A DNA stretch of 64,000 bases from Pseudoxanthomonas yeongjuensis (lineage in GTDB: Bacteria; Pseudomonadota; Gammaproteobacteria; Xanthomonadales; Xanthomonadaceae), in contig NZ_PDWT01000006.1 of assembly GCF_010093345.1 (NCBI RefSeq), positions 62,001 through 126,000 on the forward strand. The letters are read 5' to 3'. Shown one piece after another: positions 1-64,000 of this stretch. Each line of letters starts with the position of its first letter. The stretch's first letter is position 1. Both the position numbers and the translations under genes were made by a program. The notes beneath the pieces are model-generated. The model did not search any database, was not told the DNA's origin, and saw only the letters and a program-made list of their open reading frames with translations.

Positions 1-533
1 GCGATGATGTCGGCACGGGTGTAGTGGTTGGGTTCCGGCCACAGCATCAGGTCGCCGCCCCCTTCGGGCAGGCCGCTGTTGTGCACCAGCATATCCTTCA
101 CCTGCATCTCGCGGGTGACCCAGGGATCGTGCATGCGGAATGCGGGCAGGTACTTGGTGACCGGATCGTCCCAGCGCAGTTTTCCCGCATCCACCAGCCG
201 CGCCAGCACGCTGGCGGTCATGGCCTTGCTGTTGGAGGCGATCTTGAACAGGGTTTGCGTATCGATGGGTACGCCACTGCCCGCCGCGATTTCGCCACGG
301 GTTGCCGTGTAAGCGACCCGCCCGTCCTCGATCACGCCGACGGCGATGCCGGGAAGGTGGTATCGCTCCACTGCCGCATCGACGATCGCATCCAGCGCTG
401 CGTCCTGGTTTCGCGTGGCGGTGGTTGCGGTGTCGTTCTTTTCCGTACCACCCGCAATGGCCGGCGCCATGAAAGCGGCCGCGAGCGCCAGACAAGCGAA
501 TGCGGCGGCGCGACGGATTTCCGATGCATCCAT
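1..533 (-). CDS. Serine hydrolase, beta-lactamase/D-aminopeptidase family (3' end outside window)
   Basis: Only the N-terminal 177 residues are inside the window; the gene runs off the left edge. The ATG at 533 gives a signal peptide (hydrophobic residues about 10-27 ending AIA) and then a class C beta-lactamase-like fold. The nucleophile motif S100-N-S-K103 follows TLFKIA, and the later 'LVHNSGLP' segment is typical of this family, whose members are DD-peptidases, D-aminopeptidases, esterases and beta-lactamases. The start overlaps the stop of the upstream decarboxylase gene by one base (TGATG), so translation is probably coupled. Its closest relative in the window is the serine hydrolase at 16297-17910, which shares the 'DPWVTREM' stretch. 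Substrate is unknown; context suggests peptides with D-residues. An ordinary beta-lactamase role cannot be excluded. Confidence 0.85.
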   Translation of the reverse strand, partial: MDASEIRRAAAFACLALAAAFMAPAIAGGTEKNDTATTATRNQDAALDAIVDAAVERYHLPGIAVGVIEDGRVAYTATRGEIAAGSGVPIDTQTLFKIASNSKAMTASVLARLVDAGKLRWDDPVTKYLPAFRMHDPWVTREMQVKDMLVHNSGLPEGGGDLMLWPEPNHYTRADII

Positions 534-1804
534 CAGACATTCCTCCACGAAGTAGCGGCCTGTTCGCCCATGATCATTTCCTCGAACGATTGCCGGCGGC
601 GGATCACAGAGTAGCGTCCCTCGTCGACCAGGACTTCGGCGGCAAGAGGCCTTGAATTGTAGGTCGAGGACATCGACGCGCCATACGCCCCGGTGCAGCG
701 GATCGCCAGCAGGTCGCCTGCCCTGCACTCCGGCAACTCGCGGCCGACGGCGAAGGTATCGCCGGTTTCGCAGACGGGCCCGACCACATCGTAAGTCGTG
801 GCAGGTCGTTCCCCTTCTGCCGCTGTCGCTCCGATCAGTTGAATGTCGTGCCAGGCGTCGTACAGGCTGGGCCGCATCAGGTCGTTCATGGCGGCATCCA
901 CTATCAGGAAATTCCGGCTCTCGCCGCGCTTGGTCCGGATCACCCGGGTCAGCAGCAGTCCTGCCTCCGCCACCAGGTAACGCCCGGGTTCGAGCAGGAT
1001 GCGCCCCTCGAAGCCGGTCAGCGCCTCGCGGATCGTGCGCACGTATTCGACCGGATCTATCGCTCGGTCGTGGCCGGCGCGATAGACCACGCCCAGTCCA
1101 CCGCCCACATCGATGCTGGCGATCTCATGTCCCGCCTCGGCCAGTTCATGCCAGAACCGTGCGACACGCGCCAATGCCTGGCGGAAGGGCTCGAGATCCA
1201 GGATCTGCGAACCGATATGCACGTGCAGGCCGTCCAGCCGTACGTTGGGAAATGCCTTGCTGCCGGAGAACCAGCGTCGTGCCTCGTCGATGCTTACGCC
1301 GAACTTGTTGTCGGACTTGCCGGTGGATATTTTCTGGTGGGTGCGCGCGTCGACGTCGGGATTGATGCGGACCGCCGCGCGTGCGATCACCTTGTGTGCG
1401 TTCGCCACCCGCTGCAGGGTTTCGAACTCGTCGAACGATTCCACGTTGAACCGGCCGACTCCGGCATCGAGCGCCTCCGCCATTTCGGCCTCGGTCTTGC
1501 CGACGCCTGAAAACACGATCCGATCAGCGGGAATTCCCGCCCTGAGGCTGCGATTCAACTCACCGGCGGAAACGATGTCGGCGCCCACGCCGCTTTCCGC
1601 CATCAACTGCAGGATCGCGAGGCTGGAATTGGCTTTGACCGCGAAGCAGATCGTGGCGTCCAGCCCCTGCAACGCTTGCTGCAACCCACTTATGCGCTGG
1701 CGTATCGCGTTGGCGGAATAGGCGTGGAAGGGCGTTGGCAGTGCTGTGGCCAACGCATGCAGTTCAATTCCATCAAAGCGCGACTTTTCCTCGACTTCTG
1801 GCAT
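533..1804 (-). CDS. lysA: Diaminopimelate decarboxylase (PLP fold-type III)
   Basis: The 423-residue protein has the normal LysA length. K57 in 'FAVKANS' is the PLP-binding lysine, 'HIGSQI' lies near residue 198, the phosphate-binding 'DVGGGLG' near 232, 'EPGRYLVA' near 272, and the active-site cysteine is C345 in 'GPVCETGD'. The family removes the D-centre carboxyl of meso-diaminopimelate to give L-lysine. There is no dap gene beside it. Instead it overlaps a serine hydrolase gene and lies near muropeptide-degrading genes, so it may serve catabolism of DAP released from peptidoglycan rather than lysine biosynthesis; that part is inference. The ATG at 1804 has only a weak upstream purine stretch. 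Other fold-III decarboxylases (D-ornithine/D-lysine, arginine) are possible alternatives, but the motifs fit LysA best. Confidence 0.87.
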   Translation of the reverse strand: MPEVEEKSRFDGIELHALATALPTPFHAYSANAIRQRISGLQQALQGLDATICFAVKANSSLAILQLMAESGVGADIVSAGELNRSLRAGIPADRIVFSGVGKTEAEMAEALDAGVGRFNVESFDEFETLQRVANAHKVIARAAVRINPDVDARTHQKISTGKSDNKFGVSIDEARRWFSGSKAFPNVRLDGLHVHIGSQILDLEPFRQALARVARFWHELAEAGHEIASIDVGGGLGVVYRAGHDRAIDPVEYVRTIREALTGFEGRILLEPGRYLVAEAGLLLTRVIRTKRGESRNFLIVDAAMNDLMRPSLYDAWHDIQLIGATAAEGERPATTYDVVGPVCETGDTFAVGRELPECRAGDLLAIRCTGAYGASMSSTYNSRPLAAEVLVDEGRYSVIRRRQSFEEMIMGEQAATSWRNV

Positions 1805-1880
1805 CGGGTCATGGTTCCAGCGGTTTTGGAAGGGCCGAACGATCAGCGGAGACCGTCATCGGTCGACAGCTCCCCGGCCT

Positions 1881-1922
1881 AAAAAAAACAGTGGCAGGGT
1901 GACGATCTTCCATCACCCTGCC
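1881..1922 (-). terminator. Rho-independent terminator of the TonB receptor gene
   Basis: A perfect 10-bp stem (GGCAGGGTGA / TCACCCTGCC, 1893-1902 and 1913-1922) with a 10-nt loop is followed on the minus strand by ACTG and eight T residues (A8 at 1881-1888 on the plus strand). It lies about 55 bp past the stop of the receptor gene at 1976 and before lysA starts at 1804, so it separates the two units. Confidence 0.88.
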
Positions 1923-1975
1923 CTGTTCACGGTCGCTGTCGAAACCTCATGGTTCCGACAGCTGCATGCACGACC

Positions 1976-4969
1976 TCAGAAGCTCCAGGTCACCACCAGG
2001 TTCATATAGCGCGGCGATTGCCAGTTCGTGCCTTCTCCGAAGTAAGGCATCTCGTTTCCGGGTGTGCTTTCGTAACGGGAATGCACGTTGACCTCTACCT
2101 GCTTGTTAAGCAGGTTGTACACGGCGAAGCGCGCCTTCAGGTCGATGCCTTCCACCGGCAGCGTCCAGGTCACGCTGGCGCCCAGGTCCGTGACCCACGG
2201 CATGCGCCCGAATGCGCCCTGCGGCGTGTAGACCAGTTCCCGGGTCGTGTAGTCCCCGCAGCCTGATACGCAAAGCCAGCCCGAACCGCCGCCACTGTAC
2301 TCGCCCGGACCGCCCGCGCTGCGGTTGTCGCCGGGCCAGCGCACGCCATAGGCGGTGATGGGCCCGCCGGAGCGCGCGGAAAACGTGGCGCCGAAGCTCC
2401 ACATGTCGTTGAGCTTGTAACCGCCGCGCAACTTGATCTGGTGGCGGGAGTCGTTGAACAGGACGCCATAGCGCTCATTGACGGCCGGGTGGTCGTAGTA
2501 CTGCACCAGGTTGGTGTCGTTGTAGCCCGTATCCGAGTTCACCGGGCCTTCGATGTTGCCCTCGCTCTTGGACCAGAGGTAACTGGCGTTGAAAAACCAC
2601 TTGTCGTTCCATGCACGGTCAAGCTGGAACTCGACCGCCTTGTAGGTGCGTCGGGGTTTCTTGTAACCCATCACGGTGCCGCTGCCGGACGCAATGTAAC
2701 CATCCGTGGAGTTGTCGAAAGTTACCCATTCGTTGGTATCCGGGCACCACAGAGTGTTCGTTTCGCCGGGGTTGAGGATCGGCCAGTCACCGGAATACCA
2801 GTCGCATCCTTCCACGTGCCGGATGCTCACGTCTTCCACGGCACGGGTCACCTTGCGGTAAGTGGCATTGACGCCCCATGACCATTCCTGGTTGAGGGCT
2901 TGCTGGAAGCCCAGGATGAATTCGTCCTGGAACACCTGCTTCAGGTCGCGGGCGACTGCGGTACGGACATCGTCGGGTGCCGGGGCATTGCCTTCGGTAT
3001 TGACCGGACCGATTTGCGCACCGAGGTTCGGGAGCAGGTACGTTGCGCCCGTGGCCGGATCGGTGTGTTCGGTCCAGCCATCGAGCGCGTAGTAAGTGTG
3101 CTCGTCGGTGGTGCCGCCACCGAAGTAGTCGGTGAGCTTGTTGGTCAGCGGAATGTAATAGCGGCCGGCGTTGCCGAACAGCTTCATGGTGCCATCGCCA
3201 TTCATGTCCCAGCTGAAGCCGAGGCGCGGGGAGATCATGTCGCTGAAATCGGCCTTGGCGAAGGTCGCGCCCGAAGCAAGCGTATTCTCGAACATGTCTG
3301 CGCGCACGCCCAGGCTGAGCAGCAGGTTAGGCGTGACACTCCAGTTGTCTTCCACATAAATCGCCTGCGCCTTGGTCGAGACCGGGGCACCGGTGATTTT
3401 GCGGCGCGCATCGACGTAGGCGGTCCCGGCGTCAACGAGTCCGCCGCCGGGAAGCTCACGGTCCTCATCGGTGGCGTTTATGGGCATGCCAAGCAGCAAG
3501 TAGCTCACGCCGTCGCCCGGATACAGCGCCGAGCTGGTGGAATCCATGATTTCCTGATCCAGGCCGAAGCGCAGCAGGTGGTCGCCCAGCGTCCATTCGA
3601 AATCCAGGCGAGCCGCTTCGCGCTTGTCGTAGCGGCTGCTGATCCCGCTGTTGGTCGGATGGCAGCCTTCCCGTATGGTCGCATCCCCGAACATCTTGTC
3701 GTAGGTGCTGTCGCGGAAGACTATGCTGCAATAACCGTCCCAAGGCGGGCTGCCGCTGGTGCTGCTGCGCTTGTTTACGCCATACATCGCCTTGGCAACG
3801 AAATTGTCGCCGAAATGGCCCGTATAGGTTGCCGACCAGTTGTCGCCGCCGGAACCCGACGTGCTTTCGCCCAGATTGTCGCCAATGACAGCCGTATCCC
3901 AGTCGTATTCATACTTGGTGGTGACCGAATCGGCCTTGTCGGAGAAAGCCAGCAGTTCCAGCGAGTGATTGTCATTGATGCGCCAGTCGAGCTTGGTGCC
4001 CCAGAAGTCATTGCTGTTCTTGGTCTTCCAGGCTTCGATCGTATCGAAGTCCTTGGAGTCGTTGTCCCGGTTTTCATACATGGCGAAGAAGAACAGCCTG
4101 TCCTTCACGAGGGGGCCGGACGCCCACACGTTGGTCTTGAAGAACGGGCTCACATCGCGGCTGGTGCGATTGCGCGGGACGAGGGTGCCATCGGAATTGA
4201 AGCGGTCCGTCCTTTCAGACGCCCAGGCCGACGGTTCCAGCGTCACTTCCATGCCACCATGGAATTCGTTGCCGCCGGAGCGGGTCACCGCATTGATGAC
4301 GCCACCGGTAGTACGGCCGAATTCCGCCGAATAGCCGCCGGTCTTGACCTGGAATTCCTCGTAGAAGGCGAACGGCACCGATGAAAAACCCTGACGACGG
4401 AAGGGATCGGTCACGTTCAGGCCGTTGATGTAAACGGCGTTCTCCGCCACCGACGATCCGCCGAAGCTTAGGCCGCCAAAGGAGGAACCGGAATCGATCA
4501 CGCCTGGCGCCAGCAGCGCCACGGAAGTCAGGTTCTGGTCCACCGGCAACCGGGCCAGTTCCTGGCGATTGATGTTGGTCGCCGTTTCCGTGGAACGCAC
4601 GTCGACGCGGTTGACGATACGCGAACCGATCACCTGCACCACGTCCAGGTTTACTGCGCCAGCACCGGCCAGGTTCACGGTAGTAGTGCCGCCGATCGAT
4701 ACGTTGACTGAAAGCGGCTCACCGCCGCCTGCGACCAGGGTGTAATCGCCCGGCGGCAATTGCGCCACGCGGTAAGTGCCATCGCTGCCGACCGTCACCG
4801 TGCGGCTCAGGCCGGTGGCGGGATTGGTGACTGTGATCTGCTCGCCGGCGTTGGCACGGCCGGCCACTGCGCCGGTCACGCTTTGCGCCATCGCCAACGG
4901 CGCCATGGACGCCAGACACGATCCCAACGCTATACACAGCGCGGCCCTACGCAAATTTTTGCTGTTCAT
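1976..4969 (-). CDS. TonB-dependent receptor, Oar/carboxypeptidase-regulatory-domain type
   Basis: The 997-residue outer-membrane receptor starts with a signal peptide ending 'PLAMA-QS'. Residues about 30-105 form a carboxypeptidase-regulatory-like beta-sandwich ('TNPATGLSRTVTVGSDGTYRV', 'QLPPGDYTL' segments). The plug domain follows ('QELARLPVDQNLTSVALLAPG', 'GYSAEFGRTTGGVINAVTRSG'), then a beta-barrel ending in aromatic 'VTWSF'. This architecture is the Oar-like class, common in Xanthomonadaceae and often linked to uptake of peptides or protein breakdown products. The ATG at 4969 has a GGGAG Shine-Dalgarno. It begins 45 bp after the stop of the transglutaminase-like gene, so the two are probably one operon, ended by the terminator at 1881-1922. 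The ligand cannot be read from sequence. Confidence 0.9.
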   Translation of the reverse strand: MNSKNLRRAALCIALGSCLASMAPLAMAQSVTGAVAGRANAGEQITVTNPATGLSRTVTVGSDGTYRVAQLPPGDYTLVAGGGEPLSVNVSIGGTTTVNLAGAGAVNLDVVQVIGSRIVNRVDVRSTETATNINRQELARLPVDQNLTSVALLAPGVIDSGSSFGGLSFGGSSVAENAVYINGLNVTDPFRRQGFSSVPFAFYEEFQVKTGGYSAEFGRTTGGVINAVTRSGGNEFHGGMEVTLEPSAWASERTDRFNSDGTLVPRNRTSRDVSPFFKTNVWASGPLVKDRLFFFAMYENRDNDSKDFDTIEAWKTKNSNDFWGTKLDWRINDNHSLELLAFSDKADSVTTKYEYDWDTAVIGDNLGESTSGSGGDNWSATYTGHFGDNFVAKAMYGVNKRSSTSGSPPWDGYCSIVFRDSTYDKMFGDATIREGCHPTNSGISSRYDKREAARLDFEWTLGDHLLRFGLDQEIMDSTSSALYPGDGVSYLLLGMPINATDEDRELPGGGLVDAGTAYVDARRKITGAPVSTKAQAIYVEDNWSVTPNLLLSLGVRADMFENTLASGATFAKADFSDMISPRLGFSWDMNGDGTMKLFGNAGRYYIPLTNKLTDYFGGGTTDEHTYYALDGWTEHTDPATGATYLLPNLGAQIGPVNTEGNAPAPDDVRTAVARDLKQVFQDEFILGFQQALNQEWSWGVNATYRKVTRAVEDVSIRHVEGCDWYSGDWPILNPGETNTLWCPDTNEWVTFDNSTDGYIASGSGTVMGYKKPRRTYKAVEFQLDRAWNDKWFFNASYLWSKSEGNIEGPVNSDTGYNDTNLVQYYDHPAVNERYGVLFNDSRHQIKLRGGYKLNDMWSFGATFSARSGGPITAYGVRWPGDNRSAGGPGEYSGGGSGWLCVSGCGDYTTRELVYTPQGAFGRMPWVTDLGASVTWTLPVEGIDLKARFAVYNLLNKQVEVNVHSRYESTPGNEMPYFGEGTNWQSPRYMNLVVTWSF

Positions 4970-5014
4970 CCCCGATCTCTCCCTTGCTGAATTGGTAGGT
5001 TGGTTCCCGCTCGG

Positions 5015-6517
5015 CTATTCGGCACTGCTCTTCATCGGCAGTATTTTTCCTTCGAATTCGTAATCCCATTGATCGAAATAGAGGTTGCCACCGCTCCATT
5101 CCGCTTCCCCGCGTTGCAGGTCCACCGTCTCCGAGCGGAAATGCCGCTTGGCGGGGACCAAATCCCGCGAATAGTCGTCGTTGAAGGCGATGCGGTACGC
5201 ATCCAGCCCCCCGAGATAGAAATTGGCGATCTGCGGATCCGGATCGTCCAGCCGGCCGGTGGTGACGTCCATCGGCACCCAGCCGTAGGGAGCGAAATAG
5301 ACCTTCCCCCAGTCGTGCAGGTTGTCGTAGTCGCCATCCGAATAGACCATCCCCGACTGCCAGCGCGCCGGTATGCCGTTGAGCCGCAGCAGCGCTATCA
5401 ACAACAGCGTCTGCTGCCCGCAGTCGGCGTGGCCGGCGTGCAGCGCGTAGTCGCTGATGTTGGTGATGGTCGAATACTCGCGGGCGCCGGCCCACGGGAT
5501 CTGATCGACCGCAGCAAAGAGTTTTTGCGCGATCCGGTACGGATTCTTCTCGTCACCGACCACTTTGCGGGAGAACTCGCGCAGCGCCGGCGTGAACACC
5601 ACGTGCGGCGGGCGTTCGGCCACGAACGGCGCCAGTTCCGCGGTGAGCGGCGCCGCGACCACCTTGTCGGCATCGATGGCGTGGTACTGCCCGCGGATGG
5701 TCAGCTCATAGCTGATCGAGAATTTCGTGGGCTGGCCGGCGCTCGCCGGCTTTTCCAGATACACCGTGCGCTGCAGCGTCGACTCCGGCGCGATCTGGTG
5801 CGCCGCCGGCACGCTTTCGATGAAGCGGATGTCTTCCTGCTGCCCGGGAATCGCACGCGGATACGGGATCCACGCACGCACGGTTTCCCCGGCGGGCACC
5901 GCATCCGCATCGACGGTCAGCGACTGGGTGACGCGGAGGCGCCTGGACCCGGCATCGGTGGCGTGTTGCGCCAGTGCCGCATCGCGTACTTCGCGGTGAT
6001 GGGCATTGGCTGCTTCCATCGGCCCATCGACGACGGGAGTCTGCTCCTGCCGACGCGCCCTGGCCTCGGCGCTGAGCCGGAACAGATTGGAAGGGGCGCG
6101 GTTGAAATACAGCTTGCGGCCGTCGATGACCTGGTATTCGAGCAGTCCCGCCGCGTCCCAGCGGGCGAACTCCTCATCACCCAGATCGGGGATCTGCTTG
6201 CGGATCCGGGCCTTGGCTTGATCGGCATCGACGGTGAAATCGATCAGGATCCGGCGCATGCGTTCGCGCTGGAACAACAGCGCCGACTTCGCTTCGGTGG
6301 ACACAGCTGGCGATGCGAGTGACTTGGCGATGGAGGATTCCGCTTCGGCGAAGTGCCCCGCATCGATCAACCCGGCCACGGTTTGGGTTTCCTGCGCCGC
6401 CATGTCCGTCGCCATCAACGGCGCGGAACAGGCGAGCGCCGCGGCCAGCAGCAAGCCCACCCAGACCGGCTTCGAGCCGGGGCGAACGACGATTGCGTTG
6501 ACAGGACTCCCCACCAT
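5015..6517 (-). CDS. Secreted transglutaminase-like superfamily protein
   Basis: The protein has an N-terminal hydrophobic segment ending in 'AAALAC', which could be a lipobox or a plain signal peptide. A helical region is followed by a transglutaminase-like core with C366 in 'HADCGQQTLL', H401 in 'NLHDWGKVYF' and D417 in 'PMDVTTG', the Cys-His-Asp triad of this superfamily. Bacterial members are usually thiol proteases or peptidases rather than cross-linkers. Residues about 205-300 ('RVTQSLTVDADAVPAGETVRAWIPYP') resemble the beta-sandwich common before such cores. The start is uncertain: ATG at 6517 is used here, with ATG 6544 or TTG 6547 possible; none has a strong ribosome site. It is the first gene of a unit with the Oar-type receptor, suggesting peptide processing at the envelope. 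Confidence 0.8.
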   Translation of the reverse strand: MVGSPVNAIVVRPGSKPVWVGLLLAAALACSAPLMATDMAAQETQTVAGLIDAGHFAEAESSIAKSLASPAVSTEAKSALLFQRERMRRILIDFTVDADQAKARIRKQIPDLGDEEFARWDAAGLLEYQVIDGRKLYFNRAPSNLFRLSAEARARRQEQTPVVDGPMEAANAHHREVRDAALAQHATDAGSRRLRVTQSLTVDADAVPAGETVRAWIPYPRAIPGQQEDIRFIESVPAAHQIAPESTLQRTVYLEKPASAGQPTKFSISYELTIRGQYHAIDADKVVAAPLTAELAPFVAERPPHVVFTPALREFSRKVVGDEKNPYRIAQKLFAAVDQIPWAGAREYSTITNISDYALHAGHADCGQQTLLLIALLRLNGIPARWQSGMVYSDGDYDNLHDWGKVYFAPYGWVPMDVTTGRLDDPDPQIANFYLGGLDAYRIAFNDDYSRDLVPAKRHFRSETVDLQRGEAEWSGGNLYFDQWDYEFEGKILPMKSSAE

Positions 6518-6688
6518 TTCGACTTGCGACGCCTCCCACGGCATCAAGCGGAAGATGACTGTCTAACATGTCATGAAACCGTCGTCAATAATTTATTCTT
6601 CAATCTTGTGATATAAGAATCATGTATTCCCAACTCCCGGCTGGCCGGGTGAGGGGAAGAATCGGGAAACAATCCGCAAGGGGAACGC

Positions 6689-6826
6689 ATGATCCGCACG
6701 GCCCTGCCCGTTCTGGCGATCGCATTGAAGGCCACCGGGATTTTCACCGTACGCAGGGACCGCGCGTGCCGGCGCCGGTTTGCCGGCCTTTCCTGCTCCA
6801 TCATTCCTGGCTTCCGTCCGAGGTAG
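6689..6826 (+). CDS. Possible 45-residue leader ORF upstream of the NlpC/P60 gene
   Basis: A short frame starts at an ATG preceded by AAGGGGAACGC, a good Shine-Dalgarno at normal distance, and ends at TAG three bases before the ATG of the NlpC/P60 gene. The peptide begins with a hydrophobic stretch (MIRTALPVLAIALKATG) and continues Arg/Cys-rich. No family is recognised. It could be a translated leader coupling expression to the next gene, or chance in GC-rich DNA. The rest of the 312-bp gap (6518-6829) is AT-rich near 6570-6620 and probably holds the divergent promoters. Confidence 0.25.
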   Translation: MIRTALPVLAIALKATGIFTVRRDRACRRRFAGLSCSIIPGFRPR

Positions 6827-6829
6827 ACC

Positions 6830-8239
6830 ATGCGACTCTTTCTCCGCGCTCCCCATGCCCTGCTCGCCCTTTCCCTGCTCACGTGCGCGTCCCTGGCCCA
6901 GGCACGCGGCGACGCGCCTGCGGCACCGGTTCCCGCGCATGGCGTGGTCGGAATCGGCGATGCGCAACTCACCGCCGATTTCTGGGTCGCCCAGGCCGAC
7001 CATCCCGACCGGGTGGTGCTGGATGAAGCCGCGATCGCGGCGCAGAACGAAAAACTGGAGCGCACCGATCCATCGATGAACGACCTGGCGGCATTGCCGG
7101 CTTCCTTGCCCAGGGCCCGGATCGTGGAATGGATCCAGGACTTGTCGTCGCGGCCCGAAAAACCCTTCTATGACGTGGACGGCAATCCGGTGCCTGCTTC
7201 CACGCTCGACGGGTTGATGGACGCGCTGGACCTGGACGCGATCGCCGCTGACACCAGGACGCGCTACGGACTGGTGCTGCGCCGGACCGCGTTGCGCGGT
7301 TTCCCGACCGGGTTGCGCGTCTTCAGCAGCCGCGGCGACACCGACATCGACCGTTTCCAGGAAAGCGCCCTGTTCCCCGGCACCCCGGTGGCGATCGCGC
7401 ACCAGAGCCGGGACGGAAAGTGGCTGTGGGTGGTGAGCCCGAGGTACAAGGCCTGGGTGAGCCGACAGGACATCGCCGAAGGCAGCCGCGAGCAGGTGCT
7501 CGCCTACGCGGACAAGACGCCTTATCGCATCGTGCTGGGAGCGAAGGTGTCCACGGTGTATACCCGCGAGCAGCCGCAGTTGTCCGAATTGCAGCTGGAC
7601 ATGGGCGTGCGGGTTCCACTGGCCGACGTGCCGCCGGACGCGCCGGTGAACGGCCAGCATCCCTATTCCTCGTGGACGGTCGAACTGCCGATCCGCGCCG
7701 CCGATGGATCCCTCGGTTTCGCACCGGCGCTGCTGCAGAAGAACCAGGACACCGCGAGCGGCTACCTGCCGCTTACCCACGCAAATCTTGTCCGCCAGGC
7801 CTTCAAGTTCCTCGGCGAGCGCTACGGCTGGGGCCATTCCTACAATGGCCGCGACTGCAGCGGATTCGTTTCCGAGGTCTATCGCAGCATGGGCGTGGAG
7901 TTGCCGCGCAATACCCGCGACCAGAGCATCAGCCCCGCGCTGAACCACGTGACCTTCGCCAAGGACGAAGGGTCCGAGCGGCGCAAGGCCGCCGTGGATG
8001 CGCTGCAAGTGGGCGACCTGATCTATATCCCCGGCCACGTGATGATGATGATCGGCCGCATCGACGGCGCGCCCTACGTGATCCACGACACCAATGGCGG
8101 CAGCTATCTCGGCGCCGATGGCAAGCTGCGCTCCATGCATCTCAACGCCGTATCGATGACCCCGTTGCTGCCGCTGCGCTTCAACGTCGAACAGACCTAC
8201 GTGGACCGCATCACCAGCATCGTCCGCATCCGCCCCTGA
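6830..8239 (+). CDS. Exported SH3-NlpC/P60 cysteine peptidase (YkfC-like muropeptide hydrolase)
   Basis: 469 residues with a signal peptide (cleavage near 'AQA-RG'), a long N-terminal part with SH3-like segments (about 140-300; 'GTPVAIAHQSRDGKWLWV'), and a C-terminal NlpC/P60 domain. Catalytic residues are visible: C343 in 'GRDCSGF', H403 in 'PGHVMMM' and H419 in 'VIHDTNGG'. Proteins of this layout cleave the gamma-D-Glu-meso-DAP bond of peptidoglycan stem peptides and leave L-Ala-D-Glu. The next gene, 29 bp downstream, is an L-Ala-D/L-Glu epimerase, exactly the enzyme needed for that product (compare ykfB-ykfC of Bacillus). ATG at 6830 has GAGGTAGACC upstream. Function is strongly supported by family and neighbour; exact bond specificity is inferred. 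Confidence 0.88.
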   Translation: MRLFLRAPHALLALSLLTCASLAQARGDAPAAPVPAHGVVGIGDAQLTADFWVAQADHPDRVVLDEAAIAAQNEKLERTDPSMNDLAALPASLPRARIVEWIQDLSSRPEKPFYDVDGNPVPASTLDGLMDALDLDAIAADTRTRYGLVLRRTALRGFPTGLRVFSSRGDTDIDRFQESALFPGTPVAIAHQSRDGKWLWVVSPRYKAWVSRQDIAEGSREQVLAYADKTPYRIVLGAKVSTVYTREQPQLSELQLDMGVRVPLADVPPDAPVNGQHPYSSWTVELPIRAADGSLGFAPALLQKNQDTASGYLPLTHANLVRQAFKFLGERYGWGHSYNGRDCSGFVSEVYRSMGVELPRNTRDQSISPALNHVTFAKDEGSERRKAAVDALQVGDLIYIPGHVMMMIGRIDGAPYVIHDTNGGSYLGADGKLRSMHLNAVSMTPLLPLRFNVEQTYVDRITSIVRIRP

Positions 8240-8268
8240 TAACGAATTCCCATAAAGAACCGACACCA

Positions 8269-9366
8269 ATGAAAATCACCGACATCACCTTCGGCATGCT
8301 GCGGGTCCCGCTGAAAACTCCGTTCAAGACCGCGTTGCGCACGGTGGACCGGGTCGAGGACATCGTGATCATGGTCCATACCGACAGCGGCAACATCGGC
8401 TACGGCGAAGCCCCGGCGACCGCGGTGATCACCGGCGATACCCATGGCTCCATCGTCGACGCCATCCGCCACTACATTTCCCCGCGCCTGATCGGCGAGG
8501 ACGTCGCCAACCTCAATCGCCTGACCCAGTTGATCCAGGGCGCGATGGAGAAGAACACGAGCGCCAAGGCCGCGGTCGAGATCGCCATCTACGACCTGTT
8601 CGGCCAGCTGTACAACGCGCCGCTGTACAAGCTGCTGGGCGGCGGCGATCCGGTCATCACCACCGACATCACCATCAGCGTCGATTACATCGACAAGATG
8701 GTGGCCGATTCCATGGCCGCGGTGGAGCGCGGCTTCGAGTCGCTGAAGATCAAGGTCGGCAAGGACATCGGCGTGGACATAGAGCGGGTCAAGGCCATCT
8801 ACGCGGCGGTGGAGGACCGCGCCCTGCTGCGGCTGGATGCGAACCAGGGCTGGACCGCCAAGCAGGCGGTGTACGCGCTGCAGACGCTGGAGGACGCCGG
8901 CGTGCGTCTGGAGCTGGTCGAGCAGCCGGTCAAGGCCCACGACCTGGAAGGCATGCGCTACGTCACCGAGCGGGTGCATACGCCGATCATGGCCGACGAG
9001 AGCGTGTTCGGCCCCATGGAAGTGGTGGAATTGATCCGCATGCGCGCGGCCGACATCATCAACATCAAGCTGATGAAGACCGGCGGCATCTCCAATGCGA
9101 TCCGCATCGCCGACATCGCCGCGATGCACGGCATCGAGTGCATGATCGGCTGCATGCTCGAAACCAGCATCAGTGTCGCCGCGGCGGTGCACGTGGCCGT
9201 GGCCAAGGCCGACGTCATCACCAAGATCGACCTGGACGGGCCTTCGCTGTGCCTGTTCAACCCGGTCGAGGGTGGGGTTATATTCAACGAATCCGAAATC
9301 ACCATCACCGACGCACCCGGGCTGGGTATCCGCGAAATCCGCGGCCTCGAGCCGCTCGAGGCCTGA
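8269..9366 (+). CDS. ykfB: L-Ala-D/L-Glu (dipeptide) epimerase
   Basis: The 365-residue protein is a muconate-lactonizing subgroup enolase-superfamily member. The acid/base lysines are K160/K162 in 'SLKIKVGK' and K267 in 'INIKLMK'; metal ligands are D190 ('LRLDANQ'), E218 ('LVEQP') and D243 ('MADES'). These positions agree almost exactly with those known for the Bacillus subtilis L-Ala-D/L-Glu epimerase. It converts murein-derived L-Ala-D-Glu to L-Ala-L-Glu, which ordinary peptidases can use. It sits between the NlpC/P60 hydrolase and an RpiR-type regulator, one base before that gene's ATG. Other dipeptide specificities in the superfamily are possible. An N-acetyl-amino-acid racemase role is more likely for the second superfamily member at 26471-27490. 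Confidence 0.9.
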   Translation: MKITDITFGMLRVPLKTPFKTALRTVDRVEDIVIMVHTDSGNIGYGEAPATAVITGDTHGSIVDAIRHYISPRLIGEDVANLNRLTQLIQGAMEKNTSAKAAVEIAIYDLFGQLYNAPLYKLLGGGDPVITTDITISVDYIDKMVADSMAAVERGFESLKIKVGKDIGVDIERVKAIYAAVEDRALLRLDANQGWTAKQAVYALQTLEDAGVRLELVEQPVKAHDLEGMRYVTERVHTPIMADESVFGPMEVVELIRMRAADIINIKLMKTGGISNAIRIADIAAMHGIECMIGCMLETSISVAAAVHVAVAKADVITKIDLDGPSLCLFNPVEGGVIFNESEITITDAPGLGIREIRGLEPLEA

Positions 9367-9367
9367 C

Positions 9368-10213
9368 ATGTCCCCGCTTATCAAGATCCGTTCCGAGCGC
9401 GACCAGATGTCGGCGATCGAACGCCGCATCGCCGACTTCATCCTCGAGAATGCGCAACTGCTCCGCGACTATTCGTCGCAGCAGTTGGCGACGGCACTGC
9501 GGATCAGCCAGTCCAGCGTGGTCAAGTTCAGCCAGAAGCTCGGCTTCAAGGGCTACCCGGACCTCAAGTATTCGATCGGCGAGGCGATCGCCCGCGCCGA
9601 CAACGGCGACCCCACCGTGGCCGCGGCCTCGACCCGGGGCACCGACGACACGCATGGCAGCCAGCTGTGGCGGCGCAAGTCCGAGGCCGAGGAAGAAACG
9701 CGCCTGATCAATCCGCCCGAGGCGGTGCAGGCGGTGGCCGATGCCATAGGCGAAGCCGGCAAGGTGTTCATCATCGGCTTCGGCGAGGACGATCTGCATG
9801 CGCGCGCCTTCGCCTGGCGGCTGTCGCTGCTCGGCATCCCCACCATCCACAATTTCGACGCTGCGCACATGACCGCGAGCGTGTCGGCGGCGACCGCCGG
9901 CGACGTGCTGCTGGTGTTCTGCGAAGACGGCACCCAGACCGCGCTTTCGCAGATCTGCCACCAGTTCCGCAAGATCAAGGGCAAGGTCGTCACCGTCCCC
10001 CGCCACACCTCCAACGCCCTGCGCGCGCATGCCGACCTGGCCCTGCTGGTGTCGGCGCACGACGACCGTCCGCATATCGAACCGCTGCTCTACCGCTCCG
10101 CGCTGCAGCATCTGCTGGACGGCATCTTCGTCATGCTCTGCGAAGGCAGCAAGAAACGCTTCGACATCCTCCAGGAAAACCTGGAGCGCATCCAACCGGC
10201 CCTCAATCCATGA
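9368..10213 (+). CDS. RpiR/MurR-family transcriptional regulator (HTH + SIS domain)
   Basis: 281 residues. The N-terminal HTH_6 domain (about residues 1-80) contains 'SAIERRIADFILENA' and a recognition region 'RISQSSVVKFSQKLGF'. The C-terminal SIS domain (about 120-260) has 'KVFIIGFGEDD' and 'GDVLLVFCEDG'. RpiR proteins sense sugar phosphates, for example MurNAc-6-phosphate in MurR. Here the context is a muropeptide operon, so the ligand may be a cell-wall metabolite, which is inference. The gene starts one base after the epimerase stop and its stop overlaps the next ATG (ATGA), so it is inside the operon, which suggests autoregulation of the unit. Confidence 0.88.
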   Translation: MSPLIKIRSERDQMSAIERRIADFILENAQLLRDYSSQQLATALRISQSSVVKFSQKLGFKGYPDLKYSIGEAIARADNGDPTVAAASTRGTDDTHGSQLWRRKSEAEEETRLINPPEAVQAVADAIGEAGKVFIIGFGEDDLHARAFAWRLSLLGIPTIHNFDAAHMTASVSAATAGDVLLVFCEDGTQTALSQICHQFRKIKGKVVTVPRHTSNALRAHADLALLVSAHDDRPHIEPLLYRSALQHLLDGIFVMLCEGSKKRFDILQENLERIQPALNP

Positions 10214-11028
10214 ACAACGCATACTCCCGCACACGCAAAGACACGACCACCGGCAGGCGGGGTTCTTGGCTACTTGCGCTGATGGCCTTCGCAACCCTCG
10301 CTTCTGGTTGCGCGAGTGCGCCCACCTCGCGTTCCACCCTGCCGTGGAGCAATGCGCAGCAAGTCGTGGTCGTGGTCACGCCGGACTGGAATGCCAACCA
10401 AGGCGCGCTGCGCACCTACGAGCGCGCGGACGGAAAGTGGCGGCAGGTCGGCGAAAGCGAACCGGTCACCGTCGGCAGGAACGGTTCCGCCTGGGGCCTT
10501 GGACTGCATCCCGATCCGAAGGCGGGGCCGCTCAAGCACGAGGGCGACGGCCGCAGCCCGGCCGGCGTGTTCGGCATCGGCGATGCCTTCGGTTATGCAC
10601 AGCATGCCGACACCGCCCTGCCCTACGACGCGATGCAGGCCTCGCACTACTGCATGGACGTCAGCGGATCGCCGCTGTACAACCGCATCGTCGATGCGCA
10701 AGCGGTGGGCGCCGAAGCGGTCGCCGGCTCGACCGAACCGATGCGCCTGGACCTGCACTCCGCGGGGGACCAACGCTATCGTCTCGGTTTCGTCATTGAA
10801 CACAACCCGCAAGCGCGGCGCGACGCCGGCAGCTGCATCTTCGCCCACCTGTGGAGGAAGCCCGCCGAATCCACCGCCGGCTGCACCGCCATGGACGATC
10901 CGACCATGACCCGGTTGCTGGCATGGCTGCGGCCCGACCAACATCCGGTCTTCGTGCTGCTGCCGGCCAATGAGTACGCCAGCCTGCACGATGCCTGGCA
11001 ACTACCTACCCTGGAGCCCATGCCTTGA
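10210..11028 (+). CDS. Lipoprotein with YkuD-like (L,D-transpeptidase-type) catalytic domain
   Basis: 272 residues. After a basic N-terminus and hydrophobic stretch comes a lipobox (LASGC-AS). The core carries 'GRSPAGVFGIGDAFGYA', the typical YkuD approach 'GDGRSPAGVF', and the active-site region 'SCIFAHLWRKPAESTAGCTAM', where the Cys in 'AGC' matches the catalytic cysteine and 'FAHLW' supplies the histidine. Stand-alone proteins of this branch are often called YkuD-like or L,D-peptidoglycan transpeptidase-like; real cross-linking activity is unproven for many of them. ATG overlaps the regulator's stop by four bases (ATGA). In an operon for murein peptide use it may act as a periplasmic L,D-peptidase. 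Confidence 0.78.
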   Translation: MNNAYSRTRKDTTTGRRGSWLLALMAFATLASGCASAPTSRSTLPWSNAQQVVVVVTPDWNANQGALRTYERADGKWRQVGESEPVTVGRNGSAWGLGLHPDPKAGPLKHEGDGRSPAGVFGIGDAFGYAQHADTALPYDAMQASHYCMDVSGSPLYNRIVDAQAVGAEAVAGSTEPMRLDLHSAGDQRYRLGFVIEHNPQARRDAGSCIFAHLWRKPAESTAGCTAMDDPTMTRLLAWLRPDQHPVFVLLPANEYASLHDAWQLPTLEPMP

Positions 11029-12284
11029 AGCCGACTACACGCGTATTGCTGGGCCTCGCCTCGGGCGCGGCGATCGGACTGACCCTGGCCTGGTCGGATC
11101 CCGCGCTGGCGGCGAAAGTAGCCGCTTTCGTGCAACCCGTCGGCAAGCTCTGGCTCAATGGGCTGCAGATGACCGTGGTGCCGCTGGTGTTCGCGCTGGT
11201 GATCATCGGCGTCCCCACCGCCAGCGACACCGCGTCGTCGGGACGCACCGCGCGGCGCGCGTTGCTGGTGTTCGTGACCCTGCTCAGCGCGGCCTCGTTC
11301 TTCACCGCCTTCGCCGCACCCTTGCTGCTGTCGCTGGTGTCGCGCGATCCGGCATTGACCCAGGCGCTGAGCGGCTCCATCGCCACGGCTCCCGTCGTTA
11401 CGACCGCTAGCGGCTGGAGCGAGGCGTTGACCTCGATCATTCCCAGCAATGCAGTCTCGGCCGCAGCGCAAAGCGCGATGCTGCCATTGATCGTATTCGC
11501 CCTGTTCTTCGGCTTCGCCCTGACCCGGATAGAAAAGCCGCGACGCGACCTGATGGTGAACTTCTTCCAGGCCGTGTCCGACGCGATGATCGTGGTCGTG
11601 CACTGGGTGTTGTGGGCGGCGCCGGTGGGCGTGTTCGCCCTGGTGCTGGCGGTGTGCGCGCAATCCGGAATGAGCATGGTCAGCGCGCTGGGCGTGTACA
11701 TACTGCTGCAATGCGCGTTGTATCTGGCGGTTACCGTGATGATGCTGCCGGTGGCGGCCTACTTCGGTGGCGAGCGCATCGGCAGGTTCGCGGCGGCGAT
11801 CATTCCGGCGCAAGTCGTGGCCGCCAGCACCCAGTCCTCGCTGGCTTCGTTGCCGGCGATGCTGGAAGTCGCGCAACGCCGGCTGGGTTACTCGCCGCAG
11901 GTGACCGCACTGGTCCTGCCGATGGCGGTATCGCTGTTCCGGATCAACAGTCCGGTGCAATACGTCAGCGCCGCCGCGTTCATCGCCTGGGCCTACGGCA
12001 TCGACCTGTCGGCGGCGCAGCTGGCCACCGGCGCCGCGTTGGCGGTGATCATCAGCTGCGGCGCGGTCGGATTGCCGGGCCAGGTCAGCTACATGGCCAC
12101 CAACCTGCCCGTCACCCAGGCCATGGGCCTGCCGATCGCACCGCTGGGCCTGCTGCTGGCGGTCGATACGATTCCCGACGTGTTCGCCACGGTCGGCAAT
12201 GTGACCGCGGATCTCACCGCGACCAGCATCGTGTCCAGGCAAGCGGGCAAGGATGCCAAGGAAGCCGACAGCGACAGACCGTAG
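11025..12284 (+). CDS. Dicarboxylate/amino acid:cation symporter (DAACS family)
   Basis: 419 residues with about eight hydrophobic segments and re-entrant loop features of the GltP/GltT/DctA family ('LWLNGLQMTVVPLVFALV', 'IIPSNAVSAAAQS', and serine-rich 'QVVAASTQSSLASLPAML' in the HP1 position). Such carriers move glutamate, aspartate or C4-dicarboxylates with sodium or protons. The TTG start overlaps the previous stop (TTGA), so it is the last gene of the muropeptide operon; import of glutamate or of an acidic dipeptide product would fit. The reading frame ends in 'GKDAKEADSDRP' and its stop codon is the first triplet of a REP-like repeat. A near copy of this tail lies 3.1 kb downstream (15330-15390). 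Confidence 0.86.
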   Translation: MKPTTRVLLGLASGAAIGLTLAWSDPALAAKVAAFVQPVGKLWLNGLQMTVVPLVFALVIIGVPTASDTASSGRTARRALLVFVTLLSAASFFTAFAAPLLLSLVSRDPALTQALSGSIATAPVVTTASGWSEALTSIIPSNAVSAAAQSAMLPLIVFALFFGFALTRIEKPRRDLMVNFFQAVSDAMIVVVHWVLWAAPVGVFALVLAVCAQSGMSMVSALGVYILLQCALYLAVTVMMLPVAAYFGGERIGRFAAAIIPAQVVAASTQSSLASLPAMLEVAQRRLGYSPQVTALVLPMAVSLFRINSPVQYVSAAAFIAWAYGIDLSAAQLATGAALAVIISCGAVGLPGQVSYMATNLPVTQAMGLPIAPLGLLLAVDTIPDVFATVGNVTADLTATSIVSRQAGKDAKEADSDRP

Positions 12285-12304
12285 GAGCGTCCATGGGCGC
12301 GAGC
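12244..12304 (+). repeat. 61-bp direct repeat, copy A (symporter tail plus REP-like element)
   Basis: The last 40 bp of the symporter gene plus the following REP-like sequence (12281-12304, GTAGGAGCGTCCATGGGCGC then GAGC) recur at 15330-15390 with six mismatches and no gaps. The two copies flank the TonB receptor gene at 12349-15075. The REP-like core also lies between the convergent symporter and receptor genes and may help end both transcripts. Confidence 0.85.
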
Positions 12305-12348
12305 CGTTATGCCGGAAGCAAACGATGCCATGCGCTCATGGAGTCCGA

Positions 12349-15075
12349 TCAGAAGTCGTAACGCAATCCCAACATGATCCGCCGACCGGTCGACTCGTAA
12401 CCGCGTCCGTAACCCGCATCGTTGACCGCGACTACCGGCTCGTCGGTGAGATTGTTGGCCGCCAGGGTCATGCCCAGGTGCGGGGTGAACTTGAAATCGA
12501 TCGACAGATCCAGCTGCCCGTACTCGTCGATCCTGGATCCATCGCCGAAGTAGCTGTCATTGTCCAGGCGGAAACCGTCGCGATAGTTGTAGGAGAGATA
12601 GGCGCCAAAACGCGGCTTTTCGTAATACACGGTGACGTTGTAACTGCTCCTGGACACGCCCGGCAGCGTCTTGCCGGCACCACCTTCCTCGGTCGGCAGT
12701 TGACCGGCGTCGATATAGGTGTAGTTGGCCATCATTCCGAAACCATCGAATGGCGGCGGCAGGAAGGTGAAGGGCTGCTGGTAGGCGAATTCGATGCCCT
12801 TGATCCTGGTGTCTCCACCGTTGCCCGGCTGGAAGCGGGTGAACTCCACCGGCAGACTCGGTCCGTTTGCGCCCTGACGCACGTTCAACACCTCTACGCT
12901 GGTGGTGTTGACGATGAAGTTCTTGACGTTCTTGTAGAAGAATGCCGCCGACAGCATGCTCTCGTTGCTGAAGTACCACTCCAGCGATATGTCGAATTGG
13001 TCGGCCAGGTATGGATCCACGCTCGGATTGCCCGAACTGATGGTCTTGACGTTGGCGCTGACGCTGGTGGTTGGAGTGATGACGTTGAGGTCGGGTCTTG
13101 ACATGACCCGCGCCGCGGCGAAGCGCGCCACCAGGTCGCCGCGCAGTTCGTAACGCAGGTTCAGGCTCGGCAGGACGTTGTCGTAGGAACGGCTGATGGT
13201 CTGGGCCACAGCGTCCGGGACGATGGTGATCGCGCTGCCCTGTTCGAACACGATACGGGTCAGATCCGGTATGTAGCCCAGCGTTTCCTGTTCGGTCCTG
13301 ACGTAACGCAAGCCGGCGTTGCCGGTGAGCCGTCCGTCTTCCGTACCGAAATCCGCCCGGAAATACAGCGCCCGAGTGCCTTCCTTCACATCGGAAACCG
13401 AAGTCTGGAACCGTACCGGCGGGAACAGGCGCTCCAGCTCCGATAGCGGGATATCCCGCAGCAACGCATACGGGTCTGCCGACAACCAACCGGTCGGGAA
13501 GGTGGAGCTGCCGTCATAGCCGGAGAGGTAGCCGGAACCACCGAATCGGCGCATCCAGGGCGTGCCGTCGAAGCTCCCGCCTTCGAGGACCGGGTCGTAA
13601 GCCACTCCCAGCAACTCCGCAAGATCCTCGGCCCCCACCTGCAGGAACCGGCTGTCGATCAGGTATTCGCGGCTGCCCGCGGCCGCACCGAACCTGATGC
13701 TCTTGATCGCACCGTCCATCGCATAGGTGAAATCCAGCCTGGCGTCGCGTGTGGTGTCTTCCGTGGGCTGGTCGACCTTGCCGTTGAAACCGATGGCCCG
13801 GAACACGCCGGGGGCGGAAGGATCGAACCCGCCATGGTATTCCAGGCTGGGAATGCCGCCATGATCGGTGCGGTAGTCGTAGGAGACGTTGGCGCGGCCG
13901 ATGACTTCCAGCGACAGATTGCTCTGCACCCGCCTGGATTTTCCGTAGGACACTTCCGCGTCTGTCGTCCAGCGATCGTTGACGTAACTGCTGCCGATGC
14001 TGATGCTCTTCAATTCGTCGACGACGTTCTCGGTGCGCGCGTTGTTGCGCAGGTCCACGCCATCGGATTCGAAATAGTCCAGGTATCCGGAACCGTCATC
14101 CGAGGCGCTCGTACCCTGCGTCCCGATGATGTAGGTGAACCGGTGCGCATTGACGGGATAGAGCGCATCCGTGGTGAACTTCGAATGGAGGACGTCCGAG
14201 CGAAGCTCGAAAACGTCGTTGGGCCGGTACTGGAAAGCCGCCATCACGCTCTCGCGTTCGCGGGTGCCCTGATCGATGCCGAAGTTGGCAGCGTGATTGA
14301 AGCGCAGGGTATCGTCCAGATCGCCGTCCGCGTTGAGATCGAACCCGCTGGAAGCCTCGCTACGCTGCTCGAACCCGAAGGCCTCGTAGCGCTGGCCTTG
14401 CAACTGGCGTTTGCTGTAGTCCACGCCCAGGGAAACGCCGAAGGTGTTGTCTGCGAATGTATCGGTATAGAACGCCGACAGGTGCGGTGTCGTGCCGCCG
14501 GGGTCATGGATTCCTTCGGCAGCAATGGCGCCATGCCGCTCGCCGATGTCCAGCGGCTTGGCTGTTTGAACGTTGATCGTGGCCGACATTCCTCCGTCGC
14601 GCATTTCCGGGACCGGCGTCTTGTATACGCTCAATGCGTTGACGAAATCGGCCGAGAGGATGGTGAAGTCGAAACTGCGATCGCCGCTGGCGGAAGGCAG
14701 CTGGCGGCCGTTATAGAGAACCTGGGTGAATTTCGGGTCCAGGCCGCGCACGCTCACCGCCCGTCCTTCGCCCCTGCTGCGGGTAATCTGCACGCCAGTC
14801 ACGCGCTGCAAGGATTCGGCCATGTTCTGCTGCGGGAACTTGCCGATATCTTCGGCCGCGATGCTGTCGCTGATGATGTCGGCATCGCGCTTGTCCGAGA
14901 CCGACTTCGCCAGACTACTGCGGATGCCGGCGACCTGTACCGTATCGAGGGTGACCACGTCGGCGTTTTCCGCCTTCGCGGTTTCTGCCGCGGGCTGCGC
15001 CGCGGCAGGGCCGTAAACCAGCAAGCCCAAAACCCACGCGCTTTGCACCGAAGCCGCCAGAATCGATCTTCGCAC
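12349..15075 (-). CDS. TonB-dependent receptor, TIGR01782-like class
   Basis: 908 residues. Signal peptide ('LVYGPAAA-QP'), a TonB-box-like 'TLDTVQVAGIR' near residue 43, then a plug containing 'SIAAEDIGKFPQQNMAESL', 'ITRSRGEGRAVSVRGL' and 'VPEMRDGGMSATINV'. The barrel ends 'GLRYDF'. This plug signature marks the receptor class common in Xanthomonas and Caulobacter relatives, often tied to carbohydrate or complex-polymer uptake, so the ligand may differ from that of its neighbours. The start is GTG at 15075 with a run of nine G residues only two bases before it as ribosome site. The gene is convergent with the symporter, is flanked by 61-bp direct repeats and looks like a separately inserted unit. 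Confidence 0.9.
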   Translation of the reverse strand: MRRSILAASVQSAWVLGLLVYGPAAAQPAAETAKAENADVVTLDTVQVAGIRSSLAKSVSDKRDADIISDSIAAEDIGKFPQQNMAESLQRVTGVQITRSRGEGRAVSVRGLDPKFTQVLYNGRQLPSASGDRSFDFTILSADFVNALSVYKTPVPEMRDGGMSATINVQTAKPLDIGERHGAIAAEGIHDPGGTTPHLSAFYTDTFADNTFGVSLGVDYSKRQLQGQRYEAFGFEQRSEASSGFDLNADGDLDDTLRFNHAANFGIDQGTRERESVMAAFQYRPNDVFELRSDVLHSKFTTDALYPVNAHRFTYIIGTQGTSASDDGSGYLDYFESDGVDLRNNARTENVVDELKSISIGSSYVNDRWTTDAEVSYGKSRRVQSNLSLEVIGRANVSYDYRTDHGGIPSLEYHGGFDPSAPGVFRAIGFNGKVDQPTEDTTRDARLDFTYAMDGAIKSIRFGAAAGSREYLIDSRFLQVGAEDLAELLGVAYDPVLEGGSFDGTPWMRRFGGSGYLSGYDGSSTFPTGWLSADPYALLRDIPLSELERLFPPVRFQTSVSDVKEGTRALYFRADFGTEDGRLTGNAGLRYVRTEQETLGYIPDLTRIVFEQGSAITIVPDAVAQTISRSYDNVLPSLNLRYELRGDLVARFAAARVMSRPDLNVITPTTSVSANVKTISSGNPSVDPYLADQFDISLEWYFSNESMLSAAFFYKNVKNFIVNTTSVEVLNVRQGANGPSLPVEFTRFQPGNGGDTRIKGIEFAYQQPFTFLPPPFDGFGMMANYTYIDAGQLPTEEGGAGKTLPGVSRSSYNVTVYYEKPRFGAYLSYNYRDGFRLDNDSYFGDGSRIDEYGQLDLSIDFKFTPHLGMTLAANNLTDEPVVAVNDAGYGRGYESTGRRIMLGLRYDF

Positions 15076-15077
15076 TA

Positions 15078-15086
15078 CCCCCCCCC
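15078..15086 (-). promoter_or_regulatory. G9 homopolymer at the ribosome-binding site
   Basis: Nine consecutive G residues on the minus strand end two bases before the GTG start of the TonB receptor. They form the only Shine-Dalgarno candidate. Tracts of this length can change by slippage during replication, and here a length change would alter the ribosome site strength or spacing. Phase variation is inference. Confidence 0.55.
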
Positions 15087-15329
15087 GGGTCCTGTATCGA
15101 TCAACTATCGAAATGCCTGGATCTTGAAATGATCCATCGGATGCATGGCTGCTACAGATGCAGGTGCGTGATCGTATTCGAGTATAACCAGCCGAATTGC
15201 AGAATAATTCGCAACCAGTTCGAACCAGACCCTCTCATCCGCCACGCAAGTCACTTTCCTGCCCGAAGAGTGAACCCGGCCTCGTTTTCACGAACATGAC
15301 CCGTTTTCACGGCGGTCATAAGCTGCGGC

Positions 15330-15390
15330 CGGGCAAGGATGCCAACGATATCGCCAGCGACAGACCGTAGGAGCGCCCATGGGCGCGAGC
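15330..15390 (+). repeat. 61-bp direct repeat, copy B (relic of a symporter C-terminus)
   Basis: Matches 12244-12304 over 61 bp without gaps. Translated in the equivalent frame it gives GKDANDIASDRP and TAG, against GKDAKEADSDRP and TAG in the intact symporter. No symporter-like coding sequence precedes it, so only the tail is present. It may mark an old duplication or the border of an inserted segment carrying the receptor gene. Confidence 0.8.
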
Positions 15391-15445
15391 TCTTCAGATC
15401 CGGCCGCGAAACAAGTCAAGAGCTCGCGCCCATGGACGCTCCTAC
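15367..15445. repeat. Paired inverted REP-like elements
   Basis: Two 28-bp arms (15367-15394 and 15418-15445) are inverted repeats with one mismatch, separated by 23 bp. The arms start GTAGGAGCG, contain CCATGGGCGCGAGC and end CTCTT. The right arm matches the REP-like copy at 12281-12304 exactly over its 24 bp. Such paired REPs are typical of intergenic DNA in Xanthomonadaceae. The rest of 15087-15523 (receptor upstream region and globin promoter) has no gene that I can support. Confidence 0.85.
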
Positions 15446-15523
15446 GGCGGCGGCGATAATTCGCGAAGCGCCTTCCGGTTCTTCGCGCAAGCGCGAATCT
15501 GGTGGATAATCACCCCCATCATC

Positions 15524-15952
15524 GTGAACCTCTCTTCTCCTCCCCTGCCCGGCCCCGATCTCTGCACCGAAGCCGAAGTCACCCGGCTCGTGCATGAGTT
15601 CTATGCGCAAGTCCGCATCGATCCCCTGCTGGGGCCGATCTTCGCCGGGCACGTCGCCGACTGGCCCGTTCACCTGGACCTGCTGGTCGATTTCTGGTCG
15701 GCGATGCTGCGCGGCACCCGCCGCTTCCGCGGCGCGCCGATGTCGAAACACCTTGTCCTGCCCGGACTGTCGCAGGAACTTTTCCGGCAATGGCTGCGCT
15801 TGTTCCACCAGGTCACCGCGACCCTGGGCAACCCGGCCATGCAGGCCCAGGCCGACGACATGGCGGAACGCATCGCCGAGACCTTCTGGCAGCGCTACCG
15901 GTTGCACAACCACGTTTCTCTGCCGACGATCCCGGCGCCGGCCCCGCGCTGA
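15524..15952 (+). CDS. Group III truncated haemoglobin
   Basis: 142 residues, the usual size. The N-terminal 'VTRLVHEFYAQVRIDPLLGPIF' and 'WPVHLDLLVDFWSAMLRGT' are the hallmark helices of group III truncated globins; the proximal histidine lies in 'LRLFHQVTATL'. The family binds haem and O2, NO or peroxide ligands; physiological roles are largely open. The start is GTG at 15524; no strong ribosome site is visible ('ACCCCCATCATC' before it). The gene is followed 6 bp downstream by the convergent DUF2945 gene. It has no obvious tie to the peptide-scavenging genes around it. Confidence 0.88.
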   Translation: MNLSSPPLPGPDLCTEAEVTRLVHEFYAQVRIDPLLGPIFAGHVADWPVHLDLLVDFWSAMLRGTRRFRGAPMSKHLVLPGLSQELFRQWLRLFHQVTATLGNPAMQAQADDMAERIAETFWQRYRLHNHVSLPTIPAPAPR

Positions 15953-15958
15953 TCGCGG

Positions 15959-16183
15959 TCAGGTCGCGCGCCGCGCGATCTTCTTCAACACCGCGCCGCG
16001 ATGGGCGGCGACATGATCGGTCTTGTCGCTCTTTATCTCGTACTGCGGATCCTCCGCGCTGGCCCGGTGCATGTGGCCCTTGTAGTCGAAGTCGCGCACG
16101 TGGACCTTGATGATGGTGCCGCTCACGTGGCCGGCTTCCGAATTCCATCCGACATGGTCGCCGACCTTGAATTCGCTGGGCAT
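15959..16183 (-). CDS. DUF2945 (hypervirulence-associated TUDOR-like) small protein
   Basis: 74 residues starting at ATG 16183, chosen because CAGGAG lies seven bases upstream; an upstream in-frame start at 16216 lacks this. The sequence 'FKVGDHVGWNSEAGHVSGTIIKVH' and 'EDPQYEIKSDKTDHVAAHRGAVL' is the full DUF2945 family pattern, a small SH3/TUDOR-like barrel of unknown biochemical role found in bacteria and fungi. It is convergent with the globin gene. A decayed piece of a second copy is present at about 30797-30842. Confidence 0.85.
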   Translation of the reverse strand: MPSEFKVGDHVGWNSEAGHVSGTIIKVHVRDFDYKGHMHRASAEDPQYEIKSDKTDHVAAHRGAVLKKIARRAT

Positions 16184-16296
16184 GGAAATCTCCTGGGGAA
16201 GCAGCGATGGAGTCACGCCACCGGCACGGAGAATGGCATTCCCTCCGTCAATGCACGGTCAAGGCAACCGTCCAGGAAAGAATCCGCGGAGTTCGT

Positions 16297-17910
16297 TCAC
16301 TGGTGCGCTTCGTCCTGTTCTTCGTGCCGCGGGGTGAACAGCAGGTCCTGGTAGTCGTAGCTGAAATCGGCAAGCGGTGAAACCGGCTTCATCGTCATGC
16401 GCGCGACCTTGCCTTCCGCATCCAGGGCGAAGGTGGCATAGGCGGGTTCGATCGAACTATCGTCCCATTCCGTGCGGAACGTGTCGTACTGCCAGTGACT
16501 GAGCGTTCCCGCCATGTTCGGGGTCCGCTGGAAGTCGATGCGCAATTTACCCGAACGCTCGGTGATCTCGATGGGTCCATACCAGGCATCGGCATAGCGG
16601 CCCGCGTAGCCGGTGGCCGGCAGCGAGGGACGCGACGCCTTGCGGGCGCCCTTGCCGGCGGACTGCAGCGCAGCCAGACCACCGTCGAGGCGTTGCTGAT
16701 ACCAGCTGTCGAAGGCCGCCACCCAGTCGCGCGGTTCGAAGCCCAGGTAGTGGTCGAGCAGCTCGTAGCCCAGGCCGCGCATCACCCCGACATCTTCGGA
16801 ATTGATCTGCAACGAGATGCCGAGGTTCCGCTCCGGCACCATCACGATGAAAGTCAGGACTCCGAATACCGCGCCGCCATGCTGCACTACCTTGACGCCA
16901 CGGTAGTCCTGCACATTCCAGCCCAGCGCGTAGCTGGAGAATTGCGGCGTTATGTCGGTGATCGGCGCCGGGTAGGCATTGATCGGCACCGGCACCTGCG
17001 GGGTCCACATCGCCTGTGCGGAAGCCTCGCTGTAAAGGCGCTTGCCATCGCTGTCTGGCAGCGCGCCCTGCGCCAGTTGCACTTGCAACCAGTGGGCCAG
17101 ATCGTTGGCGCTCGAGGACAGGCCACCTGCGGGTGCGCCCACCTGGCCCAGGCCTTCGCGCTCGGGCAACACCTGCTGCGGGCCCAAGCCGCGCAAGCGC
17201 GGATCGAGCCGTGCGTGCGGCTGCGCCCGGTTCGGGTTGGCGAAGCGGTCCTTCTCGTCGCTGACCGAACTGGTCATGCCCGCCGGCTCGAACAGGCGCT
17301 CGCGAATGAAGCTTTCCCAGTCCTGCCCGCTGGCGGCGGCGATCACTTCACCGGCGACGATGTACAGGATGTTGTCGTAGGCATAGTTGCTGCGGAAGCT
17401 GGTTGCCGGCTTCAGGTCGCGCAATGCGCGAACGATGTCGCTGCGGCTACGCGAACTACGCGGGATGAAAAGCAGGTCGCCCGCGCCCAGGCCCAATCCG
17501 CTGCGATGGACCAGCAGGTCGAGCACGGTCATCTCGCGCGTGACCCAGGGGTCGTACATGCGGAAATCGGGAAGGTGGTCGATGACCTTGTCGTCCCAGC
17601 CGAGCTTGCCTTCATCCACCAGGATCGCCAGCGCGGCGGCAGTGAAGGCCTTGCCGGTGGAACCGGTGGGGAAGATCGTGTCCGCGTCGACCGCTTCGGG
17701 CGCCCCGAGCCGGCGCACGCCGTAGCCTTTGGCCTGCACGATCCGGCCGTTCTCGACGATCGCGATCGCCATGCCCGGCACGTCGTGCTCCTTCAGCGCC
17801 TTTTCCACGCGGGCATCGAAACCGGCGGGCGGTGCGGCCGAAGCGATGCTGGCGAGTAACAAACCCGTCGTGATCGCGACGGCATGCAGAATTTTAGAAG
17901 TTGAAAGCAT
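16297..17910 (-). CDS. Exported serine hydrolase (class C beta-lactamase/D-aminopeptidase family)
   Basis: 537 residues with a signal peptide ('LLLASIASA-AP'). Catalytic features are S84-T-G-K87 (SxxK), a tyrosine motif in 'RSNYAYDNILY' near residue 170, and 'VVQHGGAVFG' as the third motif. The C-terminal 120 residues ('YAGRYADAWYGPIEITERSGKL') form a DUF3471-like lipocalin-type domain usual in this group. Known relatives hydrolyse D-amino-acid peptides, esters or beta-lactams. ATG 17910 has GGAG seven bases upstream. Upstream (17911-18086) lies a short intergenic region with a palindromic repeat, so it probably has its own promoter. It strengthens the D-peptide theme of this region; substrate is inferred. 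Confidence 0.86.
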   Translation of the reverse strand: MLSTSKILHAVAITTGLLLASIASAAPPAGFDARVEKALKEHDVPGMAIAIVENGRIVQAKGYGVRRLGAPEAVDADTIFPTGSTGKAFTAAALAILVDEGKLGWDDKVIDHLPDFRMYDPWVTREMTVLDLLVHRSGLGLGAGDLLFIPRSSRSRSDIVRALRDLKPATSFRSNYAYDNILYIVAGEVIAAASGQDWESFIRERLFEPAGMTSSVSDEKDRFANPNRAQPHARLDPRLRGLGPQQVLPEREGLGQVGAPAGGLSSSANDLAHWLQVQLAQGALPDSDGKRLYSEASAQAMWTPQVPVPINAYPAPITDITPQFSSYALGWNVQDYRGVKVVQHGGAVFGVLTFIVMVPERNLGISLQINSEDVGVMRGLGYELLDHYLGFEPRDWVAAFDSWYQQRLDGGLAALQSAGKGARKASRPSLPATGYAGRYADAWYGPIEITERSGKLRIDFQRTPNMAGTLSHWQYDTFRTEWDDSSIEPAYATFALDAEGKVARMTMKPVSPLADFSYDYQDLLFTPRHEEQDEAHQ

Positions 17911-18038
17911 CGGAATCTCCGGAACACGTTTTCCAGGAAGCGTCTGAACAAACCGTCACCCCAGCGGCTTTTAACAGCGAAGCTGGTCAAGCCGGGGCCC
18001 ACTTGGATCTTGATCCACTCATGGCAAGGTCAAATGGG

Positions 18039-18056
18039 TTCCAGCGTTCGCTGGAA
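18039..18056. repeat. Short palindromic intergenic repeat
   Basis: TTCCAGCG-TT-CGCTGGAA is an 8-bp perfect stem with two-base loop inside 'GGGTTCCAGCGTTCGCTGGAATGACG', a form common between genes in Xanthomonadaceae. It lies between the YkvI-like gene and the serine hydrolase and may stabilise or end the upstream transcript. Confidence 0.6.
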
Positions 18057-18086
18057 TGACGATCTGGAACTTATTCGGACCTCGCG

Positions 18087-19202
18087 CTAGCGAAATTCAG
18101 CTGCAATGCGCTGCGGACGGCGCCATAGCAGCCAGATTCCCCAGCTCATCAGCGGCAGCACGTACACCGCCAGGAACAGCCAGGTCAGCGTGCCGTAACC
18201 CTTGGCGATCAGCTCGACCAGGCCGACGGCGGTCGCGGCGTACACAGCGAGCAGCATCACGCCGACCGCGAGCGCCGGACGCAGTGCTTGCGGCATGGGG
18301 CGTTGACGCTCCTCGTAGGATTTCGCCACCCGTTCGTTGATCGCATGCAACAGCGCCACGCCCGTATCCACCAGGGTCAGCAGCACCGCGATCTGGAACG
18401 CCCACTCGAACCACGGCGCCTGCAGCTTGGCCAGCAGGAAGGCCGAAGGCAAGGCTTCGGCGCCGATCTCGTGGTAGTAGCCCATCATCGCGATGTAGAA
18501 CACCACGCCCGGCAGCATGCCGAGCGGACCGGCGAGCGCTCCGGCGACCAGGGTCTCGCGACGACTACCCAGATGACGGATGCAGAACAGCACCGCGGGA
18601 ATGGTGGCGACGTTGTATCCGGCGTAGGTGACGCCAGCGGCGAGCCAACCGTCGGCGAGCGGAACCGACGCGAAGTTGGCTTCGATGCGATCGCCGAACG
18701 CGATCACGCTCCAGACCAGGAACACGAAATAGACCAGATACAGATAACCCACCGACACGGTCAGGAATTTCTCGATCACCGCACTGTTGAAGAACAGCAT
18801 CGCGCCGGTGGCGGCGATCATGCCCAGCGAACCGGCCAGCTTCGGCAGGCCGAACAGGCTGTGCGCGATCTCGCCGGCAGCCGCGCCCATCACCGCCAGG
18901 ATGATGATCATCAGCGCGAAGTAGCCGATTTCGAACAGGAACCAACCGCGGCCGAGCAGCAGCTTGAAGAACGAACGGTAGTCGTAGGCGCGCGCGACCC
19001 GGGCCAGTTCGAAACTGACCATCAGCACCGCGCTCCACACCAGCATGCTGACCGCCATGCCCAGCAGGCCGCCCCACGGGCCTGCCGGCAGGAAGAACTC
19101 CACGAGTTCGCGCCCGGTGGCGTAACCGCCCGCTATCACCGCCGCCTGGAACACGAAGCCGGGCAGCAGGTAGCGCTGGAACCAGGTGGAGGCCGCGCTC
19201 AT
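18087..19202 (-). CDS. YkvI-like integral membrane transporter
   Basis: 371 residues, about ten hydrophobic segments, LeuT-fold-like in layout. The first helix has 'LLPGFVFQAAVIAGGYATGRELVEFF', the characteristic opening of the YkvI family, with unwound-helix glycines as in amino-acid permeases. The family has no firmly known substrate. It follows the DgcN-like gene (128 bp gap holding a repeat with 'CCCGAAGCCTGTCGAAGGGC'), which acts on D-glutamate-type substrates, so transport of an amino acid or its N-acyl derivative is a sensible guess. ATG 19202 is chosen because the signature begins immediately after it. Confidence 0.75.
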   Translation of the reverse strand: MSAASTWFQRYLLPGFVFQAAVIAGGYATGRELVEFFLPAGPWGGLLGMAVSMLVWSAVLMVSFELARVARAYDYRSFFKLLLGRGWFLFEIGYFALMIIILAVMGAAAGEIAHSLFGLPKLAGSLGMIAATGAMLFFNSAVIEKFLTVSVGYLYLVYFVFLVWSVIAFGDRIEANFASVPLADGWLAAGVTYAGYNVATIPAVLFCIRHLGSRRETLVAGALAGPLGMLPGVVFYIAMMGYYHEIGAEALPSAFLLAKLQAPWFEWAFQIAVLLTLVDTGVALLHAINERVAKSYEERQRPMPQALRPALAVGVMLLAVYAATAVGLVELIAKGYGTLTWLFLAVYVLPLMSWGIWLLWRRPQRIAAEFR

Positions 19203-19329
19203 TGCGCGCTCGCGGCAATGACGATGTTGCGGCCCGGTCTTGCCCCGTCCGGCGTACTGCACCACAAGCCCGTCCCGAAGCCTGTCGAAGGGCTTCGTTG
19301 CGTGGTCGTTCCGTGGTCGTGCGCAAACC

Positions 19330-20373
19330 TCATGCCAGGCAGTCTTCCACAAGTCGCTCGAAAGCAGCACCGCCGCGCATCGGGTCGGCGACCGCACAGC
19401 CCAGGCGTTCGCTTTCGGTCGCGAGCAGGCGCAACGCATCCGCCTCGTCCATGTGCGAGGTATTGAGACTGACGCCTGCGCAGCGGATGGCCGGCTGGGT
19501 GCGTCGCCCAAGCTGCAATGCCAGGGCGATGGTCTCCTCGATGCTGGGCAACGCGAAGTGCGGATGGCCGAGCACCCGTTCGCGACCAGGCTGATGGCAA
19601 ATCACCACGATATCGGGCTGGCTTCCATGCAGCAGTGCCAGCGACACGGCGGCATAGGCCGGATGGAACAACGAGCCCTGCCCTTCGATCACGTCCCAAT
19701 GGTCTGCGGCGGCATCGGGCGAAAGCATTTCCGCTGCGCCGGCGGCGAAATCCGAGACCACCGCATCCATCGGTATGCCGCTGCCGGCGATCAGGATGCC
19801 GGTCTGCCCGCTGGCGCGGAAATCCGCATCGACGCCGCGTTGCGTGAAAGCCTTGGTGAGCGCCAGGGCGGTGTATTTCTTGCCCAGCGCGCAGTCGGTA
19901 CCCAAGGTCAACAGCCGTTTGCCGCTGCGAGGCCGGCCGGTTGCGACCTGGATCCCGCGCGGTGGCTCGCGCACATCGATAAGCCTGCGTCCCAGGAGGC
20001 TCGCCGCATCACGCAGGCGCTCGATCTCACCCATGCGCACATGCATGCCGCTGATGATGTCCAGACCGGCTTCCATCGCCTGCAGTATCGGACCCACCCA
20101 TGCGTCCGGAATGACGCCACCGGCGTTGGCCACACCGATGACCATCGAGCGCGCGCCTTGCGCGGCGGCCTCGGCAGGCGTCATCCGCGGCAGTCCGGCG
20201 GTGACGGTTCCACCTTCGCAGCCGAACTCCCCGGTGCAATGCCCGGGCGCCCAGTCGCGCAATCCGAAAGCGGTCTTGGCGTAGCCGGGCTCGGTGATGT
20301 CGCCCAGGAACAACAGATAGGGTCCCGGCAACGCCTTCAATGCCTGTGGGGTTGGCAAGCGGGTCTGCAGCAT
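19330..20373 (-). CDS. dgcN: DUF1611 protein, DgcN-like D-glutamate N-acetyltransferase
   Basis: 347 residues in the DUF1611 family: an N-terminal domain ('PYLLFLGDITEPGYAKTAFGL') and a P-loop-like C-terminal domain with 'LLTLGTDCALGKKYTALAL', 'FRASGQTGILIAG' and 'DHWDVIEGQGSLFHPAY'. Members have been shown in marine bacteria to N-acetylate D-glutamate (DgcN), the product then being racemised by the enolase-superfamily enzyme DgcA. A DgcA-like gene lies in the same block at 26471-27490, which supports the call. ATG 20373 has AGGTGA upstream; an in-frame start at 20415 is less likely. It follows the TonB receptor gene after two stem-loops, so its expression may be lower than that of the receptor. 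Confidence 0.8.
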   Translation of the reverse strand: MLQTRLPTPQALKALPGPYLLFLGDITEPGYAKTAFGLRDWAPGHCTGEFGCEGGTVTAGLPRMTPAEAAAQGARSMVIGVANAGGVIPDAWVGPILQAMEAGLDIISGMHVRMGEIERLRDAASLLGRRLIDVREPPRGIQVATGRPRSGKRLLTLGTDCALGKKYTALALTKAFTQRGVDADFRASGQTGILIAGSGIPMDAVVSDFAAGAAEMLSPDAAADHWDVIEGQGSLFHPAYAAVSLALLHGSQPDIVVICHQPGRERVLGHPHFALPSIEETIALALQLGRRTQPAIRCAGVSLNTSHMDEADALRLLATESERLGCAVADPMRGGAAFERLVEDCLA

Positions 20374-20410
20374 GCGGTGTTCTTCACCTGGCAAGATCGT
20401 GGGGCATCGG

Positions 20411-20429
20411 GCCACTGCTGTGCAGTGGC
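20411..20429. promoter_or_regulatory. Perfect stem-loop in the receptor-dgcN gap
   Basis: GCCACTGC-TGT-GCAGTGGC gives an 8-bp stem with three-base loop, directly upstream of the dgcN-like gene. There is no T-run. It could act as a processing or attenuation structure between the two genes. Confidence 0.5.
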
Positions 20430-20448
20430 GGATGCAAGGGAACTTCGG

Positions 20449-20472
20449 CTAGTCGCGCGATATCGCGACTAG
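20449..20472 (-). promoter_or_regulatory. Stem-loop over the TonB receptor stop codon
   Basis: CTAGTCGCG-CGATAT-CGCGACTAG forms a 9-bp stem; the receptor's TAG stop (20469-20471) is inside the right arm. No U-tract follows on the minus strand. With the second hairpin at 20411-20429 this suggests attenuation or mRNA processing between receptor and dgcN. Confidence 0.55.
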
Positions 20473-22823
20473 AACCGGTAGTCGAACTCGATACCGAAAG
20501 TGCGCGGCCGGATAGGCACCCCCACCACTTGCACGGGAGTGCCGCTCAATGCGCCATTCAAGGGAGCGAGTGAGGACCAGGCGCCTTCGTTGGTGATGTT
20601 GTTGGCATAGACGCGCAGTTCCCAACCGCCCTTGCCGATGCCTGCGTACAGATCCAGAGCGCGATAGCTGTCGAGTTCGAGGGGCGGCGTTATCTGGTCT
20701 TCCGCCAGCAAGGTCGATGGATCTCCGGGAGCCGTGATGCGTTGGAGTTCGGTCGTATCGTTGAGCCGCGAACCCATGCCGCGCAGTGCGGCGCCCACCT
20801 GGCCGTTGAACCCACCCTGCGTCGTGAAGGCATATTCGGTAGTCAGCGCCCAGGACAACTTGGGCACGTAAGGCATGCGGTCTCCGGCAAGCCCGGTATA
20901 GAGGATGACGTCGAAAGGCCCTTGCGGAATCACCGTCGGCTCGAAGTCGTTCTTGATGCTGGCCCTGGTGTACGCAACGTTGAAGCCAACCGTCCACTCG
21001 TCGGTGGCGCGGAACAGGGCGGACAATTCGGCGCCTTCGCTGGTCGCCTCGCCGCCATTGACCAGGCCACCGACGCCGTTGAAGGAAGAGGCTACCTGGA
21101 TGTCATCCCAGTCGATGCGGAATGCGGCCAGGTCCAACTGCACGCGCTGGTCGGCGAACTGCGACTTGAGCCCAAGCTCGTAGCTGGTGAGCATCGAGGA
21201 ATCCACCTTGGGAGGCATGCCCTCAAGCGCCACGTTCGGCCCACCGGGTTGGTAGCCGGTCGCGATGCGCGCATAGACCATGGAGTCGTCGCCCAGCTTG
21301 AACTGCGGGCTCAGGCTCCAGGTAAAGACGTCTTCACTGGACTCGCCCGGAGCATCGCCGAGCGGCACCAGGATGCCCTCGCTCACGTTCTGGCTGAACC
21401 ATTGCTCGTTGCGCGCCTGGCGCACGCCGGCATCGATCTTGAAGCGCTCGCCGATGCGCCACGATGCATTGGCGAAGACCGCAAGCTCCTTGTAGGTGCT
21501 GGGCAGTTCGAGATTCGCGAGCGTCGAAAACATGCTGTCGTAAGGCGCGGGCAGCGGCGAACCGTCCAGCTGGCCCAGCCATACGAACTGGCTCTGCAGC
21601 GCATCCTCCTTGGTGTAGAACACGCCCACCAGCCACTCGAACGGTCCGCCGCTCTTGGAACTCAGGCGGAACTCCTGGGTCACCTTGTCCAGGTCGAAGT
21701 CGTATCGCAGGAAGGAACTGCCGGGATCCGGCAGTTCGAGCAACAGGTTGGCGACCTCCCCGAACTGGATGGTCGAATCCATCTGGGTCGTTGTCTTGGT
21801 CTGCGACCAGCCGGTGGCGGAAACCAGGTTGGCCCATCCCAGGTCCCAATCCAGGCTCAACGAGGTCAGTGTCAGGTCCTTGGAAAAGGGCTGGCGTTGC
21901 CAGGTCCTGTCCACCAGATCGCCGAAAAGCGGCTTGAGGGTCTCGGGGTCCAGCGCGGTGCCGCCGCGATCATCGGCATTGATGCGCTGGTCCAGCACCG
22001 ACAGGTTCAGGTCGAATGCGTCGCCATCCCAGAACAATGCCGCGCGCGCACCTACTTGCTCGCCGTCATTGATGTCCTTGCGACCGTCGATGATGTTGTC
22101 GGTGTAACCCGGCAACCCATTGCGCGCGAAGCTCATGCGCAGGCCAAGCCGGTCCTCTTTCAAGGGCACGCTCGCACCGAAGCGGACGTTCAAGTCCTGG
22201 CCGCCGTCTTCCACCGTGCGCAGGCCGAAGCCGAGGCGGAATTCATCGCCGCTGACATCGGGCGCGCGCGTCACGTATTTGAGCAGCCCGCCGATGGCGC
22301 CTGCGCCGTAGAGCGTACCTTGCGGGCCACGCAGCACTTCCACCCGGCTGATGTCGTAGGGCAGCACATCCAGCATCAAGGTGTTCGCGCCCTGATAGAT
22401 GCCGCTCGACCCTACCGGCACTTCGTCGATGTAGGTCGCGACCGAAGCACCGGAGGACAGTGCCGCGATGCCACGCAATGAAACCGAGGTCTGCCCGGGG
22501 CTGCCGCTGTCCTGGACCTGCAGACCGGGGATCAGCGCCGCGTAATCGGCCAGCGAGCTCGCCCCGATGTTTTCAAGTTGGCGTTCGCCAATGACGCTGA
22601 TCGACGCAGCGACATCCCGGATGTTCTCGACGCGCTTGTTGGCGGTGACCACGACTTTGTCGAGCGTTGTCGCACGTTCGGCCGATGCGGATTCTGTCGG
22701 CGCCTGGGGCCCGGGACTTTCCTGCGCCATGACAGGCGCGGCGACCACACAGGCCAAGGTACTGGCGATGGCAATGGACAACGGTGAGCGATACCACGGG
22801 CGATTGGGCTGGAACGCGTTCAT
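20469..22823 (-). CDS. TonB-dependent receptor of the D-amino-acid block
   Basis: 784 residues from the ATG at 22823, which follows GGAGAGCAAGAG. Signal peptide ends 'PVMA-QE'; a TonB-box-like 'TTLDKVVVTANKR' follows at about residue 53, then a standard plug ('DVAASISVIGERQL', 'VEVLRGPQGTLYGAGAIGG') and a barrel ending 'GIEFDYRF'. The plug resembles the siderophore-receptor-like family found in sphingomonads and xanthomonads that also imports organic substrates. It has a clear promoter with an operator shared with the divergent XRE-cupin region, so the ligand is probably a D-amino-acid-containing peptide or N-acyl amino acid rather than iron. It is first in the unit receptor - dgcN - ykvI-like. 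Confidence 0.88.
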   Translation of the reverse strand: MNAFQPNRPWYRSPLSIAIASTLACVVAAPVMAQESPGPQAPTESASAERATTLDKVVVTANKRVENIRDVAASISVIGERQLENIGASSLADYAALIPGLQVQDSGSPGQTSVSLRGIAALSSGASVATYIDEVPVGSSGIYQGANTLMLDVLPYDISRVEVLRGPQGTLYGAGAIGGLLKYVTRAPDVSGDEFRLGFGLRTVEDGGQDLNVRFGASVPLKEDRLGLRMSFARNGLPGYTDNIIDGRKDINDGEQVGARAALFWDGDAFDLNLSVLDQRINADDRGGTALDPETLKPLFGDLVDRTWQRQPFSKDLTLTSLSLDWDLGWANLVSATGWSQTKTTTQMDSTIQFGEVANLLLELPDPGSSFLRYDFDLDKVTQEFRLSSKSGGPFEWLVGVFYTKEDALQSQFVWLGQLDGSPLPAPYDSMFSTLANLELPSTYKELAVFANASWRIGERFKIDAGVRQARNEQWFSQNVSEGILVPLGDAPGESSEDVFTWSLSPQFKLGDDSMVYARIATGYQPGGPNVALEGMPPKVDSSMLTSYELGLKSQFADQRVQLDLAAFRIDWDDIQVASSFNGVGGLVNGGEATSEGAELSALFRATDEWTVGFNVAYTRASIKNDFEPTVIPQGPFDVILYTGLAGDRMPYVPKLSWALTTEYAFTTQGGFNGQVGAALRGMGSRLNDTTELQRITAPGDPSTLLAEDQITPPLELDSYRALDLYAGIGKGGWELRVYANNITNEGAWSSLAPLNGALSGTPVQVVGVPIRPRTFGIEFDYRF

Positions 22824-22916
22824 CTCTTGCTCTCCCCGGGACGACGAATGGGTTGTATCGATGATCGGTCCGGGCTGCGTACGCCAACGGCGACACGCAC
22901 CGGCATCCTGATTGGG

Positions 22917-22946
22917 GATAATGATCCTAATTGGAGAATTGTCAAT
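22917..22946 (-). promoter_or_regulatory. Promoter/operator element copy 1 (XRE-cupin regulon, inferred)
   Basis: On the minus strand TTGACA (22945-22940) is followed after 16 bases by CATTAT, a good sigma-70 promoter for the TonB receptor. The spacer ATTCTCCAATTAGGAT carries a partial dyad (TCC-N5-GGA). The same element, with the same promoter boxes, lies at 29650-29679. The large gap 22824-23361 otherwise holds only repeats. Confidence 0.7.
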
Positions 22947-23009
22947 ACGGATAGAAAAACCCGGAAGAATCCGCTGAAGCCGCTTGATCGCGGATGGTCC
23001 AGTTAGGGA

Positions 23010-23183
23010 GCTCTGAATAATTCCCTCTTTTGCGTCCCTTGCACAAAGCAGGAAAAGGCAGGGACCTTTAGACACGGATCAAAGTGGAAAAGACAGATAC
23101 AGCGAGAGACAGATAAAGCGTTTGCCTTATCCGTGGCTTCCGCTCTGATCCGCGTCGAGGAAATGCTCTGGATAATTCCCTCT
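23010..23183. repeat. Pair of 19-bp direct repeats, 155 bp apart
   Basis: GCTCTGAATAATTCCCTCT (23010-23028) and GCTCTGGATAATTCCCTCT (23165-23183) differ at one base. They bracket DNA without a supported gene in the 540-bp space upstream of the TonB receptor. A further imperfect hairpin with GCCCGCCCCG/CGGGGCAGGC arms lies at about 23257-23292. This may be debris of a small mobile element; no transposase is present. Confidence 0.5.
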
Positions 23184-23361
23184 CGCACCCAGTGGACGGC
23201 TGGAACTCCTGCGGCAACCGCGAGATTGCCGATCCCTCCAGGTGGTTCGACAGAGCCCGCCCCGGACCCCATACCAAGTACGGGGCAGGCTTTGATCCGG
23301 GACTCGACACGAACGGCATTCCAGGACTCGCGCCTACTTCCCGGGATTGTTCGGACCTGCC

Positions 23362-25068
23362 CTAGTGCTGTCCTTGCCCGCGCCAGCCGGGGCCGCGCAC
23401 CACGCGCCCGGGCTTCGCTCCTGTGTGTTCTCCATCGCGCAGCACTTGCACGCCATTGACGAAGACTTCCTCCACTCCGGTCGCGTATTGCTGCGGCTTG
23501 TCGTAGGTGGAGTGGTCGGAAATGGTGGCCGGATCGAATATCACGATGTCGGCAAAACAGCCGGGCCTGAGGCAACCGCGATCCTTGAGCTTCCAGTTTT
23601 GCGCAGGCAATCCGGTCAGGCGATGGATGCCCTCTTCCAACGGCATGAGCTTGCGGTCGCGCACGTAATGGCCGAGAAAGCGTGCGACGTTGCCGTAGGC
23701 GCGGGGATGGGTACTGGATTTGAGGAATACGCCTTCGGGCGCCGACGATTCGGCATCCGATCCCAAGCTCGTCCACGGCTGCTTCAGGCCCAGCTCGACG
23801 TTCTCCTCGCTCATCATGAAGAACGCGGCGCCCACGCGCGAATCGTCCTCGATGACCAGATCGATCAGTGTTTCCTCGCCGGATTTCCCGCGCGCCCTGG
23901 CCACTTCCGCCAGCGACTTCCCGAGCAACGGCTTCAACTTCTCGTTCTTGAACTCGATCAACAGCACGCGATCGTCCGACCCGGAGAGCATGCGGATGTT
24001 TTCCCAGTCCACATCGGGATCCTTCATCTCCGCGATCACGCGCTCGCGGATGGCCGGATCCTTGAGCCGGGCGACCATTGCATCGTGGCCATCGGCCTGC
24101 ACCCAGGGCGGCAAGCCCGCGGTCAAGCCGGTGGCGCCGGCGGTGTAGGCGTACATATTGGCGCTGACCAAAGCCCCCTGCTCTCTGGCCCCGTCTATTT
24201 TCGCGATGGCCTGGGCCATCTTCGGCCAGTTCTTCTCGCCGGCGGCCTTGAGATGGTAGGCCTCGGCGCGCTGTCCGGTGGCGCGGGCGATGGCGATGGT
24301 TTCATCCAGCGCTTCCAGGAATCGGTCCGCTTCGCTGCGCATGTGCGCGATATAGCCGCCACCGGTTTCTGCGGCGGCTTGCGCAAGTGCGGTCAGCTCG
24401 TTGCCGTCGGCGAACGCAGCCGGCGGATAGATCAGGGAGCCGCCCACGCCCAGCGCGCCTTCGCCCATCGCCTGCCGCACCAGATCCTGCATGCGCGCCA
24501 GTTGCGCGGCATCGGGCTTGACGTCGGCTTCGCCCAATTCGTGGATCCGCACGGTGGTGGCGCCGACGAACGAGGCGACGTTCGGGGTGACGCCGCGCTC
24601 CTGCAGATAGTCCAGGTATTCGCCCAGCGTGGTCCATTCGATCGGATAACGGATATCGCCCTGCTGCTTCAGCGCATCGGCTTTCATCTTTTCGTTGTAC
24701 GGCCCCATCGACCAGCCTTCGCCGAAGACCTCCAGGGTCACGCCCTGCTTGGTATCGCTCATTCCGCGGCCATCGACGATCAGCGACTCGACGGCCCAGC
24801 TCAGCATGTTGATGAAACCCGGGGCGACGGCTTGCCCATGCGCATCGACGGTGCGGGTGGCCACGACTCGGCTACCCACCGGCAGCAGTGCGGCGATGCG
24901 ATCGCCGCGCACGGCCACATCGACCTGTTGCGCCGCAGAGCCACTGCCGTCGTAGACCACACCGTTGCGTATCAGCAGGTCGTACGGTTCGCTTGCGGTC
25001 TTCGGACCGGGCGCGGAAGAACAGCCGGCAAGCGCCAACGCCAATAGGGAAATGCTCAGTCGATACAT
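23362..25068 (-). CDS. N-acyl-D-amino-acid deacylase (D-aminoacylase)-like lipoprotein
   Basis: 568 residues of the amidohydrolase superfamily. ATG 25068 has AGGAG at seven bases. The N-terminus is a lipoprotein signal (LALAGC-SS), so it is anchored to a membrane. The N-terminal strand 'YDLLIRNGVVYDGSGS' and C-terminal 'GCFADIVIFDPATISDHSTY' match N-acyl-D-amino-acid deacylases. Histidines in 'YIAHMRSE' and 'AEAYHLKAAG' fit the family's metal site, but the usual first motif (GFID-x-H-x-H) reads 'GFINMLSWA' here, without histidine. It follows the POT transporter gene by 71 bp and is the last gene of that unit. Likely releases D-amino acids from N-acyl forms or peptides; exact substrate and metal count are open. 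Confidence 0.8.
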   Translation of the reverse strand: MYRLSISLLALALAGCSSAPGPKTASEPYDLLIRNGVVYDGSGSAAQQVDVAVRGDRIAALLPVGSRVVATRTVDAHGQAVAPGFINMLSWAVESLIVDGRGMSDTKQGVTLEVFGEGWSMGPYNEKMKADALKQQGDIRYPIEWTTLGEYLDYLQERGVTPNVASFVGATTVRIHELGEADVKPDAAQLARMQDLVRQAMGEGALGVGGSLIYPPAAFADGNELTALAQAAAETGGGYIAHMRSEADRFLEALDETIAIARATGQRAEAYHLKAAGEKNWPKMAQAIAKIDGAREQGALVSANMYAYTAGATGLTAGLPPWVQADGHDAMVARLKDPAIRERVIAEMKDPDVDWENIRMLSGSDDRVLLIEFKNEKLKPLLGKSLAEVARARGKSGEETLIDLVIEDDSRVGAAFFMMSEENVELGLKQPWTSLGSDAESSAPEGVFLKSSTHPRAYGNVARFLGHYVRDRKLMPLEEGIHRLTGLPAQNWKLKDRGCLRPGCFADIVIFDPATISDHSTYDKPQQYATGVEEVFVNGVQVLRDGEHTGAKPGRVVRGPGWRGQGQH

Positions 25069-25139
25069 CGGTATGCTCCTCATGGATATCGCAACGACGG
25101 AAAGCATCACGGCAAGACACCGTGATCGACAAGCTTCAA

Positions 25140-26468
25140 CTACGGATTTTTTTCCAGCGTCCCGCCCGCATCCGCGGACGCGTTTTTTTCCGCTGGCAGA
25201 TTACGACGGGCCGATTCCAGATTGCGGATGGGACGATCCAGCATCCATAGGACGCAGGCGGCCACCAGCGCCAGTCCCGACAACAGGACGAAGAACCCGG
25301 CGTGACTGGTCCGCGACCACAATGCGCCGACCGCACCGGCCAGCAGGCTGCCGCTGAAGATCGCCAGGAACCACGCGGCAACGGTGGTGGCGCCCAGACG
25401 CGGCGGCGCCAGGCGCGCGAACAGGCCCAGGCCGGTCGGCAGGATGTACAGTTCGCCCAGCGTGAGGATCGCGAAGAACAGAAGCAACCACGACCAAGCC
25501 ACGCGCTCGCCACCGGCAAAACCGTCCAGTGTCGCCAGCAGCAGGTAGGCCAGCGCAACGATCACCGCGCCGATGGCCATCTTCCGCGCCGGTGAAGTCT
25601 CGCGGCCGGCATCGGCGCGACGACGCCAGTGCAACAGCAACAGCGGCGTCATGCTGATCACCAGCAGCGGATTGAGGGCCTGGAACCAGGTCATCGGGAT
25701 CACCACGCTACCCCAGGTCCGGTCCACGCCCATGTCGGTCCACAGCGGCAAGGTGTTGCCGATCTGTTCGTAAGCGCCGCGGAAGATGGTCGCCGCGAGG
25801 CCCACGCCCAGCAGCAACCACCAGACCCGTCTCTGGTCGCCGCGCTCGCCTGCTGTCGGGGGCGCGCGCGCCACGCGCGTACGGATCTCCGGCGGCAGAT
25901 AGTCGCGGCCGAGCACATAGATGATCAGGCCGATGAACATGCCGATGCCGGCGGCGCCGAAACCGTAATGCCAGCCATAGAGTTCGCCCAGGGTTCCGCA
26001 GACCAGCGGCGCCATGAAGCCGCCGATGTTCAGGCCGACGTAGTAGACGTTGTAGGCCCGCCCGCGGCGCGGATCGTCGGCGCGGTACAGATCGTTGATC
26101 TGGCTGGGAAGACTGGGCAGGAACAGGCCGTTGCCCAGTGCGATGGTCGCCAGCGCGAGATAGAACATGGGCTCGAACGCCATCATGAAATGGCCCAGCG
26201 CCATCACGCTGCCGCCGATGATCACCGCGTTGCGCTTGCCCAGCCAGCGATCGGCGATGGCGCCGCCCAGGATCGGCGTGAAATACGCCATCGCCGTGTA
26301 CGTGCCGTAGATGAAGGAGGATTTCTCCTGTGCGAACAGCAGCTCCTTGGTCATGTAGTAGACCAGCAGCGTGCGCATGCCGTAGTAGGAGAACAGCTCC
26401 CACATGTTGGTCAGGAACAGGATCGTGAGCCCGCGCGGCTGTCCGAACCACGTCTTCTCCATCGCCAT
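25140..26468 (-). CDS. POT/PTR-family proton:peptide symporter
   Basis: 442 residues with about twelve membrane segments. The signature regions are visible: 'TNMWELFSYYGMRTLLVYYM' (helix 1, with an ExxER-like motif changed to ELFSYYG), 'GGAIADRWLGKRNAVIIGG' (helix 2-3 loop), and 'YNVYYVGLNIGGFMAPLVCG', the family's FYxxINxG-type signature. POT carriers import di- and tripeptides. The ATG at 26468 starts two bases after the stop of the DgcA-like gene (TGA-GC-ATG), so both are translated from one message. In this block it would bring in dipeptides whose residues include D-amino acids. Confidence 0.88.
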   Translation of the reverse strand: MAMEKTWFGQPRGLTILFLTNMWELFSYYGMRTLLVYYMTKELLFAQEKSSFIYGTYTAMAYFTPILGGAIADRWLGKRNAVIIGGSVMALGHFMMAFEPMFYLALATIALGNGLFLPSLPSQINDLYRADDPRRGRAYNVYYVGLNIGGFMAPLVCGTLGELYGWHYGFGAAGIGMFIGLIIYVLGRDYLPPEIRTRVARAPPTAGERGDQRRVWWLLLGVGLAATIFRGAYEQIGNTLPLWTDMGVDRTWGSVVIPMTWFQALNPLLVISMTPLLLLHWRRRADAGRETSPARKMAIGAVIVALAYLLLATLDGFAGGERVAWSWLLLFFAILTLGELYILPTGLGLFARLAPPRLGATTVAAWFLAIFSGSLLAGAVGALWSRTSHAGFFVLLSGLALVAACVLWMLDRPIRNLESARRNLPAEKNASADAGGTLEKNP

Positions 26469-26470
26469 GC

Positions 26471-27490
26471 TCACGCGGCGGCCTTCGGGCCCCAGACTTC
26501 GTCGCCGCAGGAGATGTAGCCATCCTCGTAGTGGACCGAGGGCGTGCGGTCCTGCTTCAGGAAGATCGGTCCATCCAGATCGACCACATCGCAGAACTGC
26601 CCCAGTACGAATGCTGGCGCCGCGGCCAGGCTGGTGCCGCACATGTTGCCGACCATGACCTGTTTGCCAAGTTCGCGCGCGCGCCTGGCCATGAGCAGGC
26701 CCTCGGTAAGGCCGCCGCACTTGTCGAGCTTGATATTGATGACATCGAACCGGTGATGCAGCGCTTCGAGCTCGGCAAGGTCGAGGATGCTTTCGTCCGC
26801 CGCGAACGGCAGCGCGCGTTCGATGCCATCCAGGTCGCCTTCCTGGCCCCGCACGCACGGCTGTTCGAGCAGCGAGACCTTCGATTCGACCAATGCCGGC
26901 AGTAGCAACGGCAAAGTAGCTGCCATGTAACCCTGGTTGGCATCGACACCGATCCACGGCTGCGGGCAACGTGCGCGCACCGCGCGCACCCGCGCGGCGT
27001 CGAGCTCCGGATCGCCGGTCAGCTTCAACTTCAACGCGCGGGCCTGCGAATAGGCAGCCGCCCGGTCCGCCATCACCGAGGGCTCGTCGGCGCCTACGGT
27101 GAAGGTAGTCAGCAGCTTGTTCGCCTTCTCCAACCCCGCCAGTTTCCAGACCGGAACGCCGCTGCGCTGCGATTCCAGTTCCCACAAGGCGCAATCGAGC
27201 GCGTTGCGCGCGCCGCCTGCCGGCAACAGCGTACGCAGGGTATCCCGATCCAGCCCTGCTTCTATGCGTGGCCTCAGTGCCTCGAGCGTGGCGATCATCG
27301 TCTCGGGATGATCATTGTTGTAATACACGCCCGCCGCTTCCCCGCGTCCGACATGCATGCCATCGCGAAGCGTCACCACGGTGGCGGGCATCGCTTCGAA
27401 CACATGGCCGGCGATGCGGAACGGGGCCGACATCGGCAGCGGTTCGTTATGCAGTTCGAGTTCGACGGACACGTTGGCGGCCACGCGCAC
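26471..27490 (-). CDS. dgcA: Enolase-superfamily racemase/epimerase, DgcA-like
   Basis: 339 residues in the muconate-lactonizing/dipeptide-epimerase subgroup. K-x-K is in 'ALKLKLTG', the metal ligands are in 'IGVDANQG', 'LLEQP' and 'FAADES', and the second lysine is in 'VINIKLDKCGG'. 'RARELGKQVMVGNMCGTSL' near the end is typical of the branch annotated as N-acetyl-D-Glu racemase DgcA. Paired with the DUF1611 DgcN-like gene it would turn N-acetyl-D-glutamate into the L form. The start is GTG at 27490; an in-frame stop lies just upstream and no ATG is available before residue 20. The gap to the upstream serine hydrolase is 58 bp. L-Ala-D/L-Glu epimerase activity is an alternative. Confidence 0.8.
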   Translation of the reverse strand: MRVAANVSVELELHNEPLPMSAPFRIAGHVFEAMPATVVTLRDGMHVGRGEAAGVYYNNDHPETMIATLEALRPRIEAGLDRDTLRTLLPAGGARNALDCALWELESQRSGVPVWKLAGLEKANKLLTTFTVGADEPSVMADRAAAYSQARALKLKLTGDPELDAARVRAVRARCPQPWIGVDANQGYMAATLPLLLPALVESKVSLLEQPCVRGQEGDLDGIERALPFAADESILDLAELEALHHRFDVINIKLDKCGGLTEGLLMARRARELGKQVMVGNMCGTSLAAAPAFVLGQFCDVVDLDGPIFLKQDRTPSVHYEDGYISCGDEVWGPKAAA

Positions 27491-27548
27491 CTCTATGGGC
27501 GAGATTCAGAAAAAGCGGCCGACAGCGAGAGCCTGCCGGCCGTATCAC

Positions 27549-29567
27549 TCAGTAATACGCGCCGTAACCGATCAAGTGGTTGGCGAAACCGATCCAGAGA
27601 AGGAACAGGCACGACAGCGCCAGCAGCACGGCCCACAGCTTGGCCAGCCAGCGGCGGCGACTGCGCAGCACCTGCCAGGCATTCCAGACGGAAATCGCCG
27701 CGCCGACAGGCAACACCACCGTTGCGAACAACCGCAGCAGGTTGATCCACTTGTCAGAGCCGGCCCCGGTCATCTCGAGATCGCCGAGCATCGCGACCAC
27801 GAACCCCAACGTCCCGCCGACCGAAAGCAGTACGGCCAATGCCGCGAGTCTCACCAGGCGATGCGCGCGCGCATCGGCTCCAGACAAGGCATAGGGCGCG
27901 CGATAGTGGCGGCGAACCAGCGCCGACACGGGCCATGCGAGCACGGTCAACAACAGCACGGCCAGACTGGCCGCCAGCAGCGGCAGCGCAAGCGAGCGCC
28001 AGGTCGAGAGCCGTTCGAACACCATGATCGGCGCGTAAGGCTCCATGGTGAAACGGGTGACCTTGCCATCGACGACGTCGGCGGCCAGGCGGTCGCTGCC
28101 GGCCACGTCCTGCCACAGGTAGGGCGAAATCTCCCGCCACTTCTTCGGCACGCCATTGGCGCCCGTCGCCATCGGCACACTGATGGTGCCGTCCTCGTTC
28201 GCTGCCACCTTGACCTGGCCCAGCATGTTCACCAGCGACAGCAGGTTGCTCTGCGGACGGCGGCTGCTGTCGTAATGGCCCGCCATCTGTTGCGCGTGCA
28301 GTTTGGCCTGGGCCGCGTCGAGCGCGGGTGCGCGCCCTTTCGGACCGGGCAGGTAGCGATCGGCAAAGCCGCGGACCAGGGCGCCGCGGATCACGCCGGT
28401 CGCGCCATCGCGACCATTGCTGTTCATGGAAACGAAAATGCCGATGCCGTCGTCGAGGAACAGCTCGAGGTCGCTGTGGAACAACGTGGTGTCGCCGCCA
28501 TGCGCGATCGCCCGGTGGCCGTTGACGCTGGTTTCATAGAAGCCAAGCATCATCCGGTTCAATGGGCCGACCGAAGCCTGGCCGGTGGTATGCATCTTCT
28601 CCGCGGTCGCGGCGCCGAGGATGCGCGCATCGCCATAAGCGCCATCCTGCAGGTGCGCGAGCATGAAGCGACCCATGTCCGCGCCCGTGGATGCGAGGCT
28701 GCCGGCAGGCGCCAGGCTGATGAATTCGTAATCTTTCGCCTTGCCATCCGAAGCCTTGTCATAGCCCTTGGACATCTTGGCCAGCAATGCGGGCTGCAGC
28801 GGTTGGCTGAAGCTGGAGTGGTCCATGCCCAGCGGCTGGAAGATATGGCGCTGGATATAAACGTCGAAGGGTTCGCCGGACACGCGCTGGATGATGTAGC
28901 CCGCCAGTGCGGTCGCATAGTTGGAATAGGCCGGCGTGGCGCCCGGGGCATGGATGCGCTCGGGCACCCAGCGCTTCAGCGCCTCTCCCAGGGGCACGAT
29001 CTCCTCCTTGCGCGAGGTGATCAGGCCGCGGATCTGCTCTTCCAGCCCGGTGGTATGGGTCATGATCTGGCGCAGCGTCATCGGCTTGCCGTCGGGCGAG
29101 GGGATCTTGAAATCGAGGTACTGGTTGACGTCCGCGTCCAGGTCCAGCTTGCCCTGCTCGACCAATTGCATGACCGCGGTCCAGGTAAAGAGCTTGGACA
29201 CCGAACCGGGACGGAACAGCGTTGCCGCCGGGTCGACCGGGGCGCGCTTTTCGATATCCGAGTAGCCATAGCCCTTCTGCAGCAGCACCTGGCCATCCTT
29301 GACCACCACGACCACCGCACCGGCGATGTCACCGTTGTCCAGTGCGTAGGGCAGATAACCGTCCAGCCAGGCCTCGATGTCGGCGCGGGTCAGCTCGGGC
29401 GCGGCATCGGGCGACGGGGTCCTGGGCAATTGGGAGACGGCGGGGTCGGCCGGCACCGTAGTGGGAGGAACCGCAGTCGGGACCAATGCGGCCTCTTGCG
29501 CTTTTGGCGTCGAGATCAGGCCGATGGCCAACAGACAGCCGCACAACGTGAACGGAATTACGCGCAT
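27549..29567 (-). CDS. Membrane-anchored serine hydrolase (beta-lactamase family) with C-terminal TM helices
   Basis: 672 residues from ATG 29567 (GGAGA upstream). After a signal peptide, S122-V-S-K125 in 'RPGSVSKLF' is the nucleophile motif, 'PAYSNYATALAG' gives the Tyr-x-Asn motif and 'AIAHGGDTTLF' the third motif. The last 140 residues hold about four hydrophobic helices ('LALPLLAASLAVLLLTVLAW', 'LVRLAALAVLLSVGGTLGFV', others), tying the enzyme to the inner membrane with its domain outside. Related proteins are D-aminopeptidases or esterases. It is the first gene of the unit hydrolase - dgcA - POT - D-aminoacylase, behind operator copy 2. Confidence 0.86.
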   Translation of the reverse strand: MRVIPFTLCGCLLAIGLISTPKAQEAALVPTAVPPTTVPADPAVSQLPRTPSPDAAPELTRADIEAWLDGYLPYALDNGDIAGAVVVVVKDGQVLLQKGYGYSDIEKRAPVDPAATLFRPGSVSKLFTWTAVMQLVEQGKLDLDADVNQYLDFKIPSPDGKPMTLRQIMTHTTGLEEQIRGLITSRKEEIVPLGEALKRWVPERIHAPGATPAYSNYATALAGYIIQRVSGEPFDVYIQRHIFQPLGMDHSSFSQPLQPALLAKMSKGYDKASDGKAKDYEFISLAPAGSLASTGADMGRFMLAHLQDGAYGDARILGAATAEKMHTTGQASVGPLNRMMLGFYETSVNGHRAIAHGGDTTLFHSDLELFLDDGIGIFVSMNSNGRDGATGVIRGALVRGFADRYLPGPKGRAPALDAAQAKLHAQQMAGHYDSSRRPQSNLLSLVNMLGQVKVAANEDGTISVPMATGANGVPKKWREISPYLWQDVAGSDRLAADVVDGKVTRFTMEPYAPIMVFERLSTWRSLALPLLAASLAVLLLTVLAWPVSALVRRHYRAPYALSGADARAHRLVRLAALAVLLSVGGTLGFVVAMLGDLEMTGAGSDKWINLLRLFATVVLPVGAAISVWNAWQVLRSRRRWLAKLWAVLLALSCLFLLWIGFANHLIGYGAYY

Positions 29568-29649
29568 CGCATAGTCTCCGGGTTGGATGAGCAAGCCCGC
29601 CCGGAGATGCCGGGGCGGCGGCAGAGAGTGAACATTATCCTGATTCGGC

Positions 29650-29679
29650 GATAATGATCCTAATCAGAGAATTGTCAAC
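29650..29679 (-). promoter_or_regulatory. Promoter/operator element copy 2
   Basis: Minus-strand TTGACA-N16-CATTAT with spacer ATTCTCTGATTAGGAT; 27 of 30 positions equal copy 1 at 22917-22946. It drives the serine hydrolase-dgcA-POT-deacylase unit. Both the promoter boxes and the spacer are conserved, so a regulator binding the spacer is likely. Confidence 0.7.
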
Positions 29680-29760
29680 ATGCAAAAAGTCACCCATCCC
29701 TCTCCCTCTTGTATCGCCACATCCCGTCGCTATTTCCCTAGAGCGCCTGCTGGGGCGATG

Positions 29761-29781
29761 ATGATCCTGCTCAGGACAATC
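29761..29781 (+). promoter_or_regulatory. Operator-like element copy 3, upstream of the XRE-cupin gene
   Basis: ATGATCCTGCTCAGGACAAT resembles the other copies (ATGATCCTAATyrGAGnAAT) and contains a perfect palindrome TCCTG-CT-CAGGA. It lies 38 bp before the regulator's ATG, the position expected for autoregulation. Confidence 0.55.
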
Positions 29782-29818
29782 CACTGTTGCCGCTATTAAC
29801 CCGGGAGATCAGGCAAGG

Positions 29819-30544
29819 ATGACAGCGCAACACCCCACCATCGGCGGACTGCTGCGCTCGCTTCGCGCACGCAAGGGCTGGACACTGAAGCAGATGAGCC
29901 AGCATTCCGGCATCCCGCTCTCCACGCTTTCCAAGGTGGAACATGACCGCTTGACCCTGACCTACGACAAGCTGCTGCAGCTCAGCCAGCGCCTGCAGCT
30001 GCGCATGTCCGAATTGTTCGCCGAGCAGGACGATACGCCAGAGCCCGCGGTAACCGCCCGCCGCAGCATCGGCCGTATCGAGGACGCGATCCGCGTCACC
30101 ACGCCCAACTACGACTATTACTACCTGTGCCCCGAGCTGCGCCGCAAGCGCATGATCCCCGTGCTCACGCGGGTGCGCGCGAAGAGCATCCAGGAGTTCG
30201 GCGACCTGGTCCATCACTCCGGCGAGGAATACATCCACATCCTGGAGGGTCGTGCCGAGATACACACCGAATTCTACGATCCGATCGTGCTCGAGGCCGG
30301 CGAATCGGTCTATATCGATTCCAACATGGGCCACGCCTATATCGCTGCCAAGGGTTGCGAAGAGGTGTTGCTTCTTGGCGTATGTTCGAGCGCGGACGAG
30401 CAGCTGATGGAATCGCTCATGACCTTGCACGGGGAAGAGACGATTGCGCAGCAGAAATCCGCGCGGACCGAGGAATCGCCATCGGCAAGGGCAGTAGCGC
30501 GCAGCCGGCGAATGACGGCGAAAACGCCACCCAAGACTCGCTGA
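29819..30544 (+). CDS. XRE-family regulator with cupin sensor domain
   Basis: 241 residues. Residues about 8-62 are a Cro/CI-type HTH ('GWTLKQMSQHSGIPLSTLSKVEHDRLTLTYDKL'), and about 105-195 a cupin barrel ('DLVHHSGEEYIHILEGRAEIHTEFYDPIVLEAGESVYIDSNMGHAYIA'). A basic tail follows. HTH-cupin proteins sense small amino-acid-type or other metabolites. It is divergent from the serine hydrolase operon across a 250-bp region holding two operator-like elements, so it is the natural candidate regulator of the D-amino-acid block, including the distant receptor unit with the same element. ATG 29819 is used; AGGCAAGG lies close upstream. Confidence 0.87.
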   Translation: MTAQHPTIGGLLRSLRARKGWTLKQMSQHSGIPLSTLSKVEHDRLTLTYDKLLQLSQRLQLRMSELFAEQDDTPEPAVTARRSIGRIEDAIRVTTPNYDYYYLCPELRRKRMIPVLTRVRAKSIQEFGDLVHHSGEEYIHILEGRAEIHTEFYDPIVLEAGESVYIDSNMGHAYIAAKGCEEVLLLGVCSSADEQLMESLMTLHGEETIAQQKSARTEESPSARAVARSRRMTAKTPPKTR

Positions 30545-30796
30545 CCGGACCTCTTGCGAGCCCCCGCATTGCTTTCAGCAAGAGCGGATCATCGACTTTA
30601 TCGCGCAATCGGGATCGTGTTCCCAGGAGCCTTTACCGCGCTCTAAGCAGAACATGCTCAGAGCGATCAGGACGCAAAGGAAGCCGAGCGGAATGCCGGC
30701 CTAATCCGCGGCATCAGTCCGAATGAGTTCCAAGCAGCGCATCAAGCCGCCAAGGTGTCCACTGAACCCCGGCAACTCAAAGCCGGCCCGGTTCCG

Positions 30797-30842
30797 GATC
30801 TTGATGATGGTACCGCTGACATGGCCGGTCCTGAATTCCATC
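30797..30842 (-). pseudogene. Fragment of a DUF2945 gene
   Basis: On the minus strand this stretch translates to 'TGHVSGTIIKIR' and matches the DUF2945 gene at 15959-16183 ('AGHVSGTIIKVH') at the DNA level over about 46 bp, with a frame change before it; flanking sequence does not continue the family. It is a relic. The whole gap 30545-30971 otherwise shows no supported gene. Confidence 0.6.
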
Positions 30843-30971
30843 TCACGACATCGCAGACTTGAGCTTGCGTGAGCTTCCCGCGCATGAAACTTCCTGCATG
30901 GGGCAAAGCCGCTCTGATGACGCCAGGGCCGGAAAGCAGCAATAAGGCACAAGGGCAAGACCGGTCTTCGA

Positions 30972-32063
30972 TCAGTTGCCGCGTCCCATGTCATATTGCG
31001 CCGCGGCCGCATTGCTGATGATCCCGGACAGTGGCAACAACTGGGTCAGGAAGCGGTTCCAGCGTGTTACGCCAGCGGGCCCGACCCACACCACATCGCC
31101 CGCATGCAGCGGGAACCGATCGCCCAGCGCAAAAGCCGTGGGCGACGAAGCATCGAGGTGATAGACCCGCGCCGGTGTCCGTGGCACGTCTTCCATGCCG
31201 CGTATGACGTAGACCGCGGCGCCCTTGGCGGTGACCGGATTCAGGCCGCCAGTGCGACCCAGAGCCTGGGTCAGGCTCATGTCCGTGGTCTTGAAGGTGA
31301 TGGCCTGCGGCCGCAGCACCTCGCCGATCACATAGATCTCCTTGCGGTCGTTGAACGGAAGGAACAGGTGGTCGCCGGGTTTCAGATAGATGGGGGGCGC
31401 GACGCTGCCGTCGCGATTCAAGGCGTCCAGGTCGAGCCGATAATTGCGCTGGTCGCGCGTGAGCACCAGGCCCGAAAGATCGGCCTGTTCGACATCGATG
31501 CGGGCCTTGCCGATCGCCTGCGCCAGGGTCAGGGGCACCGTGGTGATTTCCTGCGGCGAGGTATCGGTGAAGGCGCCCTGCAAGGCGACGCGGCTGCCGT
31601 AGCCCACCACGTTCACATCCAACTGCGGATCGCGCAGGTATTTCGCCAGCCGGCTGGAAAGCGTGCCGCGCAACTCCTCGATGCTCATGCCGGATACCTT
31701 CATCTTGCCGGCATACGGGTAGTAGAAGGATCCATCCGCCTGCACCAGACGGCCATTGGCCACCGCTTGCTGCTGGCTGCCGGCGGGCGTGGTCAGTTCC
31801 GGGTGATCCCACACGGTGACCAGAAGGGTGTCGCCCGGCTGGATGTGGTAGGTATCGGGCCGATAGCTGGTCAATTCGGTCGGCACCGGCACGACGGTCC
31901 GTTGTGGCGCGACCAGTTCCGGCGTGATCGCGACCATCTGCGGCTCGCTGCCACCGATCGATTCGGTATTGCCCGACCCACGCGTGGACATGTGCTGGCC
32001 GGCACATCCGCCAAGCATGATCGCGAAGATCGCGACGGCACAGGAATGAGTAATGTTTTTCAC
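30972..32063 (-). CDS. wza: Polysaccharide export lipoprotein, Wza/OMA family
   Basis: 363 residues from a GTG at 32063 with GAGGG upstream; a longer frame to 32180 would put 39 charged residues before the signal and is unlikely. Lipobox 'IMLGGC-AG'. The polysaccharide-export domain is seen in 'YHIQPGDTLLVTVWDHPELTTP' and 'GRLVQADGSFYYPYAGKMKV'; SLBB-like repeats follow ('VALQGAFTDTSPQEITTVPLTLAQAIG', 'EIYVIGEVLRPQAITF'). It forms the outer-membrane channel for exopolysaccharide in Wzy-type systems. It lies last in the flippase - polymerase - GT - DUF218 series, 229 bp after the DUF218 gene, and so may have its own promoter in 32064-32292. Confidence 0.88.
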   Translation of the reverse strand: MKNITHSCAVAIFAIMLGGCAGQHMSTRGSGNTESIGGSEPQMVAITPELVAPQRTVVPVPTELTSYRPDTYHIQPGDTLLVTVWDHPELTTPAGSQQQAVANGRLVQADGSFYYPYAGKMKVSGMSIEELRGTLSSRLAKYLRDPQLDVNVVGYGSRVALQGAFTDTSPQEITTVPLTLAQAIGKARIDVEQADLSGLVLTRDQRNYRLDLDALNRDGSVAPPIYLKPGDHLFLPFNDRKEIYVIGEVLRPQAITFKTTDMSLTQALGRTGGLNPVTAKGAAVYVIRGMEDVPRTPARVYHLDASSPTAFALGDRFPLHAGDVVWVGPAGVTRWNRFLTQLLPLSGIISNAAAAQYDMGRGN

Positions 32064-32292
32064 CTTTGGAGCCCTCTTGCTGATGGCACCGGCACCGGTT
32101 GCGATGCCTTTTCTCCCGCCTTTGCTTTGCCGCGGGCGTGCCGATTCATATTTCATCGATGCGGGTGTTGCGGAACTCAATGCCTTCGAGCATGAAGCAG
32201 CCTAATGGCCCGATTGCATCAGGCGCGTGAAAAATGCGGGCTTCACGGACATGGAAATGAATATTCCGCAACCGCGAAGTCAAACTGAATCT

Positions 32293-33054
32293 TCAGATCC
32301 ATTCCTGCGCATACACGGCCAGCAGGCCTGCGTATTCCTTCCATGCGCGACCACTGCGCCATAGCGCGCCGCGCGACGGAAACCAGCGCTCTCGCCAAGT
32401 GGCGCGCGGCATCGTTTCCGGCACCGGCACCGGCACGACATCGATGCCGGCCTGGCGGAAAACCAGGCTTGCGCGCGGCATGTGCAACGATGAGGTGACC
32501 AGCAATACCCGCCGCGTCCCGTCGGGCCCGAGCAATGCGGCGGTGTAGCGCGCGTTGTCGCGCGTGTCGCGACTGCGCTCTTCAAGTACCACCGCGGAAG
32601 CCGGAACGCCCAGCTTGCCGATCGCATAGGCCATCGTGCGCGCCTCGCTGTCTTCGGCCCGCGTGCCGCCGCCGGAAAGAATGATCCGCGGCGCACGCCT
32701 GGCCTGCCACGCGCGTGCGCCTGCCGCCACACGGCTGCTTTGCAGTTGCTCGGGCCCGATTCCCGGGCGATCGAGCCAGCCGTAGTGACCGCCACCCAGC
32801 ACGACGATGGCATCGGCTTCAGGCAGCGTCGCTTCGGCCACGACGGGATAGCGGGATTCCAGATGGCCGCGCAGCCAATCCGAAGCTTGTGGAATCGACC
32901 ACACCCCGGACCAGGCAATCGCAAAAAACATGATCGCAAGCGCCAGTTTCCGCCGATGCAGCAGCAGGAACAGCCCCCCGCAAACCAGCAGCCAGACCGA
33001 CAACGTGGGCGGGTAAGTCAATGAGACGATGAGATCCTGCAACGAAGAAAGCAT
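32293..33054 (-). CDS. DUF218/ElyC-SanA-type membrane protein
   Basis: 253 residues. Two N-terminal membrane helices ('LSVWLLVCGGLFLLLHRR', 'LALAIMFFAIAWSGVWSI') precede a DUF218 domain ('EADAIVVLGGGHYGW', 'IILSGGGTRAEDSEARTMA', 'LEERSRDTRDNARYTAALL', 'VLLVTSSLHMPRASLVFRQAG'). Family members (YdcF, SanA, ElyC) affect envelope integrity and undecaprenyl-linked polymer assembly, though no reaction is firmly assigned. It lies 13 bp after the GT4 gene within the exopolysaccharide series, consistent with a lipid-carrier-related role. ATG 33054 chosen as the start just before the first helix. Confidence 0.82.
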   Translation of the reverse strand: MLSSLQDLIVSLTYPPTLSVWLLVCGGLFLLLHRRKLALAIMFFAIAWSGVWSIPQASDWLRGHLESRYPVVAEATLPEADAIVVLGGGHYGWLDRPGIGPEQLQSSRVAAGARAWQARRAPRIILSGGGTRAEDSEARTMAYAIGKLGVPASAVVLEERSRDTRDNARYTAALLGPDGTRRVLLVTSSLHMPRASLVFRQAGIDVVPVPVPETMPRATWRERWFPSRGALWRSGRAWKEYAGLLAVYAQEWI

Positions 33055-33067
33055 GGGCACAGGCAAG

Positions 33068-34315
33068 TCAGTCCATCGAAACATCAGACGGCAGGCGCGA
33101 CGGCACCGCACCGGCCGCAGCGAACGACGTTCGCATTCCCATGGAATCCGCAAGCGATCCCGTTGGATCCTCTGGCAAAGGCGTCACCAGCAGCTCGTTG
33201 TAGACATCGATCGTCTCCTGGATGACGCCGCGATGATCGAAGTGCTGCAGGGCGCGGCTGCGCGCCTGGCTTCCGAGCCGCCGCAACAGCTGGCGGTCGT
33301 CATCCAGCCGTGCCAACGCACTGGCCAGCGATTCCGCACTGCGTGGCTCCACATGCAAGCCATCGACGCCATGTTCGGAAACGACTTCGCGGCAACCGGG
33401 GAGATCGGTGGTGACCAGCGCCAATCCACTGGACGCACCCTCGATCAGGCTTTTCGGAACGCCTTCACGGTAATAGCTGGGCAGCGCCATCACGTCGACT
33501 GTACGCAGCAGCTCCGGCATCCGATCGACATGGCCGAGCCACTTCAGCACGCCTTGCTGCTGCCAATGTTCCACTTCCGCTTGCGGCACCGAACCCGGAT
33601 TGCCGGGATCCGGCGTTCCGGCGAGCAAGAATTCGATCCGCCGGCCCTGCTGCCGAAGCAAGGCGGCCGCCTCTGCGAATTCGCGTATTCCCTTCTCCCA
33701 CAGCAGGCGGGCCGCCAGCAGCACCCGCAGCGGCTGCGACGCATCCGCTTCATCTCCTGTCGGGGAAAAAAGCGCGGTATCGACGCCCGAGCTGCGTATC
33801 AGGCGTACCTTGTACCGCGGCGCCAGCCGTAGCGCAGCGAACATTTCGGCGTCTTCCGGGTTCTGCAGGATCACCCGCGAGTTCCCATGGCTCAGGCTCT
33901 GACGCATCAATCCGGTGACGATCGGCCTGAGCGCCTGCGCCTTCATGCTGTCGCTGGCGAATACATAGCCCATGCCGGCCACCGCATTGACCGTGGCCGG
34001 CACCCTGGCCATGCGCGCGGCCAAGGCGCCATAGACCGCGCATTTCGCGGTGAAGTTGTGCAGCAGGTCGGGCTTTTCGGAGGCCAGCAGCCGCGTCAGC
34101 GCCTGCAGCACCAGCGCCTCGCGCAGCGGGTTGAGGCTGCTCCGGTTCATCGGCAGGGTCAGCCAGCGGATCCCGTGCTCGGCGAAGCGCGCGCCGAAAT
34201 CGCCTGGCGGCGATACCACCACCACCTCGGCGCCCAGCGATCGAAGCCGCAATGCCGTCGACAACCTGAAGTTGTACAGATACCAATCGGTATTGGCGAA
34301 CAGCGCGATCTTCAT
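33068..34315 (-). CDS. Glycosyltransferase family 4 (GT-B)
   Basis: 415 residues from ATG 34315 (GGGAG upstream). It has an N-terminal GT-B Rossmann fold ('KIALFANTDWYLYNFRLSTALRLRSLGAEVVVVSP') and a C-terminal nucleotide-sugar domain with 'RVLLAARLLWEKGIREFAEAA' and the family EX7E-like region 'SYYREGVPKSLIEGASSGLALVTTDLPGCREVV'. Retaining GT4 enzymes add hexoses or N-acetylhexosamines to lipid-linked repeat units on the cytoplasmic side. It lies between the polymerase-like gene and the DUF218 gene. Donor and acceptor cannot be named. It is the only clear glycosyltransferase in this locus besides the initiating WecA-type enzyme, which suggests a small repeat unit or other transferases elsewhere. 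Confidence 0.88.
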   Translation of the reverse strand: MKIALFANTDWYLYNFRLSTALRLRSLGAEVVVVSPPGDFGARFAEHGIRWLTLPMNRSSLNPLREALVLQALTRLLASEKPDLLHNFTAKCAVYGALAARMARVPATVNAVAGMGYVFASDSMKAQALRPIVTGLMRQSLSHGNSRVILQNPEDAEMFAALRLAPRYKVRLIRSSGVDTALFSPTGDEADASQPLRVLLAARLLWEKGIREFAEAAALLRQQGRRIEFLLAGTPDPGNPGSVPQAEVEHWQQQGVLKWLGHVDRMPELLRTVDVMALPSYYREGVPKSLIEGASSGLALVTTDLPGCREVVSEHGVDGLHVEPRSAESLASALARLDDDRQLLRRLGSQARSRALQHFDHRGVIQETIDVYNELLVTPLPEDPTGSLADSMGMRTSFAAAGAVPSRLPSDVSMD

Positions 34316-34394
34316 CGTCCATGCTCCCCGAGCATAGTTACAGGGTTTCCGGAACGGAATCTCGGATCGAATGAGCCGGCGTGCGACACGCCGA

Positions 34395-35570
34395 TCATGG
34401 AATGGCCGTCCTGTGCGAATCCGTTGCATCTCCCATGCCCGAAGCGCGAGGCAAGAGCCGCTTGTGCCGCGCCACGGCAGGAACGACGGATAAAAGCAGC
34501 GAAGGAAGAATCAGGAACAGCAGGAAACAGGAGGCATAGCGTATGCCGCTTCCGGGGTTATAGATTCCGAATGGCATGTACGACACCAGTATCACCACCG
34601 TGGCCGGCAGCCAACCCAGCAGCAACGTGCCACGAACGGGCCCGCGCGGGATCTTGAACAGCGCCACATACACGGAATGGACAAGCAGGCCGAAAACGAT
34701 CAGCCCGGCCACGAAGAATGGCAGCGTGATCGGCCGTGCAAGCACTTCACCGGGCGTTGGTCCGATCAGCGACAGCGGCAATATCCACCATAGCCCGGTC
34801 AGCAGATCCCTGGTGGTGTGCAGGTCGACCCAGGTGCGGGTGGTGGCCGACGCCACCGTGAAATAGCTTCTCGCCAGCGGAAGGACTTCGTTGCTGATAT
34901 AGCTGTCCAGGTACGGCCAGGCGAACGACAACACCAGCGCCGCCAGCGACAGGACGAACAACGCCTGGACGCCGATGCTCATGTGCAGGCGCGGTCCCCA
35001 CGCATACAGCAGGTAGACCAGGTAGAACAGCGCGACACCGGTGCCGAACGGTGCGCGGATATAGATCATTCCGGCCACGCACAGGAGCGCCAGAAGGAAA
35101 TGCTCGAACCGGCGCTGGCGATAGTGGCCCAGCACCGTCCCCATGAAGAACGCAAGCAAGCCCACGAAGATTGATTCGCGTCCGGTCACGGAGGCCCAAA
35201 CGCCGAAATTCGGATTGAGGAGAATGGCCAGCAACGGCCATCGATAATGGCCGCGGATGTTTCCCTGTGCGACCAGGTAGCACACGCCGCTGGCAGCGAA
35301 CAGGGAGAACGCCATGTGCACCAGCAGATCCGCGCCGAGCACCGACCGCAGACCACCGGCGATCTGGGCGACAAGCAGGGTCCGGCCTTGCGAATATTCG
35401 TCGTAGCCCTCCGTGAGGTAGGCCTCGGCATCACCCAGCTGGCTGTAGCGGCTGTAGACATACACCGAGAAAAGCGTCCAGCCGACGAAGATCGCCAGCA
35501 CGGCTGCGCTCGTGAGCGGAGCGCTGGCGGATGCGGCAGACGCCGATCGACGACTCGTGGATGCGATCAT
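34395..35570 (-). CDS. Polytopic membrane protein, putative exopolysaccharide polymerase (Wzy-like)
   Basis: 391 residues with about ten hydrophobic helices and larger loops, for example 'GDAEAYLTEGYDEYSQGRTLL' after helix 1 and a long loop around residues 225-260 ('NEVLPLARSYFTVASATTRTW'). No conserved family name can be read, but size, topology and place between a Wzx-like flippase and a GT4 gene fit an O-antigen/EPS polymerase, a class with very low sequence conservation. 'LNPNFGVWASVTGRESIFVGLLAF' resembles the EpsG-like arrangement. The ATG at 35570 has no strong ribosome site. Alternatives are an acyltransferase-like or other polytopic glycan enzyme; confidence in the polymerase role is moderate. 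Confidence 0.6.
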   Translation of the reverse strand: MIASTSRRSASAASASAPLTSAAVLAIFVGWTLFSVYVYSRYSQLGDAEAYLTEGYDEYSQGRTLLVAQIAGGLRSVLGADLLVHMAFSLFAASGVCYLVAQGNIRGHYRWPLLAILLNPNFGVWASVTGRESIFVGLLAFFMGTVLGHYRQRRFEHFLLALLCVAGMIYIRAPFGTGVALFYLVYLLYAWGPRLHMSIGVQALFVLSLAALVLSFAWPYLDSYISNEVLPLARSYFTVASATTRTWVDLHTTRDLLTGLWWILPLSLIGPTPGEVLARPITLPFFVAGLIVFGLLVHSVYVALFKIPRGPVRGTLLLGWLPATVVILVSYMPFGIYNPGSGIRYASCFLLFLILPSLLLSVVPAVARHKRLLPRASGMGDATDSHRTAIP

Positions 35571-35705
35571 GGACAGGGTCTCTTGCCGACGCGAGCTTCA
35601 CTACAACAGGAACGGACCGACGCAACGGTCGCCACGGGACCAAGGGCCGTCCCGCATATCCACCGCATTGATCCTGCCCGGCGCAATGGCGAGCGGATCC
35701 GCGCC

Positions 35706-37031
35706 TCAGCCCGAATCACCATCGTCGTCATCGCGTTGCATCCTGGTGAAACGTCGTACGCCGTAATAAGTTCCCGCTAGCAGGACCGTTTCGGCGGCCA
35801 CGGTGGCCCAGGCCGCACCCAGTTCATCGAACATGGGAATCAGCAGGACGTTGCCGGCGATGGCGGTGAAGGTGGCCATCGCCATCGCATAGACCCGGAA
35901 GCGCATGTGGTTTTCGGTCAGCAGCGCCGAACCCATCGCAGTGGAAAGGAAACGGATCGGGATGCAGACCGCGAGCACCATCAGTATCGCGACCACGCGA
36001 CGATACTGTTCGCCGAATATCATCGGGATCAGCCAGGGACCGAGCAACACCATGGCTGCGCTGATCGCCAGTCCCAGCGCGAACATGGCGAAATTCCCCT
36101 TGCGATAGACCAAGCGGAATTTCGGCTTGTCGTGCGCGGCCCAGCGATGCAGCTTGCCCAGGAGGAACTTCTGGTAGATCGTGGCGGGGATGAGATAGAT
36201 CGCCGTCATCACCGCCAGCGCGATGGCATACATGCCCGCCTGGGCATCGCCCCTGATGTACTTGATGAGGATCGTGCTGATCTGGAAGAAAACCGGATAC
36301 AGCGCCGCATATACGCCATAGGCCCATGCCTGCGACCACACTTCGGCGACGCCGGGAGTCGCGATGGACGTCGCCGCCGCTGTGGTCCTCGGGCCATGGC
36401 CCTTCAGCGCGATTTCCCCGCGGAACATCGTCCGTATCTGCGGTATCGCCGACAACGCGACCAGCAGGGAAATGGCGCCGTAGCTGAGCGCGACGAACCT
36501 GCCGGTAAGCTGCGGCACCAGCAGCAATCCGAGCGCCACCGCAAGGCGGCTTCCCGGTATCACCATCTGGTTCAACGCCATCCGCGTATAGCGGTCTTCC
36601 AACCGCAGCTTGCTGCTGACCAGGTTGACGGTGAGGACGCTCAGGATCACCGGCGTGAGCACCAGCAAGCTGAAGCGCGTGCCATCGCGCGGCGCGGCCG
36701 CCAGGGCCCAGGCGACCACCATGGCCGTCGCCAGCAGCGTCGTGACCACGGTGAAGCGCATCGACGGCTTCAGCCAGCGATTGGCCGCCCATCCTTCGAC
36801 CCCGTAGACCTTCAAACGGAACTGGGTCAGCCCGAAACCCGCGAGTGGCGCGAGCATGGTGACCGTGGCCAGTGACGAGGCGAACAATCCGTATTCCGCC
36901 GGCCCCATCTGGCGCGCGAGCAGCGCCTGGGTAAGGAAAACCATCAGCGCGCCGATGGCGGTGGCCACGCCCAGCATCGACACCGTCATTGCCGCACGAC
37001 GCCACCCAGGAATGCCCACTTGCGCTATCAC
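35706..37031 (-). CDS. Polysaccharide flippase (Wzx/MATE-like, MOP superfamily)
   Basis: 441 residues, about 12-14 membrane helices. The N-terminal 'GALMVFLTQALLARQMGPAEYGLFASSLATVTMLAPLAGFGL' is the typical opening of Wzx-type lipid-linked oligosaccharide flippases. It would move the undecaprenyl-linked repeat unit across the inner membrane. The tail is acidic ('QRDDDDGDSG'). The GTG start at 37031 is the longest option; ATG 36989 (residue 15) is also reasonable because the first helix begins after it. It heads the series flippase - polymerase-like - GT4 - DUF218 on the minus strand. Confidence 0.85.
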   Translation of the reverse strand: MIAQVGIPGWRRAAMTVSMLGVATAIGALMVFLTQALLARQMGPAEYGLFASSLATVTMLAPLAGFGLTQFRLKVYGVEGWAANRWLKPSMRFTVVTTLLATAMVVAWALAAAPRDGTRFSLLVLTPVILSVLTVNLVSSKLRLEDRYTRMALNQMVIPGSRLAVALGLLLVPQLTGRFVALSYGAISLLVALSAIPQIRTMFRGEIALKGHGPRTTAAATSIATPGVAEVWSQAWAYGVYAALYPVFFQISTILIKYIRGDAQAGMYAIALAVMTAIYLIPATIYQKFLLGKLHRWAAHDKPKFRLVYRKGNFAMFALGLAISAAMVLLGPWLIPMIFGEQYRRVVAILMVLAVCIPIRFLSTAMGSALLTENHMRFRVYAMAMATFTAIAGNVLLIPMFDELGAAWATVAAETVLLAGTYYGVRRFTRMQRDDDDGDSG

Positions 37032-37856
37032 CCGCAGCCCCGCTTCGCCCGGTCGGCGAACAGCAGGCGACGGCAGGCTCCATGACGATGCGCGCCGGGC
37101 CGAAGTCGTGTTTTCTGTTTGTCGAGTTGAACAAGCATTGATGTCCGCTGCTTAGTGTCAGTGCGCGCTGGGAAATCCGGTTGCTTTTTTTCCATCGATT
37201 CGTCCGCAGGCAACCGGGGGCCGTATCCTACATTCTTGTCATGGCATGCAGTAATCATGGCTTTGGCTTGAGTTCATCGGCGCATCACGTGGCTTTCACT
37301 TTGCCCAATGCTTTTCTTCTGCTCGTGGAAGCCTGCCATGCCGCTTCACGAAAATAGGTATAGGCGCGCAAGTTTGTTCGCGCCGCCCGAAGCTGACACG
37401 TTTCCGAAAGAAATCCCTACGAGCGAGTGCGGGGACAGTCCCAGTGGCAGAAGGCATTTTCTTGCCATCCGGCCCTGACTGCGAACGCCCTGCCCGCTTT
37501 GAGCCTGATGGTCCGTGTGAATGCCATCGTGGGACGTCCCGATCCCGGCGTGCAAACCATCATTCTTCCGAGGGTGCGCGGCACGTCCTGGTACGCGTGC
37601 GTCACCATGATGCTCGTGGCAATGCCTCCAACGATGACACGACTGTTTTCCAGCGCGCGACGAACAAACGACTCTCGAAACAGATCGGATATACGACCGG
37701 AATCTCCGTCCAGGATGCGATCGGAAGAAACTTCTGCTCGACCCTCTTGTGATCGGGTTTCTCGTCGGCGGGTTCCCGGACATGGGCTGGATCGGACGCC
37801 GCTCCCCGGATCCTGAATCTTCTGCCGGCATCCACCGGGGCCACTTACTCAGGCAT
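37032..37856. other. Gene-poor 0.8-kb stretch inside the exopolysaccharide locus
   Basis: No frame here shows a recognisable family, ribosome site plus signal, or the codon pattern of its neighbours. Several overlapping frames of 60-160 codons exist on both strands but none is supported. It must hold the promoter for the flippase series. It may also be the trace of a lost gene. Confidence 0.5.
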
Positions 37857-37887
37857 AAAAAAGCCGCCCCGGCATGGCCGGGGCGGC
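37857..37887 (-). terminator. Rho-independent terminator of the beta-helix gene
   Basis: An 11-bp perfect stem (GCCGCCCCGGC / GCCGGGGCGGC) with a three-base loop, followed on the minus strand by six T residues, 13 bp after the stop at 37901. Confidence 0.88.
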
Positions 37888-37900
37888 GTCGACCATCGCT

Positions 37901-39088
37901 TCAGCGGTAGTAGTTCGTGGTAATCCTGATATCGGAAGTGCTGCCGCGGATAAGCATGTCCCGCTCGATCTTGGAACTCCAGCCGGACATCTGGAACGGC
38001 GTCCTGGACACCGCCCCCAGACGGTTGTAATTGCCGTAGGAGGTATTCGAGCTGACCTGGCAATTCCGCGTCCCGTCCTGGATGAACAGGCCGGTCGCCG
38101 AATTGTTGCGGATCGTGTTCTGGGCGATATAGGTCGCCACCGCATTGGCGGTGACGATACCGCAGCTGCCGTTGTTCTCCACCGTGCAGCGCCGCACGGT
38201 GACGCCCTGGGAACCCTTGTAGAGCAGCATCCCGTACCTGGCGTTGCCGCGGACCAGGCAGTTCTCGAAGAGCACCTTGTAGGCGGTGTTGCCGTTCTCG
38301 GGCTCGATGTCGATGCCGCACTGGGGCGTGGCGCCGTTGCTGTTGCTGAATTCCGAGTCGTATACCTTCACATCGCGGACGAAGCCGACCGACAGACCCT
38401 GGCGGCGGCTGCCGGTGCTGACGATATTGGCGACGAGGACGTTCGAGGACGGAATCGGAGCCGCCTGCCACATGGTTGCGCCGGCGATGACCAGGCCATC
38501 TCCCCAGCACTTTGAAATATGGATGTCGCGGACAGTGACGTTGCTCGATCCACGCACATAGATGCCGTGTCCCCATTCGCCGGCGCTGCCACCATGCCCA
38601 TCCCTCTCGCCGACGATCCGCCCGCCGGAAATCTCCACATCCCGGACCTTGTTCACGTACACGATGTTGTACCTTTCGGCACTATTGGGCTTGGCGACCA
38701 GCTTCGCGTCCGCGGACAACTTCAGGTGCATGTAGCTGCGCAGCTTGATGGAAGTCAGGGCGTTGATGAGATACGTGCCGGCCGGCACGGTAATGGTTCC
38801 GCCCGATGCAGGCAATGCATCGATCGCCCGCTGGATCGAAGCCGTGTCGTCGTGTGCCCCATCGCCGACAGCGCCATAGTTCTTCACGCTCAATACCGTG
38901 CTGCCGCGCTGCAGGACAGGAAGCGTGTAATTGGAGGCAGTCACGCCCGGGCTGGTGATCGCCGCCATGACAGGACCGGAGAATCCGGCCAGGGTTGCTG
39001 GTAGTGCGATCGCAAATGATTTGCGGATGAAATCGCGCCGCGCCATCCCTGGCTCGCACGCCAGACGCGCAAGTTCGTTCTTTCTCAT
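37901..39088 (-). CDS. Tat-exported right-handed beta-helix protein (pectate-lyase superfamily), paralogue 1
   Basis: 395 residues from ATG 39088 (AGGA 11 bases upstream). The twin-arginine signal is 'MARRDFIRKSFAIALPATLAG'. The mature part starts with 'NYGAVGDGAHDDTASIQRAI', the pectate-lyase-3/GH28-type opening, then parallel beta-helix coils ('GTITVPAGTYLI', 'DVEISGGRIVGERDGHGGSAG', 'VTVRDIHISKCWGDGLVI'). Such proteins bind, cleave or epimerise acidic polysaccharides; in biosynthetic loci they often act as EPS lyases or epimerases. A paralogue with the same coil order is at 40318-41415. It has its own terminator. Export folded through Tat fits a periplasmic glycan-modifying role; activity is unproven. 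Confidence 0.82.
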   Translation of the reverse strand: MRKNELARLACEPGMARRDFIRKSFAIALPATLAGFSGPVMAAITSPGVTASNYTLPVLQRGSTVLSVKNYGAVGDGAHDDTASIQRAIDALPASGGTITVPAGTYLINALTSIKLRSYMHLKLSADAKLVAKPNSAERYNIVYVNKVRDVEISGGRIVGERDGHGGSAGEWGHGIYVRGSSNVTVRDIHISKCWGDGLVIAGATMWQAAPIPSSNVLVANIVSTGSRRQGLSVGFVRDVKVYDSEFSNSNGATPQCGIDIEPENGNTAYKVLFENCLVRGNARYGMLLYKGSQGVTVRRCTVENNGSCGIVTANAVATYIAQNTIRNNSATGLFIQDGTRNCQVSSNTSYGNYNRLGAVSRTPFQMSGWSSKIERDMLIRGSTSDIRITTNYYR

Positions 39089-39495
39089 GGAATTTTCTGT
39101 CCTGGTCTGAATATATCGAGTAGCCGCTGACGTCGTATTTTTCACGCCCCTTTTACGGCTTGGTGCAATCTATAGCATGCGTGTTGGAACCGAAGTCCGC
39201 ATCTCGATAATTGTGATGTAACTTCTGTTTTCAGCTTCATTTATTCAGGCTACGTCCCGTCTTATTTTTATTGTTCTGCATTTATGTTCATGACTACGCT
39301 CCGCTTCACAACGCTGACTGCGAAGGAGTTTCCAGCCGCGAAAAATTTCGCCACTTCCTTCACCCAACTGAACAATCGCGGCCGGGTACCTGTACCGCTC
39401 CCGAGCGGCGGCGGCGCGATCACGGGTTGACGACACAGGCTCGTTCCTAATGACCGGCAATTTCAGTGGCAATGCTTTGCAAAAGGTATCGCGGC
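39089..39495. other. Divergent intergenic region between beta-helix 1 and the QueC-like gene
   Basis: About 400 bp with AT-rich parts near 39160-39290. It must contain the promoters of both neighbours. No gene or clear operator is seen. Confidence 0.5.
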
Positions 39496-40317
39496 ATGGG
39501 CATACACGCCGAAGAAGGTCATGCGGACTCGCTCCCCCCTGTAGACCTGCTATGGACAGGCGGCTGGGATTCGAGCTTTCGCCTGCTTCAGCTGTTGCTG
39601 CAGCATCGGCGTGAAGTGGTTCCCCACTACTTGCTGGACCCGACCCGTGCCTCCACAAACGCGGAACTGGAGGCGATGCAGCGCATACGCAGCGCCCTGT
39701 TCGAAAAGCATCCCCATACCCGCGTCCTTCTCAAGCCTCTTAGCAAGTTCGACATAGCCGGGCTGGCGGCGGACGCCGCCATAACCGACGCGTTCCGGCA
39801 GCTCGTGGCAGAGCGATTCATAGGCAACCAGTACGATTGGCTCGCAAGGTTCCGCAAGCAACTCGGCATCGCCGAACTCGAGCTGGCAGCCGGCCATCGT
39901 GGCGGCAGGATCCAAGGCATTATCGGCGCGCTGGTGGTGCAGACCTGGAACAATGGCCATGTTTCCTACCGCATCGACCCACGCTATTCGGACACGAAGG
40001 AGTTCTCTGTTTTCGGTGGATTCTCCTTTCCGCTTTTCGAACTGGACAAGCAGGAAACCGGGGACATCGCCGTCGAGCAGGGATGGCTGGACATCCTCCG
40101 CATGACCTGGTTCTGCCATAAACCCGGCAACGGCAACGAACCCTGCGGATACTGCAATCCCTGCCTTTACGCGGTCGACGAAGGCTTTGGCTGGAGGATC
40201 CCGCGTCGCAATCGCATCAAGGGAGCCTTCTACCGCGTTCTCGTGAAGCCGATCAAGGCGCCCGCCAAAGCGGTTATCCAGCAATGGGGAGCCGGCCGGC
40301 GCGCGCTGCTGCGCTGA
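39496..40317 (+). CDS. QueC/ExsB-like PP-loop ATPase, paralogue 1
   Basis: 273 residues from ATG 39496 (AAAGG upstream; ATG 39472 and GTG 39466 are in frame). The N-terminus carries 'LLWTGGWDSSFRLLQLLL', a PP-loop variant in which T21-GGWDS replaces the usual SGGxDS. Near the C-terminus 'WFCHKPGNGNEPCGYCNPC' gives a CH-x-C-xx-C-xx-C cluster like the zinc site of QueC (7-cyano-7-deazaguanine synthase). Family chemistry is ATP-dependent activation of a carboxylate or amide formation. It is the only plus-strand gene in the exopolysaccharide locus, and its stop abuts that of the convergent beta-helix gene. A close paralogue lies at 50173-51042. The role is unknown; amidation of a sugar acid or nucleobase-like substrate is inferred. 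Confidence 0.75.
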   Translation: MGIHAEEGHADSLPPVDLLWTGGWDSSFRLLQLLLQHRREVVPHYLLDPTRASTNAELEAMQRIRSALFEKHPHTRVLLKPLSKFDIAGLAADAAITDAFRQLVAERFIGNQYDWLARFRKQLGIAELELAAGHRGGRIQGIIGALVVQTWNNGHVSYRIDPRYSDTKEFSVFGGFSFPLFELDKQETGDIAVEQGWLDILRMTWFCHKPGNGNEPCGYCNPCLYAVDEGFGWRIPRRNRIKGAFYRVLVKPIKAPAKAVIQQWGAGRRALLR

Positions 40318-41415
40318 TCATTCGAAGACGTTGTCCGCTTCGATGCGTATCTCCCGGCTGTCGTCGGCGACCCGTACCTGACCCTTGCCGCCACGGCCGT
40401 TGGAGCTGAACCGGTTTCCCGCCACCCGTACATTGCGCGAGCCCGCTTTCAACGCTATCCCCTTCAATCCATTGTCGCGGATGATGTTGTCGGCGAAGAC
40501 GCAATCGATGGCGGTCACGGCCAGGATTCCATCGCCGCGGTTGCGATCGATCGTGCACCTTCTTATCGTCACTCCCGCCGCGCGCTTGTAGATCGATATC
40601 CCGGGGCCGCGATTCCCACGCAGCAGGCAATCCTCGATGACGATATCGCTTGCGATCCCGGTGTCCGGCTCGATATCGATGCCTGCGCCCGGCGGCGTTC
40701 CACCGGTATCGGCGAACGTGCAGTTCCGCACCCGCACGCGGCGTGAACTGCCGATGGTGAGTCCCTGGCGCCGGTTCCCGGTACAGACGACGTTCTCGAA
40801 CACGTAATCGCGGCCCGGCTGGGAAGCCCGCGCCCTGGAGATGATGCCGCCGGCGGAAATCCCGTCGCCCCAGCAGCGCGAAATATGGATATCCCTGACC
40901 GTCACTCCCGAACATCCGCGGATCCTTATGCCATGGCCCCATTCACCGGAAGCGGCCAGGTGCGAGTCCCGCTCGCCGATGATGCGACCGCCCGAGATTT
41001 CCACGTCCTCGAGCTGCTGGGCCAACAGCACGTAGGCCCGGGGAGAGGCGTTGGGTCTGGCCAGGAGCCGGGCACCGGCCGCCAGTGACAGGTGCATACG
41101 GCTGCGCAGCTTGACGCTGCGCGTGGGGTCGATGAGATAAGCGCCAGCGGGCACGGTTATCGTGCCGCCCGCTTCCGGCAATGCGTTTATCGCAGCCTGG
41201 AACGAGGAGGTCTCGTCATGGATTCCATCGCCCTTGGCACCGTGCGCCCGCACGTCGATCACGGCGCTTCCCCGCTCCCTGCCGGAGACGACGGCGGCGG
41301 AAGCCGCGAATGATGCCGAACCGCACGCCACAGCCGTAGCGGTCAGCTTCAGGAGCCCACCCATGAAATCCCTTCGCGATGCGCAAGCGGCCGCTTGCTC
41401 CCGATCCAGGCTCAT
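40318..41415 (-). CDS. Tat-exported right-handed beta-helix protein, paralogue 2
   Basis: 365 residues. Tat signal 'SRRDFMGGLLKLTATAVACG', then 'RAHGAKGDGIHDETSSFQAAI' and beta-helix coils parallel to paralogue 1 ('DVEISGGRIIGERDSH', 'VTVRDIHISRCWGDGISAGG', 'GIDIEPDTGIASDIVIEDCLLRG'). The ATG at 41415 overlaps the stop of the asparagine-synthetase-like gene by four bases (ATGA), so the two are translationally coupled and probably act on the same glycan. The stop directly abuts that of the QueC-like gene on the other strand. Enzyme class (lyase, hydrolase, C5-epimerase) cannot be decided from the sequence. Confidence 0.82.
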   Translation of the reverse strand: MSLDREQAAACASRRDFMGGLLKLTATAVACGSASFAASAAVVSGRERGSAVIDVRAHGAKGDGIHDETSSFQAAINALPEAGGTITVPAGAYLIDPTRSVKLRSRMHLSLAAGARLLARPNASPRAYVLLAQQLEDVEISGGRIIGERDSHLAASGEWGHGIRIRGCSGVTVRDIHISRCWGDGISAGGIISRARASQPGRDYVFENVVCTGNRRQGLTIGSSRRVRVRNCTFADTGGTPPGAGIDIEPDTGIASDIVIEDCLLRGNRGPGISIYKRAAGVTIRRCTIDRNRGDGILAVTAIDCVFADNIIRDNGLKGIALKAGSRNVRVAGNRFSSNGRGGKGQVRVADDSREIRIEADNVFE

Positions 41416-42827
41416 GCTGCGAGTGCCTGCGACTGCAGATCGCGGCGGTGGTGGGCCAGCCAGGGCAACACGATGGCCAGGAGATAGAACTTGGAGGCGT
41501 GGTACTTGTTGTCCAGCCGCTGGCGATTCCGGTCGAGCCAGGGCACGGCACCGGGCAGCAGGTCATGCGCCTGTTGGGCGTAATCGCGCACGCTTTCGAA
41601 ACGTTGGGCGGCCAGGCCGCACAGATCGAAGCGGAAGCTTCCTTTTTTCCGCACATAGGGAAGCTCGTCGAAACGCGAGGCGATGTGCCTGCGTATCAGC
41701 ATCTTGTTGAGATGCGTGACCGGGTCCACTTTCTGGTCTCGCGGTACTTCGTGATAGATCCATTCGCGCAGCGTGCGGTCGCAAAACGGATACGCCGCGT
41801 GCACCGACAACGCACTGGCGGTGTACAGCCCCTTGGCGAAAGCGCCGGCCGAACCGGCGATGGACATCGACATGTCGCGCTTTTCCCACGGACTCGTGGC
41901 CGACGCGATCTCGTCGTTGAACAGGGTCAGGCGTGCCCGCGATTCCCGCGCGATGGGCCGGCCGAACAAGCCATCGACTTCGTCGTCGCTGAAACGGGAG
42001 CCGGGGAAGACGCGTTCTATGGCGTTCATCTGCAAGGTGCCGAGCATGAAGCAAAGCTGGAAACTGCGGTCGACCAGCGGCAGCTCGGCAATGCCGCTCG
42101 GCAGCCGCAGATCGCGGGCGAACCCGGCGAGTATCCTTTGTCGCCGATCCACCGGTGTGCCGAAATAGCTGTCCGCGCCCAGCCCGTCGATGACCCCATC
42201 GCCACCGCGCTCGCCGATCTCGGTTGCCAGGTCCATGTAGGAAAGCAGGGCGAAATCCGCGGTCAGCAAAGGCAGCCGCGGCACGGCCGCCAGGTAGCGG
42301 TCGTAGGCGCGCCCGGGATCGCATACCAGCGTTTCATGCCTGAGCCCCAGGGTCCGGGCGACATGGGCCGCCGATTCGACTTCGTTTTCTTCGCGGCCGC
42401 CCAGGTAGGTGATGCAGGTGGTGTCGGGCCGGGCATCGGCGCAAGCGATGGACAGCGTGGTCGAATCCTTGCCGCCGCTCTGCAGCAGCCATGGCGCACG
42501 CATGCCTTCGCAGGAGCGGAGCACCGCATCGCAGAGCAGGCGATGGTAGGCCGCCACCCAGTCCTGGTCCGCGCTGGCGTCTACCGGAATCTCGCCTGCG
42601 TTGCGGAACCTGAAATGGAATTTCGGTGCGACATGCATGTCGTGCTGCGGACAGAATCCGAACGTCACCAGCTTGACGCCTTCGAAGATCGAGTGCGGCG
42701 GATAGACGAACGCATTGCGCAGGATGTCGGCCACGGAAACCAGGTCGATGCGATCGCGCTGCGCATGGCCTTCCGCCAGGGCGGAGAAATCCGGCTTGCC
42801 GAAGTAAGGGGACATGGTGATCTGCAT
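41412..42827 (-). CDS. Asparagine-synthetase-like amidotransferase lacking the glutaminase domain
   Basis: 471 residues from ATG 42827, 13 bp after the Wzc stop. The synthetase PP-loop is S117-GGKDS122 ('WLLQSGGKDSTTLS'), with 'YLGGREENEVESAAHVARTLGLRHE' and 'ADFALLSYMDLATEIGERGGDGVIDGLGADSYFG' following as in AsnB C-terminal domains. The normal N-terminal Cys2 glutaminase half is missing; residues 1-90 are different. Relatives in O-antigen and capsule loci amidate sugar uronic acids using ammonia or a partner glutaminase. It is co-transcribed after Wzc and coupled to a beta-helix gene. The inferred role is amidation or similar ATP-dependent modification of the exopolysaccharide precursor. 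Confidence 0.78.
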   Translation of the reverse strand: MQITMSPYFGKPDFSALAEGHAQRDRIDLVSVADILRNAFVYPPHSIFEGVKLVTFGFCPQHDMHVAPKFHFRFRNAGEIPVDASADQDWVAAYHRLLCDAVLRSCEGMRAPWLLQSGGKDSTTLSIACADARPDTTCITYLGGREENEVESAAHVARTLGLRHETLVCDPGRAYDRYLAAVPRLPLLTADFALLSYMDLATEIGERGGDGVIDGLGADSYFGTPVDRRQRILAGFARDLRLPSGIAELPLVDRSFQLCFMLGTLQMNAIERVFPGSRFSDDEVDGLFGRPIARESRARLTLFNDEIASATSPWEKRDMSMSIAGSAGAFAKGLYTASALSVHAAYPFCDRTLREWIYHEVPRDQKVDPVTHLNKMLIRRHIASRFDELPYVRKKGSFRFDLCGLAAQRFESVRDYAQQAHDLLPGAVPWLDRNRQRLDNKYHASKFYLLAIVLPWLAHHRRDLQSQALAA

Positions 42828-42840
42828 GCATGCGTACCCG

Positions 42841-45093
42841 TCAGGACCTGGGGCCGTTGGCCGGTATGTACTCGTAATACGTGTACGCGTACTGGCCGCG
42901 ACCGCGCTTCTGCACGCCATTGAAGATCGCACCCTTGACCTCCACTCCGTTCTGCTCGAGCCGTTGCTTGGCCAGCGCGATCTCGCGCTGCTGGTTCAGG
43001 CCCCACCTCACCACTATCAAGCTGGTGCCGACGTGATGGCCGATCACCGCCGCATCGGTGACGGCTAGGATCGGCGGCGTATCGATGACGACGATGTCGT
43101 AACGATCCGCCAATTTCCGCAACAGCTCGCTGAAGTTCTCGTGCATGAGCAGCTCGGACGGGTTGGGGGGTACCGCCCCACGCGAAATGAACGACAGGTT
43201 GTCGGCCCCGGAGACCTTGCGGATCGCCTCATCGAGTTCGATCTGGCCGGTGATCAGTTCCGACAGACCACCTTCCCATCTGACCCCGACGGCGTTGTGC
43301 AGGGTGCCGCGGCGCATGTCGGCATCGACCAGGATGACGCGCTGATCCGCCTGGGCCATGGCCACGGCCAGGTTGGCGCAGACGAAAGTCTTGCCCACTC
43401 CAGGGCTGGGCGCGGTGATCATCAGCAGGTTGTTCCTGGTCTTCAGCCGCGCGAAATGCAGGCTGGTGCGCAAGGTGCGCAGCGCCTCCATCGCCAGATC
43501 GGTGGGCGCTTTCAGGGCCAGCAGGCGCTGGCGCCCGTCGCGGCCGAAACGCCGGCCCGGATGCAGGGTCAGCGCGCGGCCCTTTTCGCTGTAGGGGATC
43601 GAGGCGTACACCGGCAGGCCCAGCAATTCGATATCCATCGGATCCTCGACGCCGCGCTTGAAAATTTGCCGCAGCAGCACGAACGCGATCATCAGTATCG
43701 CTCCCAGTGCGGTGCCGCCGACCAGTACGGGAATGGGTTTCGGCCATGCCGGATCGTCCAGGTTCACTGCTGCCGGATCGATCACCCGCGCATTGCCGAC
43801 CGCGCTGGCGCGGGCGATATTGAGTTGCTGCGCCTGGTCGAGCAGGTTGGCGTAAGTCTGGTTGGTCACCTCGACGTCGCGATTCAGGCGGAACAGCCCC
43901 TGCTGGGTATCGGGCAATTTCTGGATGCGTCCCTGCAACGCCGCCTTCTCGCGCTGGAACTGGCCGATCTGCGCCTGCAGCGCGCGATAGACCGGATGCT
44001 CCGGGGTGAAGCGGGCGTTGCTGTCGGTCATCTGGATGCGCAATTGCTGGATGCCCGAGTCCAGCGCGATGGTCTGGTCGAGCAGCGCCCTGTTCTGTAC
44101 GTCCACGTCCAGCGTCTGCGTGCGGCTTTGGAACGAGTTGAGCGCGGCCTGCGCCTTGGCCAGTTCGCGGCGCACGTTCGGCAGTTGCTCGGTGACGAAT
44201 TCGAGCCGTTTGGCCGCCTCGGCCGAGGTCCGCGCGACGTTCTGGCGCACATAGGAGCCGGTGATCTCGTCCAGCACCTGCCTGGCCCGGACCGGATCGG
44301 CATCGGCGTAGGTCAGCGCGATGACGCCCGAGTTCCGGCCCTGCTCGGAAACGCTGATATTGCGCTTCAGGGTCTCGATCAAGGTCGTGGGATCGAGCCG
44401 TTTGAGTTCGAAGCGCGCGCCTGGATTGGCTTGCAGGCTTTTCACTTCCAGCTTGATGCCGTTCGCATCGACGACCCGCCCCACGCTTCCCTCGACCAGC
44501 AATCTGCCTTCGCTGTCCGACACCTTGTAGCGACCAGCGTCGCCGGCGACGAGCATCAGCGGCACACCGACCAGGTTGGCCGGCACGTCCAGTCGCGCGA
44601 CATCGATCCGTTCCCCTCCCCAGCCGTAGTGATCGAGGCCGAACCATGGAGCCGCCAGCTCGCCAGGCCGGGCGAGCTGGAATCCGCGCGCCACGATACC
44701 GCCGATCAGCGGAATCCGGGAAGGAGCGGCTTCGATGTACAGGTCGAGGTTGTTCAACGCTTCGCCAAGCACCCGGCGCGAAGTCAGCAACTGGACTTCG
44801 GTCGAGGCCGGCGAACTCATCGGCGCAGGAGCCTGCGCGGCCGTGTTCGCATTCAACCCCGGCACGGTCGGCATCCTGTTCTCCACCTGCACCACTGCGT
44901 TGGCCTCGTACTTCGGCGTGACCAGGAGTACGTAGATCGCGCTGACGAGCAGGAAAAGCGCGGTGCCGAACAGGATCAACCGCTTGTTTTCGGCGAGAGT
45001 GCCCACCATCGTCGGCAGATCGATGTCCTCATCGCGCAGCGTGGCCGGCGCCTGGCCGTGCGTTTCCGTTCTGTTCGTGAGATGTGTTGCCAT
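42841..45093 (-). CDS. wzc: Wzc-type polysaccharide co-polymerase and tyrosine autokinase
   Basis: 750 residues from ATG 45093 (GGTGAAG upstream). The Wzz domain has TM1 'LILFGTALFLLVSAIYVLLV', a long periplasmic coiled-coil part (about 220-430) and TM2 'PVLVGGTALGAILMIAFVLL'. The C-terminal BY-kinase has Walker A 'APSPGVGKTF' (about 561), Walker A' 'ILVDADMRRG', Walker B 'IVVIDTPP' and a C-terminal tyrosine cluster 'QYAYTYYEY', the autophosphorylation site. It controls chain length and export together with the Wza-like lipoprotein, and would be dephosphorylated by the Wzb-like phosphatase at 47930-48385. It is the second gene of the WecA-fusion operon. Confidence 0.9.
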   Translation of the reverse strand: MATHLTNRTETHGQAPATLRDEDIDLPTMVGTLAENKRLILFGTALFLLVSAIYVLLVTPKYEANAVVQVENRMPTVPGLNANTAAQAPAPMSSPASTEVQLLTSRRVLGEALNNLDLYIEAAPSRIPLIGGIVARGFQLARPGELAAPWFGLDHYGWGGERIDVARLDVPANLVGVPLMLVAGDAGRYKVSDSEGRLLVEGSVGRVVDANGIKLEVKSLQANPGARFELKRLDPTTLIETLKRNISVSEQGRNSGVIALTYADADPVRARQVLDEITGSYVRQNVARTSAEAAKRLEFVTEQLPNVRRELAKAQAALNSFQSRTQTLDVDVQNRALLDQTIALDSGIQQLRIQMTDSNARFTPEHPVYRALQAQIGQFQREKAALQGRIQKLPDTQQGLFRLNRDVEVTNQTYANLLDQAQQLNIARASAVGNARVIDPAAVNLDDPAWPKPIPVLVGGTALGAILMIAFVLLRQIFKRGVEDPMDIELLGLPVYASIPYSEKGRALTLHPGRRFGRDGRQRLLALKAPTDLAMEALRTLRTSLHFARLKTRNNLLMITAPSPGVGKTFVCANLAVAMAQADQRVILVDADMRRGTLHNAVGVRWEGGLSELITGQIELDEAIRKVSGADNLSFISRGAVPPNPSELLMHENFSELLRKLADRYDIVVIDTPPILAVTDAAVIGHHVGTSLIVVRWGLNQQREIALAKQRLEQNGVEVKGAIFNGVQKRGRGQYAYTYYEYIPANGPRS

Positions 45094-45229
45094 GTTCTTC
45101 ACCCGTCAGATAAAAGGGATAACCGCGGCTTCGTATCGCTTTCGGCAGCGATGCCGCGCGGCGCTTCTCCATGCAGTACACGTCCATGCGGTGCTTGCGA
45201 ACAAGTCGTTGTGTTGCGCTTGCAGCCAG

Positions 45230-47647
45230 TCATAACGCCCCCCGCACGCCTTGCATGCCGGCGTCCACAGGCAGGTCCACGCCCGGCGCTCGATCGGCGG
45301 GCGCCATGGGCGGCGCGGAGCACAGGTTCGCCAGCGCTTCGAGCATCGGCCGATAGCTGTCGCTTCCGGCAGGTTGGCTGGAGGCCTGGCGCATGGCGTC
45401 GTATGCCCTGCTTCCATTCAGCAGGGAAGAGATCCGGGCAACGATCTCAAGCCGGCCCGAGCCTGCTTTCACGACATTCGGATTCGCGGCGGTGTCCGCG
45501 TCCGATATATCGCTGCCCTGGAGGAGCAGCACCGGCTTTCCCAATGCGGCCGCTTCGACCCGGATGTCCTCGTCGGCGAGGATCAGGTAAGCCATGTCCA
45601 GCAGATAGACCCAGGCCAGGTAGTCCATGGCCCCGATCGGATGCACGTTCTGGTACTCCTCCGACGCGTTCCTGGATCCGCCCGTCGGTGTCCGTGCCGG
45701 ATCCGCGGGATAGACGATGTCCATTTCCGGATGCTGGACCGCGATGTCCCGCAATGCGCATGCAGCCGTTTCGGAAGCGGCGACCCCGGGCCCGCGCGTC
45801 GCAAGCAGCAGCAACGGACTACCCGGGCGCAGGAAGGAGAATCGCTGCGCCAACCGTCGCTTGAGCACCGAATCCTGCTGCAGGCGTTCCAGTGCCGCAT
45901 GCAAGGTGTCCACGGAGGTGTTCCCGGTCACCAGTATGCGTTCGATCGGGACGCCTTCGATCGTCCCGTCCCTGTCCGCGTCCCCTCTCGACATCATATG
46001 CAGTGAAGCGAGCGCACGGACGATCTTGCGATTGGCGTCGTCCTGCAAGCTTGAAGCCGGATCCACGGCCTGCGAGTACGTGCCTATGCATACCACCGGA
46101 ATATCCTGGTGATAGGCCGCCAGCATCGTCGCCAGCGTCGTGGATCCGTTTTCCGGCACCAGCACCACATCCGGCCGAACCTCATCGAGCACGCGCCTCA
46201 TTTGTCCCAGCGAAGCCTGTGTGATCGCGGAAGGATCCTCGCCCGCTACCGGGGTATCGAGCACCATGTCGGGCCTTATGTCGAACAGATGCAGGACCTG
46301 TTCCGCTTCATAGTCGGGCACGGCGGCGATGCACACGGTCGAGTCGAAGCGATGGTCGTGCGAGATCTGCTGGGCAATGGGCGCGATCTTGATGGCATCC
46401 GGGGACGCTGCCAGCATGCACAGCGCCCTCACCGGCGTGGACGACTGCATTCCAGGCGGGAAGGAGCTTGAGGATCCCGTGGTCCCGCGCTCGTCTCCGC
46501 CTTCCGGACCTCTCGGCGCTCCCTCCCGATCCTCCCATTTCCGGCTTGCGATGAAACCGGCCACTTCCGCGACCGGCATCGGATCTTCTGCCCCGGGCGA
46601 ATTCAGGGGAAGCAAGTTGCGCAACTTCGCGAGCAGCCGCGGCAGCCACAGCACATAAGCGACCAGGGTTCCAAGGAAAGCCACTGCGCTCAACACATCG
46701 TGCACGCCGCGCAATGCATAGCCCAGCAGCGCCAGCATGCCGCAGGCGCCGACCATGGCAAGCAGGGTCGCGTGCGGCGAGCAGCCGGCATCGATCAGCA
46801 GGTGATGCAGATGCTGGCGATCCGACTTGAATGGCGAGCGTCCCAGGCGGAAGCGTCGGTACATCACCGCCAACGTGTCCATGACCGGCAGCGCCACGCA
46901 CCACAATACGTCCACGGGCGCCAGCCGTCCGACCCTCTGGTCGCTTAGGAAGATCAGGCTCCACGCCAGCAGGAAACCGATCAATTTGCTGCCGGCATCG
47001 CCCATGAATATCTTGCGTCCATCGGGCCATCCCAGATTGACGAATATGTAGGGAACCAGCGCGGCAAACAGGAGTTGCAGCAACAACAGGGCACCGGGCG
47101 CCGGCAAGCCCGCGCCCGCGAAGAGGAGGATCGCGGCGATGCTGGTCATGGCCACGGCGGCCGCCAGTCCGTCTATGCCGTCGAGCATGTTGAAGGCATT
47201 CACCAGTCCGATGATCGCGATGATCGTGACCGGGATTCCGAGCAGGCCTAGCCGCAGCTCATGGGTGCCGGACAACTGCGCCAGGAAGTCGATGTGCACG
47301 CCGGACGTGGCGATTATCCATCCCACGATGCAGGCCTCGATCATCAGCCGCGTACGCACGCTCAAGTGGGCGACATCGTCCACGACTCCGACCGCCACGA
47401 TCAGCACGCTGCCGGCCATCAGGTTCATCACGAAACTGTCCACGTAGCCGAGATAGCTCAGCCCCACCAGCGTTCCCAGGAAGAAGCACAGCCCCCCGAT
47501 CAGGGGAATGCGGCCGCGATGGCGCTTGCGCTCGTCCGGCTTGTCCACCAAGCCCAGCCGGCGCGCCACGGGCCGCATCGAAAAAATGGCGAAAAGAGTG
47601 ACTGCCAGCGCGATCGCGCTGGCTGCAACAAGTTTTGGGTCATCCAT
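45230..47647 (-). CDS. Fusion: WecA-type glycan lipid-carrier phosphotransferase + degenerate WecB-like domain
   Basis: 805 residues. Residues 1 to about 345 are a polytopic MraY/WecA-family transferase ('VDKPDERKRHRGRIPLIGG', 'VDDVAHLSVRTRLMIE', 'NAFNMLDGIDGLAA', 'GRKIFMGDAGSKLIGF', 'DRQHLHHLLIDAG'), which starts lipid-linked repeat units by moving sugar-1-phosphate to undecaprenyl phosphate. A linker (about 360-405, Gly/Ser/Glu-rich) leads to a 400-residue UDP-GlcNAc 2-epimerase-like domain ('RALCMLAASPDAIKIAPIAQQI', 'DEVRPDVVLVPENGSTTLA', 'ILVTGNTSVDTLHAAL'). There the usual His-Arg-x-Glu-Asn motif reads 'LLLATRGPGVAASE', so catalysis is doubtful. ATG 47647 has GAGG upstream. First gene of the operon with wzc and the amidotransferase-like gene. 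Confidence 0.85.
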   Translation of the reverse strand: MDDPKLVAASAIALAVTLFAIFSMRPVARRLGLVDKPDERKRHRGRIPLIGGLCFFLGTLVGLSYLGYVDSFVMNLMAGSVLIVAVGVVDDVAHLSVRTRLMIEACIVGWIIATSGVHIDFLAQLSGTHELRLGLLGIPVTIIAIIGLVNAFNMLDGIDGLAAAVAMTSIAAILLFAGAGLPAPGALLLLQLLFAALVPYIFVNLGWPDGRKIFMGDAGSKLIGFLLAWSLIFLSDQRVGRLAPVDVLWCVALPVMDTLAVMYRRFRLGRSPFKSDRQHLHHLLIDAGCSPHATLLAMVGACGMLALLGYALRGVHDVLSAVAFLGTLVAYVLWLPRLLAKLRNLLPLNSPGAEDPMPVAEVAGFIASRKWEDREGAPRGPEGGDERGTTGSSSSFPPGMQSSTPVRALCMLAASPDAIKIAPIAQQISHDHRFDSTVCIAAVPDYEAEQVLHLFDIRPDMVLDTPVAGEDPSAITQASLGQMRRVLDEVRPDVVLVPENGSTTLATMLAAYHQDIPVVCIGTYSQAVDPASSLQDDANRKIVRALASLHMMSRGDADRDGTIEGVPIERILVTGNTSVDTLHAALERLQQDSVLKRRLAQRFSFLRPGSPLLLLATRGPGVAASETAACALRDIAVQHPEMDIVYPADPARTPTGGSRNASEEYQNVHPIGAMDYLAWVYLLDMAYLILADEDIRVEAAALGKPVLLLQGSDISDADTAANPNVVKAGSGRLEIVARISSLLNGSRAYDAMRQASSQPAGSDSYRPMLEALANLCSAPPMAPADRAPGVDLPVDAGMQGVRGAL

Positions 47648-47929
47648 TTGCCTTGCCTCGTATCAATGGCCTCTGTTGCCTGGATCGGTTCGTGCGAGCC
47701 AGGCAACAACACGCTTCCACCGGCGGATGACCTGCGCATGCAATTGATCGACGATCCTGATGGATGACTCCCATCGATCGCCTCCTCAACGTTTGGTCCG
47801 CAGAGAATCTAGCGATGCGCTCCTGACCATGGAGTGAAAAGCAGGCGTATTTTTTCTTTCAGTTCACGATTGAAAATCGGACTTCATGTTCATGAAAGTA
47901 ACGAGCCGATGAAACATCGCGTGGAATTT

Positions 47930-48385
47930 CTATAAGTGCGAACTCCAACGCATCAGCGCTGTTTCTATCGATTGGTAAGCGCGCTCGAAGGCGGGTCGCT
48001 GGCGGCCATAGGGGTCCGGGATTTCGGCATCCCCCTGCCATTTCCCCAGCAGGAATGACTTGTCGCGCACAGAAGGCGACAACGCATGCAGCGCGGCCAG
48101 ATGCCGCTTTTCCATTGCAAGCACCAGATCGGCAGCGTCGATGATGGCTGGGTTGATCTGATGGGCGACATGCAGGCGCCCCGTCAAACCATGCGCGGAA
48201 AGCACCGATTCGGCAAGAGGGTCGATGGGACTTCCTTCCATGGCCAACAGCCCTGCGGACCCGACAGCAATAGCTCTTCCATGGAGTTGATGGCGTAAGA
48301 CGATCTCGGCCATCGGGCTGCGGCAGATGTTGCCTGCGCATACGATTAGCACATGGGTTGGCACGTACGTATCCACCTCGATCAT
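47930..48385 (-). CDS. wzb: Low-molecular-weight protein-tyrosine phosphatase (Wzb-like)
   Basis: 151 residues from ATG 48385; the frame extends further upstream but without family sequence. The P-loop is 'VCAGNICRSPMAE' (C-x4-C-R-S), and the general-acid aspartate is in 'EIPDPYGRQRPAFERAY'. In exopolysaccharide systems this enzyme dephosphorylates the Wzc tyrosine tail. It lies upstream of the WecA-fusion gene with a 282-bp gap that holds no gene, so it may share or have its own promoter. The 265 bp before it contain nothing that I can support. Confidence 0.88.
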   Translation of the reverse strand: MIEVDTYVPTHVLIVCAGNICRSPMAEIVLRHQLHGRAIAVGSAGLLAMEGSPIDPLAESVLSAHGLTGRLHVAHQINPAIIDAADLVLAMEKRHLAALHALSPSVRDKSFLLGKWQGDAEIPDPYGRQRPAFERAYQSIETALMRWSSHL

Positions 48386-48650
48386 GCTTGGAGTCAGTCC
48401 GCTTGGCGACCGTCCCGGTGGAAAGCAGAAGCCGGAAGCAGGCGGGCTGCGGAGCGATGAAGCCGCTTCAGGCAGCCGGGCGCCCAGGATTGGCTGCCGC
48501 TGCCCGGACATTCTTTCCGGCGGTCGCGTTACCGTGCCGGACTGGAGCGCGCCGCGGCCGGCGCATGTCGTTACCCGGCGCAGTAGCGACCCACGATGCG
48601 CATCACCCGTCAACGACCTCCAGGCCATCGCGCAGGGCGGATCCCCACGT

Positions 48651-49070
48651 TCAGGGAATGAACGTCTGTTCGGGGTCGTCGAAGGACTTGAACTCCAGGG
48701 CGTTTCCCGATGGATCGAACAGGAACATCGTCACGTGCTGCCCGGGTTTGCCCTTCAACCGCAGGTGCGGCTCCTCGTGGAACGAGAGGTCGGCGGCTTT
48801 CAGGCGCTTGGCCAGCGCCTCCCACGACTCACGGTCGAGATTCATGCCGAAGTGCGGAACCGGGACCGCCTCGCCGTCGAAGCGCCCGCTCTGCAGCGGC
48901 GCGTCGTCGTCAGAGATGTGGGCGACCAGGTGATGGCCGAAGAAATCGAAGTCCTGGTACGACACGTCACTCCTGCCCTGGGGGCAACCGATCGTGTCGC
49001 CGTAAAAGCGCCGCGCCTCGTCGAGGTCGCGCACCGGGAAAGCGAGATGGAACTGTGCGGCCTTGTTCAT
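48651..49070 (-). CDS. VOC-family (glyoxalase/dioxygenase superfamily) protein
   Basis: 139 residues with the two-module VOC fold: 'FHLAFPVRDLDEARRFYGDTIG', 'DFDFFGHHLVAHISD', 'PHFGMNLDRESWEALAKRL', 'KPGQHVTMFLFDPSGNALEFKSF'. Metal ligands are probably His8, His in 'VPHFGM' and the Glu in 'NALEF'. The sequence is closest in feel to glyoxalase/bleomycin-resistance/extradiol dioxygenase-like proteins of unknown substrate. The ATG at 49070 lies 10 bp after the stop of the diiron-protein gene, inside a 14-bp tandem duplication, so the two genes are likely one operon. Confidence 0.85.
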   Translation of the reverse strand: MNKAAQFHLAFPVRDLDEARRFYGDTIGCPQGRSDVSYQDFDFFGHHLVAHISDDDAPLQSGRFDGEAVPVPHFGMNLDRESWEALAKRLKAADLSFHEEPHLRLKGKPGQHVTMFLFDPSGNALEFKSFDDPEQTFIP

Positions 49071-49094
49071 GTCGTCTTGCTCATGTCGTCTTGC
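49067..49094. repeat. 14-bp tandem duplication at a stop/start junction
   Basis: TCATGTCGTCTTGC is repeated twice in a row across the end of the diiron-protein gene and the start of the VOC gene. On the minus strand each copy reads GCAAGACGACATGA, so the duplication created both the stop context of one gene and the start context of the next. Confidence 0.8.
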
Positions 49095-49872
49095 TCATGA
49101 CGTGCCTCCCGGGCGGGACGCACGCATCGAAGATGTTCTGCCAGAACAGGTTCCACGCCGTGATGCTGCGTTCGTAGCCCTCGGCCAGGTCCGGCAGCGC
49201 ACCGGGATCCTGGCGGATGTAGTCGTCGATGGCCTGGCGCGTCAGCTCGCCATGGACGATGTCCTGCTCTCCGGTATGGATCGTCCAGAACTCCCAGTCG
49301 ATGCGGTTCGCGTGTTCGCGCATGTACGGATGGGTGCGCAGATGCTCGAACATGACCGACAGGTAGGTCTGGCACAGGCATTCGCCGCCCATCCCGCGCA
49401 GGCCCACGCCAAAGGCCGGGGCGCGATGGCGCAGCTCCTCGGTCAACCCGCCCAGGATGGCTCGGTTGGCGGGCAAGCCACGTTCCAGTCGCTCCGGCTC
49501 CACGCCGATGCTCGCCAAAAAGCGGTCGTAGATCTCTGGATGCGCCTTGGCCGCGTCGCCTTCGCCGAGCTCCTCGGCGAGAATCTCGCTCAACAGGCTA
49601 CGCAAGCCGCCGAAAGGAAGTTTTGCCAACAACAAGGCGAGGTCGCTGATGTAGTCGATCGTGAAGAATCGATACTGCGTACAGAATTGCCGCAGCGCAT
49701 CGACGGGCAGCCGCGACAGCGCCTTCATCTTCTGCTCCGCCAATGCCTCGGTCGCTTCCTTGGCCTTGTCGGCGCGCTGCCAGAACGTTTTCCTGTCCCA
49801 CGCACCGGAACGCGTCGCCATGGCTGGAACGAAAGGTGTTGCCGGCGCGTTTTGGTTCTTCTGCAATGACAT
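49081..49872 (-). CDS. Haem-oxygenase-like diiron (iron-containing redox) protein
   Basis: 263 residues from ATG 49872, all helical. 'SEILAEELGEGDAAKAHPEIYDRFLASIGV' with E-x6-H/E spacing, 'CQTYLSVMFEHLRTHPY' and 'EFWTIHTGEQDIVHGELTRQAI' are typical of the iron-containing redox enzyme family with a haem-oxygenase/PqqC/CADD-like fold, in which Glu and His residues bind two irons. Substrates in the family vary (fatty acids, amino acids, nitro-group formation). The partner is a VOC protein in the same unit; together they could form a small oxidative module. Substrate unknown. Confidence 0.8.
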   Translation of the reverse strand: MSLQKNQNAPATPFVPAMATRSGAWDRKTFWQRADKAKEATEALAEQKMKALSRLPVDALRQFCTQYRFFTIDYISDLALLLAKLPFGGLRSLLSEILAEELGEGDAAKAHPEIYDRFLASIGVEPERLERGLPANRAILGGLTEELRHRAPAFGVGLRGMGGECLCQTYLSVMFEHLRTHPYMREHANRIDWEFWTIHTGEQDIVHGELTRQAIDDYIRQDPGALPDLAEGYERSITAWNLFWQNIFDACVPPGRHVMSKTT

Positions 49873-50172
49873 GCGTTCAACCTGGTGGAAATTCCGCGAT
49901 GTGAATGACCACGATGCGAAGTGGATGGATGGCCGGACGAAATTCCGACGGGAGCATACTCTGCGACCTTGCACGGACGCTTCACTTCATGCTCACGGTC
50001 GTGAACCGGATCGATGTAACGTGAATTTTCTTATCCTCATTTCCGTGTTTCGCACAGATCGCCCTTGAAGGCAGCCGCATTCATCTTCCGCAAGATTGCG
50101 CCGGTTCATTTTTCATTCTGGAATGACGCGGAATCGCGCACTATTCGCATGTTTGGCAAGGCTGAGAGGGAT

Positions 50173-51042
50173 ATGCGGCGAATGCGCAAGAGGAATACTC
50201 GACCGATGGATGACCCATCACGCGTCACGACAGACGATTCTTGCGTGGACCTGCTCTGGACCGGCGGCTGGGATTCGACTTTCAGGCTGTTGCAGTTGCT
50301 GCTGCTGCATCGCGTCCCGGTCGCCCCCCATTACCTGGAGGATCCGACGCGGGCATCGACGCAGATCGAACTGCGGACGATGGCCCGCATCGGCGAGCAT
50401 CTGGGCGAGGCGTATCCATGCACCCGCGAGCTTCTGCAACCTCTACGCCTCGCTGCGGTAGCCGACGTCGCGGATGATCCGGAGATTTCCGGTGCGCTTC
50501 GGGAGATCCGCAAAAGGACCTTCATCGGCAGCCAGTACGCGTGGTTGCCGGCATTCTGCAAGCAGAATGCGATCACCGGCATGGAGTTGGGCGTGCATGT
50601 CGATGACAAGGTACAGGCGTTGTTGCGCTCGTTCGTCGTCGAGTTCGAACATCCATGCGGCTACCGCAGCATCCGCGTCGACCCCAGGCATGCCGACACC
50701 GCCGAGTACAGGCTGTTCGGTTGCTTCAGCTTTCCGCTGTTCCGTATCGACAAGCTGGGGATCGGCCGGCAAGCCGAAGCCGGAGGCTGGAGCGCCATCA
50801 TGGACATGACATGGTTTTGCCATACCCCGCTGCGCGGCAGGCCCTGCGGGACATGCGCGCCATGCGTCTACACCATCGAAGAAGGACTCGCGCACCGCGT
50901 GCCGGCTTCGCGGCGCGCACTGTCCTTCTTCTACCGGCATCTGGTCTTGCCGCTGAAAGGGCCATTGAGGGACATGCGCGCGTCATCGCGCCGACGCCCG
51001 GTGGCCCGCCACCCGGACGCGCCCGGAATCGGCGATCCCTGA
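50173..51042 (+). CDS. QueC/ExsB-like PP-loop ATPase, paralogue 2
   Basis: 289 residues from ATG 50173, chosen for GAGAGGG five bases upstream; starts at 50149, 50182 and 50206 are also in frame. The sequence parallels the gene at 39496: 'VDLLWTGGWDSTFRLLQLLLLHRVPVAPHYLEDPTRAST', 'CFSFPLFRIDKLGIG' and the cysteine cluster 'WFCHTPLRGRPCGTCAPC'. The two must share a recent ancestor or substrate type. This one is about 1.8 kb beyond the phosphatase that ends the exopolysaccharide locus, next to a decayed gene. The 300 bp upstream hold its promoter and that of the divergent diiron gene; no other gene is seen there. Function unknown; 7-deazaguanine synthesis is an alternative to a glycan role. Confidence 0.75.
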   Translation: MRRMRKRNTRPMDDPSRVTTDDSCVDLLWTGGWDSTFRLLQLLLLHRVPVAPHYLEDPTRASTQIELRTMARIGEHLGEAYPCTRELLQPLRLAAVADVADDPEISGALREIRKRTFIGSQYAWLPAFCKQNAITGMELGVHVDDKVQALLRSFVVEFEHPCGYRSIRVDPRHADTAEYRLFGCFSFPLFRIDKLGIGRQAEAGGWSAIMDMTWFCHTPLRGRPCGTCAPCVYTIEEGLAHRVPASRRALSFFYRHLVLPLKGPLRDMRASSRRRPVARHPDAPGIGDP

Positions 51043-51156
51043 TCGCCACGTGGCCGATTGCGCAGGGTCCTCGCCACGCGCGCCGTCCCGCCAACTGCCC
51101 TAGCCACCGCATCGTCCGTCTCCCGCAACATCGAGGCCACGCGCTCGTACAAGCGC

Positions 51157-51481
51157 ATGTCCGGTGATGGCTTCCTGACGCTGTCTCCACAGTCGATCGC
51201 CACTGAGTCGCGCAGGACATGTGAGCCGACCTCGCCGCCGCCACGCAAGGGCCAGTACACGGCGCCAACTTCCAACAGAAAGCCATCACCGCCGCATGGA
51301 GCACCAAGCCGTCGTGCTGCTCTCTGGCCAGGACCGGATGATCCATCCCGCTGCCCAGCGCAGTGTCGCCAAGAAAATCGGCGCCAAGACGATCGTCTTG
51401 CATACCGGTCATGTGCCAATGCTGTCCAACCTCAAAGCAGTGGCTGACGACATTGCCAATACGATTGAAGCGATTCGTTGA
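51157..51481 (+). pseudogene. Decayed alpha/beta-hydrolase gene
   Basis: Three consecutive pieces in different frames read as one hydrolase C-terminal half: 'MSGDGFLTLSPQSIAT', then a frame change to 'VAQDM', an in-frame stop, 'ADLAAATQGPVHGANFQQKAITAAWSTKPS', then a second change to 'GQDRMIHPAAQRSVAKKIGAKT' and 'HTGHVPMLSNLKAVADDI'. The 'QDRMIHP' and 'GHVPML' parts are the acid and histidine regions of alpha/beta-hydrolases such as those annotated as exported esterase-like proteins. At least two frameshifts and a stop mean it is dead. The rest of 51043-51799 has no supported gene. Confidence 0.75.
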
Positions 51482-51799
51482 AGACAGGCGCACGAAACTG
51501 AGAAGGCGGCCCCCCGCGCCGCTTTCTCGCCTATGCGATGGCGGAAATCATTCGTGGCATCGCCCACGAGATACGAGCTTGCCTTGTATGCGCGTGCAAG
51601 CAAACGCATCTCGTGCAGCAGCAAGCAGGGCACGCGGTTGGTGACTGAAGATGGACCGCTGGCAGGCGCGCTGACCTGATTTTCTTTCTCCCGCTCAGGC
51701 AAGACCGGTGCGATCGACCATCGATTCCACCGCCGGGACCGGGTCATGGATTGTGGCCAGTGCCATAGGATCGAGCTACAAGTAGGAGAGCAAAACGGC

Positions 51800-52918
51800 T
51801 CAGTCGAGCCGCTTCACTTCCTCGATGGGACCACCGCCATGCTTAAGTCCCTTGGCATACGTGACTTCGAGCCAGATTGCACCTCGCTCGGTCACCGGCC
51901 CCGAGCCGTAGCCCCAGATGGTGCGTGGCGGCTGGTAGATGAAGTAGTCCTTTCCTACGAGGTATGGCGAACCAGCATCCTTGGGATCCTTGAAACGCCA
52001 GACATTCATTTCACCCCACACCATGTAGCGCATAACGTTGGCATGCTCGAAATAGGTCCGAGTCCAGCCTGCAGGCGCCTTCCAACCTGGTGGAATCTTC
52101 ACCAGGCGCGAGCGGAAACCCATCTTGCGGCTGTCATCCAGCCACTTCACGAATCGGCCTGGCACCTCGCGATCCTCCTCCCAGTCCACGTCGCGAGTCG
52201 AATCGAGCAGCCAGGGACGGGTGAATTCTTCGACCTTTCGATAATCACCGACGACACCGGGAGGAGGCGGACCGCCATCACGGCCGCGATAGCTGCCGGG
52301 TTGGCCGTTGCGGCCGACGTTGATGACGTGACCGTCGCCTTCCTCGAAGATGATCAGATCGTAAGGGAGCTGATTGCGCAGGCCACCGGTTCCCAGCGTG
52401 CCGCCATGCAGCGAGTAAGGTGGACGCGAAAGCCAACCGCCTTCCTTCTTGCGGTAGTACATCCCATTGACCTGATCCGGGTGGACGGGCTCGGGCATGA
52501 TCGCATCGCCGGCCAGCGTGTAGCCCCACTCATAGAACTCGTGGTAATGCGATACCTGCTCGGCAGGCGGCATCTTCGAGGTGAACGTCGGCAGGTATTC
52601 CAGGTGGATCAACTGCCCTACCGGAAGCGTGCTGTCGGGCCCGGCCTCTGGGCTCTGGAAGATCGTCTTGGAAGTCGGACCCAGCGGCGGTTTCTTGATC
52701 GCCGAACCGGGTGTGCCATCGAAGGGAAACTTCGGCACGTTGACGAATCCGATCTGACCCCAGCTATCGGGGTCTGGCGTGAGTGTCGCGATGATCGGCC
52801 GCGTAGCGTCCTGCGGCGCAGGGGTCGCCTGCGCCGCGGAAGCAGAGGCGCTGCCGGCAAGCGTCGCGAGCAGAACTCCCTTGACCACGGGCTTCCAAGC
52901 TGGAGGGGAAATCAACAT
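51800..52918 (-). CDS. Exported cupin-like protein of unknown function
   Basis: 372 residues from ATG 52918 (GGGAG seven bases upstream) with a signal peptide ('LATLAGSASASA-AQ'). Two cupin-like halves can be seen: about residues 100-200 ('SHYHEFYEWGYTLAGDAIMPEPVHPDQVNG', with 'SLHGG') and about 265-350 ('IPPGWKAPAGWTRTYFEHANVMRYMVWGEM'). Histidine-rich turns suggest a metal site in the first half. It lies 167 bp after the TonB receptor gene on the same strand and so probably shares its promoter and operator. It may act on the substrate brought in by that receptor. No known family name is certain (DUF4437/ChrR-like cupins are the nearest guess). Confidence 0.65.
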   Translation of the reverse strand: MLISPPAWKPVVKGVLLATLAGSASASAAQATPAPQDATRPIIATLTPDPDSWGQIGFVNVPKFPFDGTPGSAIKKPPLGPTSKTIFQSPEAGPDSTLPVGQLIHLEYLPTFTSKMPPAEQVSHYHEFYEWGYTLAGDAIMPEPVHPDQVNGMYYRKKEGGWLSRPPYSLHGGTLGTGGLRNQLPYDLIIFEEGDGHVINVGRNGQPGSYRGRDGGPPPPGVVGDYRKVEEFTRPWLLDSTRDVDWEEDREVPGRFVKWLDDSRKMGFRSRLVKIPPGWKAPAGWTRTYFEHANVMRYMVWGEMNVWRFKDPKDAGSPYLVGKDYFIYQPPRTIWGYGSGPVTERGAIWLEVTYAKGLKHGGGPIEEVKRLD

Positions 52919-53084
52919 GCGTAAACTCCCAAGTCGGTTAAGGCGGGACGGAATGCAATATCAATTGCTATTCGTGCGGCTTGGCCAAGAAAAGAGTGCT
53001 GCTAGCGGTTTCGACGCCGCGAGCGCGGTCTCAGAACAGGCTGCCAGCACGCTTGGCCCAGACGCACGCGCAAGACGATATATC

Positions 53085-55334
53085 TCAGAAGCTAACCCCA
53101 ATCCGCAGCATGACTTCGCGCGGCGGGTTCGGATATGCGCTGACGGCCGGTCGCACGGGGTTGGATTGCTGTAGTCCGGCGAGCGAGTAGTGCTTGTCGG
53201 CGGCATTGCGTACATCGAGGTTCACTTCCCAACGCATGCCTGGACTGATCCAACCTATGCCCGCGTTGTAGATGCTCGCCGAAACCGTCTGGACAAGCGG
53301 CCCTTCGTTGGCGACGTTGTTGAAGTAGGCGCTGTGGTGGTTCCACGACCCGTTGATGCGCAGCTGCCCGGGCAGGCCAGGCACCTCTGGCGTCAGGCGG
53401 AACCCGAGCTGCGCCTTCCTCGGGATCAGGTTCGCGATGTCCCTATCTCCGCAGTCAATGACCTGACCGAACTGGTTGGCGCACGCGAACGAACCGGTGT
53501 ACTCGCCGTCGGTGAAGGACGCATTGCCATAAAGCAGCAAGCTGTCGGAGACCTGCCACGAGGGCTCCAGCTCGATGCCGCGAACCACGCCGCCGGTGGC
53601 GTTGGAGGTGTAGATGGTGCTGGTTCCAGGAAAGAACACCGGCAGCTGCAGCCCGTCGTACTCGGCTCGATAGGCGGCCACGTTCAGGCGAAAGCGATTG
53701 TTCGGGGCGGTGTATTTCATACCGACCTCGTAGCTGTCGACGCTCTCCGGGTCGTAGGGCGTCGGTGCACCGATCTGGTCCGGCACGCCGGTGTTCGCGT
53801 TGGGCGGGATGGGATTGAAGCCACCGCTCTTGAAGCCCTGCGTCCAGGACGCATATACCATGACTTGCGAATTCGGCTCCCAGTTCACTCCAAGCTTGGG
53901 CGTAGTCGCGGTGTAGGTCTTTTTGGCGTTCTGCGAGACGTTGAGCAATGTGCGGTAGAACTGGGTGAAGTCCGCGCGCTCCTCGGTGTACCGGATACCT
54001 GCCGTCACGCCGACGCCGGCGCCGACTTCGTAGGTGCCTTGCGCAAAGACCGCAGTTGCGCGCGTGTTCCGGTCCTGGTCGATCGTCGGACTGCTCGCGG
54101 CAACCGCGCGGCTCTGACCCTCCTCGTCGAAGTAGTAGAGGCCAAGCACGCCCTTGAATTTATCGCTCGTGTAGGTCGCGTTGAACTCCTGGCTGTAGAA
54201 TACGTTCCGGGTTCGACCCTCGTTGGCGCTCAGCAGATTGACGTCCTCACCGCGATCGCGCGCCTGCTGCATCGCCAGGCTCACCCAGATCGTGTTACCA
54301 GTGCTGAACGTCCTCTGGTTTCCATAACCCGTGGTCGAGGACAGCGATATGGCGTCGGACAGGAAGTACCGCGCGTTGATTGAGGCGCCGGTGTTGTGGA
54401 TCGAACCCTGACCGAGCGGACCATAGGTTTCCGTGCGCGTGAGGTCGCGATCAAAGGTGCCATTGGCCTCCGGAATGTTGATCCCGGGCAGCACTTGCAG
54501 CGGTACGGGCACACCCGCCTCGGAAAAGTCCTGGATGGAAAACACGGACCCCTCGACCTCGAACTTCTCGTTTGGGGTGTACAGCAGCTTGGCCCGCTGA
54601 GCACGCGAGTCGATGTTGCCGATGCGACGGCCGTACTCCGTACCGTACAGATAGCCGTCGCGCTCGCGGGTAACGCCGCTGAGAGAGAACGCCAAAGTGT
54701 CTTCGATCAGCGGACCGCTTGCATAGAACCTCGTCCCCAACGCATCGAAATTGCCTGCACTCAGCTCGGCCTTGCCGGTCCAATAAGCCGATGGACGGCG
54801 CGTCTCGATCTTCAGCGCGCCACCGGAGCTGTTGCGGCCATACAGCGTTCCCTGTGGCCCGCGCAATACTTCCAGCCGGTCGATGTCGAAAAAATCGAAG
54901 AACGCGCCATTGATCCGCGGTTGGTACACGTTGTCTATATAGATGCCTACTGCGGGATCGAAGTTGATGCCGGCGGTGCTTTGTCCGACCCCGCGCATGG
55001 CGATGCGCGCGCTCGTGTTGCTGCCCTGGGAAGGCGTGATCATGATGCCCGGGATCTCGGAAGCCGCGGTCAACACGTTAGTGACCTGGCGCTCGGCCAG
55101 GGTCTCCGCTGTCAGGGCCGTGATCGCTACGGGCGTGGTCTGGACGGTCGAGGTGAAGCGCTCGGCGGTTACCGTAACCGCGTCGAGAACAACCGCTTCC
55201 TTCGGCTTTCCCGCTTCGCCTTCCTGCGTTGGCTGTTCTTGTTGGGCTTGCGCCGTCGTCGACAGTGCGATGGTGAGCGCAGAGACCAATGCGAGCTTCT
55301 TACACGTCGACTCAGGAAGTCCGGTTGCCAGCAT
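53085..55334 (-). CDS. TonB-dependent receptor of the GntR-linked regulon
   Basis: 749 residues from ATG 55334 (AAGGTGAAAAG upstream). Signal peptide ends 'TAQA-QQ'; TonB-box-like 'VVLDAVTVTAERF'; plug with 'PVAITALTAETLAERQV', 'ARIAMRGVGQSTAGINFDPAVGIYIDNVY' and 'VEVLRGPQGTLYGRNSSGG'; barrel end 'EVMLRIGVSF'. This form is frequent beside aromatic, terpenoid or other organic-compound catabolic genes in sphingomonads. The promoter region carries a perfect palindrome shared with two other promoters of the cluster (55467-55488). It is followed by the exported cupin-like gene. The ligand should be the substrate of the hydantoinase/LeuCD pathway or a precursor of it. Confidence 0.88.
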   Translation of the reverse strand: MLATGLPESTCKKLALVSALTIALSTTAQAQQEQPTQEGEAGKPKEAVVLDAVTVTAERFTSTVQTTPVAITALTAETLAERQVTNVLTAASEIPGIMITPSQGSNTSARIAMRGVGQSTAGINFDPAVGIYIDNVYQPRINGAFFDFFDIDRLEVLRGPQGTLYGRNSSGGALKIETRRPSAYWTGKAELSAGNFDALGTRFYASGPLIEDTLAFSLSGVTRERDGYLYGTEYGRRIGNIDSRAQRAKLLYTPNEKFEVEGSVFSIQDFSEAGVPVPLQVLPGINIPEANGTFDRDLTRTETYGPLGQGSIHNTGASINARYFLSDAISLSSTTGYGNQRTFSTGNTIWVSLAMQQARDRGEDVNLLSANEGRTRNVFYSQEFNATYTSDKFKGVLGLYYFDEEGQSRAVAASSPTIDQDRNTRATAVFAQGTYEVGAGVGVTAGIRYTEERADFTQFYRTLLNVSQNAKKTYTATTPKLGVNWEPNSQVMVYASWTQGFKSGGFNPIPPNANTGVPDQIGAPTPYDPESVDSYEVGMKYTAPNNRFRLNVAAYRAEYDGLQLPVFFPGTSTIYTSNATGGVVRGIELEPSWQVSDSLLLYGNASFTDGEYTGSFACANQFGQVIDCGDRDIANLIPRKAQLGFRLTPEVPGLPGQLRINGSWNHHSAYFNNVANEGPLVQTVSASIYNAGIGWISPGMRWEVNLDVRNAADKHYSLAGLQQSNPVRPAVSAYPNPPREVMLRIGVSF

Positions 55335-55466
55335 GCTTTTCACCTTTGAATTTCCCCTAGAGGTTGTGATGACTTCGCGATGGTTTCGAGGACGCACCTC
55401 GGATGCGTCCCGATATTTGCTTGGCGATGGACCCCTGCCCGATTCAATCCTTTCCAGCTGATTGAA

Positions 55467-55488
55467 ATAACGTAGTTCACTACGTTAT
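55467..55488. promoter_or_regulatory. Operator copy 1 of the GntR-linked regulon
   Basis: ATAACGTAG-TTCA-CTACGTTAT is a perfect 9-bp dyad with four-base centre, 130 bp before the TonB receptor start. Related 22-bp elements are at 57517-57538 and 63582-63603. The remaining upstream DNA 55489-55834 has no supported gene. Confidence 0.7.
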
Positions 55489-55834
55489 CCATATTGCATA
55501 AGCCCCTCTGCCTTGTCAAGCCGATCTGCGTGCGGTTTCGAGCGTGTACGTGGCGCGGATCGATAAAGCGCGGATCCAGTGACTCCGCTGCCTTTTCGCT
55601 CGACTTCGAATCCCCTTCCAACGCGCAGCAGATAGGTGTCCGCAGGGGTGTCAACCTGCCGCTTTGCAGGCAGACGCGAGCCGCGTACCGCGAGAGACCG
55701 AGAGTGCGGGATCGATGTGCGGTTCTCGCCAGGAGCGCGCTGCGCCAGGACGAGCCATGCGATGCCGCAGGTTCGTCCGCCCGGCATTTATCCACCGCCG
55801 GGACGCCTCGCAAGCGCGATGGCGCGCAAGTGGC

Positions 55835-57370
55835 TCAGACCCTGATGATCTTCTCTCCGAGGAGTTTTCCGAAGGTGAGTGCGGGGGTCAGGCTGGCACC
55901 GTTGGTGTGCGCTTTGCCACCCGTGGCCGCGCCCAGGACTTCACCAGCTGCGTAGAGTCCGTCGATCGCGCGTCCCTCTTTCGTGGTCACCCGCAAGTCT
56001 TTATCCACGCCAAGGCCGGCGTAGGACTTGAGCGTCCACGTCTGAGATCGGACGGCATAGAATGGGCCGCGTGCGAGAGGCACTGGCCTGTGTTCGCGAT
56101 CGAAGGGATCGGGATTGCGTCGTTCTACCGACAGGTTGTACGCATCTACGGTTTTCTGCAGGTTGGCGGGATTGATCCCGGCCCTTACGCCGAGCTCGGC
56201 CAGGGTCGCGCCCTGGTGGAACATCGGATGCGTGTTGAAGGCATCGAGCAACTTCGCCCGGCTCCAACTGCCGATGAGGGCGGGAGCCTCGTCGAGCACA
56301 CGCTGGTCGAATACGGCCCAGAAGCAGTGACCCGCCTGGCGATCCATCGTCCGGTCGCGCTCGCTCATGCTTGGATGGTCTTCACGCACGAACCTTTCGC
56401 CCGATGCGTTGACGAAGATCTCCCAAGGCGCACGCGACCGCGGATCGATGTCCATGTTCGCGGCGGCCAAAGAGGGCCACTGATCGCTCTCGGCAATGGA
56501 GCCGTAATAGCCGATGTAGTTCTCGGCGCACCGCACGTGGCCGCCGGCCGACAACCCCAGGGTAATACCGACGCCTTGGCTCGATGGCATGGCCACACGT
56601 CGATAGAGTGGCACGCCGTGCAGCGCTTCGAACATGCGGGGATTGCTTGCACAACCTCCCGTCGCCAGTACGGTGCTCCGGCCAGAAACATCCGAGCGCC
56701 TACCCTTGCCATCCGCCACCACTACTCCAGTGACTACGCCCTTCCTGTCCTGCATCAGCTCGATCGCGTCGGCACCAGTCATCAGAGTGATCTGTCCCAG
56801 CCCGACCAGGCGGTCGAACTCCGGCTTCATGACCGCCAGGATGGATATGCCGTTCTGCAACGCCGCGTGATAGCGGGGCACCGAGTAGTAATCGTAGATA
56901 CCGACGCTCAGACGATCGTCGGGGATGACCAGGCCCTTCCCGGCCAGCCAGTCCACCATGCCTCCCGCGTTGTCTGCCCAAAGCCTGGCCATCTCGGGCA
57001 CCGCAGTACCCTTACTGATTCTCATGATGTCGTCGTAGTGCTTCTGCGCGGTGTCGTGGATGCCCCTGGCCTTCTGGAAAACCGTTCCGGCGGCGCCCAG
57101 GTTTCCGCCGGTGATCACCAGCGATCCGCCAACGCTCAACTGTTTTTCGATAACCACGACCTTCGCCCCCCGGTAGGCGGCGAAGATCGAAGCAATCATG
57201 CCTGCGGTACCGCCGCCGACGATCACCAGCGTGCTGGGCTCTCGCGCGTAGCTCTGGCGAATGGACCAGGGAAGAGCCGCGAGCACGGCTGCAGCTGCGC
57301 CGCTCTTCAGCATCCTGCGCCTGGAGAAAGAAGTAAGACCGCACGTATCGGGCACGTCGTAGCTGCTCAT
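55835..57370 (-). CDS. Tat-exported FAD-dependent oxidoreductase (fumarate-reductase/KstD-like)
   Basis: 511 residues from ATG 57370, with GGAGG seven bases upstream. Twin-arginine signal 'FSRRRMLKSGAAAAVLAALPW'. Dinucleotide motif 'LVIVGGGTAGMIASIFAAYRGAKVVVIEK', then 'VGGSLVITGGNLGAAG', 'VVVADGKGRRSDVSGRSTVLATGG', and C-terminal 'GLYAAGEVLGAATGGKAHTNGASLTPALTFG' as in fumarate reductase/3-oxosteroid-dehydrogenase-type flavoproteins. Such enzymes reduce or introduce carbon-carbon double bonds next to carboxyl or keto groups. It has its own promoter with operator copy 2. In the pathway model it could act in the periplasm on an unsaturated acid or imide. Electron partner unknown. Confidence 0.84.
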   Translation of the reverse strand: MSSYDVPDTCGLTSFSRRRMLKSGAAAAVLAALPWSIRQSYAREPSTLVIVGGGTAGMIASIFAAYRGAKVVVIEKQLSVGGSLVITGGNLGAAGTVFQKARGIHDTAQKHYDDIMRISKGTAVPEMARLWADNAGGMVDWLAGKGLVIPDDRLSVGIYDYYSVPRYHAALQNGISILAVMKPEFDRLVGLGQITLMTGADAIELMQDRKGVVTGVVVADGKGRRSDVSGRSTVLATGGCASNPRMFEALHGVPLYRRVAMPSSQGVGITLGLSAGGHVRCAENYIGYYGSIAESDQWPSLAAANMDIDPRSRAPWEIFVNASGERFVREDHPSMSERDRTMDRQAGHCFWAVFDQRVLDEAPALIGSWSRAKLLDAFNTHPMFHQGATLAELGVRAGINPANLQKTVDAYNLSVERRNPDPFDREHRPVPLARGPFYAVRSQTWTLKSYAGLGVDKDLRVTTKEGRAIDGLYAAGEVLGAATGGKAHTNGASLTPALTFGKLLGEKIIRV

Positions 57371-57516
57371 CGAATCGCCTCCATGGTGTGTCGTAATAAC
57401 GAATCCGCCGGCAAGCCGGCGAGCGAAGCAGCCGTACGCACCGCCTGCGCGCACAGATGGGAACCAACAGCGGTGGCCGTCAGTGCGAACTGACGGGGTA
57501 ATAGACGACGACATAG

Positions 57517-57538
57517 ATAACGTATCTATCTATGTTAG
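57517..57538. promoter_or_regulatory. Operator copy 2 of the GntR-linked regulon
   Basis: ATAACGTAT-CTAT-CTATGTTAG, an imperfect dyad, aligned base for base with copies 1 and 3 (ATAACsTA common to all). It lies about 147 bp upstream of the flavoprotein gene within a tight AT-rich stretch. An overlapping dyad is ACATAGATA...ATCTATGT. Confidence 0.65.
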
Positions 57539-57737
57539 AGATTGTCAAGCGAGGCAGGGGATCGCGCCGGCCCTGCCTGACGCAGGGCTACGCTGCTGAC
57601 GCTTCGTCACGGGCATCATCGGTTCACCGGCACCCCGATCCGGGCACATCGACTTGAACGAGAACGTTGATGCACGATCTCGTCTTGGGCAGCTTCGGCG
57701 CATTGCCGATGCAGTGCAGCATGAGAATCCGCCGGGG

Positions 57738-58940
57738 TTACTGCGCTTCTCGTCCGACCACTCCGGCGACCAAGAGCTGTTCGGTCTCTTCTGCGGTAAA
57801 GCCAAGAGCGCCGAGGATCGACTCGCTGTGCTCGCCAGCCCGCGGAAGCGCCCCACCCTGCGTCGGCCGCCGACCCGCCATTTCCAGCGGGAGGATGGGC
57901 AGAGCGGTTCGAATGCCATTCGCCAGCTCGAGTTCCCCCAGTCCGCCGCTGGCGAGCAGGTGCGGATCGTCGAACAGATCCTCCGGGCGACGGATTGGCG
58001 CGAAAGGCAAACCCACTTGCTCGAATAGCTGCAGCAGCTGGCGACTGTCGAACTTCAACAGCACGTCGCGCACGATAGGCAGCAATTGCTCGCGTGCCGC
58101 CACCCGCATCGCATTGGTGAGATAGCGCTCATCGGCCGCGAGATCGTCAAGCTCCATGGCCTTGCAGAAGTTGAGCCATTGCAGGTCGGAGACAACGCCC
58201 AAGAACACGCGCTCGCCATCCCGCGTCTCGAAGACGTCGTAGATGGCCCAGGCCGAGATGCGTACCGGCATCGGTTGGGCCGCCTTGCCCGTCACCGCTT
58301 TCTGGGCCATGTGCTGTCCCACAAGATAAACAGTGGTTTCGTAAAGCGCGCTCGTCACCTTCTGGCCTAGTCCGGTACGGTGCCGTTGCTCTACGGCCGC
58401 CAGGATGCCGATCACGCCGAACATTCCCCCCGTCACGTCTATGACGGACGCACCGGCCCGGAGCGGGCGTCCGGGTGGGCCCGTCATGTAGGCCAGGCCA
58501 CCCATCATTTGCGCGACTTCGTCCAGCGCGGTCCGGCTCTCGTAGGGACCGGAGAGGAATCCTTTTTCCGAGCAGTAGATGAGCCGCGGGTTGAGCTCGG
58601 CCAGCGAGTCGTAGCCGATACCAAGCCGCTCCATGGCGCCAGCGCGGAAATTTTCGACCAATATGTCGGCGTTTGCCACAAGGCTTCTCGCTATTTCAAG
58701 ACCCCGCGGTTCCTTGAGGTTGAGGCACATACTCTTTTTGTTGCGGTTGTACATCGGGAAATAGCCGGCGCCAGAACCCACGAGCTCTCGTGTGGCATCC
58801 CCGCCCATGGGCTCGACCTTGATCACCTCGGCGCCCAGCTCGGCAAGGATCGCGCCCACTACCGGCCCCATCACCATGTGAGTGAACTCGACTACCCGAA
58901 GACCCGACAGCGGCAGTTCGGCTGTCGCAAGGTCAGTCAC
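57738..58940 (-). CDS. CoA-transferase family III (CaiB/BaiF/Frc)
   Basis: 400 residues. The GTG start overlaps the HMG-CoA-lyase-like stop (GTGA). The N-terminal 'LRVVEFTHMVMGPVVGAILAELGAEVIKVEP' is the family opening; the catalytic aspartate is D140 in 'GPYESRTALDEVAQMMGG'. Enzymes of this family move CoA between acids, for example succinyl-CoA to oxalate, mesaconate or citramalate. As last gene of the operon with a HMG-CoA-lyase-like enzyme directly before it, it most likely activates the branched hydroxy-dicarboxylate that the lyase then cleaves. Donor and acceptor are inferred only. Confidence 0.87.
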   Translation of the reverse strand: MTDLATAELPLSGLRVVEFTHMVMGPVVGAILAELGAEVIKVEPMGGDATRELVGSGAGYFPMYNRNKKSMCLNLKEPRGLEIARSLVANADILVENFRAGAMERLGIGYDSLAELNPRLIYCSEKGFLSGPYESRTALDEVAQMMGGLAYMTGPPGRPLRAGASVIDVTGGMFGVIGILAAVEQRHRTGLGQKVTSALYETTVYLVGQHMAQKAVTGKAAQPMPVRISAWAIYDVFETRDGERVFLGVVSDLQWLNFCKAMELDDLAADERYLTNAMRVAAREQLLPIVRDVLLKFDSRQLLQLFEQVGLPFAPIRRPEDLFDDPHLLASGGLGELELANGIRTALPILPLEMAGRRPTQGGALPRAGEHSESILGALGFTAEETEQLLVAGVVGREAQ

Positions 58941-59878
58941 GACTTGTCTCCCGTCGGTGGTACGAAGCCGAGTGGAAGTCCTGCATCCGGCGTGAAGCCA
59001 TACAGCGGCTCGCCCGGCAGCGCATCAATCAGAATGCGCCGCACTTCAAGCAGTCGCGACAGGTCGATGCCTACGCTGATACCCATGGCCTGCAGCATGA
59101 ATACGAGGTCTTCGGTCACGATGTTGCCCGATGCGCCAGGCGCGAAGGGGCAGCCTCCCAGCCCGCCCAGTGAACTGTCGAATGTGGTGATGCCGGACTC
59201 GATGCCTGCCAGTACGTTCGCCAGGCCCAAGCCACGGGTGTTGTGCAGATGCAGACCGTTCAGCGAGCTGCTTCCCACTGCATGCTTGACGGCCGCCACC
59301 AACCGTCTTACCTGTGCCGGGTTCGCGTAGCCGGTCGTATCCGACAGACCGACCTCGTCGCAGCCCGCCTGCATCAGGGCTTCCGCCAGTTCCACCACTT
59401 TGGACTCGGCTACCTCGCCCTCGATCGTGCAACCGAACGCCGTTGAGATGCCCCCCTCGAAGTGGGGCCGCTCGCCCGATGGCAGGCCACCGAGCAACCG
59501 GGCGATGGCACGAACATCATCCAGGACCTGCGCGTGCGTGCGGCGCAGGTTCTTCAGGCTGTGCGATTCCGATGCGGACAGCGGCAGTGTGACCTTGTGG
59601 ACACCGGCCTGCACCGCGGCTTCGGCGCCTTTGAGGTTGGGCACCAAAGCGGCCACGGTCAGGCCGGGTATCCCCCGCGCGTGAGCCACCAACTCGGCGG
59701 TATCGGCCAGTTGCGGCAATATTTTCGCGGGCACGAAGCTGCCAACCTCGATCTCGCGCACGCCGGCCGTCGCCTCCGCGGTAATCCAGGCTTTCTTGGC
59801 CGCCAGCGGCATTATCCGCTTGATGCTCTGCAAGCCATCGCGTGGGCCAACTTCACTGATCAGAATCGATATGGTCAT
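58937..59878 (-). CDS. Hydroxymethylglutaryl-CoA lyase family enzyme
   Basis: 313 residues, normal for the DRE-TIM HMG-CoA-lyase group. 'ISEVGPRDGLQ' supplies R13 and D14, 'GLHLHNTRGLGLANV' the two metal histidines, and 'GLGGCPFAPGASGNIVTED' the signature cysteine. The family cleaves 3-hydroxy-3-methyl acyl-CoA thioesters to acetyl-CoA and a keto acid. With LeuCD-like and CoA-transferase partners it may act on citramalyl-CoA or a related malyl-type thioester rather than HMG-CoA itself; no leucine-degradation genes (acyl-CoA dehydrogenase, carboxylase) are present. Its ATG overlaps the LeuD stop (ATGA) and its stop overlaps the CoA-transferase start. Confidence 0.86.
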   Translation of the reverse strand: MTISILISEVGPRDGLQSIKRIMPLAAKKAWITAEATAGVREIEVGSFVPAKILPQLADTAELVAHARGIPGLTVAALVPNLKGAEAAVQAGVHKVTLPLSASESHSLKNLRRTHAQVLDDVRAIARLLGGLPSGERPHFEGGISTAFGCTIEGEVAESKVVELAEALMQAGCDEVGLSDTTGYANPAQVRRLVAAVKHAVGSSSLNGLHLHNTRGLGLANVLAGIESGITTFDSSLGGLGGCPFAPGASGNIVTEDLVFMLQAMGISVGIDLSRLLEVRRILIDALPGEPLYGFTPDAGLPLGFVPPTGDKS

Positions 59879-60501
59879 GTCTCGTAGATCCAGGGTCGAC
59901 GTTCACGGTCCCGTTCAAGGAAGGCTTCGATCCGTGCCTTTCCCTCCAGCGTCAGATCGATTTCGTCGAGGCCCGCCAGCAACATCTGGCGCGCGTAACC
60001 GTCGATGGGAAACGCCAGTCCGGTTCCGTCCGGCGCAACGATTCTCTGCGCCTCCAGATCCACGGTGAGGCGTGCGCCGGGCGGATCGGCTGCCAGCTTG
60101 GATGCAAGCTCGGCGATCGCTTCGCCGGACAGCTGCACCGGCACGATGCCATTCCGGACGCAGTTGTTGAAGAAAATGGGGGCGAAGCTGGAGGCGATCA
60201 CCACACGAAATCCATAGCCGACCAGCGCCCAGGCTGCATGCTCGCGGCTCGAACCGCAGCCGAAGTTCTGGCCGCCAAGAAGGATCTTGGCATTGCGATA
60301 GATCGGCTGGTTGAGAATGAAGGCCGGATCGGGTTCGCGACCGCCTGCTTCCCGATAGCGCCAACCGGAGAACAGGCCGCCGGCCAAAACTTCCGGATCG
60401 GCCGACACCATCTCCCGCGACGGGATGATGGCGTCGGTGTCGACGTTGTCGCGCAGCAGCGGTGCCGCGATAGCAGTAAGGGTGCCGTCGAATTTGATCA
60501 A
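59875..60501 (-). CDS. LeuD-like small subunit of a hydro-lyase (isopropylmalate isomerase family)
   Basis: 208 residues, full length for LeuD. 'LLRDNVDTDAIIPSREM' and 'ILLGGQNFGCGSSREHAAWALVGYGFRVVIASSFAPIFFNNCVRNG' are the strongly conserved swivel-domain motifs, the latter with the substrate-loop arginine. The start is TTG at 60501, ten bases after the LeuC stop, with GAGGG upstream. LeuCD relatives include citraconate/2-methylmalate, dimethylmaleate and homoaconitate hydratases. leuA and leuB are not here, so a catabolic hydratase is more likely than leucine synthesis. Confidence 0.86.
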   Translation of the reverse strand: MIKFDGTLTAIAAPLLRDNVDTDAIIPSREMVSADPEVLAGGLFSGWRYREAGGREPDPAFILNQPIYRNAKILLGGQNFGCGSSREHAAWALVGYGFRVVIASSFAPIFFNNCVRNGIVPVQLSGEAIAELASKLAADPPGARLTVDLEAQRIVAPDGTGLAFPIDGYARQMLLAGLDEIDLTLEGKARIEAFLERDRERRPWIYET

Positions 60502-60511
60502 GCCCCGGCCC

Positions 60512-61960
60512 TCAACGCGCCCACGCGCGAGCGTCTGCGATGTGGCCGGCCAGGGCGCTGGCGGCGACGGTTTCCGGACTGGCTATATGCGTGCGCGTGC
60601 GCGGACCCTGCCTGCTTTCGAAGTTCCGGTTTGTGGAGGAAACGACGCGCTCATTGGCCCCGAAGCTCTCGCCGCCGGCGTAGAAGCACATCGAACAACC
60701 CGACTCGCGCCATTGGAAACCCGCCTCCACGAAGACGCGGTCCAGCCCTTCGGCCTCGGCCTGCAGGCGTACCTGGGTCGATCCGGGTACGCATATGGCA
60801 CGCACGCCCTCTGCCACGCGACGACCCCTGAGTAGCCCAGCCGCGCGCCTGAGATCTGAAATCCTGCTGTTGGTGCACGAGCCAATGAATGCGCCATGGA
60901 TCCTCAGATCGGCCATGCGCGTGTCCGCCTTGAGATCCATGTAGTCCAAGGCACGATCGTAAGCCTCGCGCTTGCCTTGTGCCGCCTCGTGGCGCGGCAC
61001 CTGGCCATCGACGCGAACCGCGTGCTGGGGGCTCGTTCCCCAGGTGACCATGGGCGCCAGGTCTCCGGAATCGATAATGATCTCGCAATCAAACGTGGCT
61101 GCGTTTCCACTCACGAGTTCGCGCCAGTTGCCCAGCGCACGCTTCCATGCCTCCCCGCCCGGGGCATAGGGCCGACCCGAGAGATATTCGAAAGTCTTCA
61201 TATCCGGGGCGATCAGCGCAGTCACTACAGCGAACTCCGCGGCCATGTTGCACAGAGTAAGGCGGGCTTCGATATCGAGCGCACGTACCGTGCTGCCGGC
61301 AAATTCCACCGCATACCCGCTGCCCCCGCCCGACCCAAGGCGCGAGATCAGCGACAGGCTCATGTCCTTGGCGGTCACCCCATCGGGCAGATTGCCTTCG
61401 AAACACACACGCATGGTCTTCGGCTTGTGCACACGGAGTGTCCCGGTGGCCAGCGCATGCTCGGCCTCGGTCGAACCGATGCCCCATGCGAATGCACCCA
61501 GCGCACCCTGGGTGCAGGTATGGCTATCGGGGCACACGAGCGTGACGCCAGGCAGCACGATACCCAACTCGGGCGAGATGACGTGGACGATTCCCTGCTC
61601 CGGAGTGTTGATGTCGAACAGACGGATCCCAGCGTCGATGGCGCGTCTGCGCGTTTCCACGATCAGCGTCTGCCCGCCGGGCACCCGGGTGGCGTCGCCC
61701 CGTCCCGGCACAGTCTCGACGATATGGTCCATCGTGCAGAACGTTCGCGATGGATGCGCGACAGGACGCTGCGCTGCATGCAGCTTGCGCAATGCGACCG
61801 CGCCGGTTCGCTCGTGAAGCAAGATCCGGTCGATGGCGATGAGCGCAGCGCCGTCCTCGAAGTCGGTAACCACATGCTGGGCCCAGAGCTTCTCGAACAG
61901 GGTGGTTCCATCAGCCTGATCGAAGCCCACCCCACCCTCTCCGCTTTTCGCCTGTTGCAC
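60512..61960 (-). CDS. LeuC-like large subunit of a hydro-lyase (4Fe-4S)
   Basis: 482 residues. 'LWAQHVVTDFEDGAALIAIDRILLHE' and 'DSHTCTQGALGAFAWGIGSTEAEHALATGTL' are LeuC/aconitase motifs; the cluster cysteines are in 'DSHTCTQG', 'IGSCTNSRISDLRRAA' and 'ESGCSMCFYAGGE'. In LeuC the last segment normally reads GCSMCLAMN; here it differs after the cysteines, near the substrate pocket, which supports another substrate. GTG start at 61960 has GAGGG upstream and follows the hydantoinase stop by nine bases. It should dehydrate or hydrate a branched hydroxy-dicarboxylate. Confidence 0.86.
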   Translation of the reverse strand: MQQAKSGEGGVGFDQADGTTLFEKLWAQHVVTDFEDGAALIAIDRILLHERTGAVALRKLHAAQRPVAHPSRTFCTMDHIVETVPGRGDATRVPGGQTLIVETRRRAIDAGIRLFDINTPEQGIVHVISPELGIVLPGVTLVCPDSHTCTQGALGAFAWGIGSTEAEHALATGTLRVHKPKTMRVCFEGNLPDGVTAKDMSLSLISRLGSGGGSGYAVEFAGSTVRALDIEARLTLCNMAAEFAVVTALIAPDMKTFEYLSGRPYAPGGEAWKRALGNWRELVSGNAATFDCEIIIDSGDLAPMVTWGTSPQHAVRVDGQVPRHEAAQGKREAYDRALDYMDLKADTRMADLRIHGAFIGSCTNSRISDLRRAAGLLRGRRVAEGVRAICVPGSTQVRLQAEAEGLDRVFVEAGFQWRESGCSMCFYAGGESFGANERVVSSTNRNFESRQGPRTRTHIASPETVAASALAGHIADARAWAR

Positions 61961-61969
61961 GCCAAGCCC

Positions 61970-63439
61970 TCAGTAAGGGCGCTTGAGGTACTGCCCACCC
62001 GGTTCGCCCACGATCCGGCCGTTCTCGCAGATCAGGTTTCCGCGCAGGTAGGTGGACACGATCTTGCCCTGTAATTCCAGGCCCTCGAAGGGGGTATAAC
62101 CCTGGGCAGACGCGGAATCTTCGGCTCGCACGACAAAGGTCTGCTGCGGATCGAAAAGCACGATATCGGCGTCATAGCCCGGCGCCAGGTCGCCCTTGCT
62201 CTTCAACCCGAATCGCTGCGCCGGATTCGACGAGGTCAGCTCGGCCATGCGGTTCAGCGACAGGCCCCGTCTGCGGCCCTCGGTATGCAATGCCGAGAGC
62301 AGATACTCGGCACCCCCGAAGCCGGACTTGGCCAGGAAGATGTCCTCTGGCTGGTCGGAATCGACCTTCAACTCGTGCTTGCAGCAGGCGTGGTCGGAGC
62401 ACACCCAGTCAAGCTTGCCCTCAAGCAACTTTTCCCAGAGGTATTCAACATCCTCGCGCGCGCGGATGGGCGGATTGACCTTGGCGCAGGCGCCGGCGGG
62501 GGCGTCGTAATCAAGCACCAGGTGGGCGATGGTGACTTCGCGGCGGAAATCCACGTGCGGGAAGGCCTCGGCCATCTTGAGCGCGGCGTCGAGCGCCTTG
62601 CGTCCCGACAGATGGAGAAGGTTGATGTTCGTGCATTCGGTTTCGTGCGCGAGATAGGCAGCGATGCAGACCGCCAGTCCTTCGGAATGGGGCGGACGTG
62701 CGGCGCTGTAGGCACGCAAGCCTGTCAGCTTGCCTTCCTCGCGCACGATTTTGGTGTAAGCGGCCATGATTTCAGGCGTCTCGCAGTGCAGGCTGAGCGA
62801 AATGCTGTCCCGGCGGTCCGGATACGCGCGCATCGCTTCCTTTACCCCGCGCATGACGAACTCGAAGTGCGCCACGTCGTACTTCTCGTCCTGACCGATC
62901 ATCAGGAATTTGTGCTGGTGGTCGGAGGCCCCGTGCAGGCCATAGCCGCCATAGAACATGAAGATCTTGAACGAGGTCACCCCGAACTTCTCGATCAGCA
63001 TCGGGATCTCGCCGATTTGGTGCTTGTCTACCGGCGCCAGATGATAGGCATAGTCGACGTAGAACCGCCCTTCGCTCGTGGCCAGCACTTCGGGGAAGAA
63101 CGCTTCGTATGGGCCACCCTTGTTGAGGTAGTACTGGCCGGTCCGCATGTAATTGAGGCTGGAGGTAACGCCGCCCTGGGCGGCTGCCTTGCTCTCGGTC
63201 AGGGCATCCTGCTGCAAGGGCGAGTAGATGCCGGTATGCATGTGCGCATCTACCAGCCCCGGGAATGCGAGGCGGCCCTTGCCGTCCACCACCCTGGCGG
63301 CCTTGGCGGGATCGATGCCTGGCCCGGTGGCCACGATCTTCCCCTCTGCAATGGCGATATCGCCCCGTTCGACGCCGTCGGCACCCGGCCGGACGATCTG
63401 TACGTTCTGGATCAGCAGGTCGAACGTTTCGTCATGCAT
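61970..63439 (-). CDS. Hydantoinase/dihydropyrimidinase-like cyclic amidohydrolase
   Basis: 489 residues from ATG 63439. Metal ligands H66 and H68 in 'GLVDAHMHTG', the carboxylated-lysine candidate K158 in 'GVTSFKIFMFYGG', histidines in 'SISLSLHCETPE' and 'INLLHLSGRK', and the aspartate in 'WVCSDHACC' give the binuclear site of the hydantoinase/dihydroorotase/allantoinase group. These open cyclic amides, imides or ureides. It is the first gene of the five-gene operon, behind operator copy 3, so it probably does the first cytoplasmic step. Hydantoin, dihydropyrimidine and imide substrates are all possible. No carbamoylase or half-amidase gene is in the window. Confidence 0.86.
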   Translation of the reverse strand: MHDETFDLLIQNVQIVRPGADGVERGDIAIAEGKIVATGPGIDPAKAARVVDGKGRLAFPGLVDAHMHTGIYSPLQQDALTESKAAAQGGVTSSLNYMRTGQYYLNKGGPYEAFFPEVLATSEGRFYVDYAYHLAPVDKHQIGEIPMLIEKFGVTSFKIFMFYGGYGLHGASDHQHKFLMIGQDEKYDVAHFEFVMRGVKEAMRAYPDRRDSISLSLHCETPEIMAAYTKIVREEGKLTGLRAYSAARPPHSEGLAVCIAAYLAHETECTNINLLHLSGRKALDAALKMAEAFPHVDFRREVTIAHLVLDYDAPAGACAKVNPPIRAREDVEYLWEKLLEGKLDWVCSDHACCKHELKVDSDQPEDIFLAKSGFGGAEYLLSALHTEGRRRGLSLNRMAELTSSNPAQRFGLKSKGDLAPGYDADIVLFDPQQTFVVRAEDSASAQGYTPFEGLELQGKIVSTYLRGNLICENGRIVGEPGGQYLKRPY

Positions 63440-63581
63440 CTCGATACATCTCCGAATATAGAGTCAGATTTCCGCCGGTTTTCGCCCCCTACCTGCGAAA
63501 CGGGGTTACATGTCCGGAGGTCGGTCGACCCGATGCCCATGCCCCTCGCCCGAGGGCATCAAGTTCAATTTCAGAACTAAG

Positions 63582-63603
63582 ATAACCTAGTTTATTATTT
63601 AGT
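63582..63603. promoter_or_regulatory. Operator copy 3 of the GntR-linked regulon
   Basis: ATAACCTAG-TTTA-TTATTTAGT, weaker dyad than copies 1 and 2 but aligned with them, lying in the divergent region between the hydantoinase operon and the GntR gene. A longer overlapping dyad CTAAG...TTTAG spans 63577-63602. Confidence 0.55.
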
Positions 63604-63713
63604 GAAATGCTGCCCATCCTTGCTCCCACCGGCGCCCCTCCTTCGGCCTGTGCCCGGTCACGTGCAGCCCGTGCCGATAGCCGCGCCGCAACGGCCATGG
63701 CAGACTTACCCGG

Positions 63714-64000
63714 ATGAGAACCAAGAAAGCACCAGCAGTTGCACGGACCACCGGTCAGCCGGCGGCCGCGGGGCCACGTGCCCGACCGATAGGCGTTGGC
63801 ATGGTCACGCCCAAGCTTGCCCATCTGGTCGCAGACCGGATGCGCGAACAGATCGCCAACGGCGAACTGAAGAATGGCGACACGCTGCCACCCGAGGCCG
63901 AGTTGTTGCGGCAATTCAACGTCTCGCGCCCGATCATGCGCGAAGCGCTGCGCGTGCTTGAGGCGGAGAATTTGATCCAGCTAGGACGCGGCGCGCGCGC
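63714..64000 (+). CDS. GntR-family (FadR-type) regulator, C-terminus outside window
   Basis: The first 95 residues are inside the window. After a basic lead (about residues 1-28) a GntR winged helix is clear: 'KLAHLVADRMREQIANGEL', 'GDTLPPEAELLRQFNVSRPIMREALRVLEAENLI'. The 'SRPIMREALRVLEAENLI' form is that of the FadR subfamily, whose C-terminal helical domains bind organic acids. It is divergent from the hydantoinase operon with operator copy 3 between them, so it is the natural regulator of the three promoters. ATG 63714 is the longest start with a full domain; ATG 63801 is possible. Confidence 0.85.
   Translation, partial: MRTKKAPAVARTTGQPAAAGPRARPIGVGMVTPKLAHLVADRMREQIANGELKNGDTLPPEAELLRQFNVSRPIMREALRVLEAENLIQLGRGAR

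Follow-up and report, generated by a model that had tools for sequence, protein, structure and literature searches.

A QueC-fold PP-loop family gained and lost together with an asparagine-synthetase-like gene of an exopolysaccharide locus in Lysobacteraceae

What chemistry do two different ATP-dependent PP-loop enzymes perform in one exopolysaccharide (EPS) locus? The question is raised by a stretch of 64,000 nucleotides of Pseudoxanthomonas yeongjuensis DNA (the window), which encodes a QueC-fold PP-loop/Zn protein of 283 aa (QUEL1, 39466-40317, plus strand) and an asparagine-synthetase-like ATP pyrophosphatase of 506 aa (ASN, 41412-42932, minus strand). Both genes of the first-pass annotation are real, but the limits 39496 and 42827 given there are internal ATGs of longer open reading frames, the former being an alternative start of QUEL1 and the latter the likely start of ASN, whose homologs likewise start near residue 36. 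ASN lies inside a Wzx/Wzy-type export locus encoding, on the minus strand, a Wza-type polysaccharide export protein (Poly_export, SLBB; 30972-32180), a DUF218/ElyC-like protein (32293-33153), a glycosyltransferase related to EpsE-type GT4 enzymes (33068-34429), a candidate Wzy polymerase proposed from its position and hydrophobic look, with no Pfam match (34395-35570), a flippase (PF01943; 35706-37031), a beta-helix protein with a TAT-like signal (40318-41415) and a second one with an RR-type signal by eye (37901-39145), a Wzc-type chain-length/tyrosine-kinase protein (42841-45102), a fusion of a GT family 4 domain with a UDP-GlcNAc 2-epimerase (PF00953 and PF02350; 45230-47647) and a low-molecular-weight protein tyrosine phosphatase of the Wzb type (47930-48628). 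Among the literature matches listed, nothing pertinent concerned Lysobacter or Pseudoxanthomonas polymer structures, or QueC-like genes in EPS loci.

The description of QUEL1 as a QueC-like protein with a TGGWDS loop and zinc-type cysteines was borne out by an alignment of 72 members, comprising two copies from the window and 70 others drawn from 83 extracted relatives (the best 80 of 259 were kept, so that distant members are under-sampled). The loop residues W20, G23, W24, D25 and S26 and the four cysteines of the zinc site are each found in 72/72 members. The exact TGGWDS occurs in 64/72 and the variant [TS][GS]GWDS in all 72, with the strict SGGxDS form of the ATP loop present in a single one; the zinc motif C(x)8CxxCxxC has its strict spacing in 37/72, and 71 members combine a spacing of 7-12 with CGxCxxC. 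The string TGGWDS was not found in the literature searched, a term search of the text of the 2026 PF06508 survey returned no mention of this branch, and QUEL1 had no matches in plasmid and phage collections. In the predicted model (pLDDT 94.9), the list of fold matches (VIA) contains Cap9, QatC, QueC and YcfA at Z 10-12, Cap9 being the best (Z 12.2, rmsd 3.2, 162 residues). Foldseek places TrmU/MnmA above Cap9, and the chemistry is therefore not given by the fold alone. In this regard, a sulfur- or thioamide-forming PP-loop enzyme that decorates a polymer precursor with sulfur would be in keeping with two of the fold matches, YcfA (Z 10.2) and LarE (at Z about 9). This reading is improbable, since a fifth cysteine occurs in 50/72 members and is replaced by Arg in QUEL1; the invariant cysteine columns are four only, which fits zinc and not a sulfur-transfer pair.

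A role in deazaguanine metabolism, either as a spare QueC or as a protein deazaguanylase of the Cap9/QatC kind, was considered and rejected. Apart from the Cap9 fold match, what favours it is the zinc spacing, identical to that in the QueC of the same genome. However, the QueC motifs YxQxHxxE, VPxRN and YPDC (PMC13329287) are each absent from all 72 members, and all three are present in a canonical QueC encoded elsewhere in the same genome. Moreover, among 27 QUEL genomes chosen for the check from the wider set of carriers, four had neither a QueC over the cut-off nor a QueD-family (PTPS) match. Pfam matches QUEL1 to QueC in its zinc end alone (22.4 bits, cut-off 22), its TIGR00364 score is 16.7 bits (cut-off 150.3), with no row returned for the second copy, and a PADLOC scan of four window proteins yielded a single match, QueC at E 0.0065 for QUEL1. 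The motifs, the resident queC and the carriers without the pathway together indicate that QUEL is not QueC, the function which the first-pass annotation had named, if shown by preQ0 complementation, as overturning its reading; a deazaguanine role of either kind is very hard to credit.

The second enzyme matches the Asn_synthase fold (PF00733, E 2.2e-12; 47.7 bits, gathering score 21) and no glutaminase (GATase) Pfam model, as had been anticipated from the sequence. A Glu-Tyr dyad is reported to be conserved in five amidating asparagine-synthetase-like enzymes (PMC13060819; Glu363/Tyr368 in PesC). At the positions of ASN that probably correspond to it, judged by spacing and by alignment to the genome's own AsnB, Glu is replaced by Ser, Thr or Ile and Tyr by Pro in 16/16 aligned sequences. 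A Tyr adjoining the lost Glu is retained, and could stand in for the dyad. ASN has also preserved the SGGKDS loop, and has a C-terminal Lys that aligns with that of AsnB. With the dyad lost, simple amidation of sugar acids is not its obvious role, and the earlier proposal to that effect finds no support here. The accompanying view that relatives in O-antigen loci amidate sugar acids is not supported either, as the PP-loop/Zn enzyme NASAT is described as ligating ammonia to the N-acetyl group of a sugar, acids not being amidated (PMC10607449). Direct amidation of sugar acids in the polymer, or of nucleotide-sugar acids, by QUEL and ASN each on its own is rather doubtful: each is an ATP pyrophosphatase whose loop is intact, and the epimerase domain in the locus offers a possible route to ManNAc-type sugars, but ASN has neither the glutaminase domain nor the dyad, and in the annotated stretches no dehydrogenase that forms uronic acids was identified.

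A search for co-occurrence, as the first-pass annotation had proposed, covered 247 Lysobacteraceae genomes, of which 34 carry QUEL, 33 ASN, 31 both and 211 neither (Fisher p 1.2e-33). In the window, as in L090-L092, QUEL and ASN are neighbours within the EPS locus. Of the 31 genomes having both, just three hold them within 20 kb; in the other 28 they share a contig at a distance of 77 kb or more (13 genomes) or lie on different contigs (15). Membership in the exopolysaccharide system is thus supported beyond adjacency, 31/34 QUEL genomes having a mostly unlinked ASN. QUEL occurs without ASN in G435, G509 and G626, and ASN without QUEL in G430 and G493 and, outside the family, in G423. On a gyrB tree of 74 genomes, out of 80 searched for gyrB, QUEL and ASN undergo 18 and 19 changes, and in 15 independent QUEL contrasts ASN moves in the same direction in 12.7, in the opposite one in 0.0 and remains unchanged in 2.4 (p 2.4e-4). 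Left out of the tree were G435, G441, G466 and G626, having no full-length gyrB, and G165 and G274, of unknown trait state; two of the three genomes with QUEL but no ASN, G435 and G626 (72% and 81% complete), are among these, and their omission favours the coupling. QUEL and ASN are therefore gained and lost in a correlated manner even when far apart.

That QUEL might be linked to ASN only statistically, with a distribution that mirrors lineage or large islands and a function unrelated to the polymer, appears unlikely in view of these changes, coupled in independent pairs of mostly unlinked genes. The nearest gene to the second QUEL copy that was tested as a control (51800-52918) was found in 0/246 other genomes; such complete absence makes it a weak control. 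What speaks for such a reading are the few genomes that break the rule and the mixed contexts of QUEL in other taxa. Among 44 loci from the latter, an EPS-type profile matched in only 13 and the diiron oxidase described below in none, so that the link to EPS is well shown for Lysobacteraceae only. An asparagine-synthetase-like gene follows QUEL immediately in L112 and in Salimicrobium (L152/L155), where a GT2 gene comes next.

The first-pass annotation had placed the gene pair correctly in an EPS locus, but the set of partners is wider and includes a further QUEL copy and a predicted diiron oxidase, both of which it had missed. A search of the whole genome's proteins returned the two window copies of QUEL and no others. 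QUEL2 (50065-51042, plus strand) is a QUEL1 paralog, 48-50% identical, and belongs to an HDO-linked clade, QUEL1 belonging to an EPS clade. Divergent from QUEL2 runs the gene of HDO (49081-49974, minus strand), a predicted haem-oxygenase-like diiron oxidase (PF14518, E 1.5e-14; 54.6 bits, gathering score 28.9), next to that of a VOC/glyoxalase-superfamily protein (48651-49070, minus strand; PF00903, E 2.1e-08). The predicted HDO model (pLDDT 78.4, with residues 1-48 under 50) matches CADD-like proteins, HrmI, FlcD and BesC at Z 19-22 (VIA), many HDO types scoring similarly with no single reaction picked out. Residues E134/E135, H145, E198, H233, D238 and H241, the candidate diiron ligands, are invariant in 15/15 sequences. 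HDO accompanies one QUEL clade, often together with the VOC protein and a class-III aminotransferase, whose nearest solved chain is a taurine:2-oxoglutarate aminotransferase, a resemblance too general to name a substrate. Strong matches to HDO (E <= 5.1e-113) occur in 24 genomes, all of them among the 31 having QUEL and ASN; the cassette is not obligatory, as seven of the 31 lack HDO. Direct amidation would leave this cassette unexplained.

That QUEL tends to be gained and lost with the EPS cluster even at a distance suggests an as yet undescribed chemical modification of the polymer. The reading that we favour, with a probability of roughly one in two, is a two-locus pathway in which QUEL makes a C-N bond on a precursor that ASN and the exporters install on the polymer. 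The QUEL fold, the zinc and ATP motifs, the partner genes and the correlated gain and loss are observed; the substrate, the order of steps, the C-N chemistry and the attachment to the polymer are inferred. QUEL would be a QueC-fold ATP-pyrophosphatase activating the carboxylate (or amide) of a small, non-deazaguanine precursor to form an amide, nitrile or N-conjugate, a product on which the EPS machinery of the ASN locus would depend. ASN, whose ATP loop is kept, might then attach the nitrogen-containing moiety to a sugar-acid residue of the repeat unit, the polymer being exported through Wzx/Wzy/Wzc/Wza and possibly acted upon by the secreted beta-helix proteins. In most lineages, the diiron oxidase cassette, often with the VOC protein and aminotransferase, would shape an amino-acid-like precursor that feeds QUEL. 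More tentatively, this undescribed QueC-fold family with its T-G-G-W-D-S loop, the diiron oxidase and an asparagine-synthetase-like ligase stripped of glutaminase domain and dyad may form a natural-product-like pathway, its nitrogen-bearing product serving as a dedicated exopolysaccharide substituent, and similar QUEL/AsnB-like pairs may have arisen in other phyla. If true, QUEL would represent a new branch of the QueC superfamily, one whose role lies beyond tRNA modification and phage defence. The analysis also supplies a concrete and testable gene set for an unknown polymer modification, and demonstrates that correlated gain and loss can connect unlinked genes with one polysaccharide.

Compared with known systems, QUEL shares with canonical QueC (PF06508, TIGR00364) the PP-loop, the fold (Z 10.1, rmsd 4.2, 172 residues) and a zinc knuckle of Cys, nine residues and CGxCxxC, but differs in its T/S-x-GWDS loop and missing signature motifs, and its profile aligns with the genome's own QueC over 49 columns only, at the zinc end. 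Cap9 (type IV CBASS) and QatC are likewise QueC-fold proteins repurposed away from tRNA; unlike them, QUEL has no defence genes identified nearby, shows nothing better in the PADLOC scan of four window proteins than the match given above, and occurs in some carriers without the deazaguanine pathway. The diiron oxidases CADD, HrmI, FlcD and BesC have fold and PF14518 in common with HDO, at 13-19% identity in the fold-match rows. Set beside AsnB, the XrtA/EPS-type enzymes of TIGR03108 (16.9 bits for ASN, cut-off 816.9), beta-lactam synthetase, lasso cyclase and the nitrile synthetase PesC, ASN is similar in the SGGKDS loop and the C-terminal Lys, as aligned to the genome's AsnB, and differs in its missing glutaminase domain and its replaced dyad. 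Finally, NASAT of the WbpG type, as described in PMC10607449, resembles QUEL in combining a PP-loop and a tetracysteine zinc site in a polysaccharide context, but where its motif is CxxC...[GN]xCxxC, QUEL carries the QueC-type C(x)7-12CGxCxxC.

The Wzx/Wzy-type polysaccharide locus consists of minus-strand genes from ~49 to 31 kb of the window, which code for an LMW phosphatase, a GT4/UDP-GlcNAc 2-epimerase fusion, Wzc, the asparagine-synthetase-like ATP pyrophosphatase ASN (41412-42932, minus strand), two beta-helix proteins, a flippase, a candidate polymerase, a GT4, a DUF218 protein and an export protein. Two copies of QUEL, a PP-loop/zinc-knuckle protein, accompany it: QUEL1 (39466-40317, plus strand) lies between both beta-helix genes, and QUEL2 (50065-51042) at the upstream boundary of the locus, oriented divergently from HDO, a putative diiron oxidase of haem-oxygenase-like type (49081-49974, minus strand), and VOC, a glyoxalase-superfamily protein (48651-49070, minus strand). 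The window yielded no tRNA, nor any Rfam family that reached its gathering score. In the fusion gene (45230-47647), a GT4 domain of sugar-phosphate transferase type is joined to the epimerase domain, and this pair, fused or adjacent, recurs beside Wzc in relatives.

QUEL is a QueC-fold protein, yet it is not QueC. Only the zinc end matches Pfam QueC, at 22.4 bits in QUEL1 and 16.3 in QUEL2 (cut-off 22), and the profile alignment with the genome's own QueC is likewise confined to it (49 columns, probability 78.6). Against the confident AlphaFold2 model of QUEL1 (mean pLDDT 94.9), VIA-align placed Cap9 at the top (Z 12.2, rmsd 3.2, 162 residues), followed by YcfA (Z 10.2) and QatC (Z 10.1), while QueC gave Z 10.1 with an rmsd of 4.2 over 172 residues; by E-value, Foldseek ranked TrmU and MnmA ahead of Cap9. 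The 72 aligned members, that is, both window copies and 70 others, share invariant loop residues W, G, W, D and S, a tyrosine (Y45 in the shortened sequence), a glutamate (E57), Gln112 and four cysteines. None of the 72 carries any of the QueC motifs YxQxHxxE, VPxRN and YPDC described in PMC13329287; in the QueC of this genome, each of them is present. Among 27 chosen QUEL carriers, QueC exceeded the cut-off in 17 and a PTPS (QueD-family) match was present in 22; neither was matched in Tetragenococcus halophilus, two Salimicrobium species and one Firmicutes metagenome bin. The QUEL loop motif string was not found in the literature searched. The main text of the PF06508 survey names ten clusters, and the terms TGGWD, WTGG, polysaccharide, glycosyltransferase, Lysobacter and asparagine synthase are all absent from it; QUEL members may belong to a small cluster left unnamed there.

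QUEL and ASN occur together. A strong ASN match and an intact QUEL are found in exactly the same 12 of the 36 other genomes of the genus; G389 keeps a broken QUEL remnant only, with no strong ASN match. This remnant (L087, G389:C10:13353-13627) sits between the genes flanking QUEL/HDO in sister species, and G392, the gyrB sister of G389, has QUEL, ASN and HDO. Across 247 genomes of the family Lysobacteraceae, QUEL was found in 34 and ASN in 33, with both in 31, neither in 211, QUEL only in three (two incomplete) and ASN only in two. The two genes lie within 20 kb of each other in just 3 of the 31 genomes having both, at least 77 kb apart in 13, and on different contigs, hence with no distance value, in 15. 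The two traits changed 18 and 19 times on a 74-genome gyrB tree; in 15 independent QUEL contrasts, ASN moved in the same direction in 12.7 on average, in the opposite direction in 0 and was unchanged in 2.4 (median p 2.4e-4), and the reversed test gave 13.0, 0.0 and 3.0 for 16 contrasts. The control gene adjoining QUEL2 (51800-52918) is absent from the other 246 genomes. HDO had 29 matches in this set, of which 24 were strong, all in genomes with QUEL and ASN, and five weaker, in large-genome relatives lacking both. HDO relatives 43-46% identical are found in G529, G575, G593, G608 and G638, large genomes of one genus with no QUEL or ASN match. Outside the family, an ASN-type EPS locus with two beta-helix genes (L083, G423) belongs to a genome with no QUEL match.

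The best 80 of 259 QUEL relatives include 36 loci assigned to Lysobacteraceae. HDO is present in 21 of these, including all 14 with a class-III aminotransferase; HDO plus VOC or the unnamed c16 protein occurs in 12, and ASN is near QUEL in four. A quick tree of QUEL gave three clades. The EPS clade has four members (the window, two Luteimonas and P. helianthi), in all of which QUEL is flanked by ASN on one side and a beta-helix gene on the other; the HDO clade comprises 22 rows, and the third, a multi-copy clade from Lysobacter, nine. G480, G514, G540, G564 and G582, of one genus code, have 1, 4, 4, 5 and 3 copies, respectively, which belong to a separate clade without HDO; two copies stand head to head in G564 and G540. 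ASN is in the genomes of carriers of each QUEL kind, such as G511, which has only an EPS-type QUEL and no HDO; therefore, the gene that tracks ASN is QUEL rather than HDO.

The other 44 of these 80 loci, from other taxa, showed EPS-type profile hits in 13 and HDO, by profile search, in none. Among 124 near neighbours tallied by Pfam, glycosyltransferase family 2 was the most frequent (6 members), and three were sugar-transfer-associated ATP-grasp proteins. The QUEL gene of Salimicrobium shares a few bases with each of two neighbours, a candidate flippase gene (by eye) and an Asn-synthetase-like gene, the latter followed by a GT2 gene. In L112, QUEL directly precedes an Asn-synthetase-like gene adjoining a TPR gene, and no polysaccharide locus was seen around the pair. 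On a viral contig (L055:3864-5669), a 601-residue ORF has a C-terminal QUEL domain, and its N-terminal part, with no Pfam match, is by eye a candidate ATP-grasp enzyme; L056 and L057 are alike. In L158 (1026-9929), QUEL lies directly behind a 2967-residue ORF, by eye a candidate polyketide synthase.

ASN lacks the glutaminase domain and retains SGGKDS and the C-terminal Lys. According to PMC13060819, five Asn-synthetase-like enzymes share a conserved Glu-Tyr pair, and PesC lost its activity when the Tyr was changed. In our own mapping of these positions of the AsnB motif onto the ASN sequences, the Glu would correspond to Ser (14), Thr (1) or Ile (1) in 16 sequences and the Tyr to Pro in all 16, with a Tyr kept immediately after the first dyad position. 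The dyad positions are likewise lost in the QUEL-adjoining Asn-synthetase-like genes of Salimicrobium and L112.

HDO and the frequent aminotransferase partner, nearest to taurine:2-oxoglutarate aminotransferase, look like a cassette preparing an amino-acid-like precursor; ASN would then fix it to the polymer, as suggested by the genetics. HDO itself is a distant member of its fold family, with Z 19-22 to CADD-like, HrmI, FlcD and BesC structures. For QUEL, a PP-loop and a zinc knuckle with no other invariant cysteine fit a QueC-like course, in which adenylation precedes the formation of a C-N bond; PMC13060819 counts QueC/ToyM among the known ATP-dependent nitrile formers.
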